Assembly: GCA_963924555.1 (NCBI GenBank)
Contig: OZ004598.1
Span: 1,264,501-1,328,500 of the forward strand
DNA: 64,000 bases
Reading direction: 5' to 3'
Origin: Crambe crambe
Lineage: Eukaryota > Porifera > Demospongiae > Poecilosclerida > Crambeidae
Positions within the stretch are counted from its first letter, which is position 1; the number at the start of each line of letters is the position of its first letter. The position numbers and the translations under genes were made by a program. Positions 1 to 64,000 of this stretch are shown piece after piece. Under the pieces are notes generated by a model. That model was not told the DNA's origin and searched no databases. It saw only the letters and a program-made list of their open reading frames with translations.

Positions 1-1137
1 ATTCACTCAAACTAGAACATAACATCAGGGTACTTATCAGACACTTCTCACTAGCAAGTTTTTCTCACATTATGCTTGCTTACATATTATAGAGACCAGG
101 TTCACCTCTCAGTCAGCTCACTCTACATATGTGATCTCCTGAGAGTGTGAGGGATGCATCCAAGGCACGAGGGTTATTAACACTTAATTCTGCTAGCTAG
201 CACATCAGATAAGACTGTGTACTAGTAAAGAAACCTTATCTCCTAGGAAGTGACAAGTCACAAAAGCCATATCCTTCTTTGCATTCAATATACCATTGAG
301 CACAAATGACAGATACTTACATTACTTTAACACTACTGAATACCATCAGCTCAGGATTATGTAACCATTACTAGGAAAAGGGATTGATCACCATTGGGCA
401 AGAGATCAAAGCATAGCTAGCTACTGCTAAGTTTGCAATGTGCATACAATTTTCAGCCACTAAATTGTACCACAGATACATTACTTGAGCACTAGAGAAT
501 ACCAGCAGCTCAGTTGCCAAGAGGCCATTACTAGGAAAATGAATTGATCACATACCCATTGGGCAAAAGATCAAAGCATAGTTACATGCTGCTCCAATTC
601 TAATTCTGAGTGCCTGCCCTTTCACTACTAATCTGCAAGGCACATTAGAGCTAATGTATGGTTTAATTAGATAGGGTTAAGGTCATCTGAAGGTTCCACC
701 AAAGGAAGAGTGAAATCAGACCCTAATGTGACATCATCAACCAGGTGAAGACTGTCTACCCATAAGTCATCCTTACCCTATTGTGATATCAACCCTATTG
801 CGCTTGCCACATTAACATTATTATGACATCATCATTACATCATCAAGAGTTATGGACAATAATGCATGAGAGGATCCCACCCATATCAACTCTTTCTGAT
901 TAAATGCAGTCTTAGTTTGCATAATGTGCAGAAGTGATACGCATGAACTACATACAGTGTGTATGAACTATACAGGTGTATACGTGACAGAGTTGTTTAT
1001 TTAGAGTAGACCATGTGTATCTTATCCTGTATAGCATGTGTCATAACAAGTAATCATTAAGCTTGCTGTTGACATGTGAGTCCAAAGGTCACATAGTACA
1101 AAAGTGGCAATTTCTGGTCTTTCAGGGCTTGAGGGTG
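1..1137. other. Intergenic or 3' flank, no gene seen
   Basis: No convincing exon was found. The last exon of the minus-strand SIRT5-like gene, which should encode the family's conserved C-terminal strand, ought to lie here or beyond the window edge, but I could not find its expected FQGPCG-like motif. The only clear structure is a diverged tandem duplication, listed separately. Confidence 0.5.
311..595. repeat. Diverged tandem duplication, two copies
   Basis: Positions 311-430 and 474-595 share a long common text, including CCATTACTAGGAAAA, ATTGATCAC and GATCAAAGCATAG in the same order, with small indels. The copies are offset by about 163 bp. No coding content is visible. Confidence 0.7.
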
Positions 1138-1317
1138 TACAGTGGAACCCCTAAACACGAACTCCCTGAAATGCAAAAACCTCTCTAATCAGGACACTTT
1201 CTCTTGTCCCAACACAATATAAATGTGTATAATTTAACCCCTGAAATAGGGACACCTCTCTAATCAGGACACTTTTCGCTGGTCCCAAAGGTGTCTGCAT
1301 TTAGAGGTTCCACTGTA
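1138..1317. mobile_element. MITE, TA-flanked, CAGTGGAACC termini
   Basis: This 180-bp element is bounded by inverted termini TACAGTGGAACCCCTAAA and its near complement at 1300-1317. The TA at each end suits a Tc1/mariner-type target. A second copy in the opposite orientation lies at 7516-7674 and a fragment at 55706-55776. It has no ORF and is presumably non-autonomous. Confidence 0.75.
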
Positions 1318-1372
1318 GTACTATTCTAAATATCCAGAATAGTTACATCTCTTCTTAGTTATTTGCTCTCAC

Positions 1373-3868
1373 CTGAGGGCACCTGTGACAGGCGTGGGTT
1401 CCAGGTTGAATTCTGCAACAGGGACCCCCTGAGCAGCCAGCATGGGGGCAAATCCAGCTGCTGGGTACACCACTGAAGAGGTACCAACCTAGAATGAAGC
1501 AAAAAAAAAGTCAGAGAACTCAGCTCAGTGCTCTCAAACATTGCTCCAAATGATCTCAAATCTTAGCCCTCAAGTATGGTAGTAGTCAATATGTCTGCCC
1601 ATGCTTATCACATCTGGCTCTGTTGGCCCACCATGACCTCTCTATTTCAAGGGGATTGGTATCCTATACTTGATATTGAACGTTTATGTTTAATGAATGG
1701 CATACTGCTCTAGCAGCTGTCGTAATTCTACAGTTAATGATACAGTAAATCATCCACTTGATCCTATTACTGAGCAGTATGTCTAGCTGCCCTCTGGAGC
1801 AGCACGACATCAATTTCAGTGCTGTCTTTGTGAAGAACATGCTATTATGTCATGTAGTCATCTTGAATGGTTAGTTCTTATTCACTCACTCACCAGCAAG
1901 CAGAGGTCACACTGCTTCAAGACTTTGTCCACCTCTTCCAACACCGCAGGGTCCAAACCTTCTCCAAACCACACCACATGAGGTCGCAACAAACCCTTAC
2001 ACTTCCTGCAACTGATACAGCAGGCAAGAGCATGTAACAACCATGTAACAACTATGTAAATAACCATGTAACCATCTTCGAATAGCTATGTATGTACAAG
2101 TTAGTTGTCATTTCTGACAAAATGGATAATAGTTACTCTTTCACTGGATAGTGCAGGTTGAGAAGGTCCTATAATAAGAACAAATTGACCTGATATTGGA
2201 TGGCAGAGTAATTTGAACTGATTTTGGATATCCTTCCAGTGGTGGGACCTAACTGCAATTTTGCCTGGATATTTGTTCTGCATCAGACTATTAATTTCCC
2301 CCTTGCTTTCCTGGTTAATTGAGTTTCTCATGAAATGGATTGAGGAATTCGCCATGCATGCATGTAGGAGTCGAGGAGGAAAGAAGTAAAGGTGCACTCC
2401 CCTATATTTATAAAACAAACTTTTAATCCTCATAGGAATGTATTCAGTTACAATGAAGCAGCTCACTGCTATCCCATGAAGTAACATATTTAGCTCACAT
2501 TCTTCCATCCAGTGTAGTGAATGGATGAATGGACAGCTCAAGAAACAGTCCATCTTTCAAATGATGTGTTTGTTGATTATTAATTAGTAAGGGAAGTGAA
2601 TCAATATTAGGGAGCACAGTGTGAGAATCCATTCAATGGAACAGCCATCTCCCCAGCACACCATATAAGCATAGGGACCCACTATGCCTTCAAGTATATC
2701 TTCCCTTTGATGTGGTCAATAGATTAACCACTAATACCACTACCCCATTCCTTTGCTAAAATTTATTGGGTGGCAGGTTCTGTATGTATGTGTGTGTGCG
2801 CACACGTGCATGGATGTGCATGGGTGTATGGATGTGCGTGCATGGATGTATGGATGTGCATGCATGTGTGTATCATGTAGAGTCCAGATTTAAATCCAAC
2901 GTACCTTGGAAGATCTGCTAAGGGTATGGCTGCATCTTTAGCATCTGGGTCAGGAGCACTGTAAAACAAACAAACAAACAAACAAAAATCAACACAACTT
3001 GTAACACTACCTTTTTTATAATAGTAACCAGATGTCACTTTTTTCTCTGATACCCTTTACCATATCAAATTTCATTTACTGGCATACCCTTTATCTTTGA
3101 GAGCGGGACAAATTGGACTGTCTCTGTTCTCTACCACTTCCCCACATTTGGTGCAACGGGTTATAAAGAGGGAACCTGCAACAATTAAAAAGTGAGAGAG
3201 TCCATGCAGAGCATGGAAGTGCCTACAAGATGTAGTATAGACGTGACAGTGAAAATTGCCACCCTTTACAGTTTCATTGTAGCCAGAGCCTAGATTATCT
3301 GAGAACTGTTACCATGTAGCTCAATGACTTTTTCTGAGCCAGCCATGTGATGAAGACGGTCAATGTTCTGTGTGATGACAGTCACTGTTCTTCCCTGAGG
3401 CTTCAGGCGCTTTTCCAGCTCAGAGATTGCCTTATGAGCTGCATTAGGTTCCTGGAAGAGAGAGGGCAAAACATCATTTGGGGGAAAGGGACTAAAAGGA
3501 GTATTAGTGACTGACCTTTGACCTCATGACCTCCCTTCTGTAGTTATAGAACTCCCACACTAGAGAAGGATTGTCTTCAAATGCTTCAGGAGTGGCCAAA
3601 ATCTTGTGCTTGGTAAGTCCTCCAATAGCCTCCAGCACCTCTGTATGAGAGAGAAAAGGATGGCTTGGCTGCAACAAAAAAAAAAGAAGCTTTCAGATCA
3701 TGTGGCCATGGCTTGCCTAAATGTTGGAACTCCACTTTCAGCGCTCATCCCAGCTCCGGAGAGAACTACTAGACTCTTAGCCTTGGAAAAAATCTCTCTA
3801 AACGCCTTCATATCACTGGAAGGACCTGTGTCTTTTTCGAGCTTTGCAAAATCATAGATACTGTACAT
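1373..3868 (-). CDS. SIRT5: Sirtuin-5-like NAD-dependent protein deacylase
   Basis: This is a class III sirtuin closest to SIRT5, which in other animals removes succinyl, malonyl and glutaryl groups from lysines, largely in mitochondria. Minus-strand exons: 3868-3717 (start [12 protein letters not shown], then [15 protein letters not shown] of the NAD site), 3640-3516 (GAGGYWR, then ATPEAF), 3451-3313 ([13 protein letters not shown] with the catalytic His region), 3175-3088 (RCTKCG, first zinc Cys pair), 2958-2905, 2011-1894 ([17 protein letters not shown], second Cys pair) and 1488-1373 ([15 protein letters not shown]). All reading phases agree across the junctions. The SIRT5-type substrate Tyr and Arg fall in the YHYRR-like segment, here YNYRREV. 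The first intron (3716-3641) starts with GC, not GT. The C-terminal exon was not found, so the model is 3'-incomplete. Start chosen as the in-frame ATG at 3868; no clear mitochondrial presequence is visible. It is divergent from CHMP4. Confidence 0.92.
2780..2873. repeat. TG/ATG-rich minisatellite in SIRT5 intron
   Basis: Imperfect runs of GTATGTGTG and GTGCATGGATGTATG-type units lie inside the intron between the exons ending at 2905 and starting at 2011. Low-complexity only; the ORF crossing it is an artefact. Confidence 0.75.
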
Positions 3869-3900
3869 ACATGAGTAATGAGTAATGTACAGTATCTATG
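3853..3900. promoter_or_regulatory. Perfect 16-bp inverted repeat over the SIRT5 start
   Basis: CATAGATACTGTACAT at 3853-3868 is the exact reverse complement of 3885-3900, with a 16-base spacer containing GAGTAAT twice. The SIRT5 start codon (3868-3866) sits at the inner edge of one arm, so a transcript starting upstream would place the ATG in a hairpin. Any effect on translation or transcription is inference. Confidence 0.6.
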
Positions 3901-4084
3901 GCAAAATAGCCAGCCATTCCTGTTGGGGGTAAAGGATCGCCAATAGATTATGGCTCGGGGAGTTCCCTAGCCAGCGCATAATGACGTCATCATTATGTCA
4001 TGTCATGTCATGTGCCAATCACACGGCTAAATAAAAACAGCTCTAAACGTTAAACTTGAACTCTCAATCTTCACTTCTTCCAAG
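3869..4084. promoter_or_regulatory. Shared divergent promoter, SIRT5/CHMP4
   Basis: The two start codons are separated by about 216 bp. The gap holds a full CRE palindrome TGACGTCA at 3982-3989, a short run of ATGTC units (about 3994-4012) and a CCAAT box at 4015-4019. No TATA box is obvious. The compact head-to-head layout suggests a bidirectional promoter; binding by CREB/ATF or NF-Y is only predicted from the motifs. Confidence 0.6.
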
Positions 4085-6173
4085 ATGGCTATGGCCGCGC
4101 TAAGTAAAATGTTTGGGGGAGGGAAAAAGGGAGAACCTCCTTCAGCACAAAATGCCATCCAGAAACTGCGAGAAACCGAGGAGATGCTATCCAAAAAGTC
4201 AGAGTTCCTTGAGAAGAGAATAGAACGAGAGTTGGCATCTGCCAAGAAGAATGGCATGAAAAATAAGAGAGGTACTATTGAGTTCTCGCTATACCCTTTA
4301 TTAAAGCTTGCTAGTTAGTGTCCAAGTTCTTCCAGTACTAGTAGTTTAGCTATCTAACTAGCTGGTTTTATGACCACTCTACCACTTCAAAGCCCACTTA
4401 TATGTGTGGTCTGTCCCTTCATAACTCTTTGACTAGTCTTAAGGACAAAGCACAATATTTTTGGTGGCCCAGAGGTGACAGTTTCCATTATGTTTTGACT
4501 TGTGAGGGGGTGTAACCCTCTTTGGATTGCTCTTGAAACCCGATATGATCTGAAGTGGGCAGTGATGACGGTTACACATGACAGGTAGAACCTTTATATG
4601 AGTTATAATTAGTCTGAGTTTGGTATAGGGATGTGGAAGATTATTATTAAGTTTCTGCATTGTAATGTAGCCATAACCTTTATGAACTCCCATTATTTAG
4701 CCGTGTTAAGTGATGCCCCCAGTGATAAATCATGTCTCCCAGTCATCAAAGATTATATGACTTGCTTTATTTTCAGCTGCATTGATGGCTCTAAAACGAA
4801 AAAAGCGTTTAGAAAAGCAATTGCTACAAATTGATGGGACATTATCCACCATCGAGTTCCAGAGGGAGGCTCTGGAAAATGCAAACACCAACACAGAAGT
4901 ACTCAAGAACATGAGCTATGCTGCCAAGGCACTCAAGACAGCCCATCAGCAGCTGTAAGTGTGAGATCACTGGTGACAATTAGTCATCACTGAAAGGGAC
5001 AGGATGGAATCTGCACTATGTTAACAATGTATGATTTGAAGGAGGAAGAACATGGTACTGTATCAGTGGCCTAGTTGTGTGATGTATTGTTAAGTTCTGT
5101 ATTCATATTATATCTTTCAGTAGGACAGTCTATAGAGGTGTTTTGTCTCTGTACTTTATGTAGAGATGTTGATGACATCCATGACATGATGGACGATATT
5201 CAGGAGCAAAATGAAATAGCTGAAGAAATCTCAACAGCCCTCTCTCAACCCATCGGGTTCAATTCAGAAATTGATGAGGTGATTACATGATAGGGATATT
5301 AATAATTAATATCAGTGCAGATATCAACAAAAACATTCAAAAAAGTAAACATTATTTGAGTCCACTATATAGTCTACAGAAGATAATTGCCAGGGAGTCA
5401 CTCATTCAGGCCGATAGTGGAATCTCTGATGAAGGACACTCAAAAAATAAATAAATAAAGGACGATCTAAAATACCTTTGTGTATACGTTGTAGCCTCCA
5501 AGTGTGTCCATTCTTTGGAATTCCACTGTATCACATGTCACTTCCAAACATGGGTGTCTACTCTCTCTTGGAGCTTTTCTATATAAACTCTGCTACTGCA
5601 TCTGATCCCCTTTTATTATTACTTGCAGGATGATCTACTGGCAGAACTAGAAGATTTGGAGCAAGAAGAGTTGGAGAAAGGTTTACTAGAAGTGGGGGAA
5701 GTTGGAGAATCTTCAAATACTATTCAAGAAGAAGACCCTCTCGATGAGTTGCCTGCAGTCCGTAAGTAGTTTGTGTGTTAGCCAAATAATCTAATCTGTA
5801 GAACTTGGGGGACTTAGCCAAGTATCCCCCTCCCTCTCCCTGCTTCATTACCACAAACTACTTCCTTCATGGTCACATGCAAGGATTCAGCTTGGCAATC
5901 TATGTTTAGTAGGCATTGTCTTTTTGGGGAGGTTATTTATTACATCATTGTCATTTATTTGGCTTCACTATTATAATGTGTAATCTCCCCGCAGTTATCT
6001 AGAGAAGTAAATATCGTACATAGTCATGCACTGTACAATCATAATGTCACTACAGCCCTTTTACTTTTTTCCCCCACTCTCACCTAATAGCCACAGCAGC
6101 CCCAAGAAAGAAGCCAGCTGCAGTACAGGAAGAGGATGATGACTTGAGGGAGTTGGCAGCATGGGCTTCCTAA
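4085..6173 (+). CDS. CHMP4: CHMP4 / Snf7, ESCRT-III filament subunit
   Basis: Charged multivesicular body protein 4 is the main polymerising subunit of ESCRT-III, acting in membrane scission at endosomes, the midbody and the nuclear envelope. Five exons: 4085-4271, 4777-4954, 5164-5278, 5629-5761 and 6091-6173, with GT-AG junctions and compatible phases, giving 231 residues, close to the usual CHMP4 length. Recognisable stretches in order are ETEEMLSKKSEFLEKRIE, ALKRKKRLEKQL, QIDGTLSTIEFQREALENAN, AEEISTALSQPIGF and EELEQEELEKGLLE. The C-terminal acidic helix DDDLRELAAWAS is the MIM1-type motif that binds the Vps4 MIT domain. The N-terminal helix is basic as expected for membrane contact. It shares its promoter with SIRT5. 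A partial broken copy follows at 6409-6766. Confidence 0.95.
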
Positions 6174-6408
6174 AGTGTACATCTCCATCCCCAATTCAAC
6201 TGTTTTACTCCTTGATTATTATTATTATTACTATGCTATATTATTGTTTAATATGGATTTTTAGACCCATTATGACTGCAATACTTATTCTCTGGCTAGC
6301 TATTTCAGATTGCCACTATTGGCTATACATGTAATATCTATCGTCTTCTTTCTTTCTATCCTCCAATACCAGTGTGGGTGGGGCTAGCAATAGTGGACGT
6401 GAAGAAAG

Positions 6409-6766
6409 GAGATTCCTTCACCACAAATAGCTAATCCAGAAGCTACAAGAAATCGAGCAACTGCGTGTGTCTTAGTGGCATCTTTAGTCCTTAGTATACT
6501 TGGGACTTATTTATCTAGCATAGGACATTTAATTTCACTTGACATGCGGCTTGGTAGCTATTGGATAATGGTTTCTTAATTATAGCTAGCTGCTTTGATG
6601 GCTCTCAAGAAGAAGAAACGTTTGGAAAAGCAACTATTCCAGATCGATGGGACACTGTCAACCATTGAATTCCAGAGAGGGGCACTAGAAAATGCCAACA
6701 CCAATGCTGAAGTACTCACTATGCTGCCAAGGCACTCAATAGCTACAGCCCATCAGCAAAAGAAAT
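6409..6766 (+). pseudogene. Partial, decayed CHMP4 duplicate
   Basis: 6409-6467 is a diverged copy of part of CHMP4 exon 1 (CCTTCACCACAAAT then ATCCAGAAGCTACAAGAAAT), without the start codon. 6590-6766 copies exon 2 closely (ALKKKKRLEKQLFQIDGTL), still with AG before it and GTAAG after it. Relative to the parent it lacks about a dozen bases near the LKNMSYAAK region, which shifts the frame, and the intron between the pieces is reduced to about 120 bp. No copies of exons 3-5 were seen. An alternative exon is possible but the frame loss argues for a pseudogene. Confidence 0.7.
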
Positions 6767-8830
6767 GTAAGTTGTGTGCATATTATAATATCGCTGCAAT
6801 AGCTATAGCTATCTGAGTTCATTTCACCATAGCTCTAGTCTTAGCTACCTCAAACAATAGCTCTATGTCTAGCTACTATGCAAACATAGACTACTCACGA
6901 TGCAGGTGGTACGGTAACTAGCTACACCTTTGACTCTTAAAGAAACTGCCCTTTGCATAAATTAGATGATGTGCCATTAGCTATACTCACTGCAAAAGAG
7001 TTAAAGGGTGAACAGTTCCAAGTTGCAATAGTCAATTTATAACCTACGTATGTTCCGTTACACATAAAATTGTAGCTATGATGTACCTCTATTATGACAG
7101 GGTTGTACTTTGCACTGTGACTATAGTAGCATGTAGCTATGTATAGCTAGTTGGTGTGGGAGTAGATAGCTAGTATGTGTTGGTCATCTGAGCTGCATGC
7201 AGTTATATATAGCTAGCTTATGTTAGACTATCTTACGGGAACATCCATCTATACCACTATTTTCCAACGAATTAAACAATGGAGGCCATCGATATGCCAT
7301 AAATAATTAGCTGAAGGCATTAGCTGTCTCATGATGTCGAATCAACTGGGGTGATACTCTCATTAGAGAACCATGTAGCCGTCACCGTGTTACATAAAAA
7401 ATTGATACTTACGAGATGACCCCACATCATGACTATATTATTTCTGGGAAAATCTCTGACAAGAATCTCCATAACAGCATCAAGATCAGAGTCACTGATG
7501 TTATGTTATGGGAGCCTTTAAATGTGGACACCTTTGAGACCAGCGAAAAGTGTCCTGATTAGAGAGGTGTCCCTATTTCAGGGGTTAAATTATACATTTA
7601 TATTGTGTTGGGACAAGTCCTGATTAGAGAGGTTTTTGCATTTCAGGGAGTTCACACTTAGGGGTTCCAATGTATCCCATTTGTCACCATAGTGTTGTCC
7701 GGGATATCCTTAAGACTTCTGCAACTTGACTCCAAGTATACCACATTTCTCTCAACTAAAGTCAATTTAAATTAGACTAATTTAATGTAATTTAATTTAA
7801 TGTAGACTAGTAATCATACAGTGATAGAGGAAGGAACATCTGAAAGCTTCTCTCCTTTTCATGACCCCAACATGTTGCTCATGATCACCCTATCTAAATA
7901 ACTAGGTTATAAAATATTATGTCAGTCTAGCATCATGGGATGGGGCAGCTGTGCAAGGAACTGAACGAAGATTCTGATAGATTATGGCAACCATTCTCAT
8001 AAAGAGGTTCAATGGGTCATAGCAGTACCAAGTATAATTACGAAAGAACGACTCTGGATTTGAGCCCACTGCTTCAGAAACACCTGGATGGTTAGACAGA
8101 ATAATTATTACTTATGGAGAGCAAGCAGATGCTACAGTGGCATGCAGTGGTATCCTCCACTTACTATACATTAAAGTATAGGCATAGTACATTATTATAC
8201 ATGTACATCATTTCATCCAGACAACAGTAGTCAGGATCTTATTTTGAGAATGAGCTTACTTTTGTTCTTTCTTTTTTGTAAGTGGAATGGACCTACTAGC
8301 AGTGTTCTCCCCAAATATTAGTGAAGGAATAGGGGTGATTTCACACATCAAAGGGTATTTGCAGTTAATCAGCATTCTATCACATCGAAGGGAAGATGGC
8401 ATAGTGGGCTAAGGTATGCTGGGAGATTCTACCCTGCACAAGACTTGTAACAGGGACTTTAAAAACCATATTGTTCTTCAGCAGACTGAGCTGCTGGAGA
8501 ACCGGTCAGAGATCAGTGAGGACACACTTGACTTGACCACTCCCTAAGACAGCAGGGCAGCTGTGGAAAAAAGGTAGGCAAATGGAAGAGGGGGTATTGC
8601 TAGCTATAGCTACTAGCACCAGTCGGTAATCAAAGCCCAGTTCTGTAGCTATAAAAAAAACCCCAACAGCAACACAGGACTAGTTTATCCTTACCTTATT
8701 TCAATGATTGTATGGTGTTACATGTATGCTTGTAGGACTTGCTGAAGCATATACGCATGCGCATAATAGGGGTCAAAGGTCAACTGGCAACTCTCTTAGC
8801 TCTAAAATTATGCGGAGGCGGAGAGGCTCT
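6767..8830. other. Intergenic, no gene seen
   Basis: AT-rich sequence dense in AGCTAGCTA-type words. Apart from the inverted-repeat element at 7516-7674 no coding, RNA or regulatory signal could be supported. Confidence 0.5.
7516..7674. mobile_element. MITE, second copy of the 1138-1317 family
   Basis: It reads as the reverse complement of the element at 1138-1317, sharing GTGTCCTGATTAGAGAGGTG and the terminal GGGGTTCCA. The left terminus is eroded. Non-coding. Confidence 0.7.
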
Positions 8831-9172
8831 TGCCGGCCGGTAGGGACTGGCACATTCTGCCAGCATAGTTTTGGGAATAATAGGTCTATCAAAGCAGGAA
8901 GCATAATGCTGGCATAATAGGCTAAAGTGAACTCCATGGATGTTTTTATCATGTGTGCCTATACTAGCTAGCCTAGTTTGACCAAACTCGTCTGCTAATG
9001 AGATTACAGATAGCTATTTACATAGTCTTCAATACATATGACATCAGCTATGAGCATAATTAAAGAATAATAGGTCAGTAAAAAAAGAATAATGACTTTA
9101 TACAGCTGGAATTAAAGAATAGAATAATAGGGAAGCAAAAAAGCATAATGTGCCAGTCCCTACCGGCCGGCA
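8831..9172. mobile_element. MITE with 30-bp GC-rich terminal inverted repeats
   Basis: TGCCGGCCGGTAGGGACTGG begins the left end (8831-8860) and its complement ends the right end (9143-9172); over 30 bp there is one mismatch. The 342-bp interior is AT-rich with repeated AATAATAGG words and no ORF, so it is non-autonomous. The superfamily is not clear. Confidence 0.75.
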
Positions 9173-9651
9173 TGCCACCGTCAATTTTTTATAAAACCGG
9201 AAGTGACGTAATGGGCATAATTTTAATGGAAAAAAAGAAGCATGTGTGTTGGTGTGCTGGTTACTCTCCACTTATGGCTATCATGACTTCTGAAAATTCT
9301 TATATGAAATTTCAACAACTTCTTCACCCTCCTCTTGATAAATAATACTTTACTAGACTTTTTAAAATAAGTGCATGAAATCAGGGCTAATAAAAATACT
9401 AATTGCGGTCAAAAACCATTTCTCCTTTTCAGTATAAGAAATGCATTGACTCAATAGATGTTCATGGTATATATTATCTTATATCAAAAATCAAACTTGT
9501 TCCAATAAAGCGTGTGCATGCATGATCAAACACAATTTCTGACTTCTCTGCTGCCATACTGTGTTAATATACATCACCTGTTCACCAAAATAGTTGAGTC
9601 TGTAGAAATATATCACATGAATCTAGGTTCAGGAAAGATCAAATGTTGTAG

Positions 9652-9862
9652 TAAGGTAAAGCGGGGCTATTTCGAATAGCGGGTAATTCTGTATTGTTCA
9701 AATATTTCTGAAACTACTGAAGCTTCTGAGCTCAATGGTGTAGGATATAATCTACTACTATGAATATACCTTTCAAATTAGAGCTCATAAGCTCGAGGAG
9801 TTTTGAAAATATTTGACCCTACGGAATAGCCCCACCGTTCGGAATACCCCCGCTTTGCCTTA
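9652..9862. mobile_element. MITE, TAAGGCAAAGCGGGG-type termini
   Basis: Left terminus TAAGGTAAAGCGGGGCTATT and right terminus ending CCCGCTTTGCCTTA are inverted partners, about 25 bp with a few mismatches, around a 210-bp non-coding body. Confidence 0.7.
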
Positions 9863-10248
9863 CTCTTTCCATGGGGGGAAATGTCTTCTTGGGGTCTTGC
9901 AATGAAATGACACTATTGGAAGTAATTTTGTGAAAAAAGTAGGAATTTGCATAACATCAAATACACAAGAAAATTCTCAGAACAAAACAAAATTTGCAGG
10001 CAGGAATGATACATCTTAGCACTATCAATTCACAAAAAATCAAATTCCTAATTCATGGAGAAATGAAATTTGACCACTCTCTCTACTGGTACTTTCAGCC
10101 TGTACACTTGGACTAGGTGCACTCTCAGCCTCAGGAAATCTAATGATACTACGACTAGCTACTTCATAAGCATGCACCATTACCTTCTTGAATAAGCCTT
10201 CCATATGCTTGAATATCTTTCGATGCACGTTTACCATCTTTTGTAGAA

Positions 10249-10840
10249 TAAGGTAGATTGGGGTAACTTGGGACACTCTTACTACAAATGATGATATCTC
10301 TGCAACCGCTTTAGCTATAAACAAGCTTTAAGTTGCAAGAGATAGAGTAACCTTTCTAGTCCCTGGCTGAGCTAAAGATGATTGGTATTGCTTACTAATT
10401 AATTGGCTACAATTCGCCAATGTGTAGTATGTGGAAATTCCTTTTCAGGATAACTTGGGACACTGCATGTCCATGCAATTTTGACAAAGCTTAAACAGTG
10501 CACTATGCATGTTTTGCCGACTGATCACTTTTTTAAAACACAGAGATCATTATGCAGCATTATCTCAGTGAGTAGAATATTGATAAATCAGTTCAGTAAG
10601 TTTGAAGTTAGTTTATTAAGTTTTTTCTTGCGGTCTTGTAAAATCAGCAGAGTGTTTAGGGCTGCTTTTTACCAACAGAGTAACCAAAACACTCTAGACT
10701 GGCTTCAGAGAGAGACAAAGCATAAATGTTTATGTGTGCAAAATAAGATCTTGAAACTCTTAGTAATCTCGAAGCAAGATTGAAATAAAACTCCACCGTC
10801 CCAAGTTACTCTGTGTCCCAAGTCACCCCGCTTTGCCTTA
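10249..10840. mobile_element. Longer MITE-like element of the same terminal family
   Basis: The right end CACCCCGCTTTGCCTTA (up to 10840) and left end TAAGGTAGATTGGGGTAACT (from 10249) are inverted partners, followed inward by CTTGGGACAC on both sides. The roughly 590-bp interior has ORFs of about 100 codons with no recognisable protein. It shares its outer terminal word with the element at 9652-9862. Confidence 0.65.
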
Positions 10841-11165
10841 GAGCCTAAACTCACACAAAAACAGCTGCCATTCTTTATGGTAATTTATGCTGAGTTTGCA
10901 GTAATTTTCCGGGTACTGTTTGTATTCTCAGAAAATTAACATTGTATTACGGCAATGGACTTCCGGTGCACTGGCGATTCGACTGACTGTGTATCATTAT
11001 CTCTTTATATTCAAAATAAAGCTCGCTTCCTGCATTTTGCAACTATGGAAACTGCGCAGAAGTGGCAGGAAGTGGATAGAAAAGGCAGGAACTGCGCATG
11101 CCACGTGTTCTTTTTCAACTTTTGAACTAAAATCAAAGTTGGTGTCTGTGTTAGTCAGGTTTACC

Positions 11166-13397
11166 ATGCCTCCTAAACGCAGAGTTAGTGGGAAAAAGCG
11201 TCCAAAAGTCTTCAGTGGAACTCCATACCATCTTGTGAAAGCAAGAGCAGAGAACTCTGGACAGAAGCAACAAAGCGAGTCTGATGAAGAAGAGTATGCC
11301 CGACCCTCTGCCAGTAAACGTAAGCTTACTGTTAACATTGGTGTTACTAGTGGGACTTCAACAGTGTTGTTGCGTCCCAGAATTGGTAATGCCTCTAACA
11401 GTATGCTAGACAGCCAAAGCTCTGAGCCTGGTAGTAGTGGTGTGTCTGACAGCCCTGGCAACCATATCATAAACTGGAGGGAATTGGAAGAGTTTGTGAA
11501 AGAGGTTCGCCACTGTCGTAGACAACCCTTGACCATCTCAGAGAATAGTAGCAGTCGGAGGGGGCTGGTGACTAGTATTACTGTCAGTTGTGGGTGTGGG
11601 TGGTTCCATAAGCTCACTGACCCGTATGACTCTCGCCAGCTCACTCTAAATGCCAAAGCAGTGTTTGGAATGAAGTTGATCGGCAAGGGTCAAAAATCTC
11701 TTAGCACATTATGTGCCATGATGGATCTCCTTCCTGGTGTGGGGCCTAGCTCCTTTTCTGCGCATGTTTCTAAGTTATTGGTGAGCAGCAATGAGCTTGT
11801 CCGAACAGATCAACTTGCTTCTGTTCATGAATTGTGTGGCTTGTCGGGTAGTGGTAAGTTATTTGTCCCCCCACCAATGGTTCATGATGATTCTAATAGC
11901 AAAGAAGAAGCCAATGATGAGACAACTGGGAGTGACAATGATGAATTGGAGGAGTCTTGGTCAGAATCGGATGATATGGGGTTGGAGGTGGATGAAGTTG
12001 ATTCTGATCAAGATGATGATTCCGATAGTCAAAATCACGATGACCAGAGTGACTCTGACTTGGGGGACCCCACTATTGGTGAAGTCCCACCTACTATTTG
12101 GATCACTGAACCGTTAGATATAACGGTGACTTTTGATGGGACGTGGTCCAAGCGGGGCTCCACAGCTCTGTATGGGGTGTTTGTTGTAATGTCTTGGGAC
12201 ACGGGCCGGGTGCTTGATACTCATGTGATGAGTAAGCACTGTATCAAGTGCACTCGTAAACAGCGCTCACTTGCCCTCAATGATACTGATATTGTAAGTT
12301 CTGATGAATTTCAAGCATGGTATAGTTGGCATGAGCACGAGTGTACCTTGAATCACAGTGGCTCATCTTCAGCAATGGAGGTGGGTGGGGCTATAGTTCT
12401 GTGGAAGAGATCAATTGAGCGTCTGAACCTTCGGTATGTCAATGTGATCAGTGACGGTGACTCTAAAGCCATCAGCTCTGTCCAGAAAGCCAAACCGTAT
12501 GGTGATGATTGCCCAGTTGTGAAGTATGAGTGTGTGGGGCACGTTCAAAAACGTGTAGGTGCAGCCATAATAAAGCTAAGACAAAACCCTCCTACAGAAA
12601 TGGTAGAGGAAGTGGTGGAAAAAGCCGTAAAGGCCACCAAGAAGCGCCCCACCGTTGCGGCTAAGCCCACTGTCACAAAGATGGTGGCACGCAAAGTACG
12701 GATTGGTGGCGTTGGTGGAATTACGGAAACAAAGTACAAGACCCTGCAGCGATACTATGGCAAAGCCATACGTGAGCATGCAGGTGACTTGGAGGGTATG
12801 ATTGATGCTTGTTGGGCTGTGTACTACCACACAATCTCCACAGATGCTAACCCCCAGCACAATAAGTGTCCCAAAGGCGCTGACTCGTGGTGTAAATACC
12901 AACAGTCACTAGCGCTGAAGGTAACCCCACCAGAGCATCTCAGGGATGATGATCCAAAACGTCTCATTCCTCTGAGATTGGCCCAATATGTCAAACCAAT
13001 CTTCGAACGACTTTGTAGTCGTAAGTTGTTGGCTAGATGTGTTCTTGGTGCCACCCAGAATCAGAATGAGAGTTTCAATAAATTGGTGTGGCAGAGATGT
13101 CCAAAGACTGACTTCACCTCAGTGAACACAGTTCAGATTGCAGTGAACCTTGCCATCATCTCATTCAATAGAGGGGCGAAGTCTTTCGTAACCCTAGCTG
13201 AACATATGGGGTTGATGCCTGGTTCCACTTGCCATGAATACTTTCATAAGCAAGATGTTTTCCGCATCAAGCGTGCGGAAAAGCTGCAACTGGCTGGTGA
13301 GAGGAGGAGGAGGAAAGAGAACAAGAGGCATAAAGTTGCTGCCGAGGAACAGAAACATGCTGCAGAGGGGACTACCTACCAGTCAGGGGGTTTCTAA
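11166..13397 (+). CDS. Mutator-like DDE transposase, intact ORF
   Basis: This 743-residue protein fits the Mutator-type transposase family common in invertebrate genomes; it would cut and paste its own element. Seen: a basic N-terminus (MPPKRRVSGKKRP), a Cys pair CGCGW (about residue 141), a long acidic Ser/Asp stretch (about 240-300), then the RNase H-like core. DDE candidates are Asp in TFDGTWSKRG, Asp in VISDGDSK and Glu in TQNQNESFN. Between them lie KHCIKCTRK, the conserved GHVQKRVG, and CPKGADSWCKYQ. The C-terminus is Lys/Arg-rich. The open frame extends 82 codons upstream, but the ATG at 11166 has the typical basic start. No stop or frameshift interrupts it. I could not find terminal inverted repeats, so it may be an active element, a recent relic or a domesticated gene. 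Confidence 0.8.
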   Translation: MPPKRRVSGKKRPKVFSGTPYHLVKARAENSGQKQQSESDEEEYARPSASKRKLTVNIGVTSGTSTVLLRPRIGNASNSMLDSQSSEPGSSGVSDSPGNHIINWRELEEFVKEVRHCRRQPLTISENSSSRRGLVTSITVSCGCGWFHKLTDPYDSRQLTLNAKAVFGMKLIGKGQKSLSTLCAMMDLLPGVGPSSFSAHVSKLLVSSNELVRTDQLASVHELCGLSGSGKLFVPPPMVHDDSNSKEEANDETTGSDNDELEESWSESDDMGLEVDEVDSDQDDDSDSQNHDDQSDSDLGDPTIGEVPPTIWITEPLDITVTFDGTWSKRGSTALYGVFVVMSWDTGRVLDTHVMSKHCIKCTRKQRSLALNDTDIVSSDEFQAWYSWHEHECTLNHSGSSSAMEVGGAIVLWKRSIERLNLRYVNVISDGDSKAISSVQKAKPYGDDCPVVKYECVGHVQKRVGAAIIKLRQNPPTEMVEEVVEKAVKATKKRPTVAAKPTVTKMVARKVRIGGVGGITETKYKTLQRYYGKAIREHAGDLEGMIDACWAVYYHTISTDANPQHNKCPKGADSWCKYQQSLALKVTPPEHLRDDDPKRLIPLRLAQYVKPIFERLCSRKLLARCVLGATQNQNESFNKLVWQRCPKTDFTSVNTVQIAVNLAIISFNRGAKSFVTLAEHMGLMPGSTCHEYFHKQDVFRIKRAEKLQLAGERRRRKENKRHKVAAEEQKHAAEGTTYQSGGF

Positions 13398-14359
13398 GTT
13401 GTTCGGATTGTTGTCGTTGTGCAAGAGGGCTAGTTGGTTCTGATCCAGAGTCTCTGAATTCCAGTGGAACTTTTGGAATGCTTCTCCCATGTTGATCATG
13501 GAGCAGTGATGACAGAGAATAGCCTTCTGATTGCAGAGGCAGCCCTCGAAGTCTGAGCTCCCTAATGGTCAGGATATCCCTTCATTGACTCTTATTCTAT
13601 CTTTTTTTTACACTAAATACCTTTTTCTTTCCCTTCAATTTTCTGTCACACAGTTTGAATAAGAGTTTCAAACAGCATTTCTGGACTTCAATGACTTCAA
13701 ATTACACTCAAATAAAAATCATAACTCATTTTTTTATGACAAAAGTTTTGATATCACTAAATAGCCCTTTTTTCCCTCTACAAATTCTGTGAGAAATATC
13801 CTTCACGAGTTATTCACTGTTCCTTCCAAATGATGTCACTCTTAGACAAAAGGATTTTTAAAGTGATTTCTGGGTAAATCCCCTGTTGCTATCATGTATC
13901 CATGGTTACTATAATAGCTAACACTTCAATCATTGACACTGATGGTTAGCTATTAGCTAATTATGCCTTCATTGCAAAGTGGCTATAAAAAGATGGACAT
14001 GGTTGTTTGAGCTCCATAAATCCTATATTTCTTTTATAATAAGCACGATAATACTGTCAAAGGGGGTACATAACTACTGAGAGGTTTATCCAGTCTTTTT
14101 TTGGAGGTTCACTGAATCACTGTACTAGTCTGTAGCAATGCAAATGTCAGGGGGGTGGTCAATGGGCTATAGATAAGATAGTAAACATCAGTTTTTTTAA
14201 ACAAACTTATAGCAAAAATACTCCAGCTAGCTAATTGATGTTTATTAAGTCAACCGAATACACCTTTATGGAATAGTTTTCTTGTAAGGTGGTGTAACAA
14301 CTGGGGCACATCCTTTAGGTCGTATCTTCATTTCTGAAGTGTATAAAACTTGAGCCGCT
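13398..14359. other. Non-coding, 3' flank of transposase
   Basis: AT-rich sequence without a convincing exon. The right end of the Mutator-like element probably lies here, but I could not match an inverted terminus to anything upstream of 11166. Confidence 0.45.
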
Positions 14360-14962
14360 CTACCAGGTTAACCAGTAATACGGGTTAGAGTTGTAGGGAT
14401 TTTGAAAAGGGTACTTGCCATTGAGGTTACTGTAAAGACAGTTTTTGAACCACCATCCACTCCCTCGTGATGAAGCACAAGTAGTATCGGTTTGATGATC
14501 TGGAGTGCTAAAAGGAGCTCCATTATGATAAGCCATTGCATCATATGTCCAGTTCCCTTTGACTTTCACACCTGGTCCAATCGTAAGCTTAAAGTTAGTT
14601 GTAGCATCACCTACTTTAAAGAGCTTGTAGGTCCAGATTACGCTTGGTTCTGTTCCATTTCCAAGTTCAATACGAAGTTCCACATCATCACGTTCAGTAA
14701 GGCAATTAATTTTTTCTAGTCCATACCAGAATTCACTCTCTAGATCTCCAAAGCCATAAACATAGTCAGTCCAGTTGCGGTTGAAGCTTATGGAGCCATT
14801 TATTCTGCGCTGTATGACAATCCACTTCCCTCCATCGGTCTCCATATCACAAAAAGTGTAATGTTTAGTACCAGTACCTTTAGCCTCAAACCTTGCAGGA
14901 ACATTGCAAACATTTTCTATTATATAGCTGCCAGAATGAGCTGAAGGCATTAGTTTCTTGAT
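14360..14962 (-). CDS. Fibrinogen-related domain protein, terminal exon
   Basis: The exon encodes almost a whole fibrinogen C-terminal domain of about 200 residues, a fold used by ficolins, tenascins and invertebrate FREP lectins to bind sugars or other ligands outside the cell. Recognisable parts in order: a Cys pair around NVCNVPARF and YTFCDMETDGG, WIVIQRR, the NWTDYVYGFGDLESEFWYGL block, AMAYHNGAPFSTPDHQTD near the usual calcium site, then the Cys in TTCASS paired with that in WWFKNC, and SNLNGKY. It ends in PYYWLTW. The exon opens after an acceptor (TTTGATTCAG) at 14963 in phase 0, with no in-frame ATG that would make a full domain, so upstream exons carrying a signal peptide should exist; I did not find them. 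No truncation inside the domain is evident. Confidence 0.85.
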   Translation of the reverse strand: MKKLMPSAHSGSYIIENVCNVPARFEAKGTGTKHYTFCDMETDGGKWIVIQRRINGSISFNRNWTDYVYGFGDLESEFWYGLEKINCLTERDDVELRIELGNGTEPSVIWTYKLFKVGDATTNFKLTIGPGVKVKGNWTYDAMAYHNGAPFSTPDHQTDTTCASSRGSGWWFKNCLYSNLNGKYPFQNPYNSNPYYWLTW

Positions 14963-15284
14963 CTGAATCAAATAATTTATGAAAAGTGATAGCTCTAGCT
15001 AGTGAGAGTCAATATAGTTAACTACCTATAGTATCTACATGTCAGTGTATGGTGGTGCCATGTTTGGTTTGTATGCACCTTTGCCATGGCATTGATGTCT
15101 GATGGAGTGGTTCTTCTAGCTAGTGGCTCACTTTGTGTTTCTTCAAGAATTAAACATACTACCATCGTAGCTTGCTTTCATAAGCTAGAAGGTCTGCTTT
15201 AGCAAATGAGTGAGCAGGACTTTGATAGATAGCTAGCTATTGCACTGTGAGAACATTATAATTGCCATAGTGATTGTTATACTT

Positions 15285-17055
15285 ATGACTGCCTCCCCAG
15301 ACACACTCACTCTGTCAAGACAACACATATCTTTAGCTCGATGATTAGATGGGTGGATCACTGGTAGCTAGTCTCGCGATGATCTTAATAAGCTATCGAG
15401 TTTCACTTTGCACATCACCATGCCAGCCCTGCCCTTCAAGCACAAATGTGCATGCAATATGCGTATGTAAAAGAGCAGATAAATCCTGATGAAGAACAAA
15501 CTGTGCTGATACACGATAGCTAAGAGCTGTGAGGTGCATGCTATAGTCTGACATCATCTTCAACCTGTGGATTTCAATCAACTGACAGGATCCAGTACAG
15601 TATGGGTTGCAACAGTAATTCCAGGAATGGGAATTAGAATCATCCAGTATGGGTTGTAGCAGTGATTCCAGGAATGGGAATTATGAACCAGCTGCAGCTC
15701 TCCACAGGGACTCCTACATAAACACACCATTATAATGTGCTTCTTTCCTGACCCTATGCAGGAGACCTGTATGGGGTAGCTATAACTGACACTTGAACCA
15801 ACCTGGTGGTATATAGTGCAATCATAAATGAATGTTACAAGCCATAATAAGGGGAAGGAGAATGAAGAGGTCAAAGTGCAAGTATATACTCATGTACCAC
15901 ATGATGTAATACATCCATATAAGGCAATGTAATACCCACAACTACATGTTTGTTTATCAACAGTGAGTGGGATAAAATCAAGTGGCATGTTTGTTTATCA
16001 ACAAAAATTAAATTGGCTCTAATGCAATACAAAAAGCAAATCAAAAATCTTCATAAAGAATGCCATCTTTATTCTACAACCTCCATGACCCTTTCTCTTA
16101 CCCAGATCTAATTATGCAGTTTCACCATATTCTCTAACCAGCTAAATCAGGTTCTCATGGCAGATGCACAGCTTTTGTCTTAGGAGACTACATTTCAGTT
16201 AGGAGACTTCTATTTGTCACCACTACTATTCCACCATACTCTTTTCTTCATCAATGCTTGCACTCTTCATCACGCATGAGAGGAAACTTCACTCTTTTGA
16301 AACTGGTGCCGAATTTTGGTGACAGTTATCATACCACCCTTTGTTGCCTTCACTCAACCCACACTCACCACATACACACTGCACCACATTGATTGGGTAA
16401 AGGGTACACACACCACTAGGAACTTATCAGCACGTACATGTAGTCATTCAGGAGTTATTGAAATAAGGGAGGGAAGTGGAGGGACCACAGTCCTTCCTTG
16501 ACACACATGCACACTCTATGTACCTGTTCATTTGAATGAGTGTTCTCTGTCAGGTTGATATTATTTCTCTAGGGCATGGATTTGGAAACTTGTTGAAACT
16601 CTATCCCAATCTCTCTAGAAAAGTTCACTTTAGAGTCTTGTAGGGTTGGAGGAGGGTACGACACTGTGGAATTAAGTGCAGAAGACATGATTACATAATA
16701 GACTTGATTATTAATGATATTACAGAACTGCATAATGGATAACAATACTGTCAGTCATTTGCAAAATGTCATATTGGTCCAGCTTGACTGAGGTGATGTG
16801 TAGAGCCTCAAGGTAAAGGAGGTTAGGAAGTCCTGGTCATCATCATTTATGAATTCAGTAACTGAACTGCTTTCCGATCAGAGAGTGGGCCAGGGCCAGG
16901 GCTAGGGCTAGGGCCTCTATGTAGGGATGGCAGGTCAAAGGTCATAAGACCATAAAACTCAAAACTCTTTTCTCTTGTCTTGTCTATCTTTACTACACAA
17001 GTTCTTAAGAAACTACAGTGAGTCAATACATCTTCATACAAGAGAAAGACATGTC

Positions 17056-17133
<78 letters not shown>

Positions 17134-17510
17134 ATAGGGTGAGGGAGGATGTAAGGACTGAATCAAAAGGGAGAGAATTCAATTTTCTGGTCACTACAGA
17201 CACATGGACTCTACCTCTCTGAGTGCAGACATGGATTGGGGCAGGGGAACAGTGATGGTGTGGTGACCATAAGAGAAGAAGGTGTCAGATCCAGTAGGAA
17301 CCAGTGCCTGCCAAAATACGATTTCCTCGAGGTCTCCTCTGGTTGGAAAGAGGTGTGGCTAGTACCGACACCAAGTGGATGACTGCACTTAATAGTTCCT
17401 TCATAGGAAATGAACTGCTGAGAATCTGTTTGGGGGATATAAGCAATAGTTATAACATGCTGAAGTCTTTTAATGTGCACGCAAGAATGATGCGATAGTT
17501 AATGATAAAG
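15285..17510. repeat. Long dispersed repeat, copy A
   Basis: This block is collinear with 20140-21800 and 52470-54200 and partly with 50460-50640. Shared landmarks are CACACTCACTCTGTCAAGAC at the start, the GATTCCAGGAATGGGAAT tandem pair, ACTACATGTTTGTTTATCAA, the GA microsatellite, and GACACATGGACTCTACCTCT. No long ORF is shared. It is either a non-autonomous transposon family or a duplicated, decayed gene region. Confidence 0.7.
17060..17132. repeat. (GA)n microsatellite
   Basis: An uninterrupted AG/GA dinucleotide run of about 73 bp inside repeat copy A. The matching run in copy B is at 21713-21791. Confidence 0.97.
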
Positions 17511-18009
17511 CATGAGCCAAAGGCAAGTGCATTATGTAACTGAGTGCACTATTGCATCATACGAGTATGTCTCATTAAAGACACAAGGTTAGCTAGGCTT
17601 GTCATGAGTGTTATTGCTCACATGACTTGTGACCAATCAGATCCTCTGTAAAGTGTGCTTTAAATCTCTTAAAGCGCACAATAAATTTTATTGCGGAACT
17701 GTGCTGAAGGTCTAGTGGAAGATCCACTAGCTTCCAGCCTCAGTCCCTAGCACCTATAACAGTGCTTGGGTTTCAAACAGGAAAATCTCAGGAATTTGCC
17801 TCATTTATTTATTTATTTATTTTTTTTTGACTAGCAATGAACATCTCTCATGTTGGAAGCTATTTTAACCCTTTATGCAAACAACTATTCTGAATCCCCA
17901 AACGGCATATAAGGTAAACATTTCAGATGGAGAAAAAAACTCTTTTTTAGTTAGCTACTCAAAAGTTTCAACTAGTAAATTCATTATAGATAGCAAATTC
18001 AACAATGAC
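17511..18009. other. Intergenic, no gene seen
   Basis: No exon or RNA could be supported. It lies just past the 3' side of the toxin-like fossil on its strand and may hold its old polyadenylation region. Confidence 0.4.
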
Positions 18010-18957
18010 TTTTTATAGGTCTTTCTCATAAACTGTTATTTGAACACTCTGGTATGCGATTCCACTCCATGTGCCTTGCTGATAGATCACGCTTTGGTCC
18101 CCATCTGCATTGGTGCGACGAATCTTGGTAGTGAACGGTAGCTCTACATTGTCAGCTTTCCATCATGCTTGCTACAGTCTTCTTGTGTGGAGCAGCAGTA
18201 AATGTTACTTTACGACTAAATGAAGCTGTATTCTCTTCCGTGGACGATTTTCCATACGAACCATTGTAGCTGATCTTGGCTTGAAATTCATATGCAGCAA
18301 CTGTAGATTCGATCAAACTGCTTCGATAGGTAAAGCTGGACTCAAAACCCCAAGCATGCTTCCATGTTGTTGTTTTAGTGGTCTTGTTTGACCATTTCAG
18401 ATCAATCTCTTGGACGATGTTGTTAGACCCATCATTACTATACGAGTCATCAGTCACAACTGTTGGATTGTAGATGACAGATTTTCCAGAAGAGTCCCAA
18501 GTAACATCAAGAATCTCGAATTTTGGTGGAATAAGATCCCCGACAACAGGGGTGAACATACAGAATTCGTCTACTCCCTCCTTAGCTGCTTCAATGCCTT
18601 GGACACCATCCCTGTAAACTCTGCTTAAGAAAAGGTTGTTATGACCCTTTAACACAAGCTTGCCATTTTTAGTGAAAACGTCAAATTCACAGAACTCATC
18701 AGAATTCTGCTTTGCTGCTTCCAAGTAGTAAATATCCCCTCCCCCCGTAAAATTAAACTGCAGAAAGCATCATTGTCAGCCTGAAGCAAGATACGCTTCC
18801 CATCTGAAGACTTCTTGACCAGAAATCTAGTGTAGGGATCCTTAGATGCTTCAATTCTCTGTTTTCCATCATGGTAGATGCGGCTCAAATATTTCTTATT
18901 GTCGGATATCAAAGACATGCCCTCAGGAGCATCGATATAAGGTTCAAGAATCTCCAT
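18010..18957 (-). pseudogene. Aerolysin-like pore-forming toxin fossil
   Basis: A minus-strand relic of a beta-pore-forming protein. The N-terminal part has repeated lectin-like segments (KKYLSRIYHDGKQRIEA and NNLFLSRVYRDGVQGIEAA) that resemble an agglutinin or beta-trefoil-like fold. The following part, rich in alternating Ser/Thr strands, resembles the aerolysin-type pore module. Lectin plus aerolysin fusions are known in animals and plants. The copy looks broken, with about two breaks; it is treated as a fossil. Its conserved text suggests it is not very old. Confidence 0.6.
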
Positions 18958-18962
18958 CACAT

Positions 18963-19032
18963 GTCAGCTTAGCTCAGTAGGTAGTGCTACTCTGATTTTT
19001 AATCCACTTAATTCTGCAGGCTGCAGCTGAGA
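18963..19032 (+). other. Degenerate tRNA-like sequence (Lys-UUU-like)
   Basis: TAGCTCAGTAGGTAGTGC matches a D-arm with A box, followed by CTGATTTTTAATCC, which resembles the anticodon arm of tRNA-Lys. The T-arm/B box (GGTTCGA) is not preserved, so it is at most a tRNA pseudogene or the head of a SINE. It sits directly upstream of the toxin-like fossil. Confidence 0.35.
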
Positions 19033-20139
19033 AGCTTGACTATTCTCTCAGACTGTTGGTTTTATGCCGAGCTGAACCGTGATTGATTCCAAATTGCAAT
19101 TGTTTCGTAAACGTCGTGGCATTGTATAGTATTGTAATAACTGTATAGTCTGATCTGGCACAGTCTCGCAAGCCAGCCGTATTTTTCACGCGCGAAAAGG
19201 GGGAGGGGTCAGACTGGCCAGGTTTTTGTGACTCCGCCAGAATCTTGTGTGTGTGATGTTCAATAAATCATGTGACATGATGACGTATTGCTACTTTTTC
19301 TAGCTCGTGCGTGAAAATGAACCGAAGCATGCATGCAGTAGAGAAGAGAAGCCACCCGCCACAGTGAAGAGGAGGTAGGCGCAGCTATGGACGAGGCAAC
19401 CAAAAGGCTTGGGTAGTCTAGCTTTAGAGAAAACCAAAGGCGCATCATAGCCAGTTGTTGCAAGTGGCCGAAGTGATGTCTTCGCTAGCATGCCTACTGG
19501 CAGTGGCAGATCACTGCATTTTTCCAATTTTATTTGACTAACAGACGCCTCCATTGCCATAATATAGCTATATCTATGCGCCAAATTCAAATTAGTCATG
19601 TGATTTTAATGTGACTTGAGACTATGGTATTGCTGTTTCAGCCAAAGCAATGATATAAGAGAAGAAAAATCCGAGTTACTTGAGTTGCTCGTTGAAAGGT
19701 GCATTGCATACTAATTACCCACCAAAACATGACCTTGTGTTTATCTGGATGTTGAAAATGATCACAATACTTACGGTTGATGCCATTAAACGATATCCAA
19801 CCCCATACCACTCTCCACCTCAAATCTATATGCACTAGAATGTGTTGGTTAACAGGAGGTAGCCATCAGAAATTCAAATCTTCCCAGTAGGAAACTAAGC
19901 GTGCACAGACCTGTTTGAGGGAGAAATGACCTTTCTCCAGCCAGCAACTCCTAGGCTACTAACCCACAACTTGCTCCAGAGTTGGTGAGTTGAGTTCAGA
20001 AATTGGTATGGAGGTAGTTCTCAGACATTCAGATGGTGCACGAACTCTAGCTATGTCAAGGGAGAGTGGACTCTTATGGGTCAGTGTGACATGGATGTGG
20101 CTAGTAGCAAACGGGAGAAGAATGCGTGATACTCTAGTG
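19033..20139. other. Intergenic, no gene seen
   Basis: Short ORFs only, none with recognisable protein features. No shared repeat text with the rest of the window was noticed here. Confidence 0.45.
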
Positions 20140-20872
20140 CCTTCCTAGACATACTCACTCTGTCAAGACAACCTCCATGATCAGATAGATGGGTCACTGT
20201 TACTTGTAGAGCTAGTCTCGCAATGATCCTTATTAGCTATCGCTGATACACGAGTTTCCTACAGAGCACTATTAAGAATGACGGTTGCTTACAGTCTCAG
20301 GAAATAATGCACACCACCATGCATGCATCAGCCAGCCCCACCCCCAAACACAATGCGCATGCGTAAAAAGGGTAACAAAATTCAGTCAGAGTTTCACGAT
20401 GAATGAAAACTGTGCTGATACATAGCTGTGAGGGCATGCTACTAGTCCTGATAGTCTGACATCATTGATATCCTCATTCTTCAATCAACTGACAGCAGTA
20501 CATATGGGTTGCAGGAGTGATTCCAGGAATGGGAATTAGAATCATCCAGTACGGGTTGCAGCAGAGATTCCAGGAATGGGAATCAGAATAATCCATGAAT
20601 CAGCTCTCCACAGGAACTCCTACATAAACACAAGAAAGTCCTCATATCACATCATCATTGACTTCTCTCCTGACCCTATGGAGGTGGGTAGCTACAACTG
20701 ACACTTCCACCACCTGCAAATGGTTAACCAGAATCAAGAACCTGGTGGTAAAGTTATAATTGCCATAATAAGAGGAAGGAGGACAAAGAGGTCAAGGTGC
20801 AAATGCATGGACAGGGAGGAGAGGGAGCATAGCTGAAGTCACTGGTTTCCAACTAGCCAAATTTCAGTGTTT

Positions 20873-20985
20873 GAGGGGGGGGAATGGGGGGCTGACATAG
20901 GTGGAAGGGAAGGGGAGGAGAGTGGGGGTGGGTATAGGAGGGAGGGGAGGGGTAGGACAGGAGGAAAAAGGAAAGGATAGGAGAG
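20873..20985 (+). repeat. G-rich low-complexity tract
   Basis: Runs of GGGGGG, GGGGAGG and GGGTGGG recur over about 110 bp on the plus strand with almost no C. Many G-runs lie close enough to permit G-quadruplex folding. Confidence 0.7.
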
Positions 20986-21709
20986 GATTTTCCCTGTCCT
21001 GGTGGTTAATAGAGGTCACTACCCTCCTAAATCCATTACCAATACCGAAGACCCCATGAATCACTGCATGTACTAACTTTAATGGCCACTCACTGCACAT
21101 ACCTCCTATCACACAGAGAAGAAGGAGCAGTTAGAGTGTGAAGAGGTCCAAGAAGAAACTTCCTGTGCAGGATTACACTGGTAGCAAGGTCCCTATTAGC
21201 TAATAACTGACACTTCCACCACCACAGAAACTAGAGAACCTGGTGGTAGTGGAATCATAAAGGAATGATATCAAGAGTGTACCACATGATGTAATACATC
21301 CATATAAGGCAACGTAATACCCACAACTACATGTTTGTTTATCAACAGTGAGGGTGTCTGCATAGACACTATGAACACAGGTAGGACCTAACCACTTGTA
21401 CCCAGATCAAACTATGCAGTCTCACCCCAAACCTCTGTTGCCTTCATTTATTTACAAATGGGAGAGAACTGCATAAGAGGATAACAAATACTGTCAGGTT
21501 ATTTGAACTCAACCCAAAATGATATTGTGAGGTGATGTGTACAGCCTCAAGGTAAAGGAGGCTAGGAAGCTCTGGTCATCAATCCATCATTCACTATGTA
21601 GGGATGGTGGGTCAAAGGTCATAAGGTTCAAAACTCTTTTCTCTTGTCTCTTTACTACATAGGTTCTCAAGAAGCTAAAGTTATCTTCATACAAGAGAAA
21701 AATATGTTC

Positions 21710-21712
<3 letters not shown>

Positions 21713-21791
<79 letters not shown>
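21713..21791. repeat. (GA)n microsatellite
   Basis: An uninterrupted run of about 39 GA units, the counterpart in copy B of the run at 17060-17132. On the minus strand it creates spurious Leu-Ser repeat ORFs. Confidence 0.97.
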
Positions 21792-21793
<2 letters not shown>

Positions 21794-22212
21794 ACTGACT
21801 GATTATTGCTCGTCCATGCAGCTGACTGGAAGTCCTTTCTATAACTCTGAAAGGCAACACCATAGCTCTGCACCAGTAATGTCTGTTAACTGTCACAGCT
21901 GCATCTCCAGAGAATTAGCTGGAAGAAGAAAAACATAATGTGTGACACACTAGTGATTACAGGTCAACCGTCTCACCATAATTTGAGGTAAACTTGTGAA
22001 ATGTCAGCTCCTCCCAAAGATAGGTCCTTGGAACCTTGCCAGTTCAACCTCATCCATACAGAGAGGGAGGTGCTATTCCATAATTAAAGAGTTGAAAATT
22101 GTAAAAGGCATTGTATAGTTACATTACACATCTCTAAGTCTCCATAGTAACAATGCATCTGGATACATATCTTGTACAGACCTCTTTCTTTCAACCAGTG
22201 TGGTAGTGCTAT

Positions 22213-22405
22213 ATGTGGGAGTAGGGGAGTGGTGTAAGTGGAAGGGGGAGAGTGGGGATGGGTGTAAGGGGAAATGGGGGGGGCGGCGTAGGTGGAAGGG
22301 GAGGGGAGGAGAATGGGGGTGGGTGTAGGGGAGGGGAGAATGGGGGGGGGGGGGGTGGCGTAGGTGGAGAGGAGAGTTGGGGTAGGACAGGAGAGGATAG
22401 TGGGG
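22213..22405 (+). repeat. G-rich tract with quadruplex potential
   Basis: About 190 bp containing more than ten runs of three or more G, including a run of about 13 near 22340, separated by short A/T/G spacers such as GGGTGTAGGGGAGGGG. No coding sense. Confidence 0.75.
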
Positions 22406-22899
22406 TGGATGTGGATTAGAAAAGCATTATAGTATGATCAAACTTATCAAAAGGGGGAGAAAACAAATCGTAATGTTCAGTTCTAATAGGACAAGAGAGA
22501 GACAATCCCATGAACTAAAATCTTATCTTCTTTCCTCTTGTGTGGTAGTGCTACATGAAAACTTGTTGGGAGTTGACCATGAGTTGCTGTGGCTGCTCAT
22601 AATTGCAGGTACAATGTTTTCTAACTCCTGCATGGTTAATGAAGGGGAAGCCCCTTGTATGACGAGACTGACTGTGATCTCTTCACCAGATTCCAGAGGA
22701 GAATTAAAGAAGGGTGGGAGATGATGGAGTGCTGAGAACACCTCAAAAGTATGCACAACCTCATGAATGTACATATTATTGCCTTTCTAGACCTTTACTC
22801 TTGAAAGTTAGTATACTTCAAAATAGCTGACCTCAATTATACTGTATTGCCATCTAAGACTTACTTAGTCCAGGAGGAGCTGCTGGATAATCATCCACA

Positions 22900-23670
22900 G
22901 TAGCTTTTGTTAAATCTAAGTGGTGGAACTAGAATTTCACTTTTGTATTAGCTATTTCAGGCCTTCAGGGTGACACATGTTGGTGTGAAGTGTACACACA
23001 TGCAGTAGGACAGATGGCCTTAAACAGTCTCAGACTAACTTCTTCCCTCGGGTGACCTACTATAAAGTGCAGACCAAGTTTCAGGACCAGAGAGTTTACC
23101 GTTGGATTATTCTTCTTCTCTGTTGTTGTTGTTGTTATTAACTCGCAAACCACTCAACCTACAGCAAGTATTTCTGGATAAATCCACTCCAAACTCTACC
23201 ACTTGTCCATCCTCTAAAGACTCGATGTAAAAAGAGACACTATGAAGCACAGTACTCAACTAACTTAATTATTGGAAGCCATTTTTAAATAATATGCATG
23301 TGCATACATTTGATATCCAATTATAATATTATTATTCGACTAGCTAAGCCCGAGCTAGGGCATGAAATAAACACACCATCCGTGAAGAAGAAGTGGAACT
23401 GTCTGCTGCAGTGCTGATTCAGCAGTATTGTGTCATGCATCACTCATGGGGAATTTTTGGTGCATTTGCAAACAGTGGGTACCAGGTTCTTTTGTCTGCT
23501 TCCACAACATTTTAGAGCCTGGGGACGAGGCTAGATATGTGTGTGCTAGATCATAGACTATACTATTCTATCAACTCAAGACACCAACTGGTAGACCCTA
23601 TTTCAGATTCATCTGCATCTTCGACCTCCAAGTATAGCTCGACACTTCAAGCCTTGACTCGCTGATAAAT
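22900..23670. repeat. Dispersed repeat R2, copy 1
   Basis: Shares ACCAAGTTTCAGGACCAG, TTTCTGGATAAATC, CGATGTAAAAGGAGACACTA-like and GCACAGTACTCGAC-like text with 41140-41720 and 62385-62995, in the same order. It also shares CAGATTCATCTGCATCTTCG and AATAATCATTGGGCTGCTAT. No ORF; SINE or MITE-like. Confidence 0.65.
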
Positions 23671-23825
23671 AATCATTGGGCTGCTATGCTCTATACACAT
23701 ACACATAGAAAGAAGAATCTTGCATTTATGCATACATACAAAGAGTGAGAAAAAAGACCAGGAACAAGTGAAGGAAAAAAATTTCTGTGAAATGAAAAAA
23801 AAAATGTCGGGATAATCATTGCTTA

Positions 23826-24000
23826 AAACAGTAAGGAAACAAGGGTAGGGATGGATCAATCTTTGTTCTGTATATCCAGCACCCTACATATACGTACATT
23901 ACTGCACTATAATCTGAAGCTACTAACATATATTATGTAGGGATTGTTGGCTGATATAGCTACATTGATCCCATTTCCATCCCTTGCTTCCTGAACAATG
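23826..24000. mobile_element. Palindromic MITE, copy 1
   Basis: AGTAAGGAAACAAG...ATCAATCTTTGTTCTG at the left and a partner ending TTGATCCCATTTCCATCCC at the right form long inverted arms. The family is clearer at 41852-42020. Confidence 0.55.
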
Positions 24001-24635
24001 GCACATCCCTACAATTTTTTAATTTCATGGAAATGTTTTTTTCCTCATTTTATATTGGCCTATGGTAAAGGGTCACCATAATGCGGATTTCTGCGCATGC
24101 GTCACAGTATAATGTGGAAATGAAATTTTAAACTTTGTAAAGAAAACATTCGTTAGCCCTCAGTGCATGCATGCAAAATAGGGGTTGAGTTCAACTTGCT
24201 GCAGAAGTTCTTCTAGTTTGGGTGACCATTGAGATAATAAAGAGCACATTGAAATACATCTCTCACAAGGAAGAAGAGGAGGACTCAAGACCTGCAATCA
24301 TAGGGTGAAAATGTGTAATCTGTCTGTATGAAGCCCTCCCTCCTTATCTAAATAGCTGGAGCATCAGCAAAAAGGACCTTATTCAGGATTTCATCTAGGA
24401 ATTTCACCTTGGGGGGGGGGGGGGGAAGCTCACCGATCAGAGGGTGCAGGAGGGGGATGTGCCCCCTCCCACATGAAGCCAAAAATATTTACTAATCTGA
24501 AGTATCCCAAATTGGTCCTTAATTACTCCCTTTGGTGACTACGTGTAACAACCTGTGGTCACCAAAGGGAGTAGCCTTGGGGGGAAGTTGGTTCCACCCT
24601 GCACCCCCCAGTAGATGAAACCCTGTTATTTTTAC
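24001..24635. other. 3' flank of ZU5-DEATH gene
   Basis: Contains a G run of about 14 at 24412 and a short inverted pair CACCAAAGGGAGTA / TACTCCCTTTGGTG (24525-24575). A final exon of the minus-strand ZU5-DEATH gene should lie here but was not identified. Confidence 0.4.
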
Positions 24636-26176
24636 CTGCAGTCTTGACTTTGGAAGCAACACCACTTTGACCAATGGCTTTCAGGGCAGTAGATAAAGAA
24701 GTTGAACAAGGAATACCACTGCTCTGAGTCACGTTATCAGCCTCATTGAGCCAAGCATTCACCATTTCATCTGGCAAGCTCTTCATTCTTGTGAGGTTGG
24801 AATAGGAGCAGCTCCCAAATTTCTTTTATCGTCCAAAACTTTCAAAATCATACAGACTTTGAAATGACTTGCTGTAGATAAACGATTGCGTTTTTCCTTT
24901 TTGGTATTATCCACTACTTGAGCAGGTGGCAGAGATCCAGAGCCTATATTACATGAATTTCAGTATGTAAGTATTCAATTTTAACACATTATATATGCCA
25001 AGTGCTCAATTGCTAATTCCTTGTCAATATAATTATGTCATGACTATAGTTATATCCATGACAGAGCGAGTCAAATACCGGCTAACTTACTGGGGACATT
25101 GTAGATGTAGAAACAGGACTCTGTGTCAGATCCAAATACACATAGTCCAAGTGCTATAAGTTCTATTGAATCGGAGTGTTGCGGTTGAATTGGATAATAT
25201 TCGATTGAGATCGTCGGAGGATAATCAGGACACTCAGAAATATCCAAACCTAACACTTCTGGAAGATGGATGTTTTTTTTTTTTTTTTTTTTGAGATCTA
25301 TTATGTCAGAGAATGATGTTGTAGTGAGTCCTATTTCAATGCATAGATTTTCTAATCTTATAAGCTCAACTAACCAAAGAAAGAAAATGTCCCATCCTTC
25401 TCTATCAGCCACACTAAGGGTAACTTCTTCGCTTTTCAGCTGGACGGGGATTGCACTTGGTTTTTTCCAGTTTTCTTCTTTTTCTTTCATCACAATGTCA
25501 CAATGCTACATGTGGCAATGTATAGTTAATAATTTTCATAATTTATTGTCGCATGTTAATACCTTTGTATACACTTTTTGGGACAAACAGATGCAGAATA
25601 TTGCCAAGTTTTGGGATAAACTTCTGTACAGCCTTGCAGAATACAACGGTGAGTTTCCTATGATAACACAATAAATATATAAACACGAAATAAATAAACA
25701 CTCACCTTTGGATCCAGTCTTTATTATACAAAAATGCCTCAAGGTAATCTCTCCTACTTGAGATCCGGGCCTGAACATTCCCATTTCCAGTCTTTTCTGG
25801 AAAACATACACTGATCTAGAGCCTCTTAATTTTGGAGTGGTGCTGGCTGCCAGGAACGCCATGTTATCACAGTCCTTCTCACTCTCCAGACAAGCATAGT
25901 GCTGGATCTTGACTGCTACATTTTCCTGGAATTTCACTCTCCTGCTATGTCTGATCAGGTATGCTGGACTTGCTGACTCGTAATCATCTGGTAAATCAAA
26001 TGGTCCACTGAAGCAAGGATGGATGAACAGAGTAACAGGTTCCTCTTCGGGACTCAGCGAATTTTCAGAGATGGTCAGGGTTATTCCTGGACCCTCGATA
26101 ACTACTTCTTCAGATGTTATAACTTCATGTACGATTGGATCCTGGTAAAACACTATCCCAGGAAACTCTGAGCTAT
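24636..26176 (-). pseudogene. ZU5 / UPA-like / DEATH-domain gene, frameshifted
   Basis: Proteins with ZU5-UPA-DEATH order (UNC5, PIDD1 and kin) act in death-domain signalling. Minus exons with matching phases: 26176-25706 (ZU5-like: GITLTISENSLS, FIHPCFSGPFDLP, SPAYLIRHS, then FRPGSQVGEITLRHFCIIK), 25657-25563 (LYSARLYRSLSQNLA), 25505-25091 (NWKKPSAIPVQLKS, PPTISIEYYPIQPQHSDS; UPA-like by position only) and 24943-24636 (DEATH remnant: MKSLPDEMVNAWLNEADNV, then ALKAIGQSGVASKVK). In the last exon the frame entering from upstream stops near 24791, while the DEATH match continues in another frame, a net one-base shift around 24815-24830. Exon three has a 20-base A run encoding Lys. The first exon and start codon were not found; the exon at 26176 begins in phase 1. 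It lies 239 bp behind the stop of the fused NLR on the same strand. It could be a pseudogene, or the shift could be a sequence error. Confidence 0.65.
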
Positions 26177-26414
26177 CTGTGAAAAAAAAGACAATTTATT
26201 TAACGATGAATTGACCAATGCAGATTGCTCGATTGAGACAATTAAGGTTTTAACTGAATTAAATATGACTCACTTTGAAACACAGTGTCAGTGTCACTTG
26301 CATACGTTAGAGCAGACTCTGTGATTTGAGGTCAATGTCCTATTTCCCATTGGTTCAGTTTCGCTTCACAACCTACATCCTGACAGGATTAATCACTACC
26401 ACATTATACAATAG

Positions 26415-27326
26415 TTATCTGTAGTATGACAGGTTCTTTACGTGCTGTAAATGAACAGCAAGAGCTATGGCACCATCAGCACCAATAGAGTTATTATAGA
26501 GATACAGTGTTTGCAGGTTCGTACAGTGTTTTAGACCTTCAGCTAGAGCCTTGGCACCATCAGCACCAATAGAGTTCCAACTGAGATCCAGTGTTTGCAG
26601 GTTTGTACAGTGTTTTAGACCTTCAGTTAGAGCCTTGGCACCATCAGCACAAATAGAGTTATAATTGAGATTAAGTGTTTGCAGGTTCGTACAGCGTTTT
26701 AGACCTTCAGCTAGAGCCTTGGCACCATCAGCACGAATAGAGTTATAATTGAGATTAAGTGTTTGCAGGTTCGTACAGTGTTTTAGACCTTCAGCTAGAG
26801 CCTTGGCACCATCAGCACCAATAGAGTTATTATAGAGATCCAGTGTTTGCAGGTTCGTACAGTGTTTTAGACCTTCAGCAAGAGCCTTGGCACCATCATC
26901 ACCAATAGAATCACTTCGAAGATTCAGCATTTGCAGGTTTGTACAGTGTTTTAGACCTTCAGCAAGAGCCTTGGCACTATCAGCACCAATAGAGTTATTA
27001 TGGAGATCCAGTATTTGCAGGTTCGTACAGTGTTTTAGACCTTCAGCAAGAGCCTTGGCACCATCAGCACCAATAGAATCACTTCGAAGATTCAGCGTTT
27101 GCAGGTTTGTACAGTGTTTTAGACCTTCAGCAAGAGCCTTGGCACCATCAGCACCAATAAGGTTCCGATTGAGATCCAGTGTTTGCAGGTTCGTACAGTG
27201 TTTTAGACCTTCAGCAAGAGCCTTGGCACCATCAGCACCAATATGGTTCCGATTGAGATCCAGTGTTTGCAGGTTCGTACAGTGTTTTAGACCTTCAGCA
27301 AGAGCCTTGGCACCATCAGCACCAAT
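26415..27326 (-). repeat. 84-bp LRR tandem array, module 2
   Basis: Ten near-identical 84-bp units encoding IGADGAKALAEGLKHCTNLQ plus a variable LDLxxNS-type tail, then a diverged terminal unit. Differences are concentrated in the exposed positions after LQTL. The antisense strand gives spurious ORFs. Confidence 0.9.
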
Positions 27327-30300
27327 ATTACAATTAGTAAGGATCAATCTTGTACAATGTGCATGATGTTCAAGACATTTTGAAACAAGCTTGACATCAA
27401 TACAACTGAGCTCACGATTATGAACATCAAAGAAATCAAGCTCATTAATACTGTTAAGAAAAGTACTAAATCCAAAGATACTAATAATCTGATGAGCTGT
27501 ATCAAATGATAAATACGGTTTAGGAAGCTTCACTAACCTTACTTTAGGACTATTAAATTTTAATGATTCCAAAAAAGCAGAATCACCAACTACAAGGGTT
27601 TCAAGATTAGGTAAGGTGATGAAGCTAGTCAGAGCCTGCACTTTTAATGGTCCTAATTTTGTGTCAGATATATCTAATGTTTCCAAGGCACTCATTTTAC
27701 CAAGTAAAACATTAACCAATTTAAGTTGAGCCATGTTGCAATTGCCTCCATGGTAACATAGGGTATGTATTGACATCACACGATCGCCAGCCTCCTGAAA
27801 AAATGCACTGATGCCTTCTTCCCCTAATGTGCACCTGTTTAACACAATTTTCTTAACAGGATGTGATTCAGAAGCAGTGCTAACAATGAAACCAATGGCT
27901 GTCAAGTCTGATGGTGTCAAGAAGTGACTTTTAAGAGTGAGACTACCTTCTTCTCCAGACTGTATCACACTATCACATATGATGGGTTGCTGAGATTCAA
28001 AGGCACATTGAACTTGGAAGAGATCATCGTCCTGTGATTGTGATGACTTCATCAGCTCATCGAACTTTGTCAAGTTAATATCAAGGCCACAGTAAAACTT
28101 CCACACCACTTGCATATGTTTCCTCTTCCCATATGTCTTGATGACTTCAGTCTGTTCCTCTTTCTCTAGTCGACAGATGTGATATGCTGCCAGATATTCC
28201 TGGAAGGTCAGATGGAGGAACGTGTATAAGTCCTGAAATCCACTTATCATAGAAATGTGATCTACATTGATCAACCCAAGGGACTTGCTGCTGCTCCTAA
28301 CATCCTTTAAGAAATCCTTGACTTCACTGTGCTTCATGACTTGCTTTGAAGTTTTGGTCTTTTCAAACGCAAGCTTGCATATTTGAAGGAATAGCTTCCT
28401 TTCTTGTGCCGGTAGATCTTCGGGTGAATCTAAGCAAGGCTCATTTTCTTCACATCGTGTCAGACTACGAAGGAGTGTAAAATTGGTGAAATTCTTGTAC
28501 ATTTCTGTCTCGGTTTGTGGAAGACTGCAACCCATTTCATCAAATAAAAAACACACCATGGCAGAGTGAATGGGAAGGTAGCACATGTGATGGACGTTAG
28601 GATGTTGAGCAAGGTAAGAATGAAGATCTCCAGTTTTTTCAGTGCTTGAAAAGTTATACTTTTCTATGTACTGGAATATCTGCTCCTTTTTGAATCCGAG
28701 AACTTCCACTCGTTTAGTGGCTACTTTCTTCAACTGGGCTACAGCAGCTGGACGAGATGCAACTATGACAACTGATTTAGGAAGAATATTTCTCTTGATA
28801 AGCTGGAAAATCGTTGTTTCATTCTTTTTTTTAGGGGAATACTCATCCAGTCCATCTAATATGAAACACAACCCTTCACCACTGTTACTCTCAGCATGGC
28901 TTATAATGGATGATACAGATGATTCATTTTCGTAGTATCGTTTCATAATGTCAGTCAATTGAATATCAGGATCATTAAAGAACCCTCGTAAGTGAACAAG
29001 AAATAAAAACCTGATACTATCCAGTTGTAGCTCATTTTTAGCCCAATCTCGGCTGACCTTGTGGACGAGTGTGGTCTTCCCACTGCCTGGACGACCTTCA
29101 ATAAATAATCGTGCCCCAGTCTTGAGATGTGAAAACACTTCATTATACTCAATCTTCTCCTTGTTTTTCAAGATATTGTTGATTTCACTCTGTTTGATCA
29201 GAGCTAACTTGATGTAAGTGTTATTACTTACTGGTGGCCAAGTGTCTTCAGGTACTTCTGGTTGAGATAAATATCTATCTATTAGAGTCCTCTTTTCAGG
29301 AGGAACTATTACAGTTAATCTAATAGGCTCACTTTGTAACTTTTCATTGTCATGAGTTTGTACCTCACAATGATAAGTTCCTTCTGATGCCATGGTTACA
29401 TCATTTATGCATAGTATTTGCTTATAAGTACCACAATAAGTGAAATCATTATTCAAGGGAGCACCATCTTTCATCCATTGGTAGGTGATGGTGGTACCAT
29501 GGCTGACCTGTACTTCAAAAAGAGTCGACCTTTCTTCATTTACCTTTAAGTCACGTGTCTGGCGAACTATTTCCATGGGTGTGACTTGCAAACATGGTCG
29601 CTTCATTGGGCTGTGCCTCACTTGGCCTAATAAGTCATCAGTTACACCAAACTGAGAAAGTAAGTTCAGCCATTTCTCATATTGAATACTAGAATTATTA
29701 TCAATCCTCTCATATGCATACATAAATAAGTACCTGATCTTGAGTGAGCAGGATATGCAAGAATCAAGCAAGTCAAAGCTATTCTTGATCATTTGGGGGA
29801 TAAATCCTGTCTCTAATGCCTCTTTAGCAAAACTCATGAGATCAGCATCTTTAAGAGAAGTCACTAATTCATCTTCATAATCTTTAAGAACTTTTACTCT
29901 TTCAGATGAAATTATTACAGTTAATTTAATAGGCTCACTTTGTAACTTTTTATTGTCATGAGTTTGTACCTCGCAATGATAAGTTCCTTCTGATGCCATG
30001 GTTACATCATTTATACATAGTATTGGTTTATGAACATTGCAATCAGTTGAATCGTTCAAGGGAGCACCATCTTTCATCCATTGGTAGGTGATGGTGGTTT
30101 TATGATTGGTAGACACCTGTACTTCAAGAAAAGTAGACTTTTCTTCGTTTACCTTTAAGTCATGGGTCTGAGAAATAATTTCTAAACAGGCAACTTCTAA
30201 ACAGGGTCGTTTCGAAGCCAATTCTTCAAGAGGAGCATAATTATGTGGTCTCTTCGAACCTGCAGCACTCCCATTACCAGATAATTCCTCACTATTTGCA

Positions 30301-33300
30301 TCAGCAAGACTCTCAGTCATTGCAGATACACTATAATCACTTTCTCTTGCACAATACCCTTCATAACTAAGTCTCACTTGCTCTAATGCTTCACTAGATG
30401 CACCATGCTCAGATAATAACTTAAGCCATCGCTCATAGAGTCTAGGATTATTCTGCAGCGACTCGTACACATGTAAAAATAAGCACCTGATCTTTGTCGG
30501 CCAGTGCACATTAGGATCCATTGACTCTAAACTTTCCTTCACATCCTGAGAGATAAATCCTCCCTCTAATCCAAATCTAGCTAAACTCACTAGATCAGTG
30601 TCCTTGAGTGAAGTTACTAACTTGTCTTCATGGTCCTTAAGAGCTTTCACTGCTGCTGATACTGGTTCAAGATGGCTTCCTTTGGAGGATGAAGGCACCA
30701 ACTCATTTTTATCTTTAGCGGCCATATTTGTGTACACGTGATTCTGCGATTTCTCTTGATAAACTTCAATACTACATGCAGCAAGAGCCTTGGCACCATC
30801 AGCACCAATATGGTTCTGATTGAGATCCAGTGTTTGCAGGTTCGTACAGTGTTTTAGACCTTCAGCTAGAGCCTTGGCACCATCAGCACCAATAGAGTTC
30901 CAACTGAGATCCAGTGTTTGCAGGTTCGTACAGTGTTTTAGACCTTCAGCTAGAGCCTTGGCACCATCAGCACCAATAGAGTTATTATAGAGATCCAGTG
31001 TTTGCAGGTTCGTACAGTGTTTTAGACCTTCAGCAAGAGCCTTGGCACCATCATCACCAATAGAATCACTTCGAAGATTCAGCGTTTGCAGGTTTGTACA
31101 GTGTTTTAGACCTTCAGCAAGAGCCTTGGCACCATCAGCACCAATAGAGTTATTATGGAGATCCAGTATTTGCAGGTTCGTACAGTGTTTTAGACCTTCA
31201 GCAAGAGCCTTGGCACCATCAGCACCAATAGAATCACTTCGAAGATTCAGCGTTTGCAGGTTTGTATAGTGTTTTAGACCTTCAGCAAGAGCCTTGGCAC
31301 CATCAGCACCAATAAGGTTCCGATTGAGATCCAGTGTTTGCAGGTTCGTACAGTGTTTTAGACCTTCAGCAAGAGCCTTGGCACCATCAGCACCAATATG
31401 GTTCCGATTGAGATCCAGTGTTTGCAGGTTCGTACAGTGTTTTAGACCTTCAGCAAGAGCCTTGGCACCATCAACACAAATAGAGTTATTATAGAGATTC
31501 AGGGTTTGCAGGTTCGTACAGTGTTTTAGACCTTCAGCAAGAGCCTTGGCACCATCAGCACCAATATGGTTCCGATTGAGATCCAGTGTTTGCAGGTTCG
31601 TACAGTGTTTTAGACCTTCAGCAAGAGCCTTGGCACCATCAGCACCAATATTACAATTAGTAAGGATCAATCTTGTACAATGTGCATGATGTTCAAGACA
31701 TTTTGAAACAAGCTTGACATCAATACAACTGAGCTCACGATTATGAACATCAAAGAAATCAAGCTCATTAATACTGTTAAGAAAAGTACTAAATCCAAAG
31801 ATACTAATAAACTGATGAGCTGTATCAAACGATAAATACGGTTTAGGAAGCTTCACTAACCTTACTTTAGGACTATTAAATTTTAATGATTCCAAAAAAG
31901 CAGAATCACCAACTACAAGGGTTTCAAGATTAGGTAAGGTGATGAAGCTAGTCAGAGCCTGCACTTTTAATGGTCCTAATTTTGTGTCAGATATATCTAA
32001 TGTTTCCAAGGCACTCATTTTACCAAGTAAAACATTAACCAATTTAAGTTGAGCCATGTTGCAATTGCCTCCATGGTAACTTAGGGTATGTATTGACATC
32101 ACACGATCGCCAGCCTCCTGAAAAAATGCACTGATGCCTTCTTCCCCTAATGTGCACCTGTTTAACACAAGTTTCTTAACAGGATGTGATTCAGAGGCAG
32201 TGCTGACAACGAAACCAATGGCTGTCAAGTCTGATGGTGTCAAGAAGTGGCTTTTAAGAGTGAGACTACCTTCTTCTCCAGACCGAATCACACTGTCACA
32301 TACGATGGATTTTTGAGATTCAAAGGCACACTGAATGTGAAATAGATCATCAGGTGATTCTGAGCATTTCACAAGTTTTTCAAACTTCTTCGTATCATTT
32401 TCGAAATCAATAAGACCACAGTGAAACTTCCACACCACACGCATATGTTTCTTCTTACCATACTCCTCTATTATTTTAGTCTGTTCCTCCTCACCTAATT
32501 TAGTGATGTGATAAGCTGCAAGATATTCTTGAAAGGTGAGATGAAGAAACGTGTACAAGTCTTGGAATCCAAATTTGGCAGCAATGCAGTCTACAGTGAT
32601 CAATCCCAGGGACTCTTTCCCACAACTCACGTCCTTAAAGAAATGCTTAATCTCACTGCGCTTCATCACTTGCTTGGATGATACTGTTTTTTCAAAGGCA
32701 AGTTTACAAATCTGGAAAAAAATACCTCTTTCCATTTCAGGAAGATCGTCAGGTGACTGCAAATATCTTTCATTTTCATCGCAGCGCATTACAGTACGAA
32801 GGAGAGTGTGGATCATGAATGATGTGTACATTTCTGTCTCAGTTCTAGCAAGGGCAGTACCCATAAGGTTGAATAAATAGCACACCATGGAAGCATGGAT
32901 TGGAAGGTAGCACATGTGATGCACATTAGGATGCTGCTCAAGATAAGATTCGAGATTCTGGATTTTCTCAGCATTTGAAAATTTGTACTCTTTTATGTAC
33001 TGAGATATTTGTTCCTTCTGGAATCCAAGAACTTCCACTCGTTTGGTGGCTACTGACTTCAAATGCACCACAGCAGCTGGACGAGAAGCTACTACTACAA
33101 TTGATTTGGGAAGAAGCTCTTTATTTATGAGTTTAAATATGGTGGTATTTTTCTTCCCTTTGGGTGAGTACTCATCTAGTCCATCCAGAACAAAGCAAAG
33201 ACCTTCCCCACTAAATTGCTCTGAATGATCTAAGATTTGGTCAAGTCTTACTTGATCTTTGTAATAATGCTTCAAAATATCACGCAATTCGATAGAAGGA

Positions 33301-34408
33301 TCGTTAAGAAGTACTCGCAGATGGACCAGAAATAAAAGTCGAATATTTTTCAGATTTGATTTGCCACTGGCCCAATCTTGGCTGAACTTGTGGACAAGTG
33401 TGGTCTTCCCACTACCTGGACGACCTTCAATAAGCAATAATGTCCCACTAACAAGATTTGAAAATACTTCTTCGTACTCTATTCTGTCCTTGTCTTTTAA
33501 AATGTCATCCACATCTCCTTGTATGGTGTTGTATGCATACTCCCCAGCCTTGTCAATTGCACCTGGTTTGATCAGAGCTAAGTTAATGTAAGTGTTATTA
33601 CTTACTGGGGGCCACGTGTCCTTAGGTACTTCAGGTTGGGATAAATACATATCAATAAGCACTTTTTTCTCAGGTGAAACTTTAACAATTAATTTAATAG
33701 GCTCACTTTGTAACTTTTCATTTTCATGAGTTTTTACCTCGCAATGATAAGTTCCTTCTGATGCCATGGTTACATCATTTATGCATAGTATTTGCTTATG
33801 AGTACCACAATAAGTGGAGTGATCACTCAAGGGAGCACCATCTTTCATCCATTGGTAGGTGATGGTGGTTTCATGATTCGTAGACACCTGTACTTCAAGA
33901 AGAGCAGACTTTTCTTCACTTACCTTTAAGTCATGGGTCTGAGAAATCATTTCTAAACAGGCAACTTCTAAACAGGGTCGTTTCGAAACCAATTCTTCAA
34001 GAGGAGCATAATTATGTGGTCTCTTTGAAACTGCAGCACTCCCATTACCAGAAGATACACTATAATCACTTTTTCTTGCACAATACTCTTCATAACTACG
34101 TCTCACTTGCTCTAATGCTTCACTAGATGCACCATGCTCAGATAATAACTTAAGCCATCGCTCATAGAGTCTAGGATTACTCTGCAGCGACTCGTATGCA
34201 TGTAAAAAAAAGTACCTGATCTTTCTCGCCCAGTCTACTTCACGATCCATTGACTCTAAACTTTTCTTCACATCCTGAGAGATAAATCCTCTCTCTGATC
34301 CCAATCTAGCCAATCTTACCAGATCAGTGTCTTCGAGTGAAGTTACTAACATGTCTTCATGGTCCTTAAGAGCTTTTGAAACTGATACCTGACAAACTTC
34401 AATACTAC
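26415..34408 (-). CDS. Giant exon: two NLR receptors fused in tandem
   Basis: NLRs are cytosolic sensors that oligomerise through NACHT ATPases. One uninterrupted frame of about 2660 codons carries two full modules. Module 1 (numbered from 34472): death-fold-like helical domain 34-130, Ig-like domain about 190-265 (TYQWMKDGAPL, GTYHCEV), NACHT with Walker A GRPGSGKTTL (350) and Walker B CFVLDGLDEY (426), winged-helix FLHLTFQEYLAAYH (642), and 10 full LRRs of 28 residues from 941. Module 2 starts at 1233 (SIEVYQEK): death-fold, Ig, a second diverged death-fold, a second Ig, NACHT (Walker A about 1792) and 10 LRRs plus a capping unit ending NLSYYR. The exon begins after acceptor CTGCAG at 34409 in phase 1; the open frame upstream has only TTG, so the true start must be in upstream exons (see 40608-40950). 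No stop lies between modules. A transcript is needed to prove one protein. Confidence 0.85.
30770..30785 (-). other. Fusion junction between NLR modules
   Basis: The eleventh LRR of module 1 breaks off after GAKALA and runs straight into ACSIEVYQEK. The text GCTGCATGTAGTATTGAAG matches the acceptor and exon start of the other NLR exons (CTGCAGGTAGTATTGAAG) except that the acceptor G is now T. So the break lies at or beside the old splice acceptor of a second NLR main exon, joined in frame to the LRR of the first, with a few bases of shared CTG.A text. Confidence 0.75.
30786..31652 (-). repeat. 84-bp LRR tandem array, module 1
   Basis: Ten full 84-bp units and the start of an eleventh, almost identical in DNA to the array at 26415-27326, including the ordered unit types NRNH, NRNL, RSDS, HNNS, YNNS and SWNS. 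The eleventh unit is cut by the fusion junction. Confidence 0.9.
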
Positions 34409-36140
34409 CTGCAGTGTTGAAAAAAATATATGATGAAGTGACAGGTAGACATACAATTAACTTCAATGCCAACTTATTATTAACCCAATGCTTACAAAGT
34501 AATGATACATGGCAAAGACGTCATGACCGTAATTCTGATGAATGGGTGTGGCCTTTTCAGTGTGCAGTACAGTGCACTTTAACACACATAGTGGACTTGT
34601 GTACAAGGCAACAGGGTATGGGCTAGTGCAGCATGTCACTATTTATCTAACTTTCATAGTATACCTTAAGGTGGGTATTGTTGGCGGCTACTAATTTTAG
34701 CATTTAATTAAGGGGATACTGAATTTGGCGGGTATTAATTTTAGCTATTTTGAGCTTTGTGTAATAGCTATTTTTAAATGTAGTTTCGTATGAAGTTTCT
34801 TCAAGAATATCAGGCACGAACGATACAATGCATTATTGTGTCAGTAACTATCATTGGAGAGTTAGTTTTTGTAGATTGAACAAAAAGGATCTTCATTGGG
34901 AATAGTGATACTTCAATCTATCACACCTGTCACTCCTGCCTTTTTCCACCCTACTGCTTCTTGAGTCCATGAAATCAGAAGTATCTGAAACAGACACTGA
35001 TGAAGACAACAGCAATCTAGCTAACTCCGCCAGGACACTCAAACAGCTTTGACACTGTTTTTGTTCAACATTACTTCTAATTATACAAAATTTTATTATT
35101 AGCGCATGCTTATATTAGCAAATAAAGGCTGACTTGCTAAATTCACTAAATTAACAAGTCGCCAATAATACCCACCTTAAGGTAGACCCTCACTAATTAA
35201 AGGGGTGTGGTCTCCACTCAACATTTAGTATAGGGCAGATAATGTCATGACTAAAAATAGCATGTGGCCACGTCCATGTGGATGAGTAGTGCTTAGTCTA
35301 TTCATGTTTTTTAGCATGTGTGTTGCTGTTTCTCTTGGGAAGAGGAAGTTCCTGAAGATAGAACTTTAAATCAGAAATCAAAGCTGGAATATATGACTGC
35401 ATTGTTGTCAGAGCTTCAGTTGGTCAAAGAAAACGTGATCTAATGACTACTAGTATTCTGTCAGTTATGAATTTTTTTACAGCTTTTAAAGCTACCATGC
35501 TTGAGAAGACGTGTCTTAATTATACATGTTCTCTTATTGCCGGACCGTGTGTTTGTGAAAGATCATAGCTATATGGAGAAGCTGTATTATTCATGTGGTT
35601 GTGAACCTATTTGTGTTTATTGTGTGACCACATGATGTCCAAGACACTTCCAACTGCAGCAATTTTCCATAATATGAAGAACGCAAACATCCCAAGCCCA
35701 TTAATAAACCATAAAAGAAATCTAATTATAAATACAACTTTATGTCATTTTCCCTTTTTGTGTTTCATAATACCCTCCCTCATCGATATTTGGGACAGGA
35801 AACAAGTATATTATTACTGTTGGCCTTAGGGGTATAGCAAACCATCACCATTTAAACAGTGAACATGCACCTAACAACAAGATGTCATTTTGGGTGGGTA
35901 TTATTTAGAGCATCACTTGATAAGGCCATGCATGTATACACTTTGAAGTGAGATAACAAAGGGTAGCTAAACCAGCAAATTAAGCAAGGAAACTAGCACC
36001 TAACATTAATATAAGTGAGGTGTGCCTAATTATGACCAAGCTTGAAATTGGTATTGACTTTTTTCCCCTCCAAGTGGTCATTTTAAATTTCAGATTACAA
36101 GAATTTAGAGCTCTATTGTTTGACTGTGTATATAACATAC
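34409..36140 (-). other. Predicted last intron before the NLR main exon
   Basis: Runs from the donor after the linker exon ending at 36141 to the acceptor at 34410-34409. A TIR element (34662-35184) occupies part of it. No further linker exon was recognised. The intron call depends on the multi-exon gene model. Confidence 0.5.
34662..35184. mobile_element. 523-bp TIR element, TACCTTAAGGTGGGTATT ends
   Basis: TACCTTAAGGTGGGTATTGT at the left is matched by its complement at the right end (35160-35184) with one or two mismatches over 25 bp. TAATTTTAGC follows on the left and a similar word on the right. No transposase ORF; non-autonomous. Confidence 0.8.
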
Positions 36141-36236
36141 CTCTGTCTCTTTCCTTGGCCACTCTCTTGGGAGAGGGGGGAAGTAGTCTTGGTTCTGGAT
36201 TGGAATTTCTGGTTCGTGTGGGCACATTTGCTGAAC
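36141..36236 (-). CDS. 96-bp phase 1-1 linker exon, copy 1
   Basis: Acceptor TTAATAG before 36236 and donor GTATGT after 36141 bound a 96-bp exon. It starts and ends in phase 1 and reads SANVPTRTRNSNPEPRLLPP then SPKRVAKERDR. Near-identical copies lie at 37968-38063 and 40086-40181. Predicted to form a flexible, proline- and charge-rich linker between the DEATH exon and the NLR main exon. Confidence 0.55.
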
Positions 36237-36585
36237 CTATTAATAGAATCAGAAGGTGAAGGCAATTGGAAGGTGAGGTTGAATGCTTTGCTATGAACGT
36301 TTATTTGCTGTGTTTTGAAAATGTAACCTTCAATAAAAAAGCTGAAAATAAATTGAGACTTTCTGCTTAAAGGTCCAGCCCAGAGAATGAGATTCAAATG
36401 AATGGATCAAGGTCCTAGCCCCGAGCCCACCAGGGTCCCTCAAAATTATAGAGACCCTCCAAATCCAGATCATCAATTTTAAAATTTTTGCCTCGGCAAG
36501 GAAGTGCCAAGGCGCAGTGCTGGAGGTGACTATGCACGGTGGTATGTTTCACGCGCACGCGCAATGATGCATGATGATGCATATT

Positions 36586-37180
36586 GAGCACGTGCATTAG
36601 CTCTAACTAGCTAGACACAAGCTCTACTACAGTAAGGACAAACAGACAGACTCACTCAGGCTCGGGCTCACAGTCACTACGCAGTAACTCTACACTGTGA
36701 AGAAAGTACTGAAGCTTCTTGGCTGTCTTTGCCAACAAATCAAGCCCATTATGACATGCAGAGAACTGACAACAGTGAACCAAAATAACAGAGATTGCAG
36801 TGTACACGAACTAGTGATCATTTGAAGTACCAAAGAGAGAGCCATGGTGAAGGAGAATCTCAGAACTAAGACTTCCAAACAATGAGAGAATCCAGTACAC
36901 ATACTTCAATCAAGCTATGCTTGAGAATAACCTTCGAAAGTATTGAACAGCAAGAATGCTAGCTGTATAAATACTAATCTTACTACAATAAGCCATGTTG
37001 CTCAGTGCGCATTATTTGGAACTCTACACTAAAAAGAAATATTTTGGCAACATTTTGTAGAAATATTTGACCCCACATTATTTATGCCCATGCAGCAAGT
37101 GTTCAGCAATTCTTTCAAATTATTTTTTTATCATCCTTGTAGGACTCCAGCTTCAAGCCTGTGATCCCTCAGTGTATATT
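36586..37180. repeat. Inverted duplicate of 46873-47640
   Basis: GACAAACAGACAGACTCA, GCCCATTATGACATGCAGAG, ATCTCAGAA, CATGTTGCTCAGTG and CAGCAAGTGTTCAGCAATTC have reverse-complement partners in the same reversed order at 46873-47640. No ORF. Confidence 0.7.
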
Positions 37181-37967
37181 TATCACCTTTTACTTGTCTC
37201 TTACCACTGGCATATTCACTGCAAAGCATTAAATTTAGGATTGCACTTAAGTGCTGAGGAATTCCTAGTCTTTTAAAAGACTAACTTGTTAAACTAAGAC
37301 TGACGCTACTCATCCATCAAGGAGAGATTGCTAAAACCTAACCTTCCAAGTCCGTACTGGCTGGCTTCTTCAAAACTAGCACTACTACGAACACTAGGAA
37401 CACTAAACAAGCAGCCATTGTTGATATTTGAATAATGACATCATTTGTATTACACATTTGTACGTAGAATGAACCGAAGAATTACGGAAGAATAGAAATT
37501 CACAGATTTCTGTGAGAAAACCTGAGCATGTGCAGTCAATGTGTACCAGGCTCTCTTTCTTCCCCTCCCAGTGCACGTGGATGAGAGCCTGGGGACGAGG
37601 CTAGATACTCCCTTGTTATTAGGTGTAGACACTACCACTTAACAGTGCCTAACAAGATGTCATTTTGGGTGGGTATTATTTAGAGTACCATTTGATAGGC
37701 AATTAATGTAGAAATACACTTTGAAGTGAGGTAAGTTTAACAAAGGGAGCTAAATCAGTGAATTAAGCTAGAAACTGAAATAGAGTTTATAAGCAAGGTG
37801 AACTTGTAGTTAGAGAAGCAAGGAAACCAGCGTCCAACTATTTTGCAGAGCTAGGGAGCCTAATAATAAGTAACTATGGTAACAAGCTTGAACTTGGTAC
37901 TAATATCTCCAAAATTGGTCCCTTTTCTAAATTTCAGATCACAAAAATATAGAGCTTTATTACATAC
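37181..37967. other. Intron/intergenic sequence, no exon seen
   Basis: Holds the left flank of the repeated linker unit (TCATTTTGGGTGGGTATTATTTAGAG near 37655), also present before copies 1 and 3. Nothing else could be supported. Confidence 0.4.
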
Positions 37968-38063
37968 CTCTGTCTCTTTCCTTGGCCACTCTCTTGGGAG
38001 AGGGAGGAGGTAGTCTTGGTTCTGGATTGGGATTTCTGGTTCGTGTGGGCACATTTGCTGAAC
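37968..38063 (-). CDS. 96-bp phase 1-1 linker exon, copy 2
   Basis: Same boundaries, length and phase as copy 1, with two or three substitutions. The donor GTATGT and acceptor TATAATAG are both intact. The flanking 200-300 bp are also duplicated. Confidence 0.55.
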
Positions 38064-38585
38064 CTATTATAGAATCAGAAGGTGAAGGTGAGGCTGAATG
38101 CTTTGCTATGAACGTTTATTTGCTGTTTTGAAAATGTAACCTTCAATTAAAAAAACGGACTTTCTGCTTAAAGGTCTAGCTGTCATGAAGCCAGGGAATG
38201 AGATTCAAACGAATGGATTGGGTCCTAGCCCCAACCCATCAAGGTCCCTTATAATTAATCATAGAGATCCTTCAATTACTTACACTAGAGTGCTGCCTTC
38301 GCACTAAATCAATTCTACTTCCTGCCCGTGTACTGGATGTGGTAATAAAATGGTGGGAAACAGCCAGCAAAGGATTTTAGTTCATGCTACCACTAGTTTC
38401 AAATTGTGTGGAAGAGGCTAAACATTATTATTTCCTAGAGTTACAAAAATAAAGTGCTAGATCAAGCGCATAGCAACCAACAGATAGCAAATGGCATTTG
38501 GGTTCATGCTACAACTACTTGACCTCACTTTTCAAACTTGTAGTGGAAGACTTGTGGGAAGAAGCGGAGTTACTCTGAACCTTAC

Positions 38586-38624
38586 CACGTGATGAAGAAT
38601 CTGGTTTTCGTCTAGCCTTCTTTC
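38586..38624 (-). CDS. Short linker exon (13 codons)
   Basis: Bounded by acceptor TGAACAG and donor GTAAGG. Phase 1-1, reading KKARRKPDSSSR between the split Gly codons. Basic and serine-rich. It belongs to the linker series between DEATH and NLR exons; small size makes it tentative. Confidence 0.4.
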
Positions 38625-38718
38625 CTGTTCAGTCAAACAATGTAAAACAGATCAAAGACATACCATCGAATCTACTACATTAGCCAGCATAGGGCATTAG
38701 CATTTATCTTGATCTCAC

Positions 38719-38787
38719 CTTTCAAACTAGGTTTGCTGGAAGAGGCTGAGTTAGTACATAAAGATTGATCTCGAGCCTTATTCTTTC
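38719..38787 (-). CDS. Linker exon (23 codons)
   Basis: Bounded by acceptor TTGAACAG and donor GTGAGA, phase 1-1, reading KNKARDQSLCTNSASSSKPS then LK. Its acceptor side resembles the exon at 38624. A decayed relative of its 3' half lies near 38530-38575. Confidence 0.45.
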
Positions 38788-39097
38788 CTGTTCAACCAAA
38801 TGATGTAGGATTACAAAAGAAGGTGACTACACAGATCAAGCACATGCCAACTAACATGTGAAGGATTGTGGAGAGAAGCAAGGTTACTCCAAATCTTAAT
38901 AAGTGAGGAGTAATCAGACATCTCCTTTTGCTATCACATCGCCACAATTTAAAAAAAATTTTTTTTTCCTCACAGGATTATCAGTAAACAAAGAGGGTGG
39001 GTCTCACATGGCAATTCGGTAAGCAAGTCTAGTTGCTAAGATGAACAGGCAGTAGAGAATATGTAGCTGAAAGTCGGGTTAGTTGTTATGATCAAAC

Positions 39098-39175
39098 CTT
39101 TATCTCTTTGAGGGAGAGAAAATTCTCCAGGTCCTGCACTGGAACTCTCCGTTTCTGTGGACACATTTGCTGAAC
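39098..39175 (-). CDS. Linker exon (26 codons)
   Basis: Starts SANV like the 96-bp exons and continues STETESSSAGPGEFSLPQRD. Acceptor CCTGTAG, donor GTTTGA, phase 1-1. A diverged member of the same exon family. Confidence 0.45.
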
Positions 39176-39228
39176 CTACAGGAATGAAGTTGTTTATCTT
39201 GGAAACTCAGCATGGTTGTTACAATTAC

Positions 39229-39276
39229 CTTCACCAGTTTGAAGGGAAGGAAGTGAACTGGAACTTGTTTCTGAAC
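39229..39276 (-). CDS. Linker exon (16 codons)
   Basis: Acceptor TTTCTATAG, donor GTAATT, phase 1-1, reading SETSSSSLPSLQTGE. Ser-rich. Only 53 bp separate it from the exon at 39175. Confidence 0.4.
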
Positions 39277-40085
39277 CTATAGAAAGTGAGTTGATTATCA
39301 ATGACTACTCCATGGAATGGCCATCAGGACACAATACAAAGTAAAGCATGACGTGTGTATCTTGCTGAAAGTTAGCTACCTGGAATTTATGAATCACACG
39401 AATTCATGCTTCTTACTATAGTAAAATATCACTTCCTGCTAAACATGTCACCAAAGCTCAAGCTAGTTTATACATACTGGGAGTGCTCCCCTTTCATTTC
39501 ATTATAGTTCACACTGTAGACTCATGTCATGGTACATTACAATGCACACAGTGACACTACAGGACTACTTCTCAGTAGTTACCAACCAATAATCATTTAG
39601 CACTGGTCAGGTGAGCAATCTGATTAATTTCTGATCTTAATGCACTAGTCCTTGAAAGTCTATACATGCACAGAGTGAGTGTAGTATAGGGTCACATTTC
39701 TGAGGCCTTAATGCAACTGGAGGTCTGTTACTATTACATGCATAAGATCAACACTATAACTCTGGGATCATAAATACAATACTCCCTTGTTATTAGGCAT
39801 AGGCGCATGTATCTCCAAACAGCAAGATGCCATTGGGGTGGGCATTATTTAGAGTACACACCCCCGCGGTCATGCAGAAATACTTAACAAAGGGAAGTTA
39901 GAGCAGCAAGGAAACAAGCAACCAACTATTATTAACCAGTGAGGAGGTGTGCCTAATATCAAGGCTTCAAATACGGTAACAATGATGCAATATCTCCAAA
40001 CTTTTTTTTTGCCCTCCAAGTGGTCCCTTTTTCTCAAGTAAATTTCAGATCATCAAAATTTAGAACTCTATTGTATATAACATAC

Positions 40086-40181
40086 CTCTGTCTCTTTCCT
40101 TGGCCACTCTCTTGGGAGAGGGAGGAGGTAGTCTTGGTTCTGGATTGGAATTTCTGGTTTGTGTGGGCATATTTGCTGAAC
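40086..40181 (-). CDS. 96-bp phase 1-1 linker exon, copy 3
   Basis: Third near-identical copy of the linker exon, immediately downstream (on the minus strand) of the DEATH exon. Reads SANMPTQTRNSNPEPR and onward. Boundaries and phase match copies 1 and 2. Confidence 0.55.
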
Positions 40182-40607
40182 CTATTAATAGAATCAGAAG
40201 ATGAAGGTAATTGGAAGGTGAGGCTGAATGCTTGAATTACTATGGACCAGGTTTATTTGTAACATCATGTACGTAGTCTTCAATAAAAAAAAGCTGACGA
40301 TAAACTGAAGACTTTCAGCTTAAAAGTCTAGCTGCAATGAAGCCAGCTAGGGAATGAGACTCAAACGAATGGATCGAGGTCCTAGTCCCAAGCCCACCAG
40401 GTTCCCTTAAAATTATAGAGACCCTCCAAATCCAAATATTACTATGTAAGTATACACTGACTAGATTGAAGAAATCCAATTTTTAAATTTTACTTCCAGG
40501 ACTAGGTAACTAGCTAGCTACACTGCTCTCAACTTTGGAAATCTCCTTGCATTTATACACCATCCCAGACTGACTAGAGGTGGAGTAGCTACTGAGTTAG
40601 GATTCAC

Positions 40608-40950
40608 CTTGAAAAAGCTCACAAATCTTCTTGGCATCATCTCTCCTCTTTATTTTCAAGAGAGCTTCAATCAGCCTTTTGTAAGTTGCCCGTATACTAA
40701 ATTCTTGCGTCCATTTTACCAAAAAGCCACTTCTCTTCTCCTCCTCTTCATTATAGTCCCTTTCAATGTCCTCCACAAATTGTTCAGCTTCATTGATTAG
40801 GATTGGAGCCAACCTTCTCCACTTAGAGAGTGAGAGAGACACCTCATGAAAGCGGTCACTAGTCACTTGTGTGTCCAGAACATGCTCATCTGGTAACTGG
40901 CAATGTTGAACTAGTTCAGCAATGCTAATTCCACCAGCTGGGGAAGTCAT
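40608..40950 (-). CDS. DEATH-domain first exon of the NLR gene
   Basis: Starts MTSPAGGISIAELVQHC at 40950 and encodes a DEATH-type domain: VSLSLSKWRRLAPILINEAE, VEDIERDY, EEKRSGFLVKWTQ, ATYKRLIEALLKI and DDAKKICELFQ. DEATH domains self-associate to recruit adaptors and caspases. The exon is 343 bp and ends in phase 1 at donor GTGAAT. Every linker exon downstream is phase 1-1, and the giant NLR exon starts in phase 1, so the chain can be spliced in frame from this ATG. No other start was found for the NLR. I infer it is the N-terminus of that receptor, giving DEATH-linkers-deathfold-Ig-NACHT-LRR and the second module. It could instead be a separate small DEATH adaptor. Confidence 0.7.
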
Positions 40951-41139
40951 GATGATCCTTTGTTGTTATTCAGACGGGGGGTGTAACAAACAGGGGTGCA
41001 GCAAAAAGAGGAAGTTCCAAGTTCCAAAAAGATGTATATTACTGGGAAGGTTCAAACGTTTAGATGCTATGTTTAACTTGAGCCTGAATAACAGAATAAT
41101 TATTGTTTTGTACAAGTTGCAGTTAATTATCACTCTTTA

Positions 41140-41720
41140 TGTAGGGATGATGGGGACGCTGCCTATAGACTAATACAAAAGTGAAATTCTAGTTCCACCA
41201 CTTAGACTTAACAAAAGCAACTGTGGATGATTATCCAGCCTACTAGAGCCTACTACAATGTGGAGACCAAGTTTCAGGACCAGGGAGCTTACCATTTCAG
41301 AAATACGGCAAGCAGGTAATTCTTCTTGTTATTCTTCTTCTTAGACAACCATATCTCTCGAACCACTCAAGCTACAGCTATGATTTCTGGATAAATCTAC
41401 TCCAAATTCTACCTGCTACGATCTTTTGTACTCGTCAATCCTTGAAAGAGTCGATGTAAAAGGAGACACTACGGAGCACAGTACTCGACTAGCTGAAGCC
41501 ATTTGATATCCAATTATTCAATATTACTCAGCTAATGATCATAGACTACTGTATCAACTCGGGGATTTTAGATTCACTGATCCATCTACCGGTAGACTCT
41601 ATTTCAGATTCATCTGCATCTTCGACCTCCAAGTATAGCTCAATACTAGAAAATATTTCACCTTGACTTGCTGATAAATAATCATTGGGCTGCTATGCTA
41701 TTGGAGAACTATTCCTCTTT
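41140..41720. repeat. Dispersed repeat R2, copy 2
   Basis: Same ordered landmarks as 22900-23670 and 62385-62995, including TATGTAGGGATGA at its left edge, GAACCACTCAAGCTACAGC and ACAGTACTCGACTAGCT. Non-coding. Confidence 0.65.
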
Positions 41721-41851
41721 CATCTGTCCCTGCATACACATATGTAGAAGAATGCATAAAAGAGAGGAAAAGGAAAAAAGACTAGGAACAAGTAAGGGAA
41801 AAAGCATTTCTGATGAAATGAAAAAAGATATGTAGGGATGACCACTGCTCA

Positions 41852-42020
41852 AAAAAGTAAGGAAACAAGAAGGATGGAAATGAGATCAATCTTTGTTCTG
41901 TATATCCAGCCATTACTGCACTATAATCTGAAGCTACCCAACGTATATGTAGGGATTGTTGGATGGATATACAGAACAAAGATTGATCCCATTGCCATCC
42001 TTCTTGTTTCCTTACTTTTT
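41852..42020. mobile_element. Palindromic MITE, copy 2, arms of about 58 bp
   Basis: Left arm AAAAAGTAAGGAAACAAGAA and on to about 41909 is matched by its complement from 41961 to 42020 with few differences (GATCAATCTTTGTTCTGTAT against ATACAGAACAAAGATTGATC). The loop is only about 50 bp, so the whole element can fold into one hairpin. Confidence 0.75.
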
Positions 42021-42169
42021 CCCTTATCAGTATTTTAGGGTGTCATAACAAGTGTAATTAAAAAGTTCAGGCCACAAAAGTTTCAGATGATGAGATTTGT
42101 TGTTATAGTTACTGTATGTTGTGAGGTATCAATTATTAATTATATCATGTTTGACTGTGTATATCTTAC

Positions 42170-42224
42170 CTCTGTCTCTCTCTTCAGTCACTCTACTGGG
42201 AGTCTTGGCTCTGAATGGTTTGTG
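42170..42224 (-). pseudogene. Truncated fourth linker exon at transposon edge
   Basis: The text from the donor GTAAGA at 42169 leftward in exon sense resembles the 96-bp linker exons (TCTGTCTCTC, then CACTCT and GGGAGTCTTGGCTCTG), then stops exactly where the P-type transposon begins at 42225. The missing half does not resume at the right end of the transposon. Confidence 0.5.
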
Positions 42225-42744
42225 CATAGATAAAAGAGGAAGGAGGGATTGGAAACGCGCCGCTCACGTGCGCAGTCTACTATAACTTTTGTACACAGTG
42301 GCGGCATCTCCTTTGATGTAGAGGCGTGTTATGATTTTTCACGTTTCCGGGTGAAGGAAATTAGCTGCTACAGCTCAGCTCTGCTCTGCTGATGGTGCTA
42401 AATCATACTTGGGCTCTAAATAGAATCACGAGTGAAAGTTCTACACTAGACTACAGGTTTTGCTAACTTGGGTGAGCGTTTATCATAGAAAAGTTGGAAT
42501 GTTCTGTATATTTATCCCTCTAGAGAAACTCTGCTCAATTATTTATGTCTGCCACTAGAAATATTGCTTAGTATGGGTTACACTAATGTATGCAGCAAGT
42601 AGCCAGTCCTTTTCAGGTTCATTTCTGCCACAATTGCTTAAATTATGTTCAAACTTGTTATAGTTTCAATTATCCCTGTAAGTCAGTGCATTGTCATAGT
42701 ATATTGTTTCAATTTGGTGTACTGTTAGCTGATATGTATGAGCA

Positions 42745-45567
42745 ATGTATGCATATCATACTTTTTTAGCATGCCTTACAGAAAGAGATTTCAACACCGA
42801 AAAAAAACAAGCAAGGGAGAAGCGGGAGAAAAAATTTCAGCAACAGTTGGAATCATCTGATACATGTATTCCTCTCTCTGAAACTGATAGTATACTAACC
42901 TCAGAATCCTCTTTCACTACAACTGATGAATCACAATCACTTTCTGGAGTGACTGATCACATTGGTACATGCGTAAGAGATTCCCCAGGTGATACTTCTG
43001 ATACCCCTTTGCATTTACTACATGGATCTCTTTGTCAACCAAGTAAAGCTTGGTGTGACCAAAGTCCAGAGGGATTGAACAAGCTTATTTTTTGTAAATT
43101 ATCTCAATTTAGTAGCAGTAATTCACAGCCATTGATTGTTACTCATAGTTTGACAGTTAATTCGGATTTGACATGGAAACTGTTCGTCCTCAATCATGAA
43201 ATAACCACTTCATGTAGTATTTTGGAAACTTTTCCTTCTAGATTGAGTGAAGAGACCTTTTCTAAACTTCTTGCAAAGCTGGACAGTGCTTCTATATGCA
43301 TGGGACAACCGGATGCTGATTTCGTGCGCATGGTTACAGCCAAAAAGGGCATGGTTGTTTCACGTGATGGTAAAATCGCATGTACTGTGGATAATAATAC
43401 ATACCTGAAAACAGTTCGTACTTCAGATTGTGAAATTTTGTGTGCTGCTGAAAAGTGTTGTGCATGTAAGAACTACAGGGCAACACTTCGTTCAATGTAT
43501 CACAGGTGGAACAAAAAATCAAGGTGCTCTAGTGATTTCACTAATGAAAGGTATATGAACACTCCTGAGAAAAGGAGGAAAATGGAAAAGCTTAAGAAAA
43601 GAGTTCACACTGCTGAACAGAAAGTTGTGAAGCTAAAAGAAAAAGTGCGTAAGCTAATTGATTGTAATGGTGAGGCACTCGATGAAAATCTGCACTCTGA
43701 TATGATAGCAATCATGAAGGAGAACACAGATAAGGTCAGAAGTGTATATCCTGAAGGTAGTTTCTCCAGGCTCTTCTGGGATGAACAGATGAAAGCAGCA
43801 TCGCTTGGCAACTTGAAACAGATTCGATGGCATCCAGTCCTCATTAAATGGTGCTTAAACCTAAAATTGCTGTCTAGTTCTGCATACCATGTCATGAGAT
43901 CTAGCGGTTTCCTTAAATTGCCATCTGAGAGGACCCTCAGGGATTACACCCACTATTTTGCTAATGAGACGGGATTCATGGATGAAATTGATGAACAACT
44001 TCTTGGGGAGATACCTACTTCTCTTTCTCCATCTAGACGATATATTGCGCTTTTAATTGATGAAATGAAGGTACGCGAGGGTCTTGTGTTCAACAAGCAT
44101 TCGGGACAAATCATTGGATTTACCAAATTAGGTGATATTAATGATGACCTGTTACTGTTGGAAAGTGAAAGTGAACCAGAGGTTGCAAAACAAATTCTTG
44201 TTCTTATGGTACGTGGAATATTGTTTAAGCTTTCTTTTCCTTATGCCCATTTTGGAACACGTGGTGTCACTGCTGACTTACTGTTCCCAATAGTATGGGA
44301 AGCAGTGCAACGACTGGAAGGTAGAAATCTCAAAGTAATTTGCATTACTGCAGATGGTGCTAGCCCCAATCGTAAATTTTTCCGCATGCATCATGTGAAG
44401 AAAGACTGTACTACTAGTTTTCACAAGGCCCGCAACCCTTATTCATCTGAAAACCGTTGGGTGTACTTTGTTTCCGATCCTCCGCACCTGATGAAGACAG
44501 TCAGGAATTGTTGGTCACATTCAGGAATTGATCGAACCAGACATATGAAGGTATGAGTATTCTGCTACCTGTACTGTGTATGTCTTGTTCACGTGTCATC
44601 GGTTTACACCTTATACATTTTACCATGTGCCATGAAACTAATTATGTCATTTTGAGTCCTCAGCTGTCACTTGGTTACTTTTATGTCAGTATTACTGTGT
44701 ATGGTGTAGGTTAATAACCAGTTCATAGAATGGAAGCAGCTGCTGGACCTATACGCCAAATTATCAGATACAGAAATTAGTTCTCAAGGGCTTTCTCTGG
44801 TGCCTAAACTGAAGAGAGAACATGTCCAGCTAACCTCTTTCTCCAGGATGCGCGTAGATCTCGCCACACAGGTACTAGTGCATTAGATAAAATGATATTT
44901 CCTGTGCATAATGAAATTATTCAATAGGTTTTAAGCAAGACTGTATCTGATGCATTCTCATACTTTGGAGATTCAGCAACAAAGGAAACTCAAAAGTTTA
45001 TCCTATTCTTTGACCGATTCTTTGATTGTCTAAACGTCAGAAATCTCAATGAGTGGGTATTAAAAAGGAAGCCTGATCTTAAGCCTTACTATAGTCCTAA
45101 TGATGCTCGCTTGCAGGTTTGTTAGCAATGCACATACTTATGAATGCAAGCATATACTTTTTTTTGCAGTGGTTAAAAAAGGATTTTTTAAGATATCTTT
45201 CTGAGTGGGAAGAGTATGCTGATAAGAACACTACATCGGCTAAGGATAACGGCAAAATGATGTTGAGCAGAGAAACTTTAGAAGGCATACGAATGACTGG
45301 TAATTTACTGTTTCAATAGAGGTAACAAATTCACTGGTTTTCTTTGATTTTGCAGTGATGTCATTTGTCGAAATAACAAAGTATCTACTATCACAGCCAA
45401 AAGATTCGGATCAGAAACTATATGTGTTGAGTGAGAGGATATCTCAGGACCCCCTTGAAAACTATTTTGGTAAACAAAGGGCTCGAGGTGGAAGGAACGA
45501 AAACCCCAACCTACAACAATGCCTCCATAATGCTGCTGCTCTAAGGGTACAGAAATCAATGGCCTAG
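42745..45567 (+). CDS. P-element/THAP9-like transposase
   Basis: Five exons with GT-AG borders and compatible phases: 42745-44550, 44710-44871, 44928-45116, 45170-45299 and 45356-45567. After an acidic Ser-rich N-terminus come a CxxC-bearing segment (KCCACKNYR), a Lys/Glu coiled coil (EKRRKMEKLKKRVHTAEQKV) and the RNase H-like core with YIALLIDEMKVREGLVF and ITADGASPNRKFF, plus VSDPPHLMKTVRN. The last exon has SQDPLENYFGKQRARGGRN, the hallmark C-terminal block of THAP9-type proteins, which catalyse cut-and-paste transposition. The N-terminal THAP zinc finger was not found, so an upstream exon may be missing. The stop at 45565 is followed in another frame by a basic tail (EPVRGNCSRKRRLFGDE) typical of the family, so a one-base loss just before it probably shortened the protein. 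Confidence 0.8.
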
Positions 45568-45719
45568 AACCTGTTCGAGGTAATTGTAGCAGAAAGAGAC
45601 GCTTGTTTGGTGATGAAGAGCCAAAAATAGACAATACCCCCCTGCCCAAGCGTAGACGCACACAGAAAAAGAAAAAGTAATATTTTATATGAAAATGTTT
45701 ATTGGTATATAATTTGCAG

Positions 45720-46736
45720 TTAACTTTGACCACTTAGAGATTTCCGCAGACCAGTAGACTTTTGAGTGTTTATTTTTTCTTTACTTTTATATATTTCCAT
45801 CCATGACCCAACTATCGCAAACCCTCGTACAGTAACAAAGAGCTTTACTACTTCACTTAGCAAGCAGTGGGAGTCTTCTGCAGATTCAATGTCTTGTGAT
45901 AGCAATGTCCAGTGAAATTGGACGTCTTCATTTTCCAGTATCTTGTCATGTATATTTCGTATATATAACTCTTTATCAGATGTCTTAGATTGAGCCAGAT
46001 ATTTTGGAAGGTATGTTTGCACACACTTCTCAATTTCTATAAACAAATGAAAAGTTTCATCATTTAGAGGATACAAGCCACCTCTGTTTACAGTATCCAT
46101 CCACTTTGTAGTGTATGATAGCAGGCTATCTCCCTCTCCCTCTCCAGCAACAGCCATTTCACCTAGACAAGTTATGTATTGGTTATACACATCACCAAAC
46201 ATCTTTTCATAACGTAGTAGTAGTTTTCGTGCAACATATCCACCAACATATCTCATTACGTTTAATTCATTTGCAGAGAGGATGATATCATCAGGATCAG
46301 TATCAGTACTACTTTCTAACTTACAGTATCAGTACTACTTTCTACTGTTGTGTCAAAATGTTCTTTCAAACACAGTTCAAATATTTCTTGATACAGAGAC
46401 TGTTCAAGTAGTGTATCAGTAATGTCTACGTTTAGTTTTTCAATCATTTCCTTCCACAAGGAACGTAGCTCATTTTTCATTCGAATCAAGTGAAATTTTT
46501 TTCCATAAATGTTCTCTCTTAGAGCTACTTAGTTTATACTTTGTAGCTGTAGAGCTTACAATGCCTTGAAGGTACAATACTACCTCAATAGAAAAAGTAT
46601 CAAAACTTTCCTCTTCACTTTGTGACTTCTCTAGGATCTGTTTTCCCCATTCCCTCAGCTTACAGCTCCTTGGAGACTGGGAAGAAGTCTTGTCGATTAC
46701 TGCTAAGAGTGCACTCTTGACTGTTTCAGCAGCCAT
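45720..46736 (-). pseudogene. Second gene of the P-type transposon, damaged
   Basis: Starts MAAETVKSALLAVIDKTSSQ at 46736, inside the right end of the element and opposite to the transposase. The second half reads MRYVGGYVARKLLLRYEKMF, LLSYTTKWMDTVNRGGLYPL, NDETFHLFIEIEKCV and TVRGFAIVGSWMEIYK, a pattern I recognise as a conserved accessory protein of similar invertebrate elements without a known function. The two halves are out of frame: a one-base change in a run of seven A near 46500, and a 25-27 bp direct repeat (ACTGATACTG) near 46290-46340, interrupt the reading. Function unknown; a role in DNA binding or transposition control is only inferred from linkage. Confidence 0.6.
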
Positions 46737-46872
46737 CAAAAAAAAATAATGCAGCAGGACAATATTGACACGTGCGTGCGCATTAATTTTTTGATGATGT
46801 CATCCATAACGCGGCTGATTTCGCAAAAAAAAAAAATACCGTTTCCAATCCCTCCTTCCTCTTTTATCTATG

Positions 46873-47640
46873 GTAAAATATACACTGAGGGATCGGAGTC
46901 CTACAAGGATGTAATTATTTTAAAATAATGCTTGAAGGAATTGCTGAACATTTGCTGCATGGCCATAGATAATGAAAAGTGCAGGGGTTTGTGGGGTCAA
47001 ATGTTTCTACAAAATGTCAAAATATTTCTTTTTAGTGTAGAGTTCCAAATAATGCACACTGAGCAACATGGTATTTACACAGCTAGCATTCTTGCTGTTC
47101 AACACTTTCGAACTGCCGTTTTGAATTATTCTCACGCATGTGTACTGGATTCTCTCAATGTTTGGAAGCCTCAAAGTCTTACTTCTGAGATCTCCTTCAC
47201 CATGGCTCTCTCTCTTTGGTACTTCAAATGATCACTAGTTCGTGTACACTGCAATCTCTGTTATTTTGGTTCACTGTTGTCAGTTCTCTGCATGTCATAA
47301 TGGGCTTGATTTGTTGGCAAAGACAGCCAAGAAGCATCAGCACTTTCTTCACAGTGTAGAGTTACCGCGTGGTGACTGCGAGCCTGAGCCTCATTGAGTC
47401 TGTCTGTTTGTCCTTAGCAGGGTTTATTTCAAGGGGGGCGAGGGGGGGGGGGCTTCTGCCCCCTCTGAACGATGGCTTGCCCCCCCTAGGAATTAGCTAG
47501 CTTTCGTAATAAAAGAATTCCACATACATGTACTGGTTTGTAGTTGCCCCTCCTCAAAATTTTTCACTAGACATTTGACCCCCCCCCCCCCCCCCCTATA
47601 GATCTAGCTATAACTAGCAGAGCTAATGCACGTGCTCGAT
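46873..47640. repeat. Inverted duplicate of 36586-37180
   Basis: Runs antiparallel to the block at 36586-37180, sharing CTGAGCAACATGG, TGCATGTCATAATGGGCTTG and GTCTGTCTGTTTGTCC. It begins right at the P-type transposon's right end and is interrupted by G- and C-homopolymers (47430-47470 and about 47578-47597). Confidence 0.7.
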
Positions 47641-48510
47641 ACACATCAGCATGCATCAAGGAGAACTCAAAGGCATATATATTTTAGAGATCTATAGATT
47701 AACCACTTGCATCCACGTGTGTTTTATTTGTGTGCAAGTTAATTCAATTTCTCAAATTCACGTGTAATAATTCTACACTGTGGACCATCAAAACTATTGG
47801 GTAAAATAACCCCCATCCATACATCAAGCAATATAGTAGTTCAGTGGGATACCATTAGCTTATAGCTTCACATAGTGCCATTTTAAACATCAATGACCCT
47901 TACCCAAACATGCATAGGAGTCAGTAATGGCGATAATCTTACCTTAAGAAAAAACAAACAAAAAAAAAACACTCAACCATTGCAAGGTTATAAGTTGGCA
48001 GCTGTCCTTGAAAAATTACATGACACTAGAACATAATTCTTCCCATCTCAGTACTTGCTACTGTCAACATGTCATAATCATACCCCAGAAGCAGAGCTAG
48101 AGAAGTAAGACATTCAATTTGGTTGGACATCCAGTACCCTGTAATATTAAAATACCGGGCATTTCCAAGAAATGGTCAGAAAACGACCAGTGACCATGGA
48201 GGGGTTAAAACAATCTTTAGTCATGAAGAAGTACATTCAGTATTATCAGGTAAGGAATGGCCACTCCATCTGAACAGTCACAGTCAGACTATCTTACTTC
48301 CTCTGGCCAGCCCCTTATCACAGCACTGAATGCATTACATCACCAATATGCAATGAATAGGGTGTGGTATAGCTCAGTCATAAGTTTTATTGAATGCTCA
48401 CAACCACACAAGCAACAGCTACAGCTAACAAGCAGTGAAGTGGTTTGCAATCACTCAATCAATTTACATAAGAATGCCTTACCAGTCCTGGAACCGGATG
48501 AGAACTCAAC
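47641..48510. other. No gene supported
   Basis: A 110-codon plus-strand ORF (from ATGGCCACTCCATCTGAACA at 48257) has no recognisable features and runs into the MITE at 48511. It may be a real exon fragment but I cannot support it. Confidence 0.35.
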
Positions 48511-49047
48511 TACAGTGGAACCTCCGAATAGAGGACACTTGGGGGAAAAGACCTTTGTCCTTATCTCGGAGGTTGTCCTTATCTAGTTTTACAAAGAAAG
48601 TATTATTTCCATGCAAAAAGTGAGTGTCTGATGAATTGCTTAGAAAAGTAGTCAATGAGTGCTTTCATTAAAACTCAGTGAAGGAGGTGATTTTCTTCTC
48701 ACCAGCAGGTATTACTGTCTCTACAAGGCTCTATAATGTCCAAATGTTCATCTGCCTCTAAGAAGATCTGCACCTGGACAGCTCAAGCTATGTCGTTATT
48801 TCATTCGCACACTCGTTTAGCAAGTAAACTATGGGTGTGGCTTGAGGGTGTGGCCTAATGTCCACTTTTCAGAGGCAATTTTATATTGATTCTGATGGTG
48901 CTTTGGACATCGAGCAGTATCTGTTGTCCGGAGTTCGGAGGTAGTCCGTTTCTCAGAGGTTTTAAATACACTAGTTCTATGGTAAGTCAATTGGTGCTTT
49001 GATGGTTATCCGTTTTACGGAGGTCATCCGCTTCTGGGAGGGTACAC
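48511..49047. mobile_element. TIR element, TACAGTGGAACCTCC ends
   Basis: TACAGTGGAACCTCCGAATA at the left and CTTCTGGGAGGGTACACT at the right are imperfect inverted partners. Inside, TCCTTATCTCGGAGG, AGTTCGGAGGTAGTCCG and TTTTACGGAGGTCATCCG repeat a GGAGGT-CC motif. Related in its first bases to the 1138-1317 family but otherwise different. No transposase. Confidence 0.6.
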
Positions 49048-50169
49048 TAAGAGAGGTTTATGCTACAGACCATGTGTTGGCTGCTGGTATTGTACAGACT
49101 CAAACCAGAGCAAAATATCATTTCTAGAGCTATGTTGGTAATGGTCATCACCCTCACCAACATTGCATGCATTCAACTGAAGTGTGATGACTATTACCAA
49201 CTGAAAATTGTACTGACTGAAAAGAGTCAACAGCAGTGATGTAACACTTTTAGACATTGCTTTCTGCACAGGATCTGGTGCAGTTTATGTAAACTGATTA
49301 GTAGAGGAGGTTGGACAAATATCATTACACTCTTACTGCACTCCTGAGCTGCTATCAATTATGTGATATGTCACTTATGATGCATGTCCCAACCTCCTCA
49401 ACTGAGCACAACACTGAAATCACATTACAGGATAATTTGCTATATATGATCACTCTATCCAAAGCTCTCTTGGTACATAACCACTCTGAAAACTTCAAGT
49501 AAGCAATCCTTTTTCACTAGAGTGTTCAGATAATCATAGCTATAAAGTGATAGCATCACCATGTATGCCATACTGCACACATCGACTGGATATAAGCAAG
49601 TTTCTAGTCACAATACATGATAATGCCAACCAGGAGAGTTACAAATTGCTTATACGTAGCTACAGTCAGTGGACACTACCATACCTTAAAGATGTTTCAA
49701 GATGCTTCGTTTGTCGTAAGGGGTCTGGCTTGCGATTGTAGAGTTTGACTTTGACATTCAGATTGATAGCACATGGTAAAGCGCTAGTCTTCTGGCTTAG
49801 CCGACCCTTTACCAACATGGTTCCATTCAAGTAAAAAAAGTTTTAAAGACATGTACTACAAAAGCAAATGAAAACAATGGACCCTGGTAATGATAGTCAG
49901 TGGACGTGTTGACAAAAGTTCCTCTTCCTTGAAGTGAGCAATAGAGTGATAGTGATCATGACAAAGACAATCATTATAGGAATGATTACATCCTCCACTG
50001 GTCATCACTCCACTGTAATGTTCTCTGCCACCTCTAGACATGGTAGCTAGGTTCCAGTTTCTTGCATCCACCACTCCAGAAGGAACTTGGTTCTGAGTGT
50101 CTATAGGGATGGATCACATACCAATTAACAATGTCATCAAACTGTTGAGAATGTACAATACAACCTCAC
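49048..50169. other. No gene supported; tRNA-Arg-like relic at 49762-49835
   Basis: Several ORFs of 60-70 codons, none recognisable. At 49762-49835 TAGCACATGGTAAAGCGCTA resembles a D-arm, followed by TCTTCTGGC (anticodon-arm-like, UCU) and GGTTCCATTC near the T-arm position. The T-arm stem does not pair well, so this is at best a degenerate tRNA-Arg copy or SINE head. Confidence 0.3.
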
Positions 50170-50421
50170 CTTTTAGAGTCTTGCTGGACTCTGTCCTGTC
50201 TCTTTAGGATTTGCCAATTCAACCATTCATTGCCTGCATAATAAATAGAAATTCCAAAGAGAATGGTGTGATCAAACCTTTGGACTTCTAAAAAGAACAT
50301 ATTCACATACATACCTTGACTTTTGGTGGTAGCAATTCTGGAGCATAATCTTGACAGGCACTCGACACAGATTGGGAACATGATCTCCACCATCACTGTC
50401 ATCAGACTTGACAAAAACCAT
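50170..50421 (-). other. Possible gene start, unrecognised
   Basis: An ATG at 50421 opens MVFVKSDDSDGGDHVPNLCR to a good donor (GTATGT) at 50314. A second exon-like piece at 50233-50170 (NEWLNWQILKRQDRVQQDS) has an acceptor ATTATGCAG and donor GTGAGG. The phases of the two do not join without a stop, so the model is incomplete or wrong. No homology recognised. Confidence 0.25.
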
Positions 50422-50459
50422 GATGATGATAAGTAGTGGGGTGCTCCAAGAAGAACTTC

Positions 50460-51990
50460 ACCAGGTCATAGGGTGAGGGAGGATGTAAGGACTGAATGAA
50501 AGGGGAGAGAATTCAATCTTCTGGTCACTACAGACACATGGACTCTACCTCTCTGAGTGCAGACATGGATTGGGGCAGGGGAACAGTGATGGTGTGGTGA
50601 CCATAAGAGAAGAAGGTGTGATCCAGTAGGAACCAGTGCTCATATAAAGGTCATTGGAATGATGTTATGTTTACACAACAGGAGATTGACAGTCCTTATC
50701 TCTCAAGACTCCATTACCAACCTCACACACAACCTCAAACATCCTGTTGACATCAATTCCTGAACCAAAAAACATTTTTCCTACTCATCATAACTTGAGG
50801 GGGAAGTCAGCTTTTGGCTCCCTCACTTCGGCCCTTGGAACCCTGCCATAGTTCCACTTCATCCATACAGAGAGAAGAAGCAAAGGAGGTTCCCATTCTA
50901 CAATTAAAGAGTTGAGAATTCTAATGGACAGGAAGAATATTACGCACTTCTTGTCTATATAGTAACAATATTTCTGAAAAAAATTTACCATGGGAGACTG
51001 TCTAGTTAGTAATTTATTTAGTTCATAAGATAAGGCTGACTCTTACCCCTTCACTCTGTTCCAGCTATCCCAGGGGGGCAGTTGGAAGGGGTCAGCTTTG
51101 AGCATTTAGATGAGATCACAGAATATGCTCAGATGGAACTGTGATCAGAAGGAACATCAGAGTGTGTTCAAGGTCACCCACAAATAACTGTCCCTCTGCA
51201 CAAGAGTAAGATAGGTCAATTATCCACACACCAAATTTAAAGGTCAAAGGAGATGAGATGTCCGTGGGTTATTTACTGTTTACTGTCCATTGCAGGTTGG
51301 TTGTCAGGAAGGTTAGGGGAATAGGTGGATACCTATCCTTACGGGACAACCATCCTGAAATCTACAGTATACAGCTGGAGACTGATAGTCCTCATCTCTT
51401 AACCAATGTACTTCACCACAAGCAATATGACCACCTCAGACATCCTGTAGAGAAAAGTATTCTTCAATACGTTTTCCCTACTCACAACTTCAGGTAAGTC
51501 ACCTTTTTCCATCATGACTCTCTCACTATCCGCCATTGGAAGAACCTGCCACATTGCACTGTGTAGTTCCCTCCACCAGTCACAGCTGCATCTCCAGAGA
51601 ATTGGATGCATAACTGGAAGAAGAAAAACATAATGTGTGACACACTTTCAATGATTGCAGGTTTCTACTTTACATCATCAGATATGACATTATTTGATCC
51701 ATTTATTTCCTCAAGCACTTCCTATACACTTGACCTGCCAGAACAAAATCCTATATAAAGGTCACTGGATATGAGGAGACAACCCTTATCTCCATGTCTA
51801 ACTATGTAATTCACCATAAGACCATAACTCAATCACCAGATCAACCTCAGACATCCTGTTCAGACTCAACTTCCCATGATCTTCAACACACTATTAGTTC
51901 TCCTACTCACCATAATTTGAGGTAGACTTGCAGAATGTGATAGTGAGGTTGCTCATGGAAGTTCTCCTTTGTATGTGTAGTAACTGACCT
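50460..51990. repeat. Long dispersed repeat, copy D (partial)
   Basis: Matches 54035-55330 of copy C and, at its left edge, 17135-17310 of copy A (GAGGGAGGATGTAAGGACTG, then GACACATGGACTCTACCTCT). It carries an exon-like minus-strand segment at about 51500-51610 (GDAAVTGGGNYTVQCGRFF) preceded by a polypyrimidine tract and CTTCCAG. Confidence 0.65.
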
Positions 51991-52469
51991 AATGCTGTAC
52001 AGTTGATAAGGTCACTATTAATAGAATGATTGTTTCCTGTCCACCGCCCGCTATTGAAAATGTCACTGCATCAAAAAATACTATTACTGCCATTGCTCAT
52101 GCGCGCAGTAGAGTGTGCACATTTGGCTTCACAAACAGCTCTTTTTGGGAAAACCCGTGGTGAATGATGAAGACAGGTCCTTTGAGACAAATAACGAAGC
52201 AATAATAATAATCTCCCGCCCGCAGCACTTGTGGATGTCTTCTTGGACAGGAAACTGGGATTCTATAAATAGTGGCCTAAGTGGTACACATTGCTGGCAG
52301 TTCTGGAGTTATATTAGCTAATTCCCAGCTACCATGTGTGGGTGGGGGTTAAGAGCACCCTTAAAACAGCTGTTTCAAACATTGGATTAGCTGCATCATG
52401 TCATGGTTGAAGACTTACTTAGTCCAGAAAAAGAGCTAGTGCCAGCAAAAAGGAGAAGTGCATGCGCCT
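51991..52469. other. No gene seen
   Basis: Spacer between repeat copies D and C. It contains GAAGACTTACTTAGTCCAG, also found at the right end of copy B. No coding support. Confidence 0.4.
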
Positions 52470-55400
52470 CCCCCAGACACACTCACTCAGTCAAGATAAC
52501 GTACTTTAGCTCCGTTATCAGATGGTTGGATCACTCGAAGAGCTAGTCTGGTACCTAAGAAGCTATCACGGATACACGAGCTTTCCTCATCTCAGCTATT
52601 AGTACCTCATCTCAGTCTCAGGAAATAATGCACACCACCATGCGCAGTACCAGCCAGCCCCACCCTTCTAACTCAATACGCATGCGTAAAAGGGACGATT
52701 GCAAATACAGAACAAATTGTGCTCGTTAGTTATGAGGTGCATTCTAGTCCTGATAGTCTGACATCATCCTCATCCTGGGATTTCAATCAACTGACAGGAT
52801 CCAATACATGGTAGCGATTCCAGGAATGGGAATCAGAATCATCCAGTATGGGTTGCAGCAGTGATTCCAGGAATGGGAATCAGAATCATCCATGAACCAG
52901 CTCTCCACTGAAACTCCTACATAAACACATGACATATCTTCATCATTGAAATAATGTGGAAAGAAGTGTTCTCTCCTGACCCTATGAACATGTATGGGGT
53001 AGCTATAACTGACACTGCCACCACTTGCATCAGAGAACCTGGTGGTAGTGCAATCATAAATGAATGCTACAATATAATTGCCATATATAGGAGGATGAAG
53101 AGGTCAAAGTGCAAAGGTATCCACCCACAGGTATTGTGATGCAATGTACCACATGATGTAATACATCAATGCTATACCCACAACTACATGTTTGTTTATC
53201 AACAGTGAGAGGAGGGCTGAGAACCTAAAATTGCATAGACCCCATTGAGCACTATAAACACAAGTGGTCACCGCATAGTTTATCAACAAAAAAATTAAAT
53301 TATGATGCTACACACCCTTTTTTCAGATAACAGCTCTAATGAAATCTTCATAGAGAAAGCTCTTTATCTTGATGCTTTGTACAACATCCATGACCCTTTC
53401 TCTTGACGCTTTGTACGACCTGCTTATGATTGAGTGGTTTTGTAGGACCTACACTGAGAGGAAACTTCGTTTTGAAACTGATGCCAAATTTTGGTGACGG
53501 TTATGGAATTATCAAAGTTATAATTACCACCCTCTGTTGCCTTCACTCAACCCACACTCGCCACATACACACTGCACCACATTGATTGGGTAAAGGGTAC
53601 ACATACCATATAGGAACATATCAGCACATGTAGTCATTCAGGTAAGACACCATTACCAGGTTTATTGAAATAAGGGAGGGAGGGAGGTTGAGGGACCACA
53701 GTCCTTCCTTGACACACATGCACACTCTATGTACCTGTTCATTTGAATGAGTGACCTCGTCAGGTTGATATTATTTCTCGAGGGCATGGATTTGGAAACT
53801 AGTCGAAACTCCATCCCAAAGAAAAGTTCATTTCAGATTCTTGTAGAGTTGGAGGCTGTGGAATTAAGTGCAGAAGACATGATTACATAATAGACTTGAT
53901 TATTAATGAATTGCCCCATGCTTTACAAATGGGAGTATTTGAGGATAACTATGCTCTCAGTCATTCAAAATGATAGCTATTGGTCCAGCAGCTTTGACTG
54001 AGGTGATGTGTACAGCCTCAAGGTAAAGGAGGTTAGGAATGAGGGAGGACTACAGACACATGGACTCTACCTCTCTGAGTGCAGACATGGAATGGGGCAG
54101 GGGAACAGTGATGGTGTGGTGAGAAGAAGGTGTGTGATCCAGTAGGAACCAGTGCTCATATAAAGGTCATTGGAATGATGTTATGTTTACACAACAGGAG
54201 ATTGACAGTCCTTATCTCTCAAGACTCCATTACCAACCTCACACACAACCTCAAACATCCTGTTGACATGAACAATTCCTCTCCTGAACTAAAAACACAC
54301 TACTAGTTTTCCGACTCACTATAACTTGAGGGGAAAGTCAGCTCTTGGCTCCCACACTTCCCCAGAGATAGACCCTTGGAATCCTGCCATAGTTCCACTT
54401 CATCCATACAGAGAGAAGAAGCAAAGGAGGTTCCATTCAAGGAGTTGAGAATTCTAATGGACAGGAAAGAACATTACACATCTCCAACACTTCTTGTCTA
54501 CATAGTAACAATATTTCCAAAAAAAAAATCACCATGGGAGACTGTCTAGTTAGTAATTTAGTTTACAAGAGAAGGATGGCTCTTACCCCCTTCACTCTGT
54601 TCCAGCTATCCCAGTTTGGGGGGGTGTGGAAGGGGCCAGCTATGAAGAGAGATAAGGGTGGCATTTCAGGATATACTCAGATGGAACTGTGATCAGAAGG
54701 AACATCAGAGTGTGTTCAAGATCACCCACAAATAACTGTCCCTCTGCACAAGAGTAAGATAGGTCAATTATGCACACACCAAATTTAAAGGTCAAAGGAG
54801 ATGAGATGTCAGTGGGTTATTTACTGTTTATGTAGTTGGAGACTGATAGTCTTGACCACTGTCTGCCAAATGTAAGATATGAAAACCTCAGACATCATGT
54901 AGTTCTTCATGCATTGGCTGACTGGAAGTCCTTCTTGACTTGGTGATTGCTCTGAAAGGCAAGGTCATAGCTCTGCAGCAGGAAAGCAATGTCTGCTAGA
55001 GAATTAGATGCATAACTAGAAGAAGAAAAACATAATGTGTGACACACTTTCAATGATTGCAGGTTTCTACTTACTTTACATCATCAGATATGACATTATT
55101 TGGTCCATTTATTTCCTCAAGCACTTCCTATACACTTGACCTGCCAGAACAAAATCCTATATAAAGGTCACTGGATATGAGGAGACAACCCTTATCTCCA
55201 TGTCTAACTATGTAATTCACCATAAGACCATAACTTAATCACCAGATCAACCTCAGACATCCTGTTCAGACTTCAACACACTATTAGTTCTCCTACTCAC
55301 CACAATTTGAGGTAGACTTGCAGAATGTCAATTCCTCCCAAAGATAGGTCCTTGGAACCTTGCCATAGTTCCACCTCATCCATATAGAGAGAGAACTTCC

Positions 55401-56110
55401 ATCTCAGCAAAGGAGGTGCTATTCCATAATTAAAGAGTTGAGAATTGTAATAGACAGGAAAGGCATTGTATAGTTACATTACACATCTCCAAGTCTCCAT
55501 AGTAACAATGCATCCAAATAGTATGGATGTCTTGTACAGACCTCTTTCTTTTATCTTGTGTGGTAGTGCTACATGAAGTTGGGAGTTGACTGTGAGTTGC
55601 TGTGGCTCATAATTGCAGGGACTCCCTCACAAGGACACAAAGACTGCAATAAGGAAGGTAAAAGTAAGATGAATCTCTGTCAATATGAATTCAGACACTC
55701 AGTAAATGTTCTGATTAGAGAGGTGTCCCTATTCAAGGGTGAACACACACCAACCATAATGAGGACTTCCACTGTATCAAATGCTCTGCTAAACTACATC
55801 ACACATCAATCGAGTTTACTGAAATGAGGGTGGGCTCGTAATAGAACACAATGTTCCATGATTTCTCTCCAACTCCTGCATGATTAATGAAGGGAAAGCC
55901 CCTTGTATGACGAGACTGACTGTGATCCCTTTACCAGATTCCAGAGGAGAATTAAAGAAGGGTGGGAGATGATGGAGTGCTGAGGACACCTAAAATGTAT
56001 GCACAACCTCATGAATGTACCTTTCTAGACCTTTACTCTTGAAAGTTAAAATAGCTGACCTCAATTATACTGTATTGCCATCAGTCCAGGAGGAGCTGTC
56101 ACCCGAGGGA
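52470..56110. repeat. Long dispersed repeat, copy C (most complete)
   Basis: Starts like copies A and B (CCAGACACACTCACTCAGTC) and ends like copy B (GTATTGCCATCAGTCCAGGA). It includes all landmarks of A, B and D and shows the unit can exceed 3.5 kb. There is no GA microsatellite at the matching place. No long ORF, so it is not an autonomous element of a recognised class. Confidence 0.7.
55706..55776. mobile_element. Fragment of the 1138-1317 MITE family
   Basis: CTGATTAGAGAGGTGTCCCT and the end TTCCACTGTAT match one half of the full element, nested inside repeat copy C. Confidence 0.6.
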
Positions 56111-56468
56111 AGAAGTTAGTCTGAGACTGTTTAAGGCCATCTGTCCTACTGTGAATAAATCCACACCAACATGTATCACCTCTCCAGTGAGCGTGGAGCT
56201 AGGAAGGCCTGAAATAGCTGCCTGCATGCATGCAGAAAGAATCACCTATTTTGTAGAAGTGGAGGGGCAGGAGGCTTAATTGCTATATGGATTAATTTAA
56301 AACTTACAATAATTTTAGGCATGGCAGTGACCCTCCAGTGGAGTCTGCATGTGGTCCTTCCTATATGTCTTGTAGTGATTGAGTCGTGGTCCCCTCACTT
56401 CAAGTACGACTTTCCTCTGGACCCCTTCAGAGAGGAGCTTGATGGACCTAGAGTGAAAAAGCACTAAG

Positions 56469-56615
56469 TACAGTGAAATGGACCACAAAAAGGTGAGGTG
56501 GTCTCTTTCCAGAGGTCAAAATCAATGGTACAAGCACTATTGGGACATAACCAAGTGGTCTTTAAACAGAGGTGGTCTTTGAATAGGGTGGTCTCATATT
56601 ACAGGTTTCACTGTG
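56469..56615. mobile_element. Short MITE with TACAGTGAAA-type ends
   Basis: TACAGTGAAATGGACCAC at the left and GGTTTCACTGTG at the right are imperfect inverted partners about 147 bp apart, with GTGGTCT words repeated inside. Non-coding. Confidence 0.6.
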
Positions 56616-57165
56616 CCTAGCTTTTCTATTCATTGCACACCAAAATCTTAAAGGATGCATCTGGAATTTAGTGAGAGAGTATGGGAGTTTTGCTTGGAGC
56701 CTGAGGGGTTCAGTGGAGAGTTGGAGCCACTTGATTCAATCCTTTGACCACAAGTTCCCCTTCCTTCAAGGGAGAGTAACCTACAGTACAAAAATGAACT
56801 ACTAAGCAACTGTGGATGTACTTGCAACAGCTAGTGTGTGTAGATCTCTCCATCTCAGCTTACCATCTTTTCTTCCTCTGGTTGTAGCAGTACTCTCTTG
56901 TCCACTTCACACACACAGCAGCTGCATTAGTGGATGATGGAGAGCTGGGGGTGGGGCACTTGGTTTGGGAAAACTAAAGAAAGATGGGGTGTGTAGAGAC
57001 ACTCGTGGAACAAAATAGATAGAGGATTAGTAACAGATGACATAAGAGGTGGAGGGATGAGGGAGTGATGATGACCACATTAAAGTACTGCAGTCATTGA
57101 GCCAGTGTTTAGGGATAGGGGAGTGATGGTGTGGGGATGTGACCACATCAATAAATGAACAGATA
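56616..57165. other. 3' flank of the NLR at 57166, no gene seen
   Basis: No exon supported. Likely contains the 3' UTR of the minus-strand NLR. Confidence 0.4.
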
Positions 57166-59090
57166 TCAACTAAACCTTGATTTCAGCTTCAGGTTTTTAC
57201 AGTGCTTTAGACGTTTAGATATAATCTTTACACGATTAACACTAATATTGTTCCTTTTGAGATCCAGGTTCGTACAGTGTTTTTGACCTTCTGCAAGGGC
57301 ATTGATACCATGATAACCAATAGAGTTACCACTACAACCTAGTGTTTGCAGGTTCGTACAGTGTTTTAGACATTCAGCAAGAGCCATGGCACCACCAGAA
57401 CCAATAGAGTTATCAGAGAGATTCAGTGTTTGCAGGTTCATACAGTGTTTTAGACCTTCAACAAGAGCCTTGGCACCATCACCACCAATAGAATTATTAC
57501 GAAGATTCAGCGTTTGCAGGTTCGTACAGTGTTTTAGACCTTCAGCAAGAGCCATGGTACCATCATCACCGATAGAGTTCCTATAGAGATCCAGCGTTTG
57601 CAGGTTCGTACAGTGTTTTAGACCTTCAGCAAGAGCCTTGGCACCATAAACACCAATAGAGTTACTTTGAAGATTCAGTGTTTGCAGGTTCGTACAGTGT
57701 TTTAGACCTTCAGCAAGAGCCTTGGTACCATCAACACCAATAGAGTTACTTTCGAGATTCAGTGTTTGCAGGTTCGTACAGTGTTTTAGACCTTCAGCAA
57801 GAGCCTTGGTACCATCATCACCAATAGAGTTACTTTTGAGATTCAGCATTTGCAGGTTCGTACAGTGTTTTAGACCTTCAGCAAGAGCCATGGTACCATC
57901 ATCACCGATAGAGTTCCTATAGAGATCCAGCGTTTGCAGGTTCGTACAGTGTTTTAGACCTTCAGCAAGAGCCTTGGCACCATAAACACCAATAGAGTTA
58001 CTTTCAAGATTCAGTGTTTGCAGGTTCGTACAGTGTTTTAGACCTTCAGCAAGAGCCTTGGTACCATCAGCACCAATAGAGTTACTTTCGAGATTCAGTG
58101 TTTGCAGGTTCGTACAGTGTTTTAGACCTTCAGCAAGAGCCTTGGTACCATCAACACCAATAGAGTTACTTTCGAGATTCAGTGTTTGCAGGTTCGTACA
58201 GTGTTTTAGACCTTCAGCAAGAGCCATGGTACCATGATCACCAATAGAGTTCCTATAGAGATCCAGCGTTTGCAGGTTCGTACAGTGTTTTAGACCTTCA
58301 GCAAGAGCCATGGTACCATCATCACCGATAGAGTTCCTATAGAGATTGAGCGTTTGCAGGTTCGTACAGTGTTTTAGACCTTCAGCAAGAGCCTTGGCAC
58401 CATAAACACCGATAGAGTTACTTTGAAGATTCAGTGTTTGCAGGTTCGTACAGCATTTTATACCTTCAGCAAGAGCCATGGTACCATCACCACCGATAGA
58501 GTTCCTATAGAGATCCAGCGTTTGCAGGTTCGTACAGTGTTTTAGACCTTCAGCAAGAGCCTTGGCACCATAAACACCAATAGAGTTACTTTGAAGATTC
58601 AGTGTTTGCAGGTTCGTACAGCATTTTATACCTTCAGCAAGAGCCTTGGCACCATCAACACCAATAGAGTTACTTTTGAGATTCAGTGTTTGCAGGTTCG
58701 TACAGTGTTTTATACCTTCAGCAAGAGCCTTGGCACCATCAGCATCAATAGAGTTATTATTAAGATCCAGTGTTTGCAGGTTAGTACAGTGTTTTAGACC
58801 TTTAGCAAGAGCCTTGGCACCATTAGCACGAATGGAGTTACTACAAAGATCTAGTGTTTGCAGGTTTGTACAGTGTTTTAGACCTTTAGCAAGAGCCTTG
58901 GCACCATTAGAACGAATAGAGTTACTTTGAAGATTCAATGTTTGCAGGTTCATACAGTGTTTTAGACCTTCAGCAAGAGCCCTGACACCATCAGTATCAA
59001 TAGTGTTATTGAAGAGATCCAGCATTTGCAGGTTCATACAGTGTTTTAGACCTTCAGCAAGAGCCTTGGCACCTATACTGTACTTTAGAC
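57166..59090 (-). repeat. About 23 LRR units with higher-order repetition
   Basis: 84-bp units as in the fused NLR but of different types. The pair IGVYGAK...DLYRNS + IG(G/D)DGTM recurs four times, showing that two- and multi-unit blocks have been duplicated. The outer units at both ends (IDTDG, ISVNR) are the most diverged. Confidence 0.85.
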
Positions 59091-62000
59091 TAGTACAATG
59101 TTCAAGATCACCTGAATGGAGTTTGATTTCATCATTGGCTAATTTGATATATTTTATGTCCATTAATGATCCATTATGAAAGTATGGAAGAAGAACTGAA
59201 AGATTAAATGCATCAAATAACTCCTGAATACAATTTAGATTTTCGAAATCAGATAATTCAAGTTTTTTAAGATTTGTCAGGTGTATACCACTAGTGAGAG
59301 CCTTCACTTTTTGGGGTCCTAATGCAGTGTCAGAAATATCTAATGTTATTAGGGAAGTCAATTCCTTCAATAATACATTGATAACTTTCAGCTCTCTCAT
59401 TCTGCAGTCCCCTCCGTGAAAACAAAAGGTTATTATTGACGATACTTTATCCTCTGCTTCTTTCAGGAATGCATCCATCTCTTCTCCCCCAATTTTACAT
59501 CTATTCAAAACTAATTTCTTGACAGAAGCATTGCTGATGACATAACCTAAAGCTGTCAAGTCTGATGGAGTCATAATACGATTCTTGAAAGTGAGACTAC
59601 ATTCTTCTCCAGACTGAATCACACTGTCACATATGATGGATTGCTGAGATTCAAAGGCACACTGAATTTGGAATAAATCATCGTCCTGTAACAACTTCAT
59701 GAGCTCTTCGAACTTTGTCAAGTTAACATCCAGCCCACAGTAAAACTTCCACACCACTTGCATGTGTTTCTTCTTCCCATATGTCTTGATAACTTTAGTC
59801 TGTTCCTCTTCTTTCAATTGAGAAATGTGATATGCTGCCAGATATTCCTGAAAGGTCAGATGAAGGAACGTGTACAGGCCCTGATACCCATATTCTTCAG
59901 AAATGCGATCTACATTGATCAATCCAAGAGACTCTCTGTTATTTTTAACACCCTCGAAGAAATCCTTGACTTCGTTGTGCTTCATGTATTGTTTACGGTG
60001 AATAGTTTTTTCATAGGCAAGTTGGCATATTTGATGAAAATAAAGAGTTTTCTTTTCTTGTTCTGGTAGATCTGCTGATAATTCTGTGTCAGGGTTGTGC
60101 TCTTCACAGCATTTGATAGTACGAAAAAGTGTGTGATTGGTGAACTTGGTGTACATTTTTGTCTCGGTCCGAGGAAGATCGTGACCCAGTACTTCAAATA
60201 AATAACACACCATGGCAGTATGAATGGGAAGATAGCACATGTGCTTTACATTAGGATGCTGATCAAGGTAAGAAAGAAGATCTCCACTTTTCTTAGTGCT
60301 TGAGAATTTATACTTTTCAATGTATTGGAATATCTGCTCCTTTTCAAATCCGAGAACTTCCACTCGTTTGGTGGCTACTTTCTTCAATTGGGCTACAGCA
60401 GCTGGACGAGATGCAACTATGACAACAGATTTAGGAAGAATATTTTTCTTGATAAGCTGGAAAATCATTGTTTCATTCTTCTTTTTAGGGGAATACTCAT
60501 CCAGTCCATCTAATATGAAACACAGCCCCTCACCACTGTTACTCTCAGCATGACTTATAATGGATGATACAGATGATTCATTTTTGTAGTATCGTTTTAG
60601 GATGTCAGTCAATTGAATATCAGGATCATTAAAGAACCCTCGTAAGTGAACAAGAAATAAAAGCCTGATACTATCCAGTTGTAGCTTATTCTTGGCCCAA
60701 TCTCGGCTGACCTTGTGGACGAGTGTGGTCTTCCCACTGCCTGGACGACCTTCAATAAATAATCGTGCCCCAGTCTCGAGATGTGAAAACACTTCATTAT
60801 ACTCAATCTTCTCCTTGTCTTTCAAGATATCGTCTATATCTCCTTGTATGGTCTTGTATGCATACTCACCAGCTTTGTTGATTTCACTCTGTTTGATCAG
60901 AGCTAAATTGATGTAAGTGTCATTACTTACTGGTGGCCAAGTGTCTTCAGGTACTTCTGGTTGAGATAAATATCTATCTATAAGAGTCCTCTTTTCAGGA
61001 GGAACTATTACAGTTAATTTAATAGGCTCACTTTGTAACTTTTCATTTTCATGAGTTTGTACCGCACAATGATAAATTCCTTCTGATGCCATGGTTACAT
61101 CATTTATGCATAATATTTGCTTATGAGTACCACAATAAGTGGAGTCATCACTCAAGGGAGCACCATCTTTCATCCATCGGTAGGTGATGGTGGTTTCATG
61201 ATTAGCAGATACCTGTACTTCAAGAAGAGCAGACTTTTCTTCACTTACGTTACAGTCACAGGTTCGAGATAAAACTTCTAAAGGAGTGACTTCTAAACAT
61301 GGTCTCTTTGAGGCTGATACTTCACTAGTGAAACACATCTCAAGCTTTCTGAGGTTTTCTTGTAATTTATTAGCCTCACTACCAAGACCAACAGTCTTAC
61401 TATGAAGTGTTTCTTCAAGACTTTTCACTGTGGGAGGTTTTGCATGTTCATGATTACCAATTATCCATTCCCGCAACACATCATTTAAACAAATTATGAA
61501 TTCTTGTAAATGCATTTTGCCCCTTATGCTACGTAACAATTGATAAGGCAAGTTCAGTGAAGTGCCAATCTCATTCCATTTATGGCAGTGATTGGCAAGT
61601 ATCTCTGTCAAAACTGAAACGTGCTGTTCATAAAAATGATCATATTTGTGTGGTCTCTTTGTACCTACTACAACCCCAGCATTCACACCACCAGATACAC
61701 TTTCTCTTGCACAATACTCTTCAGAACTAAGTCTCGCTTGTTCTAATGCATAACTAAGTCTCACTTGCTCTAATGCTTCACTAGATGCACCATGCTCAGA
61801 TAATAACTTAAGCCATCGCTCATAGAGTCTAGGATTTCTCTGCAGCGACTCGTACACATGTAAAAATAAGTACCTGATCTTTGTTGGCCAGTGCACATTA
61901 GGATCCATTGACTCTAAACTTTCCTTCACATCCTGAGAGATAAATCCTCTCTCTGATCCAAATCTAGCTAAACTCACAAGATTGACACCCTCGAATGAAG

Positions 62001-62153
62001 CTACCAACTTGTCTTCATGGTCCTTAAGAGCTTTCACTGCTGCTGATACTGGTTCAAGATGCCTTCCTTTTGAGGATGAAGGCACCAGCTCACTTTCATC
62101 TTTATTGGCCATATTGTGTACATGTGATTCCTCCTGATGAACTTCAATACTAC
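57166..62153 (-). CDS. NLR main exon: deathfold-DEATH-Ig-NACHT-LRR
   Basis: Numbered from an in-frame ATG at 62241 (1691 residues): death-fold-like domain about 70-165, a clear DEATH domain 205-300 (LTEILANHCHKWNEIGTSLN, CLNDVLREWI, PPTVKSLEETLHSKTVGLGS), Ig-like domain about 330-410 (TYRWMKDGAPL, GIYHCAV), NACHT with Walker A GRPGSGKTTL (498) and Walker B CFILDGLDEY (about 574), winged-helix FLHLTFQEYLAAYH, then about 23 LRRs of 28 residues to the C-terminus. A splice acceptor CTGCAG at 62155-62154 precedes the same SIEV start, in phase 1, as in the fused NLR. The exon therefore probably starts at 62153 with an upstream DEATH/linker part beyond or near the window edge, although MLFTSTIMNVLHRM could be a genuine start. 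No stop interrupts it. ATP-driven oligomerisation and ligand sensing by the LRR are inferred from the family. Confidence 0.88.
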
Positions 62154-62241
62154 CTGCAGTGTTAAAGTGTGTAGCCATGAAACTACTTGCTGGTATATCC
62201 ATTCTATGTAGAACATTCATGATTGTAGAGGTGAATAGCAT

Positions 62242-63059
62242 GTCATTGGAAGTATTTAACCCTTTACCAATCCAAAGGATTGGATCTAATTAATGCCCAT
62301 GGCACCCCCATTTTTGTCTGTGCAGCTCTAGTGCAATATGGTATGAGACCCCTTTATGAATACAGAGAGCAGTAGCTCTCTCTATGCAGGGATGACGTGG
62401 ATGGCTGTGCGCACCACCTACAGATTAATACAAAAATGAAATTCTAGTTCCCCACTTAGACTCAATAAAAGCTACTGTGAGTGATTATCCAGCCTACTAG
62501 AGCCTACTACAATGTGTAGACCAAGTTTCAGGACCAGGGAGCTTACTATTTCAGAAATATGGCAAGCAGGTAAATCGCTGGATTCTGTTACTATTCTTCT
62601 TAGATAACCATATCTCTCAAACCACTCAAGCTACAGCTATGATTTCTGGATAAATCCACTTCAAATTCTACCAGCTACAATCCTTGGAAGAGTCGATGTA
62701 AAAGGAGACACTACGGAGCACAGTACTCGACCACTTTTCTATAATAGTCTACGCATGCGCATGCATATCCAATTACATATATATGTATTCAACATTACTC
62801 AGCTAGCTGTATGTACTCTGAACTCTAGCTCTATCAACTCAGTGATTTTAGATCACCAATCCACCTACCAGTAGACAAGGCTAGGTAGACTCTATTTCAG
62901 ATTCATCTGCATCTTCGACTTCCAGCTCAACACTAACACTTTAAGCCTTGACTCACTGATAAATAATCATTGGGCTGCTATGCTATTGGACCTTGCTGCT
63001 GTCAATGTTGTTCATTAGTTCACACAGAGTTCTCAAATTTGTAACAGAATGATGTAATT
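62242..63059. other. Upstream of NLR; repeat R2 copy 3 at 62385-62995
   Basis: 62385-62995 repeats the R2 landmarks: GAAATTCTAGTTCC, TGATTATCCAGCCTACTAGA, CCAAGTTTCAGGACCAGGGA, GAACTCTAGCTC-like text and AATAATCATTGGGCTGCTAT. It would lie in the 5' intron of the NLR if its start is further upstream. Confidence 0.6.
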
Positions 63060-63462
63060 TTAGTGGATGGATTTTTTTGATTGTGTGTTTAACAGATCAG
63101 GTAGCTGTACTTTGAGACAATCTAGCTTTATATCTTTCAAATACATAAGAGATTTCATCAGGAAGATCAAATTTTCTTTTCCAAAGTTGCTGCAACTGGC
63201 ATGTTTGATTAACTGTTTCCAAAGCTTCATAATACTGCTGCCAGTGTAATGATTTAGCATCTTTAAATATGTGTGCTTCACTTTTTTCTTCATCAAGCCT
63301 ATTAGGTATATCTGTCTGTAGCGAGGTAGAATGGGATCTGATGTCAAATCCTTAGTATCTTTCAAAATTTTTGAGTAAAATATTTCAAATGGCTCCTCAC
63401 ATCTTAGAAAGTTGAATGCCAAATTAGCACTCAGTACAGCATCTTGTATTGTGGCGGTTTTT
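63060..63462 (-). other. Open frame, possible hAT-like transposase remnant
   Basis: About 130 codons are open without a start codon (DAVLSANLAFNFLRC... to ...LPDLLNTQSKKSIH). The segment SDPILPRYRQIYLIGL faintly recalls the DPxLPR stretch of hAT-type or zinc-finger repressor-like transposase proteins. There is no DDE motif or dimerisation block in view. It may equally be an exon of an unknown gene. Confidence 0.25.
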
Positions 63463-63480
63463 TTTTGGCTGAAGTGTAAT

Positions 63481-63583
63481 CAGAGTGTGGTAGCACTCTC
63501 TATGTAGGCTTGATACACAAAACGCCCACTCTCATTATCAGAGAGTGCGGTAGCACTCTCTATGTAGGCTTGACATGCAAAAA
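63481..63583. repeat. Tandem hairpin repeat, two units
   Basis: GGTAGCACTCTCTATGTAGG occurs twice, 62 bp apart. In the second unit GAGAGTGC and GCACTCTC form a perfect 8-bp stem around GGTA; the first has one mismatch. A related word (GCAGTAGCTCTCTCTATGCA) opens the R2 copy at 62370, so this may be the 5' end of a small structured repeat family. Confidence 0.6.
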
Positions 63584-64000
63584 GATAATAATAATCTTCT
63601 TCTTGACAGCCATAACTCCCGACTGCTTCATCCTATATCTACGATCTTGGTACCATCTTGAAACTCTACACCTCAGGTATGGAATGGTATTGTTCAAATC
63701 GAAGTACAGCTCAAGTCCTAACTGTCAATTGCCGTTCAAATGCCTTCGTGGACGACTCATACACACAGTTAGCAATATACACTGAGAAAAAACTGTCTTG
63801 CTGAGTTGTGGTGGGCGTGGTAAGCTTATTTGGTAAAGGGTTGTTCTTGACATCCTTAGCCACGCCCCTTGAAAAAAGTATGCAAACAAGTGAGAGTAAA
63901 AACGTTTCTTAAAGAGTGATGTAGGCTTGAGTACATGACTATAAAAAGTACGGAAACAAGGTGCTGGCTATGTACTTCATAAGCTCTACAGAATTGACAA
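63584..64000. other. No gene seen
   Basis: Contains text (CATAACTCCCGACTGCTTCA, then TACAGCTCAAG) loosely parallel to the R2 family. No coding support. Confidence 0.35.

Follow-up and report, generated by a model that had tools for sequence, protein, structure and literature searches.

Organization of a fused NLR gene

Within the stretch of 64,000 nucleotides from the sponge Crambe crambe that was analysed here and is termed the window, a single stop-free frame extends on the minus strand over positions 26415-34520 and comprises 2701 amino acids from stop to stop, with neither stop codon nor frameshift interrupting its 2701 codons. The runner-up open frame of the window contains 1707 residues. 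The long fused exon (26415..34408, minus strand) apparently starts at 34408, directly following an acceptor-like site (TTTTTTTCAACACTGCAG/GTAGTATT, 34409/34408), and ends with the stop codon at 26415-26417. Of 12 cluster loci retrieved, 10 contain the acceptor motif, which also stands ahead of both NLR genes of the window; loci L014 and L020 lack it even when three mismatches are allowed. On its 5' side, a block of 96 nt with phase 1 at both ends (36141..36236, minus strand) is the nearest of several cassette copies, with additional ones located near 38.0 and 40.1 kb. Among 12 genes with compared flanks, 8 contain an equivalent block ahead of the long exon, bordered by an AG acceptor and a GAG/GTATGT donor, and from these conserved splice sites we infer that it constitutes an exon.

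A Pfam search of the fused protein identified two stretches of NACHT (E 1.6e-53), three of I-set and 12 of LRR_6. A NACHT profile built in this analysis places the two switch domains at aa 353-519 and aa 1796-1962, each containing one Walker A motif (aa 366 and aa 1809) and, by eye, the Walker B region GLCF[VI]LDGLDEY, while the LRR ladders span aa 962-1246 and aa 2403-2701. A plant-type NB-ARC as best switch domain was ruled out by a score of 26.5 bits (cut-off 23.5) compared to 181.4 bits for NACHT. The initial annotation of two NACHT-LRR modules arranged head to tail in one frame is thus borne out by the Pfam and profile matches. The receptors were also described as complete, which does not hold, since the join truncates the LRR array of module 1, and 15 residues are missing ahead of the Walker A motif of module 2.

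Module 1, the A half, begins with a helical domain (34065..34388, minus strand, as all features below), followed by an I-set Ig domain (33666..33965), in which inspection by eye finds the Trp and the late Cys kept and the early Cys of the B-strand absent, a NACHT of clade A (32964..33464; Pfam, profile and tree) and an LRR array (30783..31637), whose 28-residue ladder starts at aa 962 and breaks off within a repeat at the join. Module 2, the B half, contains two pairs of helical and Ig domains. Its first helical domain (30306..30674), recognized in the comparison of these domains, is 79% identical to that of module 1 and precedes an I-set Ig domain (29916..30179). The second (29586..29915), with 48% identity to the first of the same module, precedes another I-set Ig domain (29286..29558). 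The site of the 15 missing residues, a 45-nt gap compared to a sibling copy described below, is located at 29176..29178, ahead of a NACHT of clade B that has kept Walker A and Walker B (28635..29135; Pfam, profile and tree) and an LRR array that runs to the stop codon (26418..27314).

This order of parts agrees with the initial annotation, whereas the label death-fold given there to what we call helical domains (HDs) remains unconfirmed. No Pfam family matched the three HD copies at E<=10, a test that is insensitive, because the Death-like stretch of the neighbouring gene was likewise unmatched. A PDB search with the HD returned seven matches at E<=10, none of them a death-fold chain, and comparison of an HD profile with a profile of Death-like domains of relatives (built from 60 of 172 HD and 60 of 164 Death-like copies) gave a probability of 0.2%.

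The fused gene belongs to a fast-changing tandem cluster of receptor genes, and the NACHT domains of its two halves fall into different clades of this cluster, A (support 100/100) and B (99/97), by which local duplication of one gene was rejected as origin, and any built-in pair would consequently be a heterodimer of different subtypes. A neighbouring single-NACHT gene of clade B (57166..62289; Pfam and tree) served for comparison only. In windows of 300 nt, the fused gene displays a mosaic ancestry, and its 5' part resembles another cluster gene, L011.

The join and its sibling copy

The two halves meet at 30775..30782, where the LRR interior of gene A (GCTCTTGCTG) passes into CTGCA, the last intron bases before the long exon of gene B, with an overlap of three nucleotides, CTG, common to both (30781-30779). 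The join contains no canonical acceptor, its CAG being changed to CAT (30776) and a pyrimidine tract being absent, and the usual upstream intron, cassette exon and acceptor are missing between the halves. Since the join bases match the intron end CTGCA and not the end of the upstream exon, ACAGAG, a retrocopy of a spliced read-through message is not favoured. The arrangement suggests a short-overlap deletion that would have removed the start region and acceptor of the downstream gene, thereby bringing two receptors into one frame.

A 22-mer covering the join has a single other zero-mismatch site in the genome, C21:1404669-1404690, which is located 109 kb away and carries the same T, and three further sites with three mismatches each. 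The second perfect site is part of a sibling fusion (C21:1399690-1408629) that shares the join and the order of A followed by B, but whose frame, unlike that of the window copy, is broken by a 19-nt tandem duplication before the join and by two frame-shifting indels in module 2. Divergence between the two copies is 0.3-16% when measured in steps of 300 nt, so neither can be regarded as a simple duplicate of its counterpart. N runs are absent from the window. The initial annotation had raised the concern of an assembly collapse, which we consider probably unfounded because the identical join recurs 109 kb away, followed there by a broken frame; the join is thus very probably inherited DNA and not a chimera of the assembly.

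Constraint on the two modules

In the comparison with the sibling, nucleotides 900-2640 of module 1 contain 23 N to 25 S changes (P 2.5e-6 against neutrality), an estimate that exchange among paralogues may have confounded, as several of them are equally close in this region.

For module 2, polarization with P0124, using P0009 as tie-breaker, placed 23 of the 29 residues that differ on the window branch and the other 6 on that of the sibling. It was dropped because P0009 has the residue of the window in 9 of these 23, an indication that P0124 clusters with the sibling and cannot serve as a genuine outgroup. Cluster DNA was for that reason used instead, assigning 21 of 44 changes to the window branch and 23 to the sibling. 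The sibling branch, with 14 N to 9 S (P 0.034), leans to constraint, as do both branches taken together, with 30 N to 14 S (P 0.058), and the window branch contains 16 N to 5 S (P 0.45), a result based on 21 substitutions of which some were polarized by even or near-even votes. The recent substitutions in module 2 of the window copy thus look near neutral, although adaptive change would fit as well. Since the two copies separated, drift would be expected to have introduced about 1.8 stops into module 2 and some 3.3 into the exon as a whole, and the probability of finding none in 2400 nt of module 2 is 0.32; the open frame by itself is therefore weak proof of function.

The segment preceding Walker A was compared in other NACHT domains. 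The spacing between the upstream motif and Walker A, measured in 153 NACHTs out of 170 Walker A matches, is 40 in module 2 and 52-56 in the other 152. Of 145 Walker A matches, 13 including module 2 lack a stricter version of the motif, T..G[DN].DD; among the other 12, one is a fragment beginning at the NACHT and 11 have a variant segment in the usual place. Module 2 is therefore set apart by its spacing only and not by the loss of the motif.

Proteins with two nucleotide-binding domains

The fused frame is the only one with two NACHTs among 103 scored matches of 232 candidates and, in a second survey, among 150 scored of 190. In these frames the initial statement that NLRs carry a single NACHT is sustained, whereas it fails in P0040, the one protein with two NACHTs among 174 relatives in the database matches listed, which include P0012, the window's own neighbouring gene, and receptors with two NB-ARC domains, among them an NLNLN type, are reported from plants. 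P0040 (2154 aa, encoded on a contig of 360,843 bases) resembles the fusion in its NACHT-LRR-NACHT-LRR arrangement in one frame, with HD-, Death- and Ig-like parts recognized by eye ahead of the first NACHT. It differs by its 49% identity over 39% of P0001 and by a second half that starts just before the NACHT, and since latter is devoid of its own HD-Ig parts, P0040 reflects a separate fusion event. The fused protein itself is absent among the best 120 of 623 matches in a database of 5.8 billion proteins, and a near-identical second half is absent among the best 120 of 1531 matches, with a top identity of 91%. This absence neither supports nor excludes the fusion. A literature search, judged largely by titles, met no report of double-NACHT proteins.

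In the sponge Dysidea avara, NLRs are described with a NACHT followed by LRRs and with a CARD, a DEATH or no named N-terminal domain (PMC12909245). They share with the fusion the order of NACHT and LRRs and, in the available account, belong to expanded and partly clustered families, but contain one NACHT, and that account mentions neither a double NACHT nor an Ig-NACHT combination. Two switches per predicted protein are described for plants, in rice Pib (PMC4917536), an NLR of the wheat Rwt4 interval (PMC10027608), the NN, NLN and NLNLN classes of pepper (PMC11899730) and an NB-LRR-NB-LRR class (PMC11126693), with NLNLN also containing two LRR blocks. In contrast to the fusion these are plant proteins with NB-ARC instead of NACHT, and their origin is presumably independent. 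The NLR-B30.2 proteins of zebrafish form a large family, as in the cluster described here, whose shaping involved amplification and fusion of genes, shuffling of exons and gene conversion (PMC4852459), although the fusion outlined in that source adds a B30.2 domain and not a second NLR.

Discussion

We favour, with moderate confidence, a young fusion generated by recombination in the cluster, in which the A half would be working and the B half a passenger. The join would have arisen when tandem genes underwent a deletion or an unequal exchange, and the fused gene would have been copied later. With transcription starting 5' of module 1, translation would yield a single protein of roughly 2.6-2.7 thousand residues, whose module 1 would operate as receptor with an ATP-dependent NACHT switch and sensing by its LRRs. 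Module 2 would for now be a C-terminal passenger with weak constraint and an altered segment before the NACHT, and the fusion as a whole would be a by-product of birth-and-death evolution.

NLRs act as rings or wheels built of single-NACHT subunits. A working cis-paired receptor, in which NACHT A and NACHT B in one chain would seed a mixed oligomer, seems rather unlikely to us. By analogy to the two-gene pairs of plants, one half might sense and the other signal, at a stoichiometry fixed to 1:1. Its appeal lies in the origin of the halves from two distinct clades, as in linked pairs of plant NLRs, for which pairing across two clades is described (PMC5819176), in the P-loop and Walker B kept in both NACHTs, in a frame that is intact in the window and broken in the sibling, in the existence of P0040 as different double-NACHT relative and in the lean to constraint of module 2 over both branches. 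These features are countered by the lost segment before Walker A, the neutral appearance of window-branch substitutions in module 2 and the truncated LRR array of module 1.

We also see little probability in a non-functional fusion that is decaying and not expressed as one protein, with the sibling further along the same path. The frame-shifting lesions of the sibling on both sides of the join, together with the weak constraint and lost segment of module 2 in the window copy, whose frame could be open by luck, would fit such decay, but 8 kb without stop or frameshift, a NACHT region of module 1 that is strongly constrained relative to the sibling and the intact splice sites of the exon copies on the 5' side argue against it. 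Similarly speculative is the proposal that the protein might be a covalent heterodimer of NLR subtypes with the altered NACHT acting as fixed partner or brake, and that such LRR-anchored fusions might be recurrent, as exemplified by this join and P0040. Finally, an assembly artefact uniting two separate genes is very improbable. In its favour, the fused protein and a near-identical second half are missing from the best database matches, although a database contig of 1,014,382 bases encodes products that match nine cluster genes at 100% or 99.9% identity; this contig may end before the fused gene. Against it, the same join with the same T recurs at the second site, the two copies diverge from each other, and the window is free of N runs.

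The double receptor is known here as a reading frame, and its product and function are putative. Combining NACHTs of two subtypes in one chain, it would offer a natural test of whether a tethered pair can seed rings and of the ways in which receptor clusters generate new architectures. The presence of a decayed sibling and an intact copy within one genome provides a built-in comparison.

Results

The initial annotation had described two NLR receptors fused head to tail in a single open exon with two NACHT Walker A/B sets and two LRR arrays, and our analysis bears this out. In a stop-to-stop listing of the window, the gene is contained in a frame of 2701 amino acids on the minus strand (26415-34520), whose translation includes no stops, followed in length by a frame of 1707 residues. 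Pfam detects NACHT in two stretches of this frame, besides three I-set and twelve LRR_6 matches, and a custom profile places the NACHT domains, both of which contain a Walker A motif, at residues 353-519 and 1796-1962. The frame crosses an acceptor-like site at 34409, consisting of a pyrimidine tract and CTGCAG, so the long exon probably starts at 34408. The same acceptor motif precedes both NLR genes of the window and occurs in 10 of the 12 cluster loci inspected (absent in L014 and L020), and an exact 26-mer at this site is confined to two places, the window copy and locus L011.

The death-fold identity of the helical domains (HDs) is unproven. Three copies matched no Pfam family at E≤10, in a search whose insensitivity is evident from its failure to detect the Death-like stretch of the neighbouring gene, and a profile of seven copies matched seven chains in the PDB, none of them a death-fold. 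Nor was there a match between the HD profile and the Death-like domains that relatives carry. Visual inspection of the Ig domains shows that the tryptophan and the late cysteine are retained, with no early-strand cysteine seen, which would fit an intracellular protein. Stacked HD-Ig units are also apparent by eye at the N-terminus of the cluster protein P0006, and the relatives P0154 and P0155 carry eight and five Death-like copies before NACHT, respectively, with one further copy at the C-terminus of each.

In a maximum-likelihood tree of NACHT domains plus following residues (23 rows), the NACHT of the first half (module 1) falls into a clade of eight (clade A, support 100/100) and that of the second half (module 2) into a clade of seven (clade B, 99/97), the two being 65% identical at the protein level. 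As judged from these relationships, the fusion joins two genes of different subtype, and the separate supported clades exclude the internal duplication of one gene. The LRR parts of both modules are far closer, with 97% identity over 699 nt (26629-27327 vs. 30784-31482, minus strand), which suggests gene conversion or exchange between the LRR ends.

In ordinary cluster genes, the acceptor reads ...AACACTGCAG|GTAGTATTGAAG..., and the corresponding sequence of the fused gene is ...GGTGCCAAGGCTCTTGCTGCAT|GTAGTATTGAAG.... The join thus comprises the LRR repeat as far as GCTCTTGCTG and then the last bases of the intron with CAG changed to CAT, a CTG being common to both partners. With AG and pyrimidine tract both missing, the former site of module 2 retains no canonical acceptor. 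A putative cassette exon of 96 nt with phase 1 at both ends precedes the long exon in 8 of the 12 genes used for comparison, and three candidate copies are located on the minus strand of the window (36141-36236 and near 38.0 and 40.1 kb). It would encode a sequence ending in PKRVAKERDR and possibly provides alternative first parts. Its predicted end, ACAGAG, does not match the join, and a copied message is thus not favoured as the source of the fusion. Related blocks are found in a row with a spacing of about 147 nt on the same contig (C21:835842-836880).

A genome-wide search for the join pattern with up to three mismatches retrieved five places, three with three mismatches and two exact, the latter being the window copy and C21:1404669-1404690 in a second copy of the fusion (the sibling, C21:1399690-1408629). 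A chance assembly error would hardly have produced an identical join, including the altered base, twice in the genome, which makes the assembly collapse considered in the initial annotation improbable. The first frame of the sibling (1340 residues) is broken by a 19-nt tandem duplication just 5' of the join and is followed by frames of 696 (across the join), 262 and 822 residues; module 2 of this copy contains two frame-shifting indels. Compared in 300-nt steps, both copies are 84-99.7% identical in module 1; in module 2, the identity is 97.7-98.7% up to nt 2400 and 89-93% beyond. In a windowed comparison, the resemblance of the window copy changes along its length, from L011 (near 5' flank and start of the exon) via the sibling and further paralogues (middle) to L019 (near 3' flank).

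Both NACHT searches of the genome (143 Mb, 119 contigs) found two NACHTs only in the fused frame, although, with only the best candidates scored (103 matches of 232 candidates and, with the NACHT of module 2 as query, 150 of 190), another such frame could have escaped. Thirteen NACHT-bearing places, including the first module of the sibling, lie at 1.32-1.65 Mb of C21. Not counted among them are the fused gene (1.29 Mb) and the sibling's broken second module; all are on the minus strand. The loci L014 and L018 (C21:1554.5-1568.2 kb) comprise an A-type gene (P0130, frame of 1209 residues, listed domains without LRR) and, downstream of it, a B-type gene, and the fusion could have arisen from neighbours of this kind. 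The fused gene is flanked by frames of a Mutator-like transposase (10905-13397, plus strand, 830 residues) and a TNP-like RNase H transposase (42742-44556, plus strand, 604 residues), and a further frame contains a fibrinogen C-terminal domain (14360-14998, minus strand, E 4.5e-47).

Three protein searches (best 120 of 623, of 1531 and of 861) listed 174 proteins besides the fused P0001 and its single-NACHT neighbour P0002, including P0012, which is P0002 with another start. NACHT is present in 175 of these 176 proteins and occurs twice in two of them, P0001 and P0040. The latter, which matches 39% of P0001 with 49% identity, joins an LRR to the segment just before a second NACHT and thus represents a separate fusion event. 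A contig of 1,014,382 bases encodes counterparts of nine cluster genes with 100% or 99.9% identity; none of the matches listed, either on this contig, which may not cover the site, or elsewhere, was the fused protein. Another contig of 1,954,053 bases, encoding P0124 (91% to module 2) and P0137 (94% to module 1), may come from a related animal or from a haplotype that has diverged.

Differences between window copy and sibling were used to assess selection. Nucleotides 900-2640 of module 1 contain 23 nonsynonymous and 25 synonymous differences (P 2.5e-6 against neutrality), the LRR part 26 and 4, and the ratio for the whole module is 0.54. The 44 differences in the initial 2400 nt of module 2, polarised with cluster DNA, assign 16 nonsynonymous and 5 synonymous changes to the window branch, with an omega of about 0.84 (P 0.45), and 14 and 9 to that of the sibling, with an omega of about 0.41 (P 0.034), giving 30 and 14 when pooled (P 0.058). 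A polarisation based on P0124 (23 residue changes in the window copy, 6 in the sibling) was dropped, as this protein seems to group with the sibling. By drift, the window branch would be expected to have gained about 1.8 stops in module 2 and about 3.3 in the whole exon, and the open frame is thus only moderate evidence for maintenance. Module 2 also lacks 15 residues preceding Walker A, where relatives contain KAGEYAYNTIQGDID with small variants. In 176 proteins with 170 Walker A matches, 153 NACHTs show an upstream YINLALI-like motif, whose spacing to Walker A is 40 in module 2 and 52-56 in all of the other 152. When a stricter motif was applied to the segment itself, 13 of 145 lacked it, so the sequence is variable but the spacing hardly so.

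Discussion

Very probably, the described locus represents a genuine fusion of two NLR genes that has been inherited, the window copy being intact and the sibling decayed. From the lost acceptor and the open frame, we infer a single-protein product. A literature search, judged largely by titles, found neither the wording 'two NACHT domains' nor a double-NACHT protein, and the text seen of a sponge NLR study (PMC12909245) mentions neither double NACHT nor Ig-NACHT, nor are these named in the portions seen of PMC8260672, PMC4852459 and PMC2268669. Plant receptors with two NB-ARC domains are reported, among them rice Pib (PMC4917536), a wheat candidate (PMC10027608), the NLN and NLNLN receptors of pepper (PMC11899730) and further proteins (PMC11126693).

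The fused protein could possibly act as a tethered heterodimeric receptor. Most likely, the gene is a young product of recombination within the cluster, whose first half is predicted to work as a receptor and whose second half would be a weakly constrained passenger.
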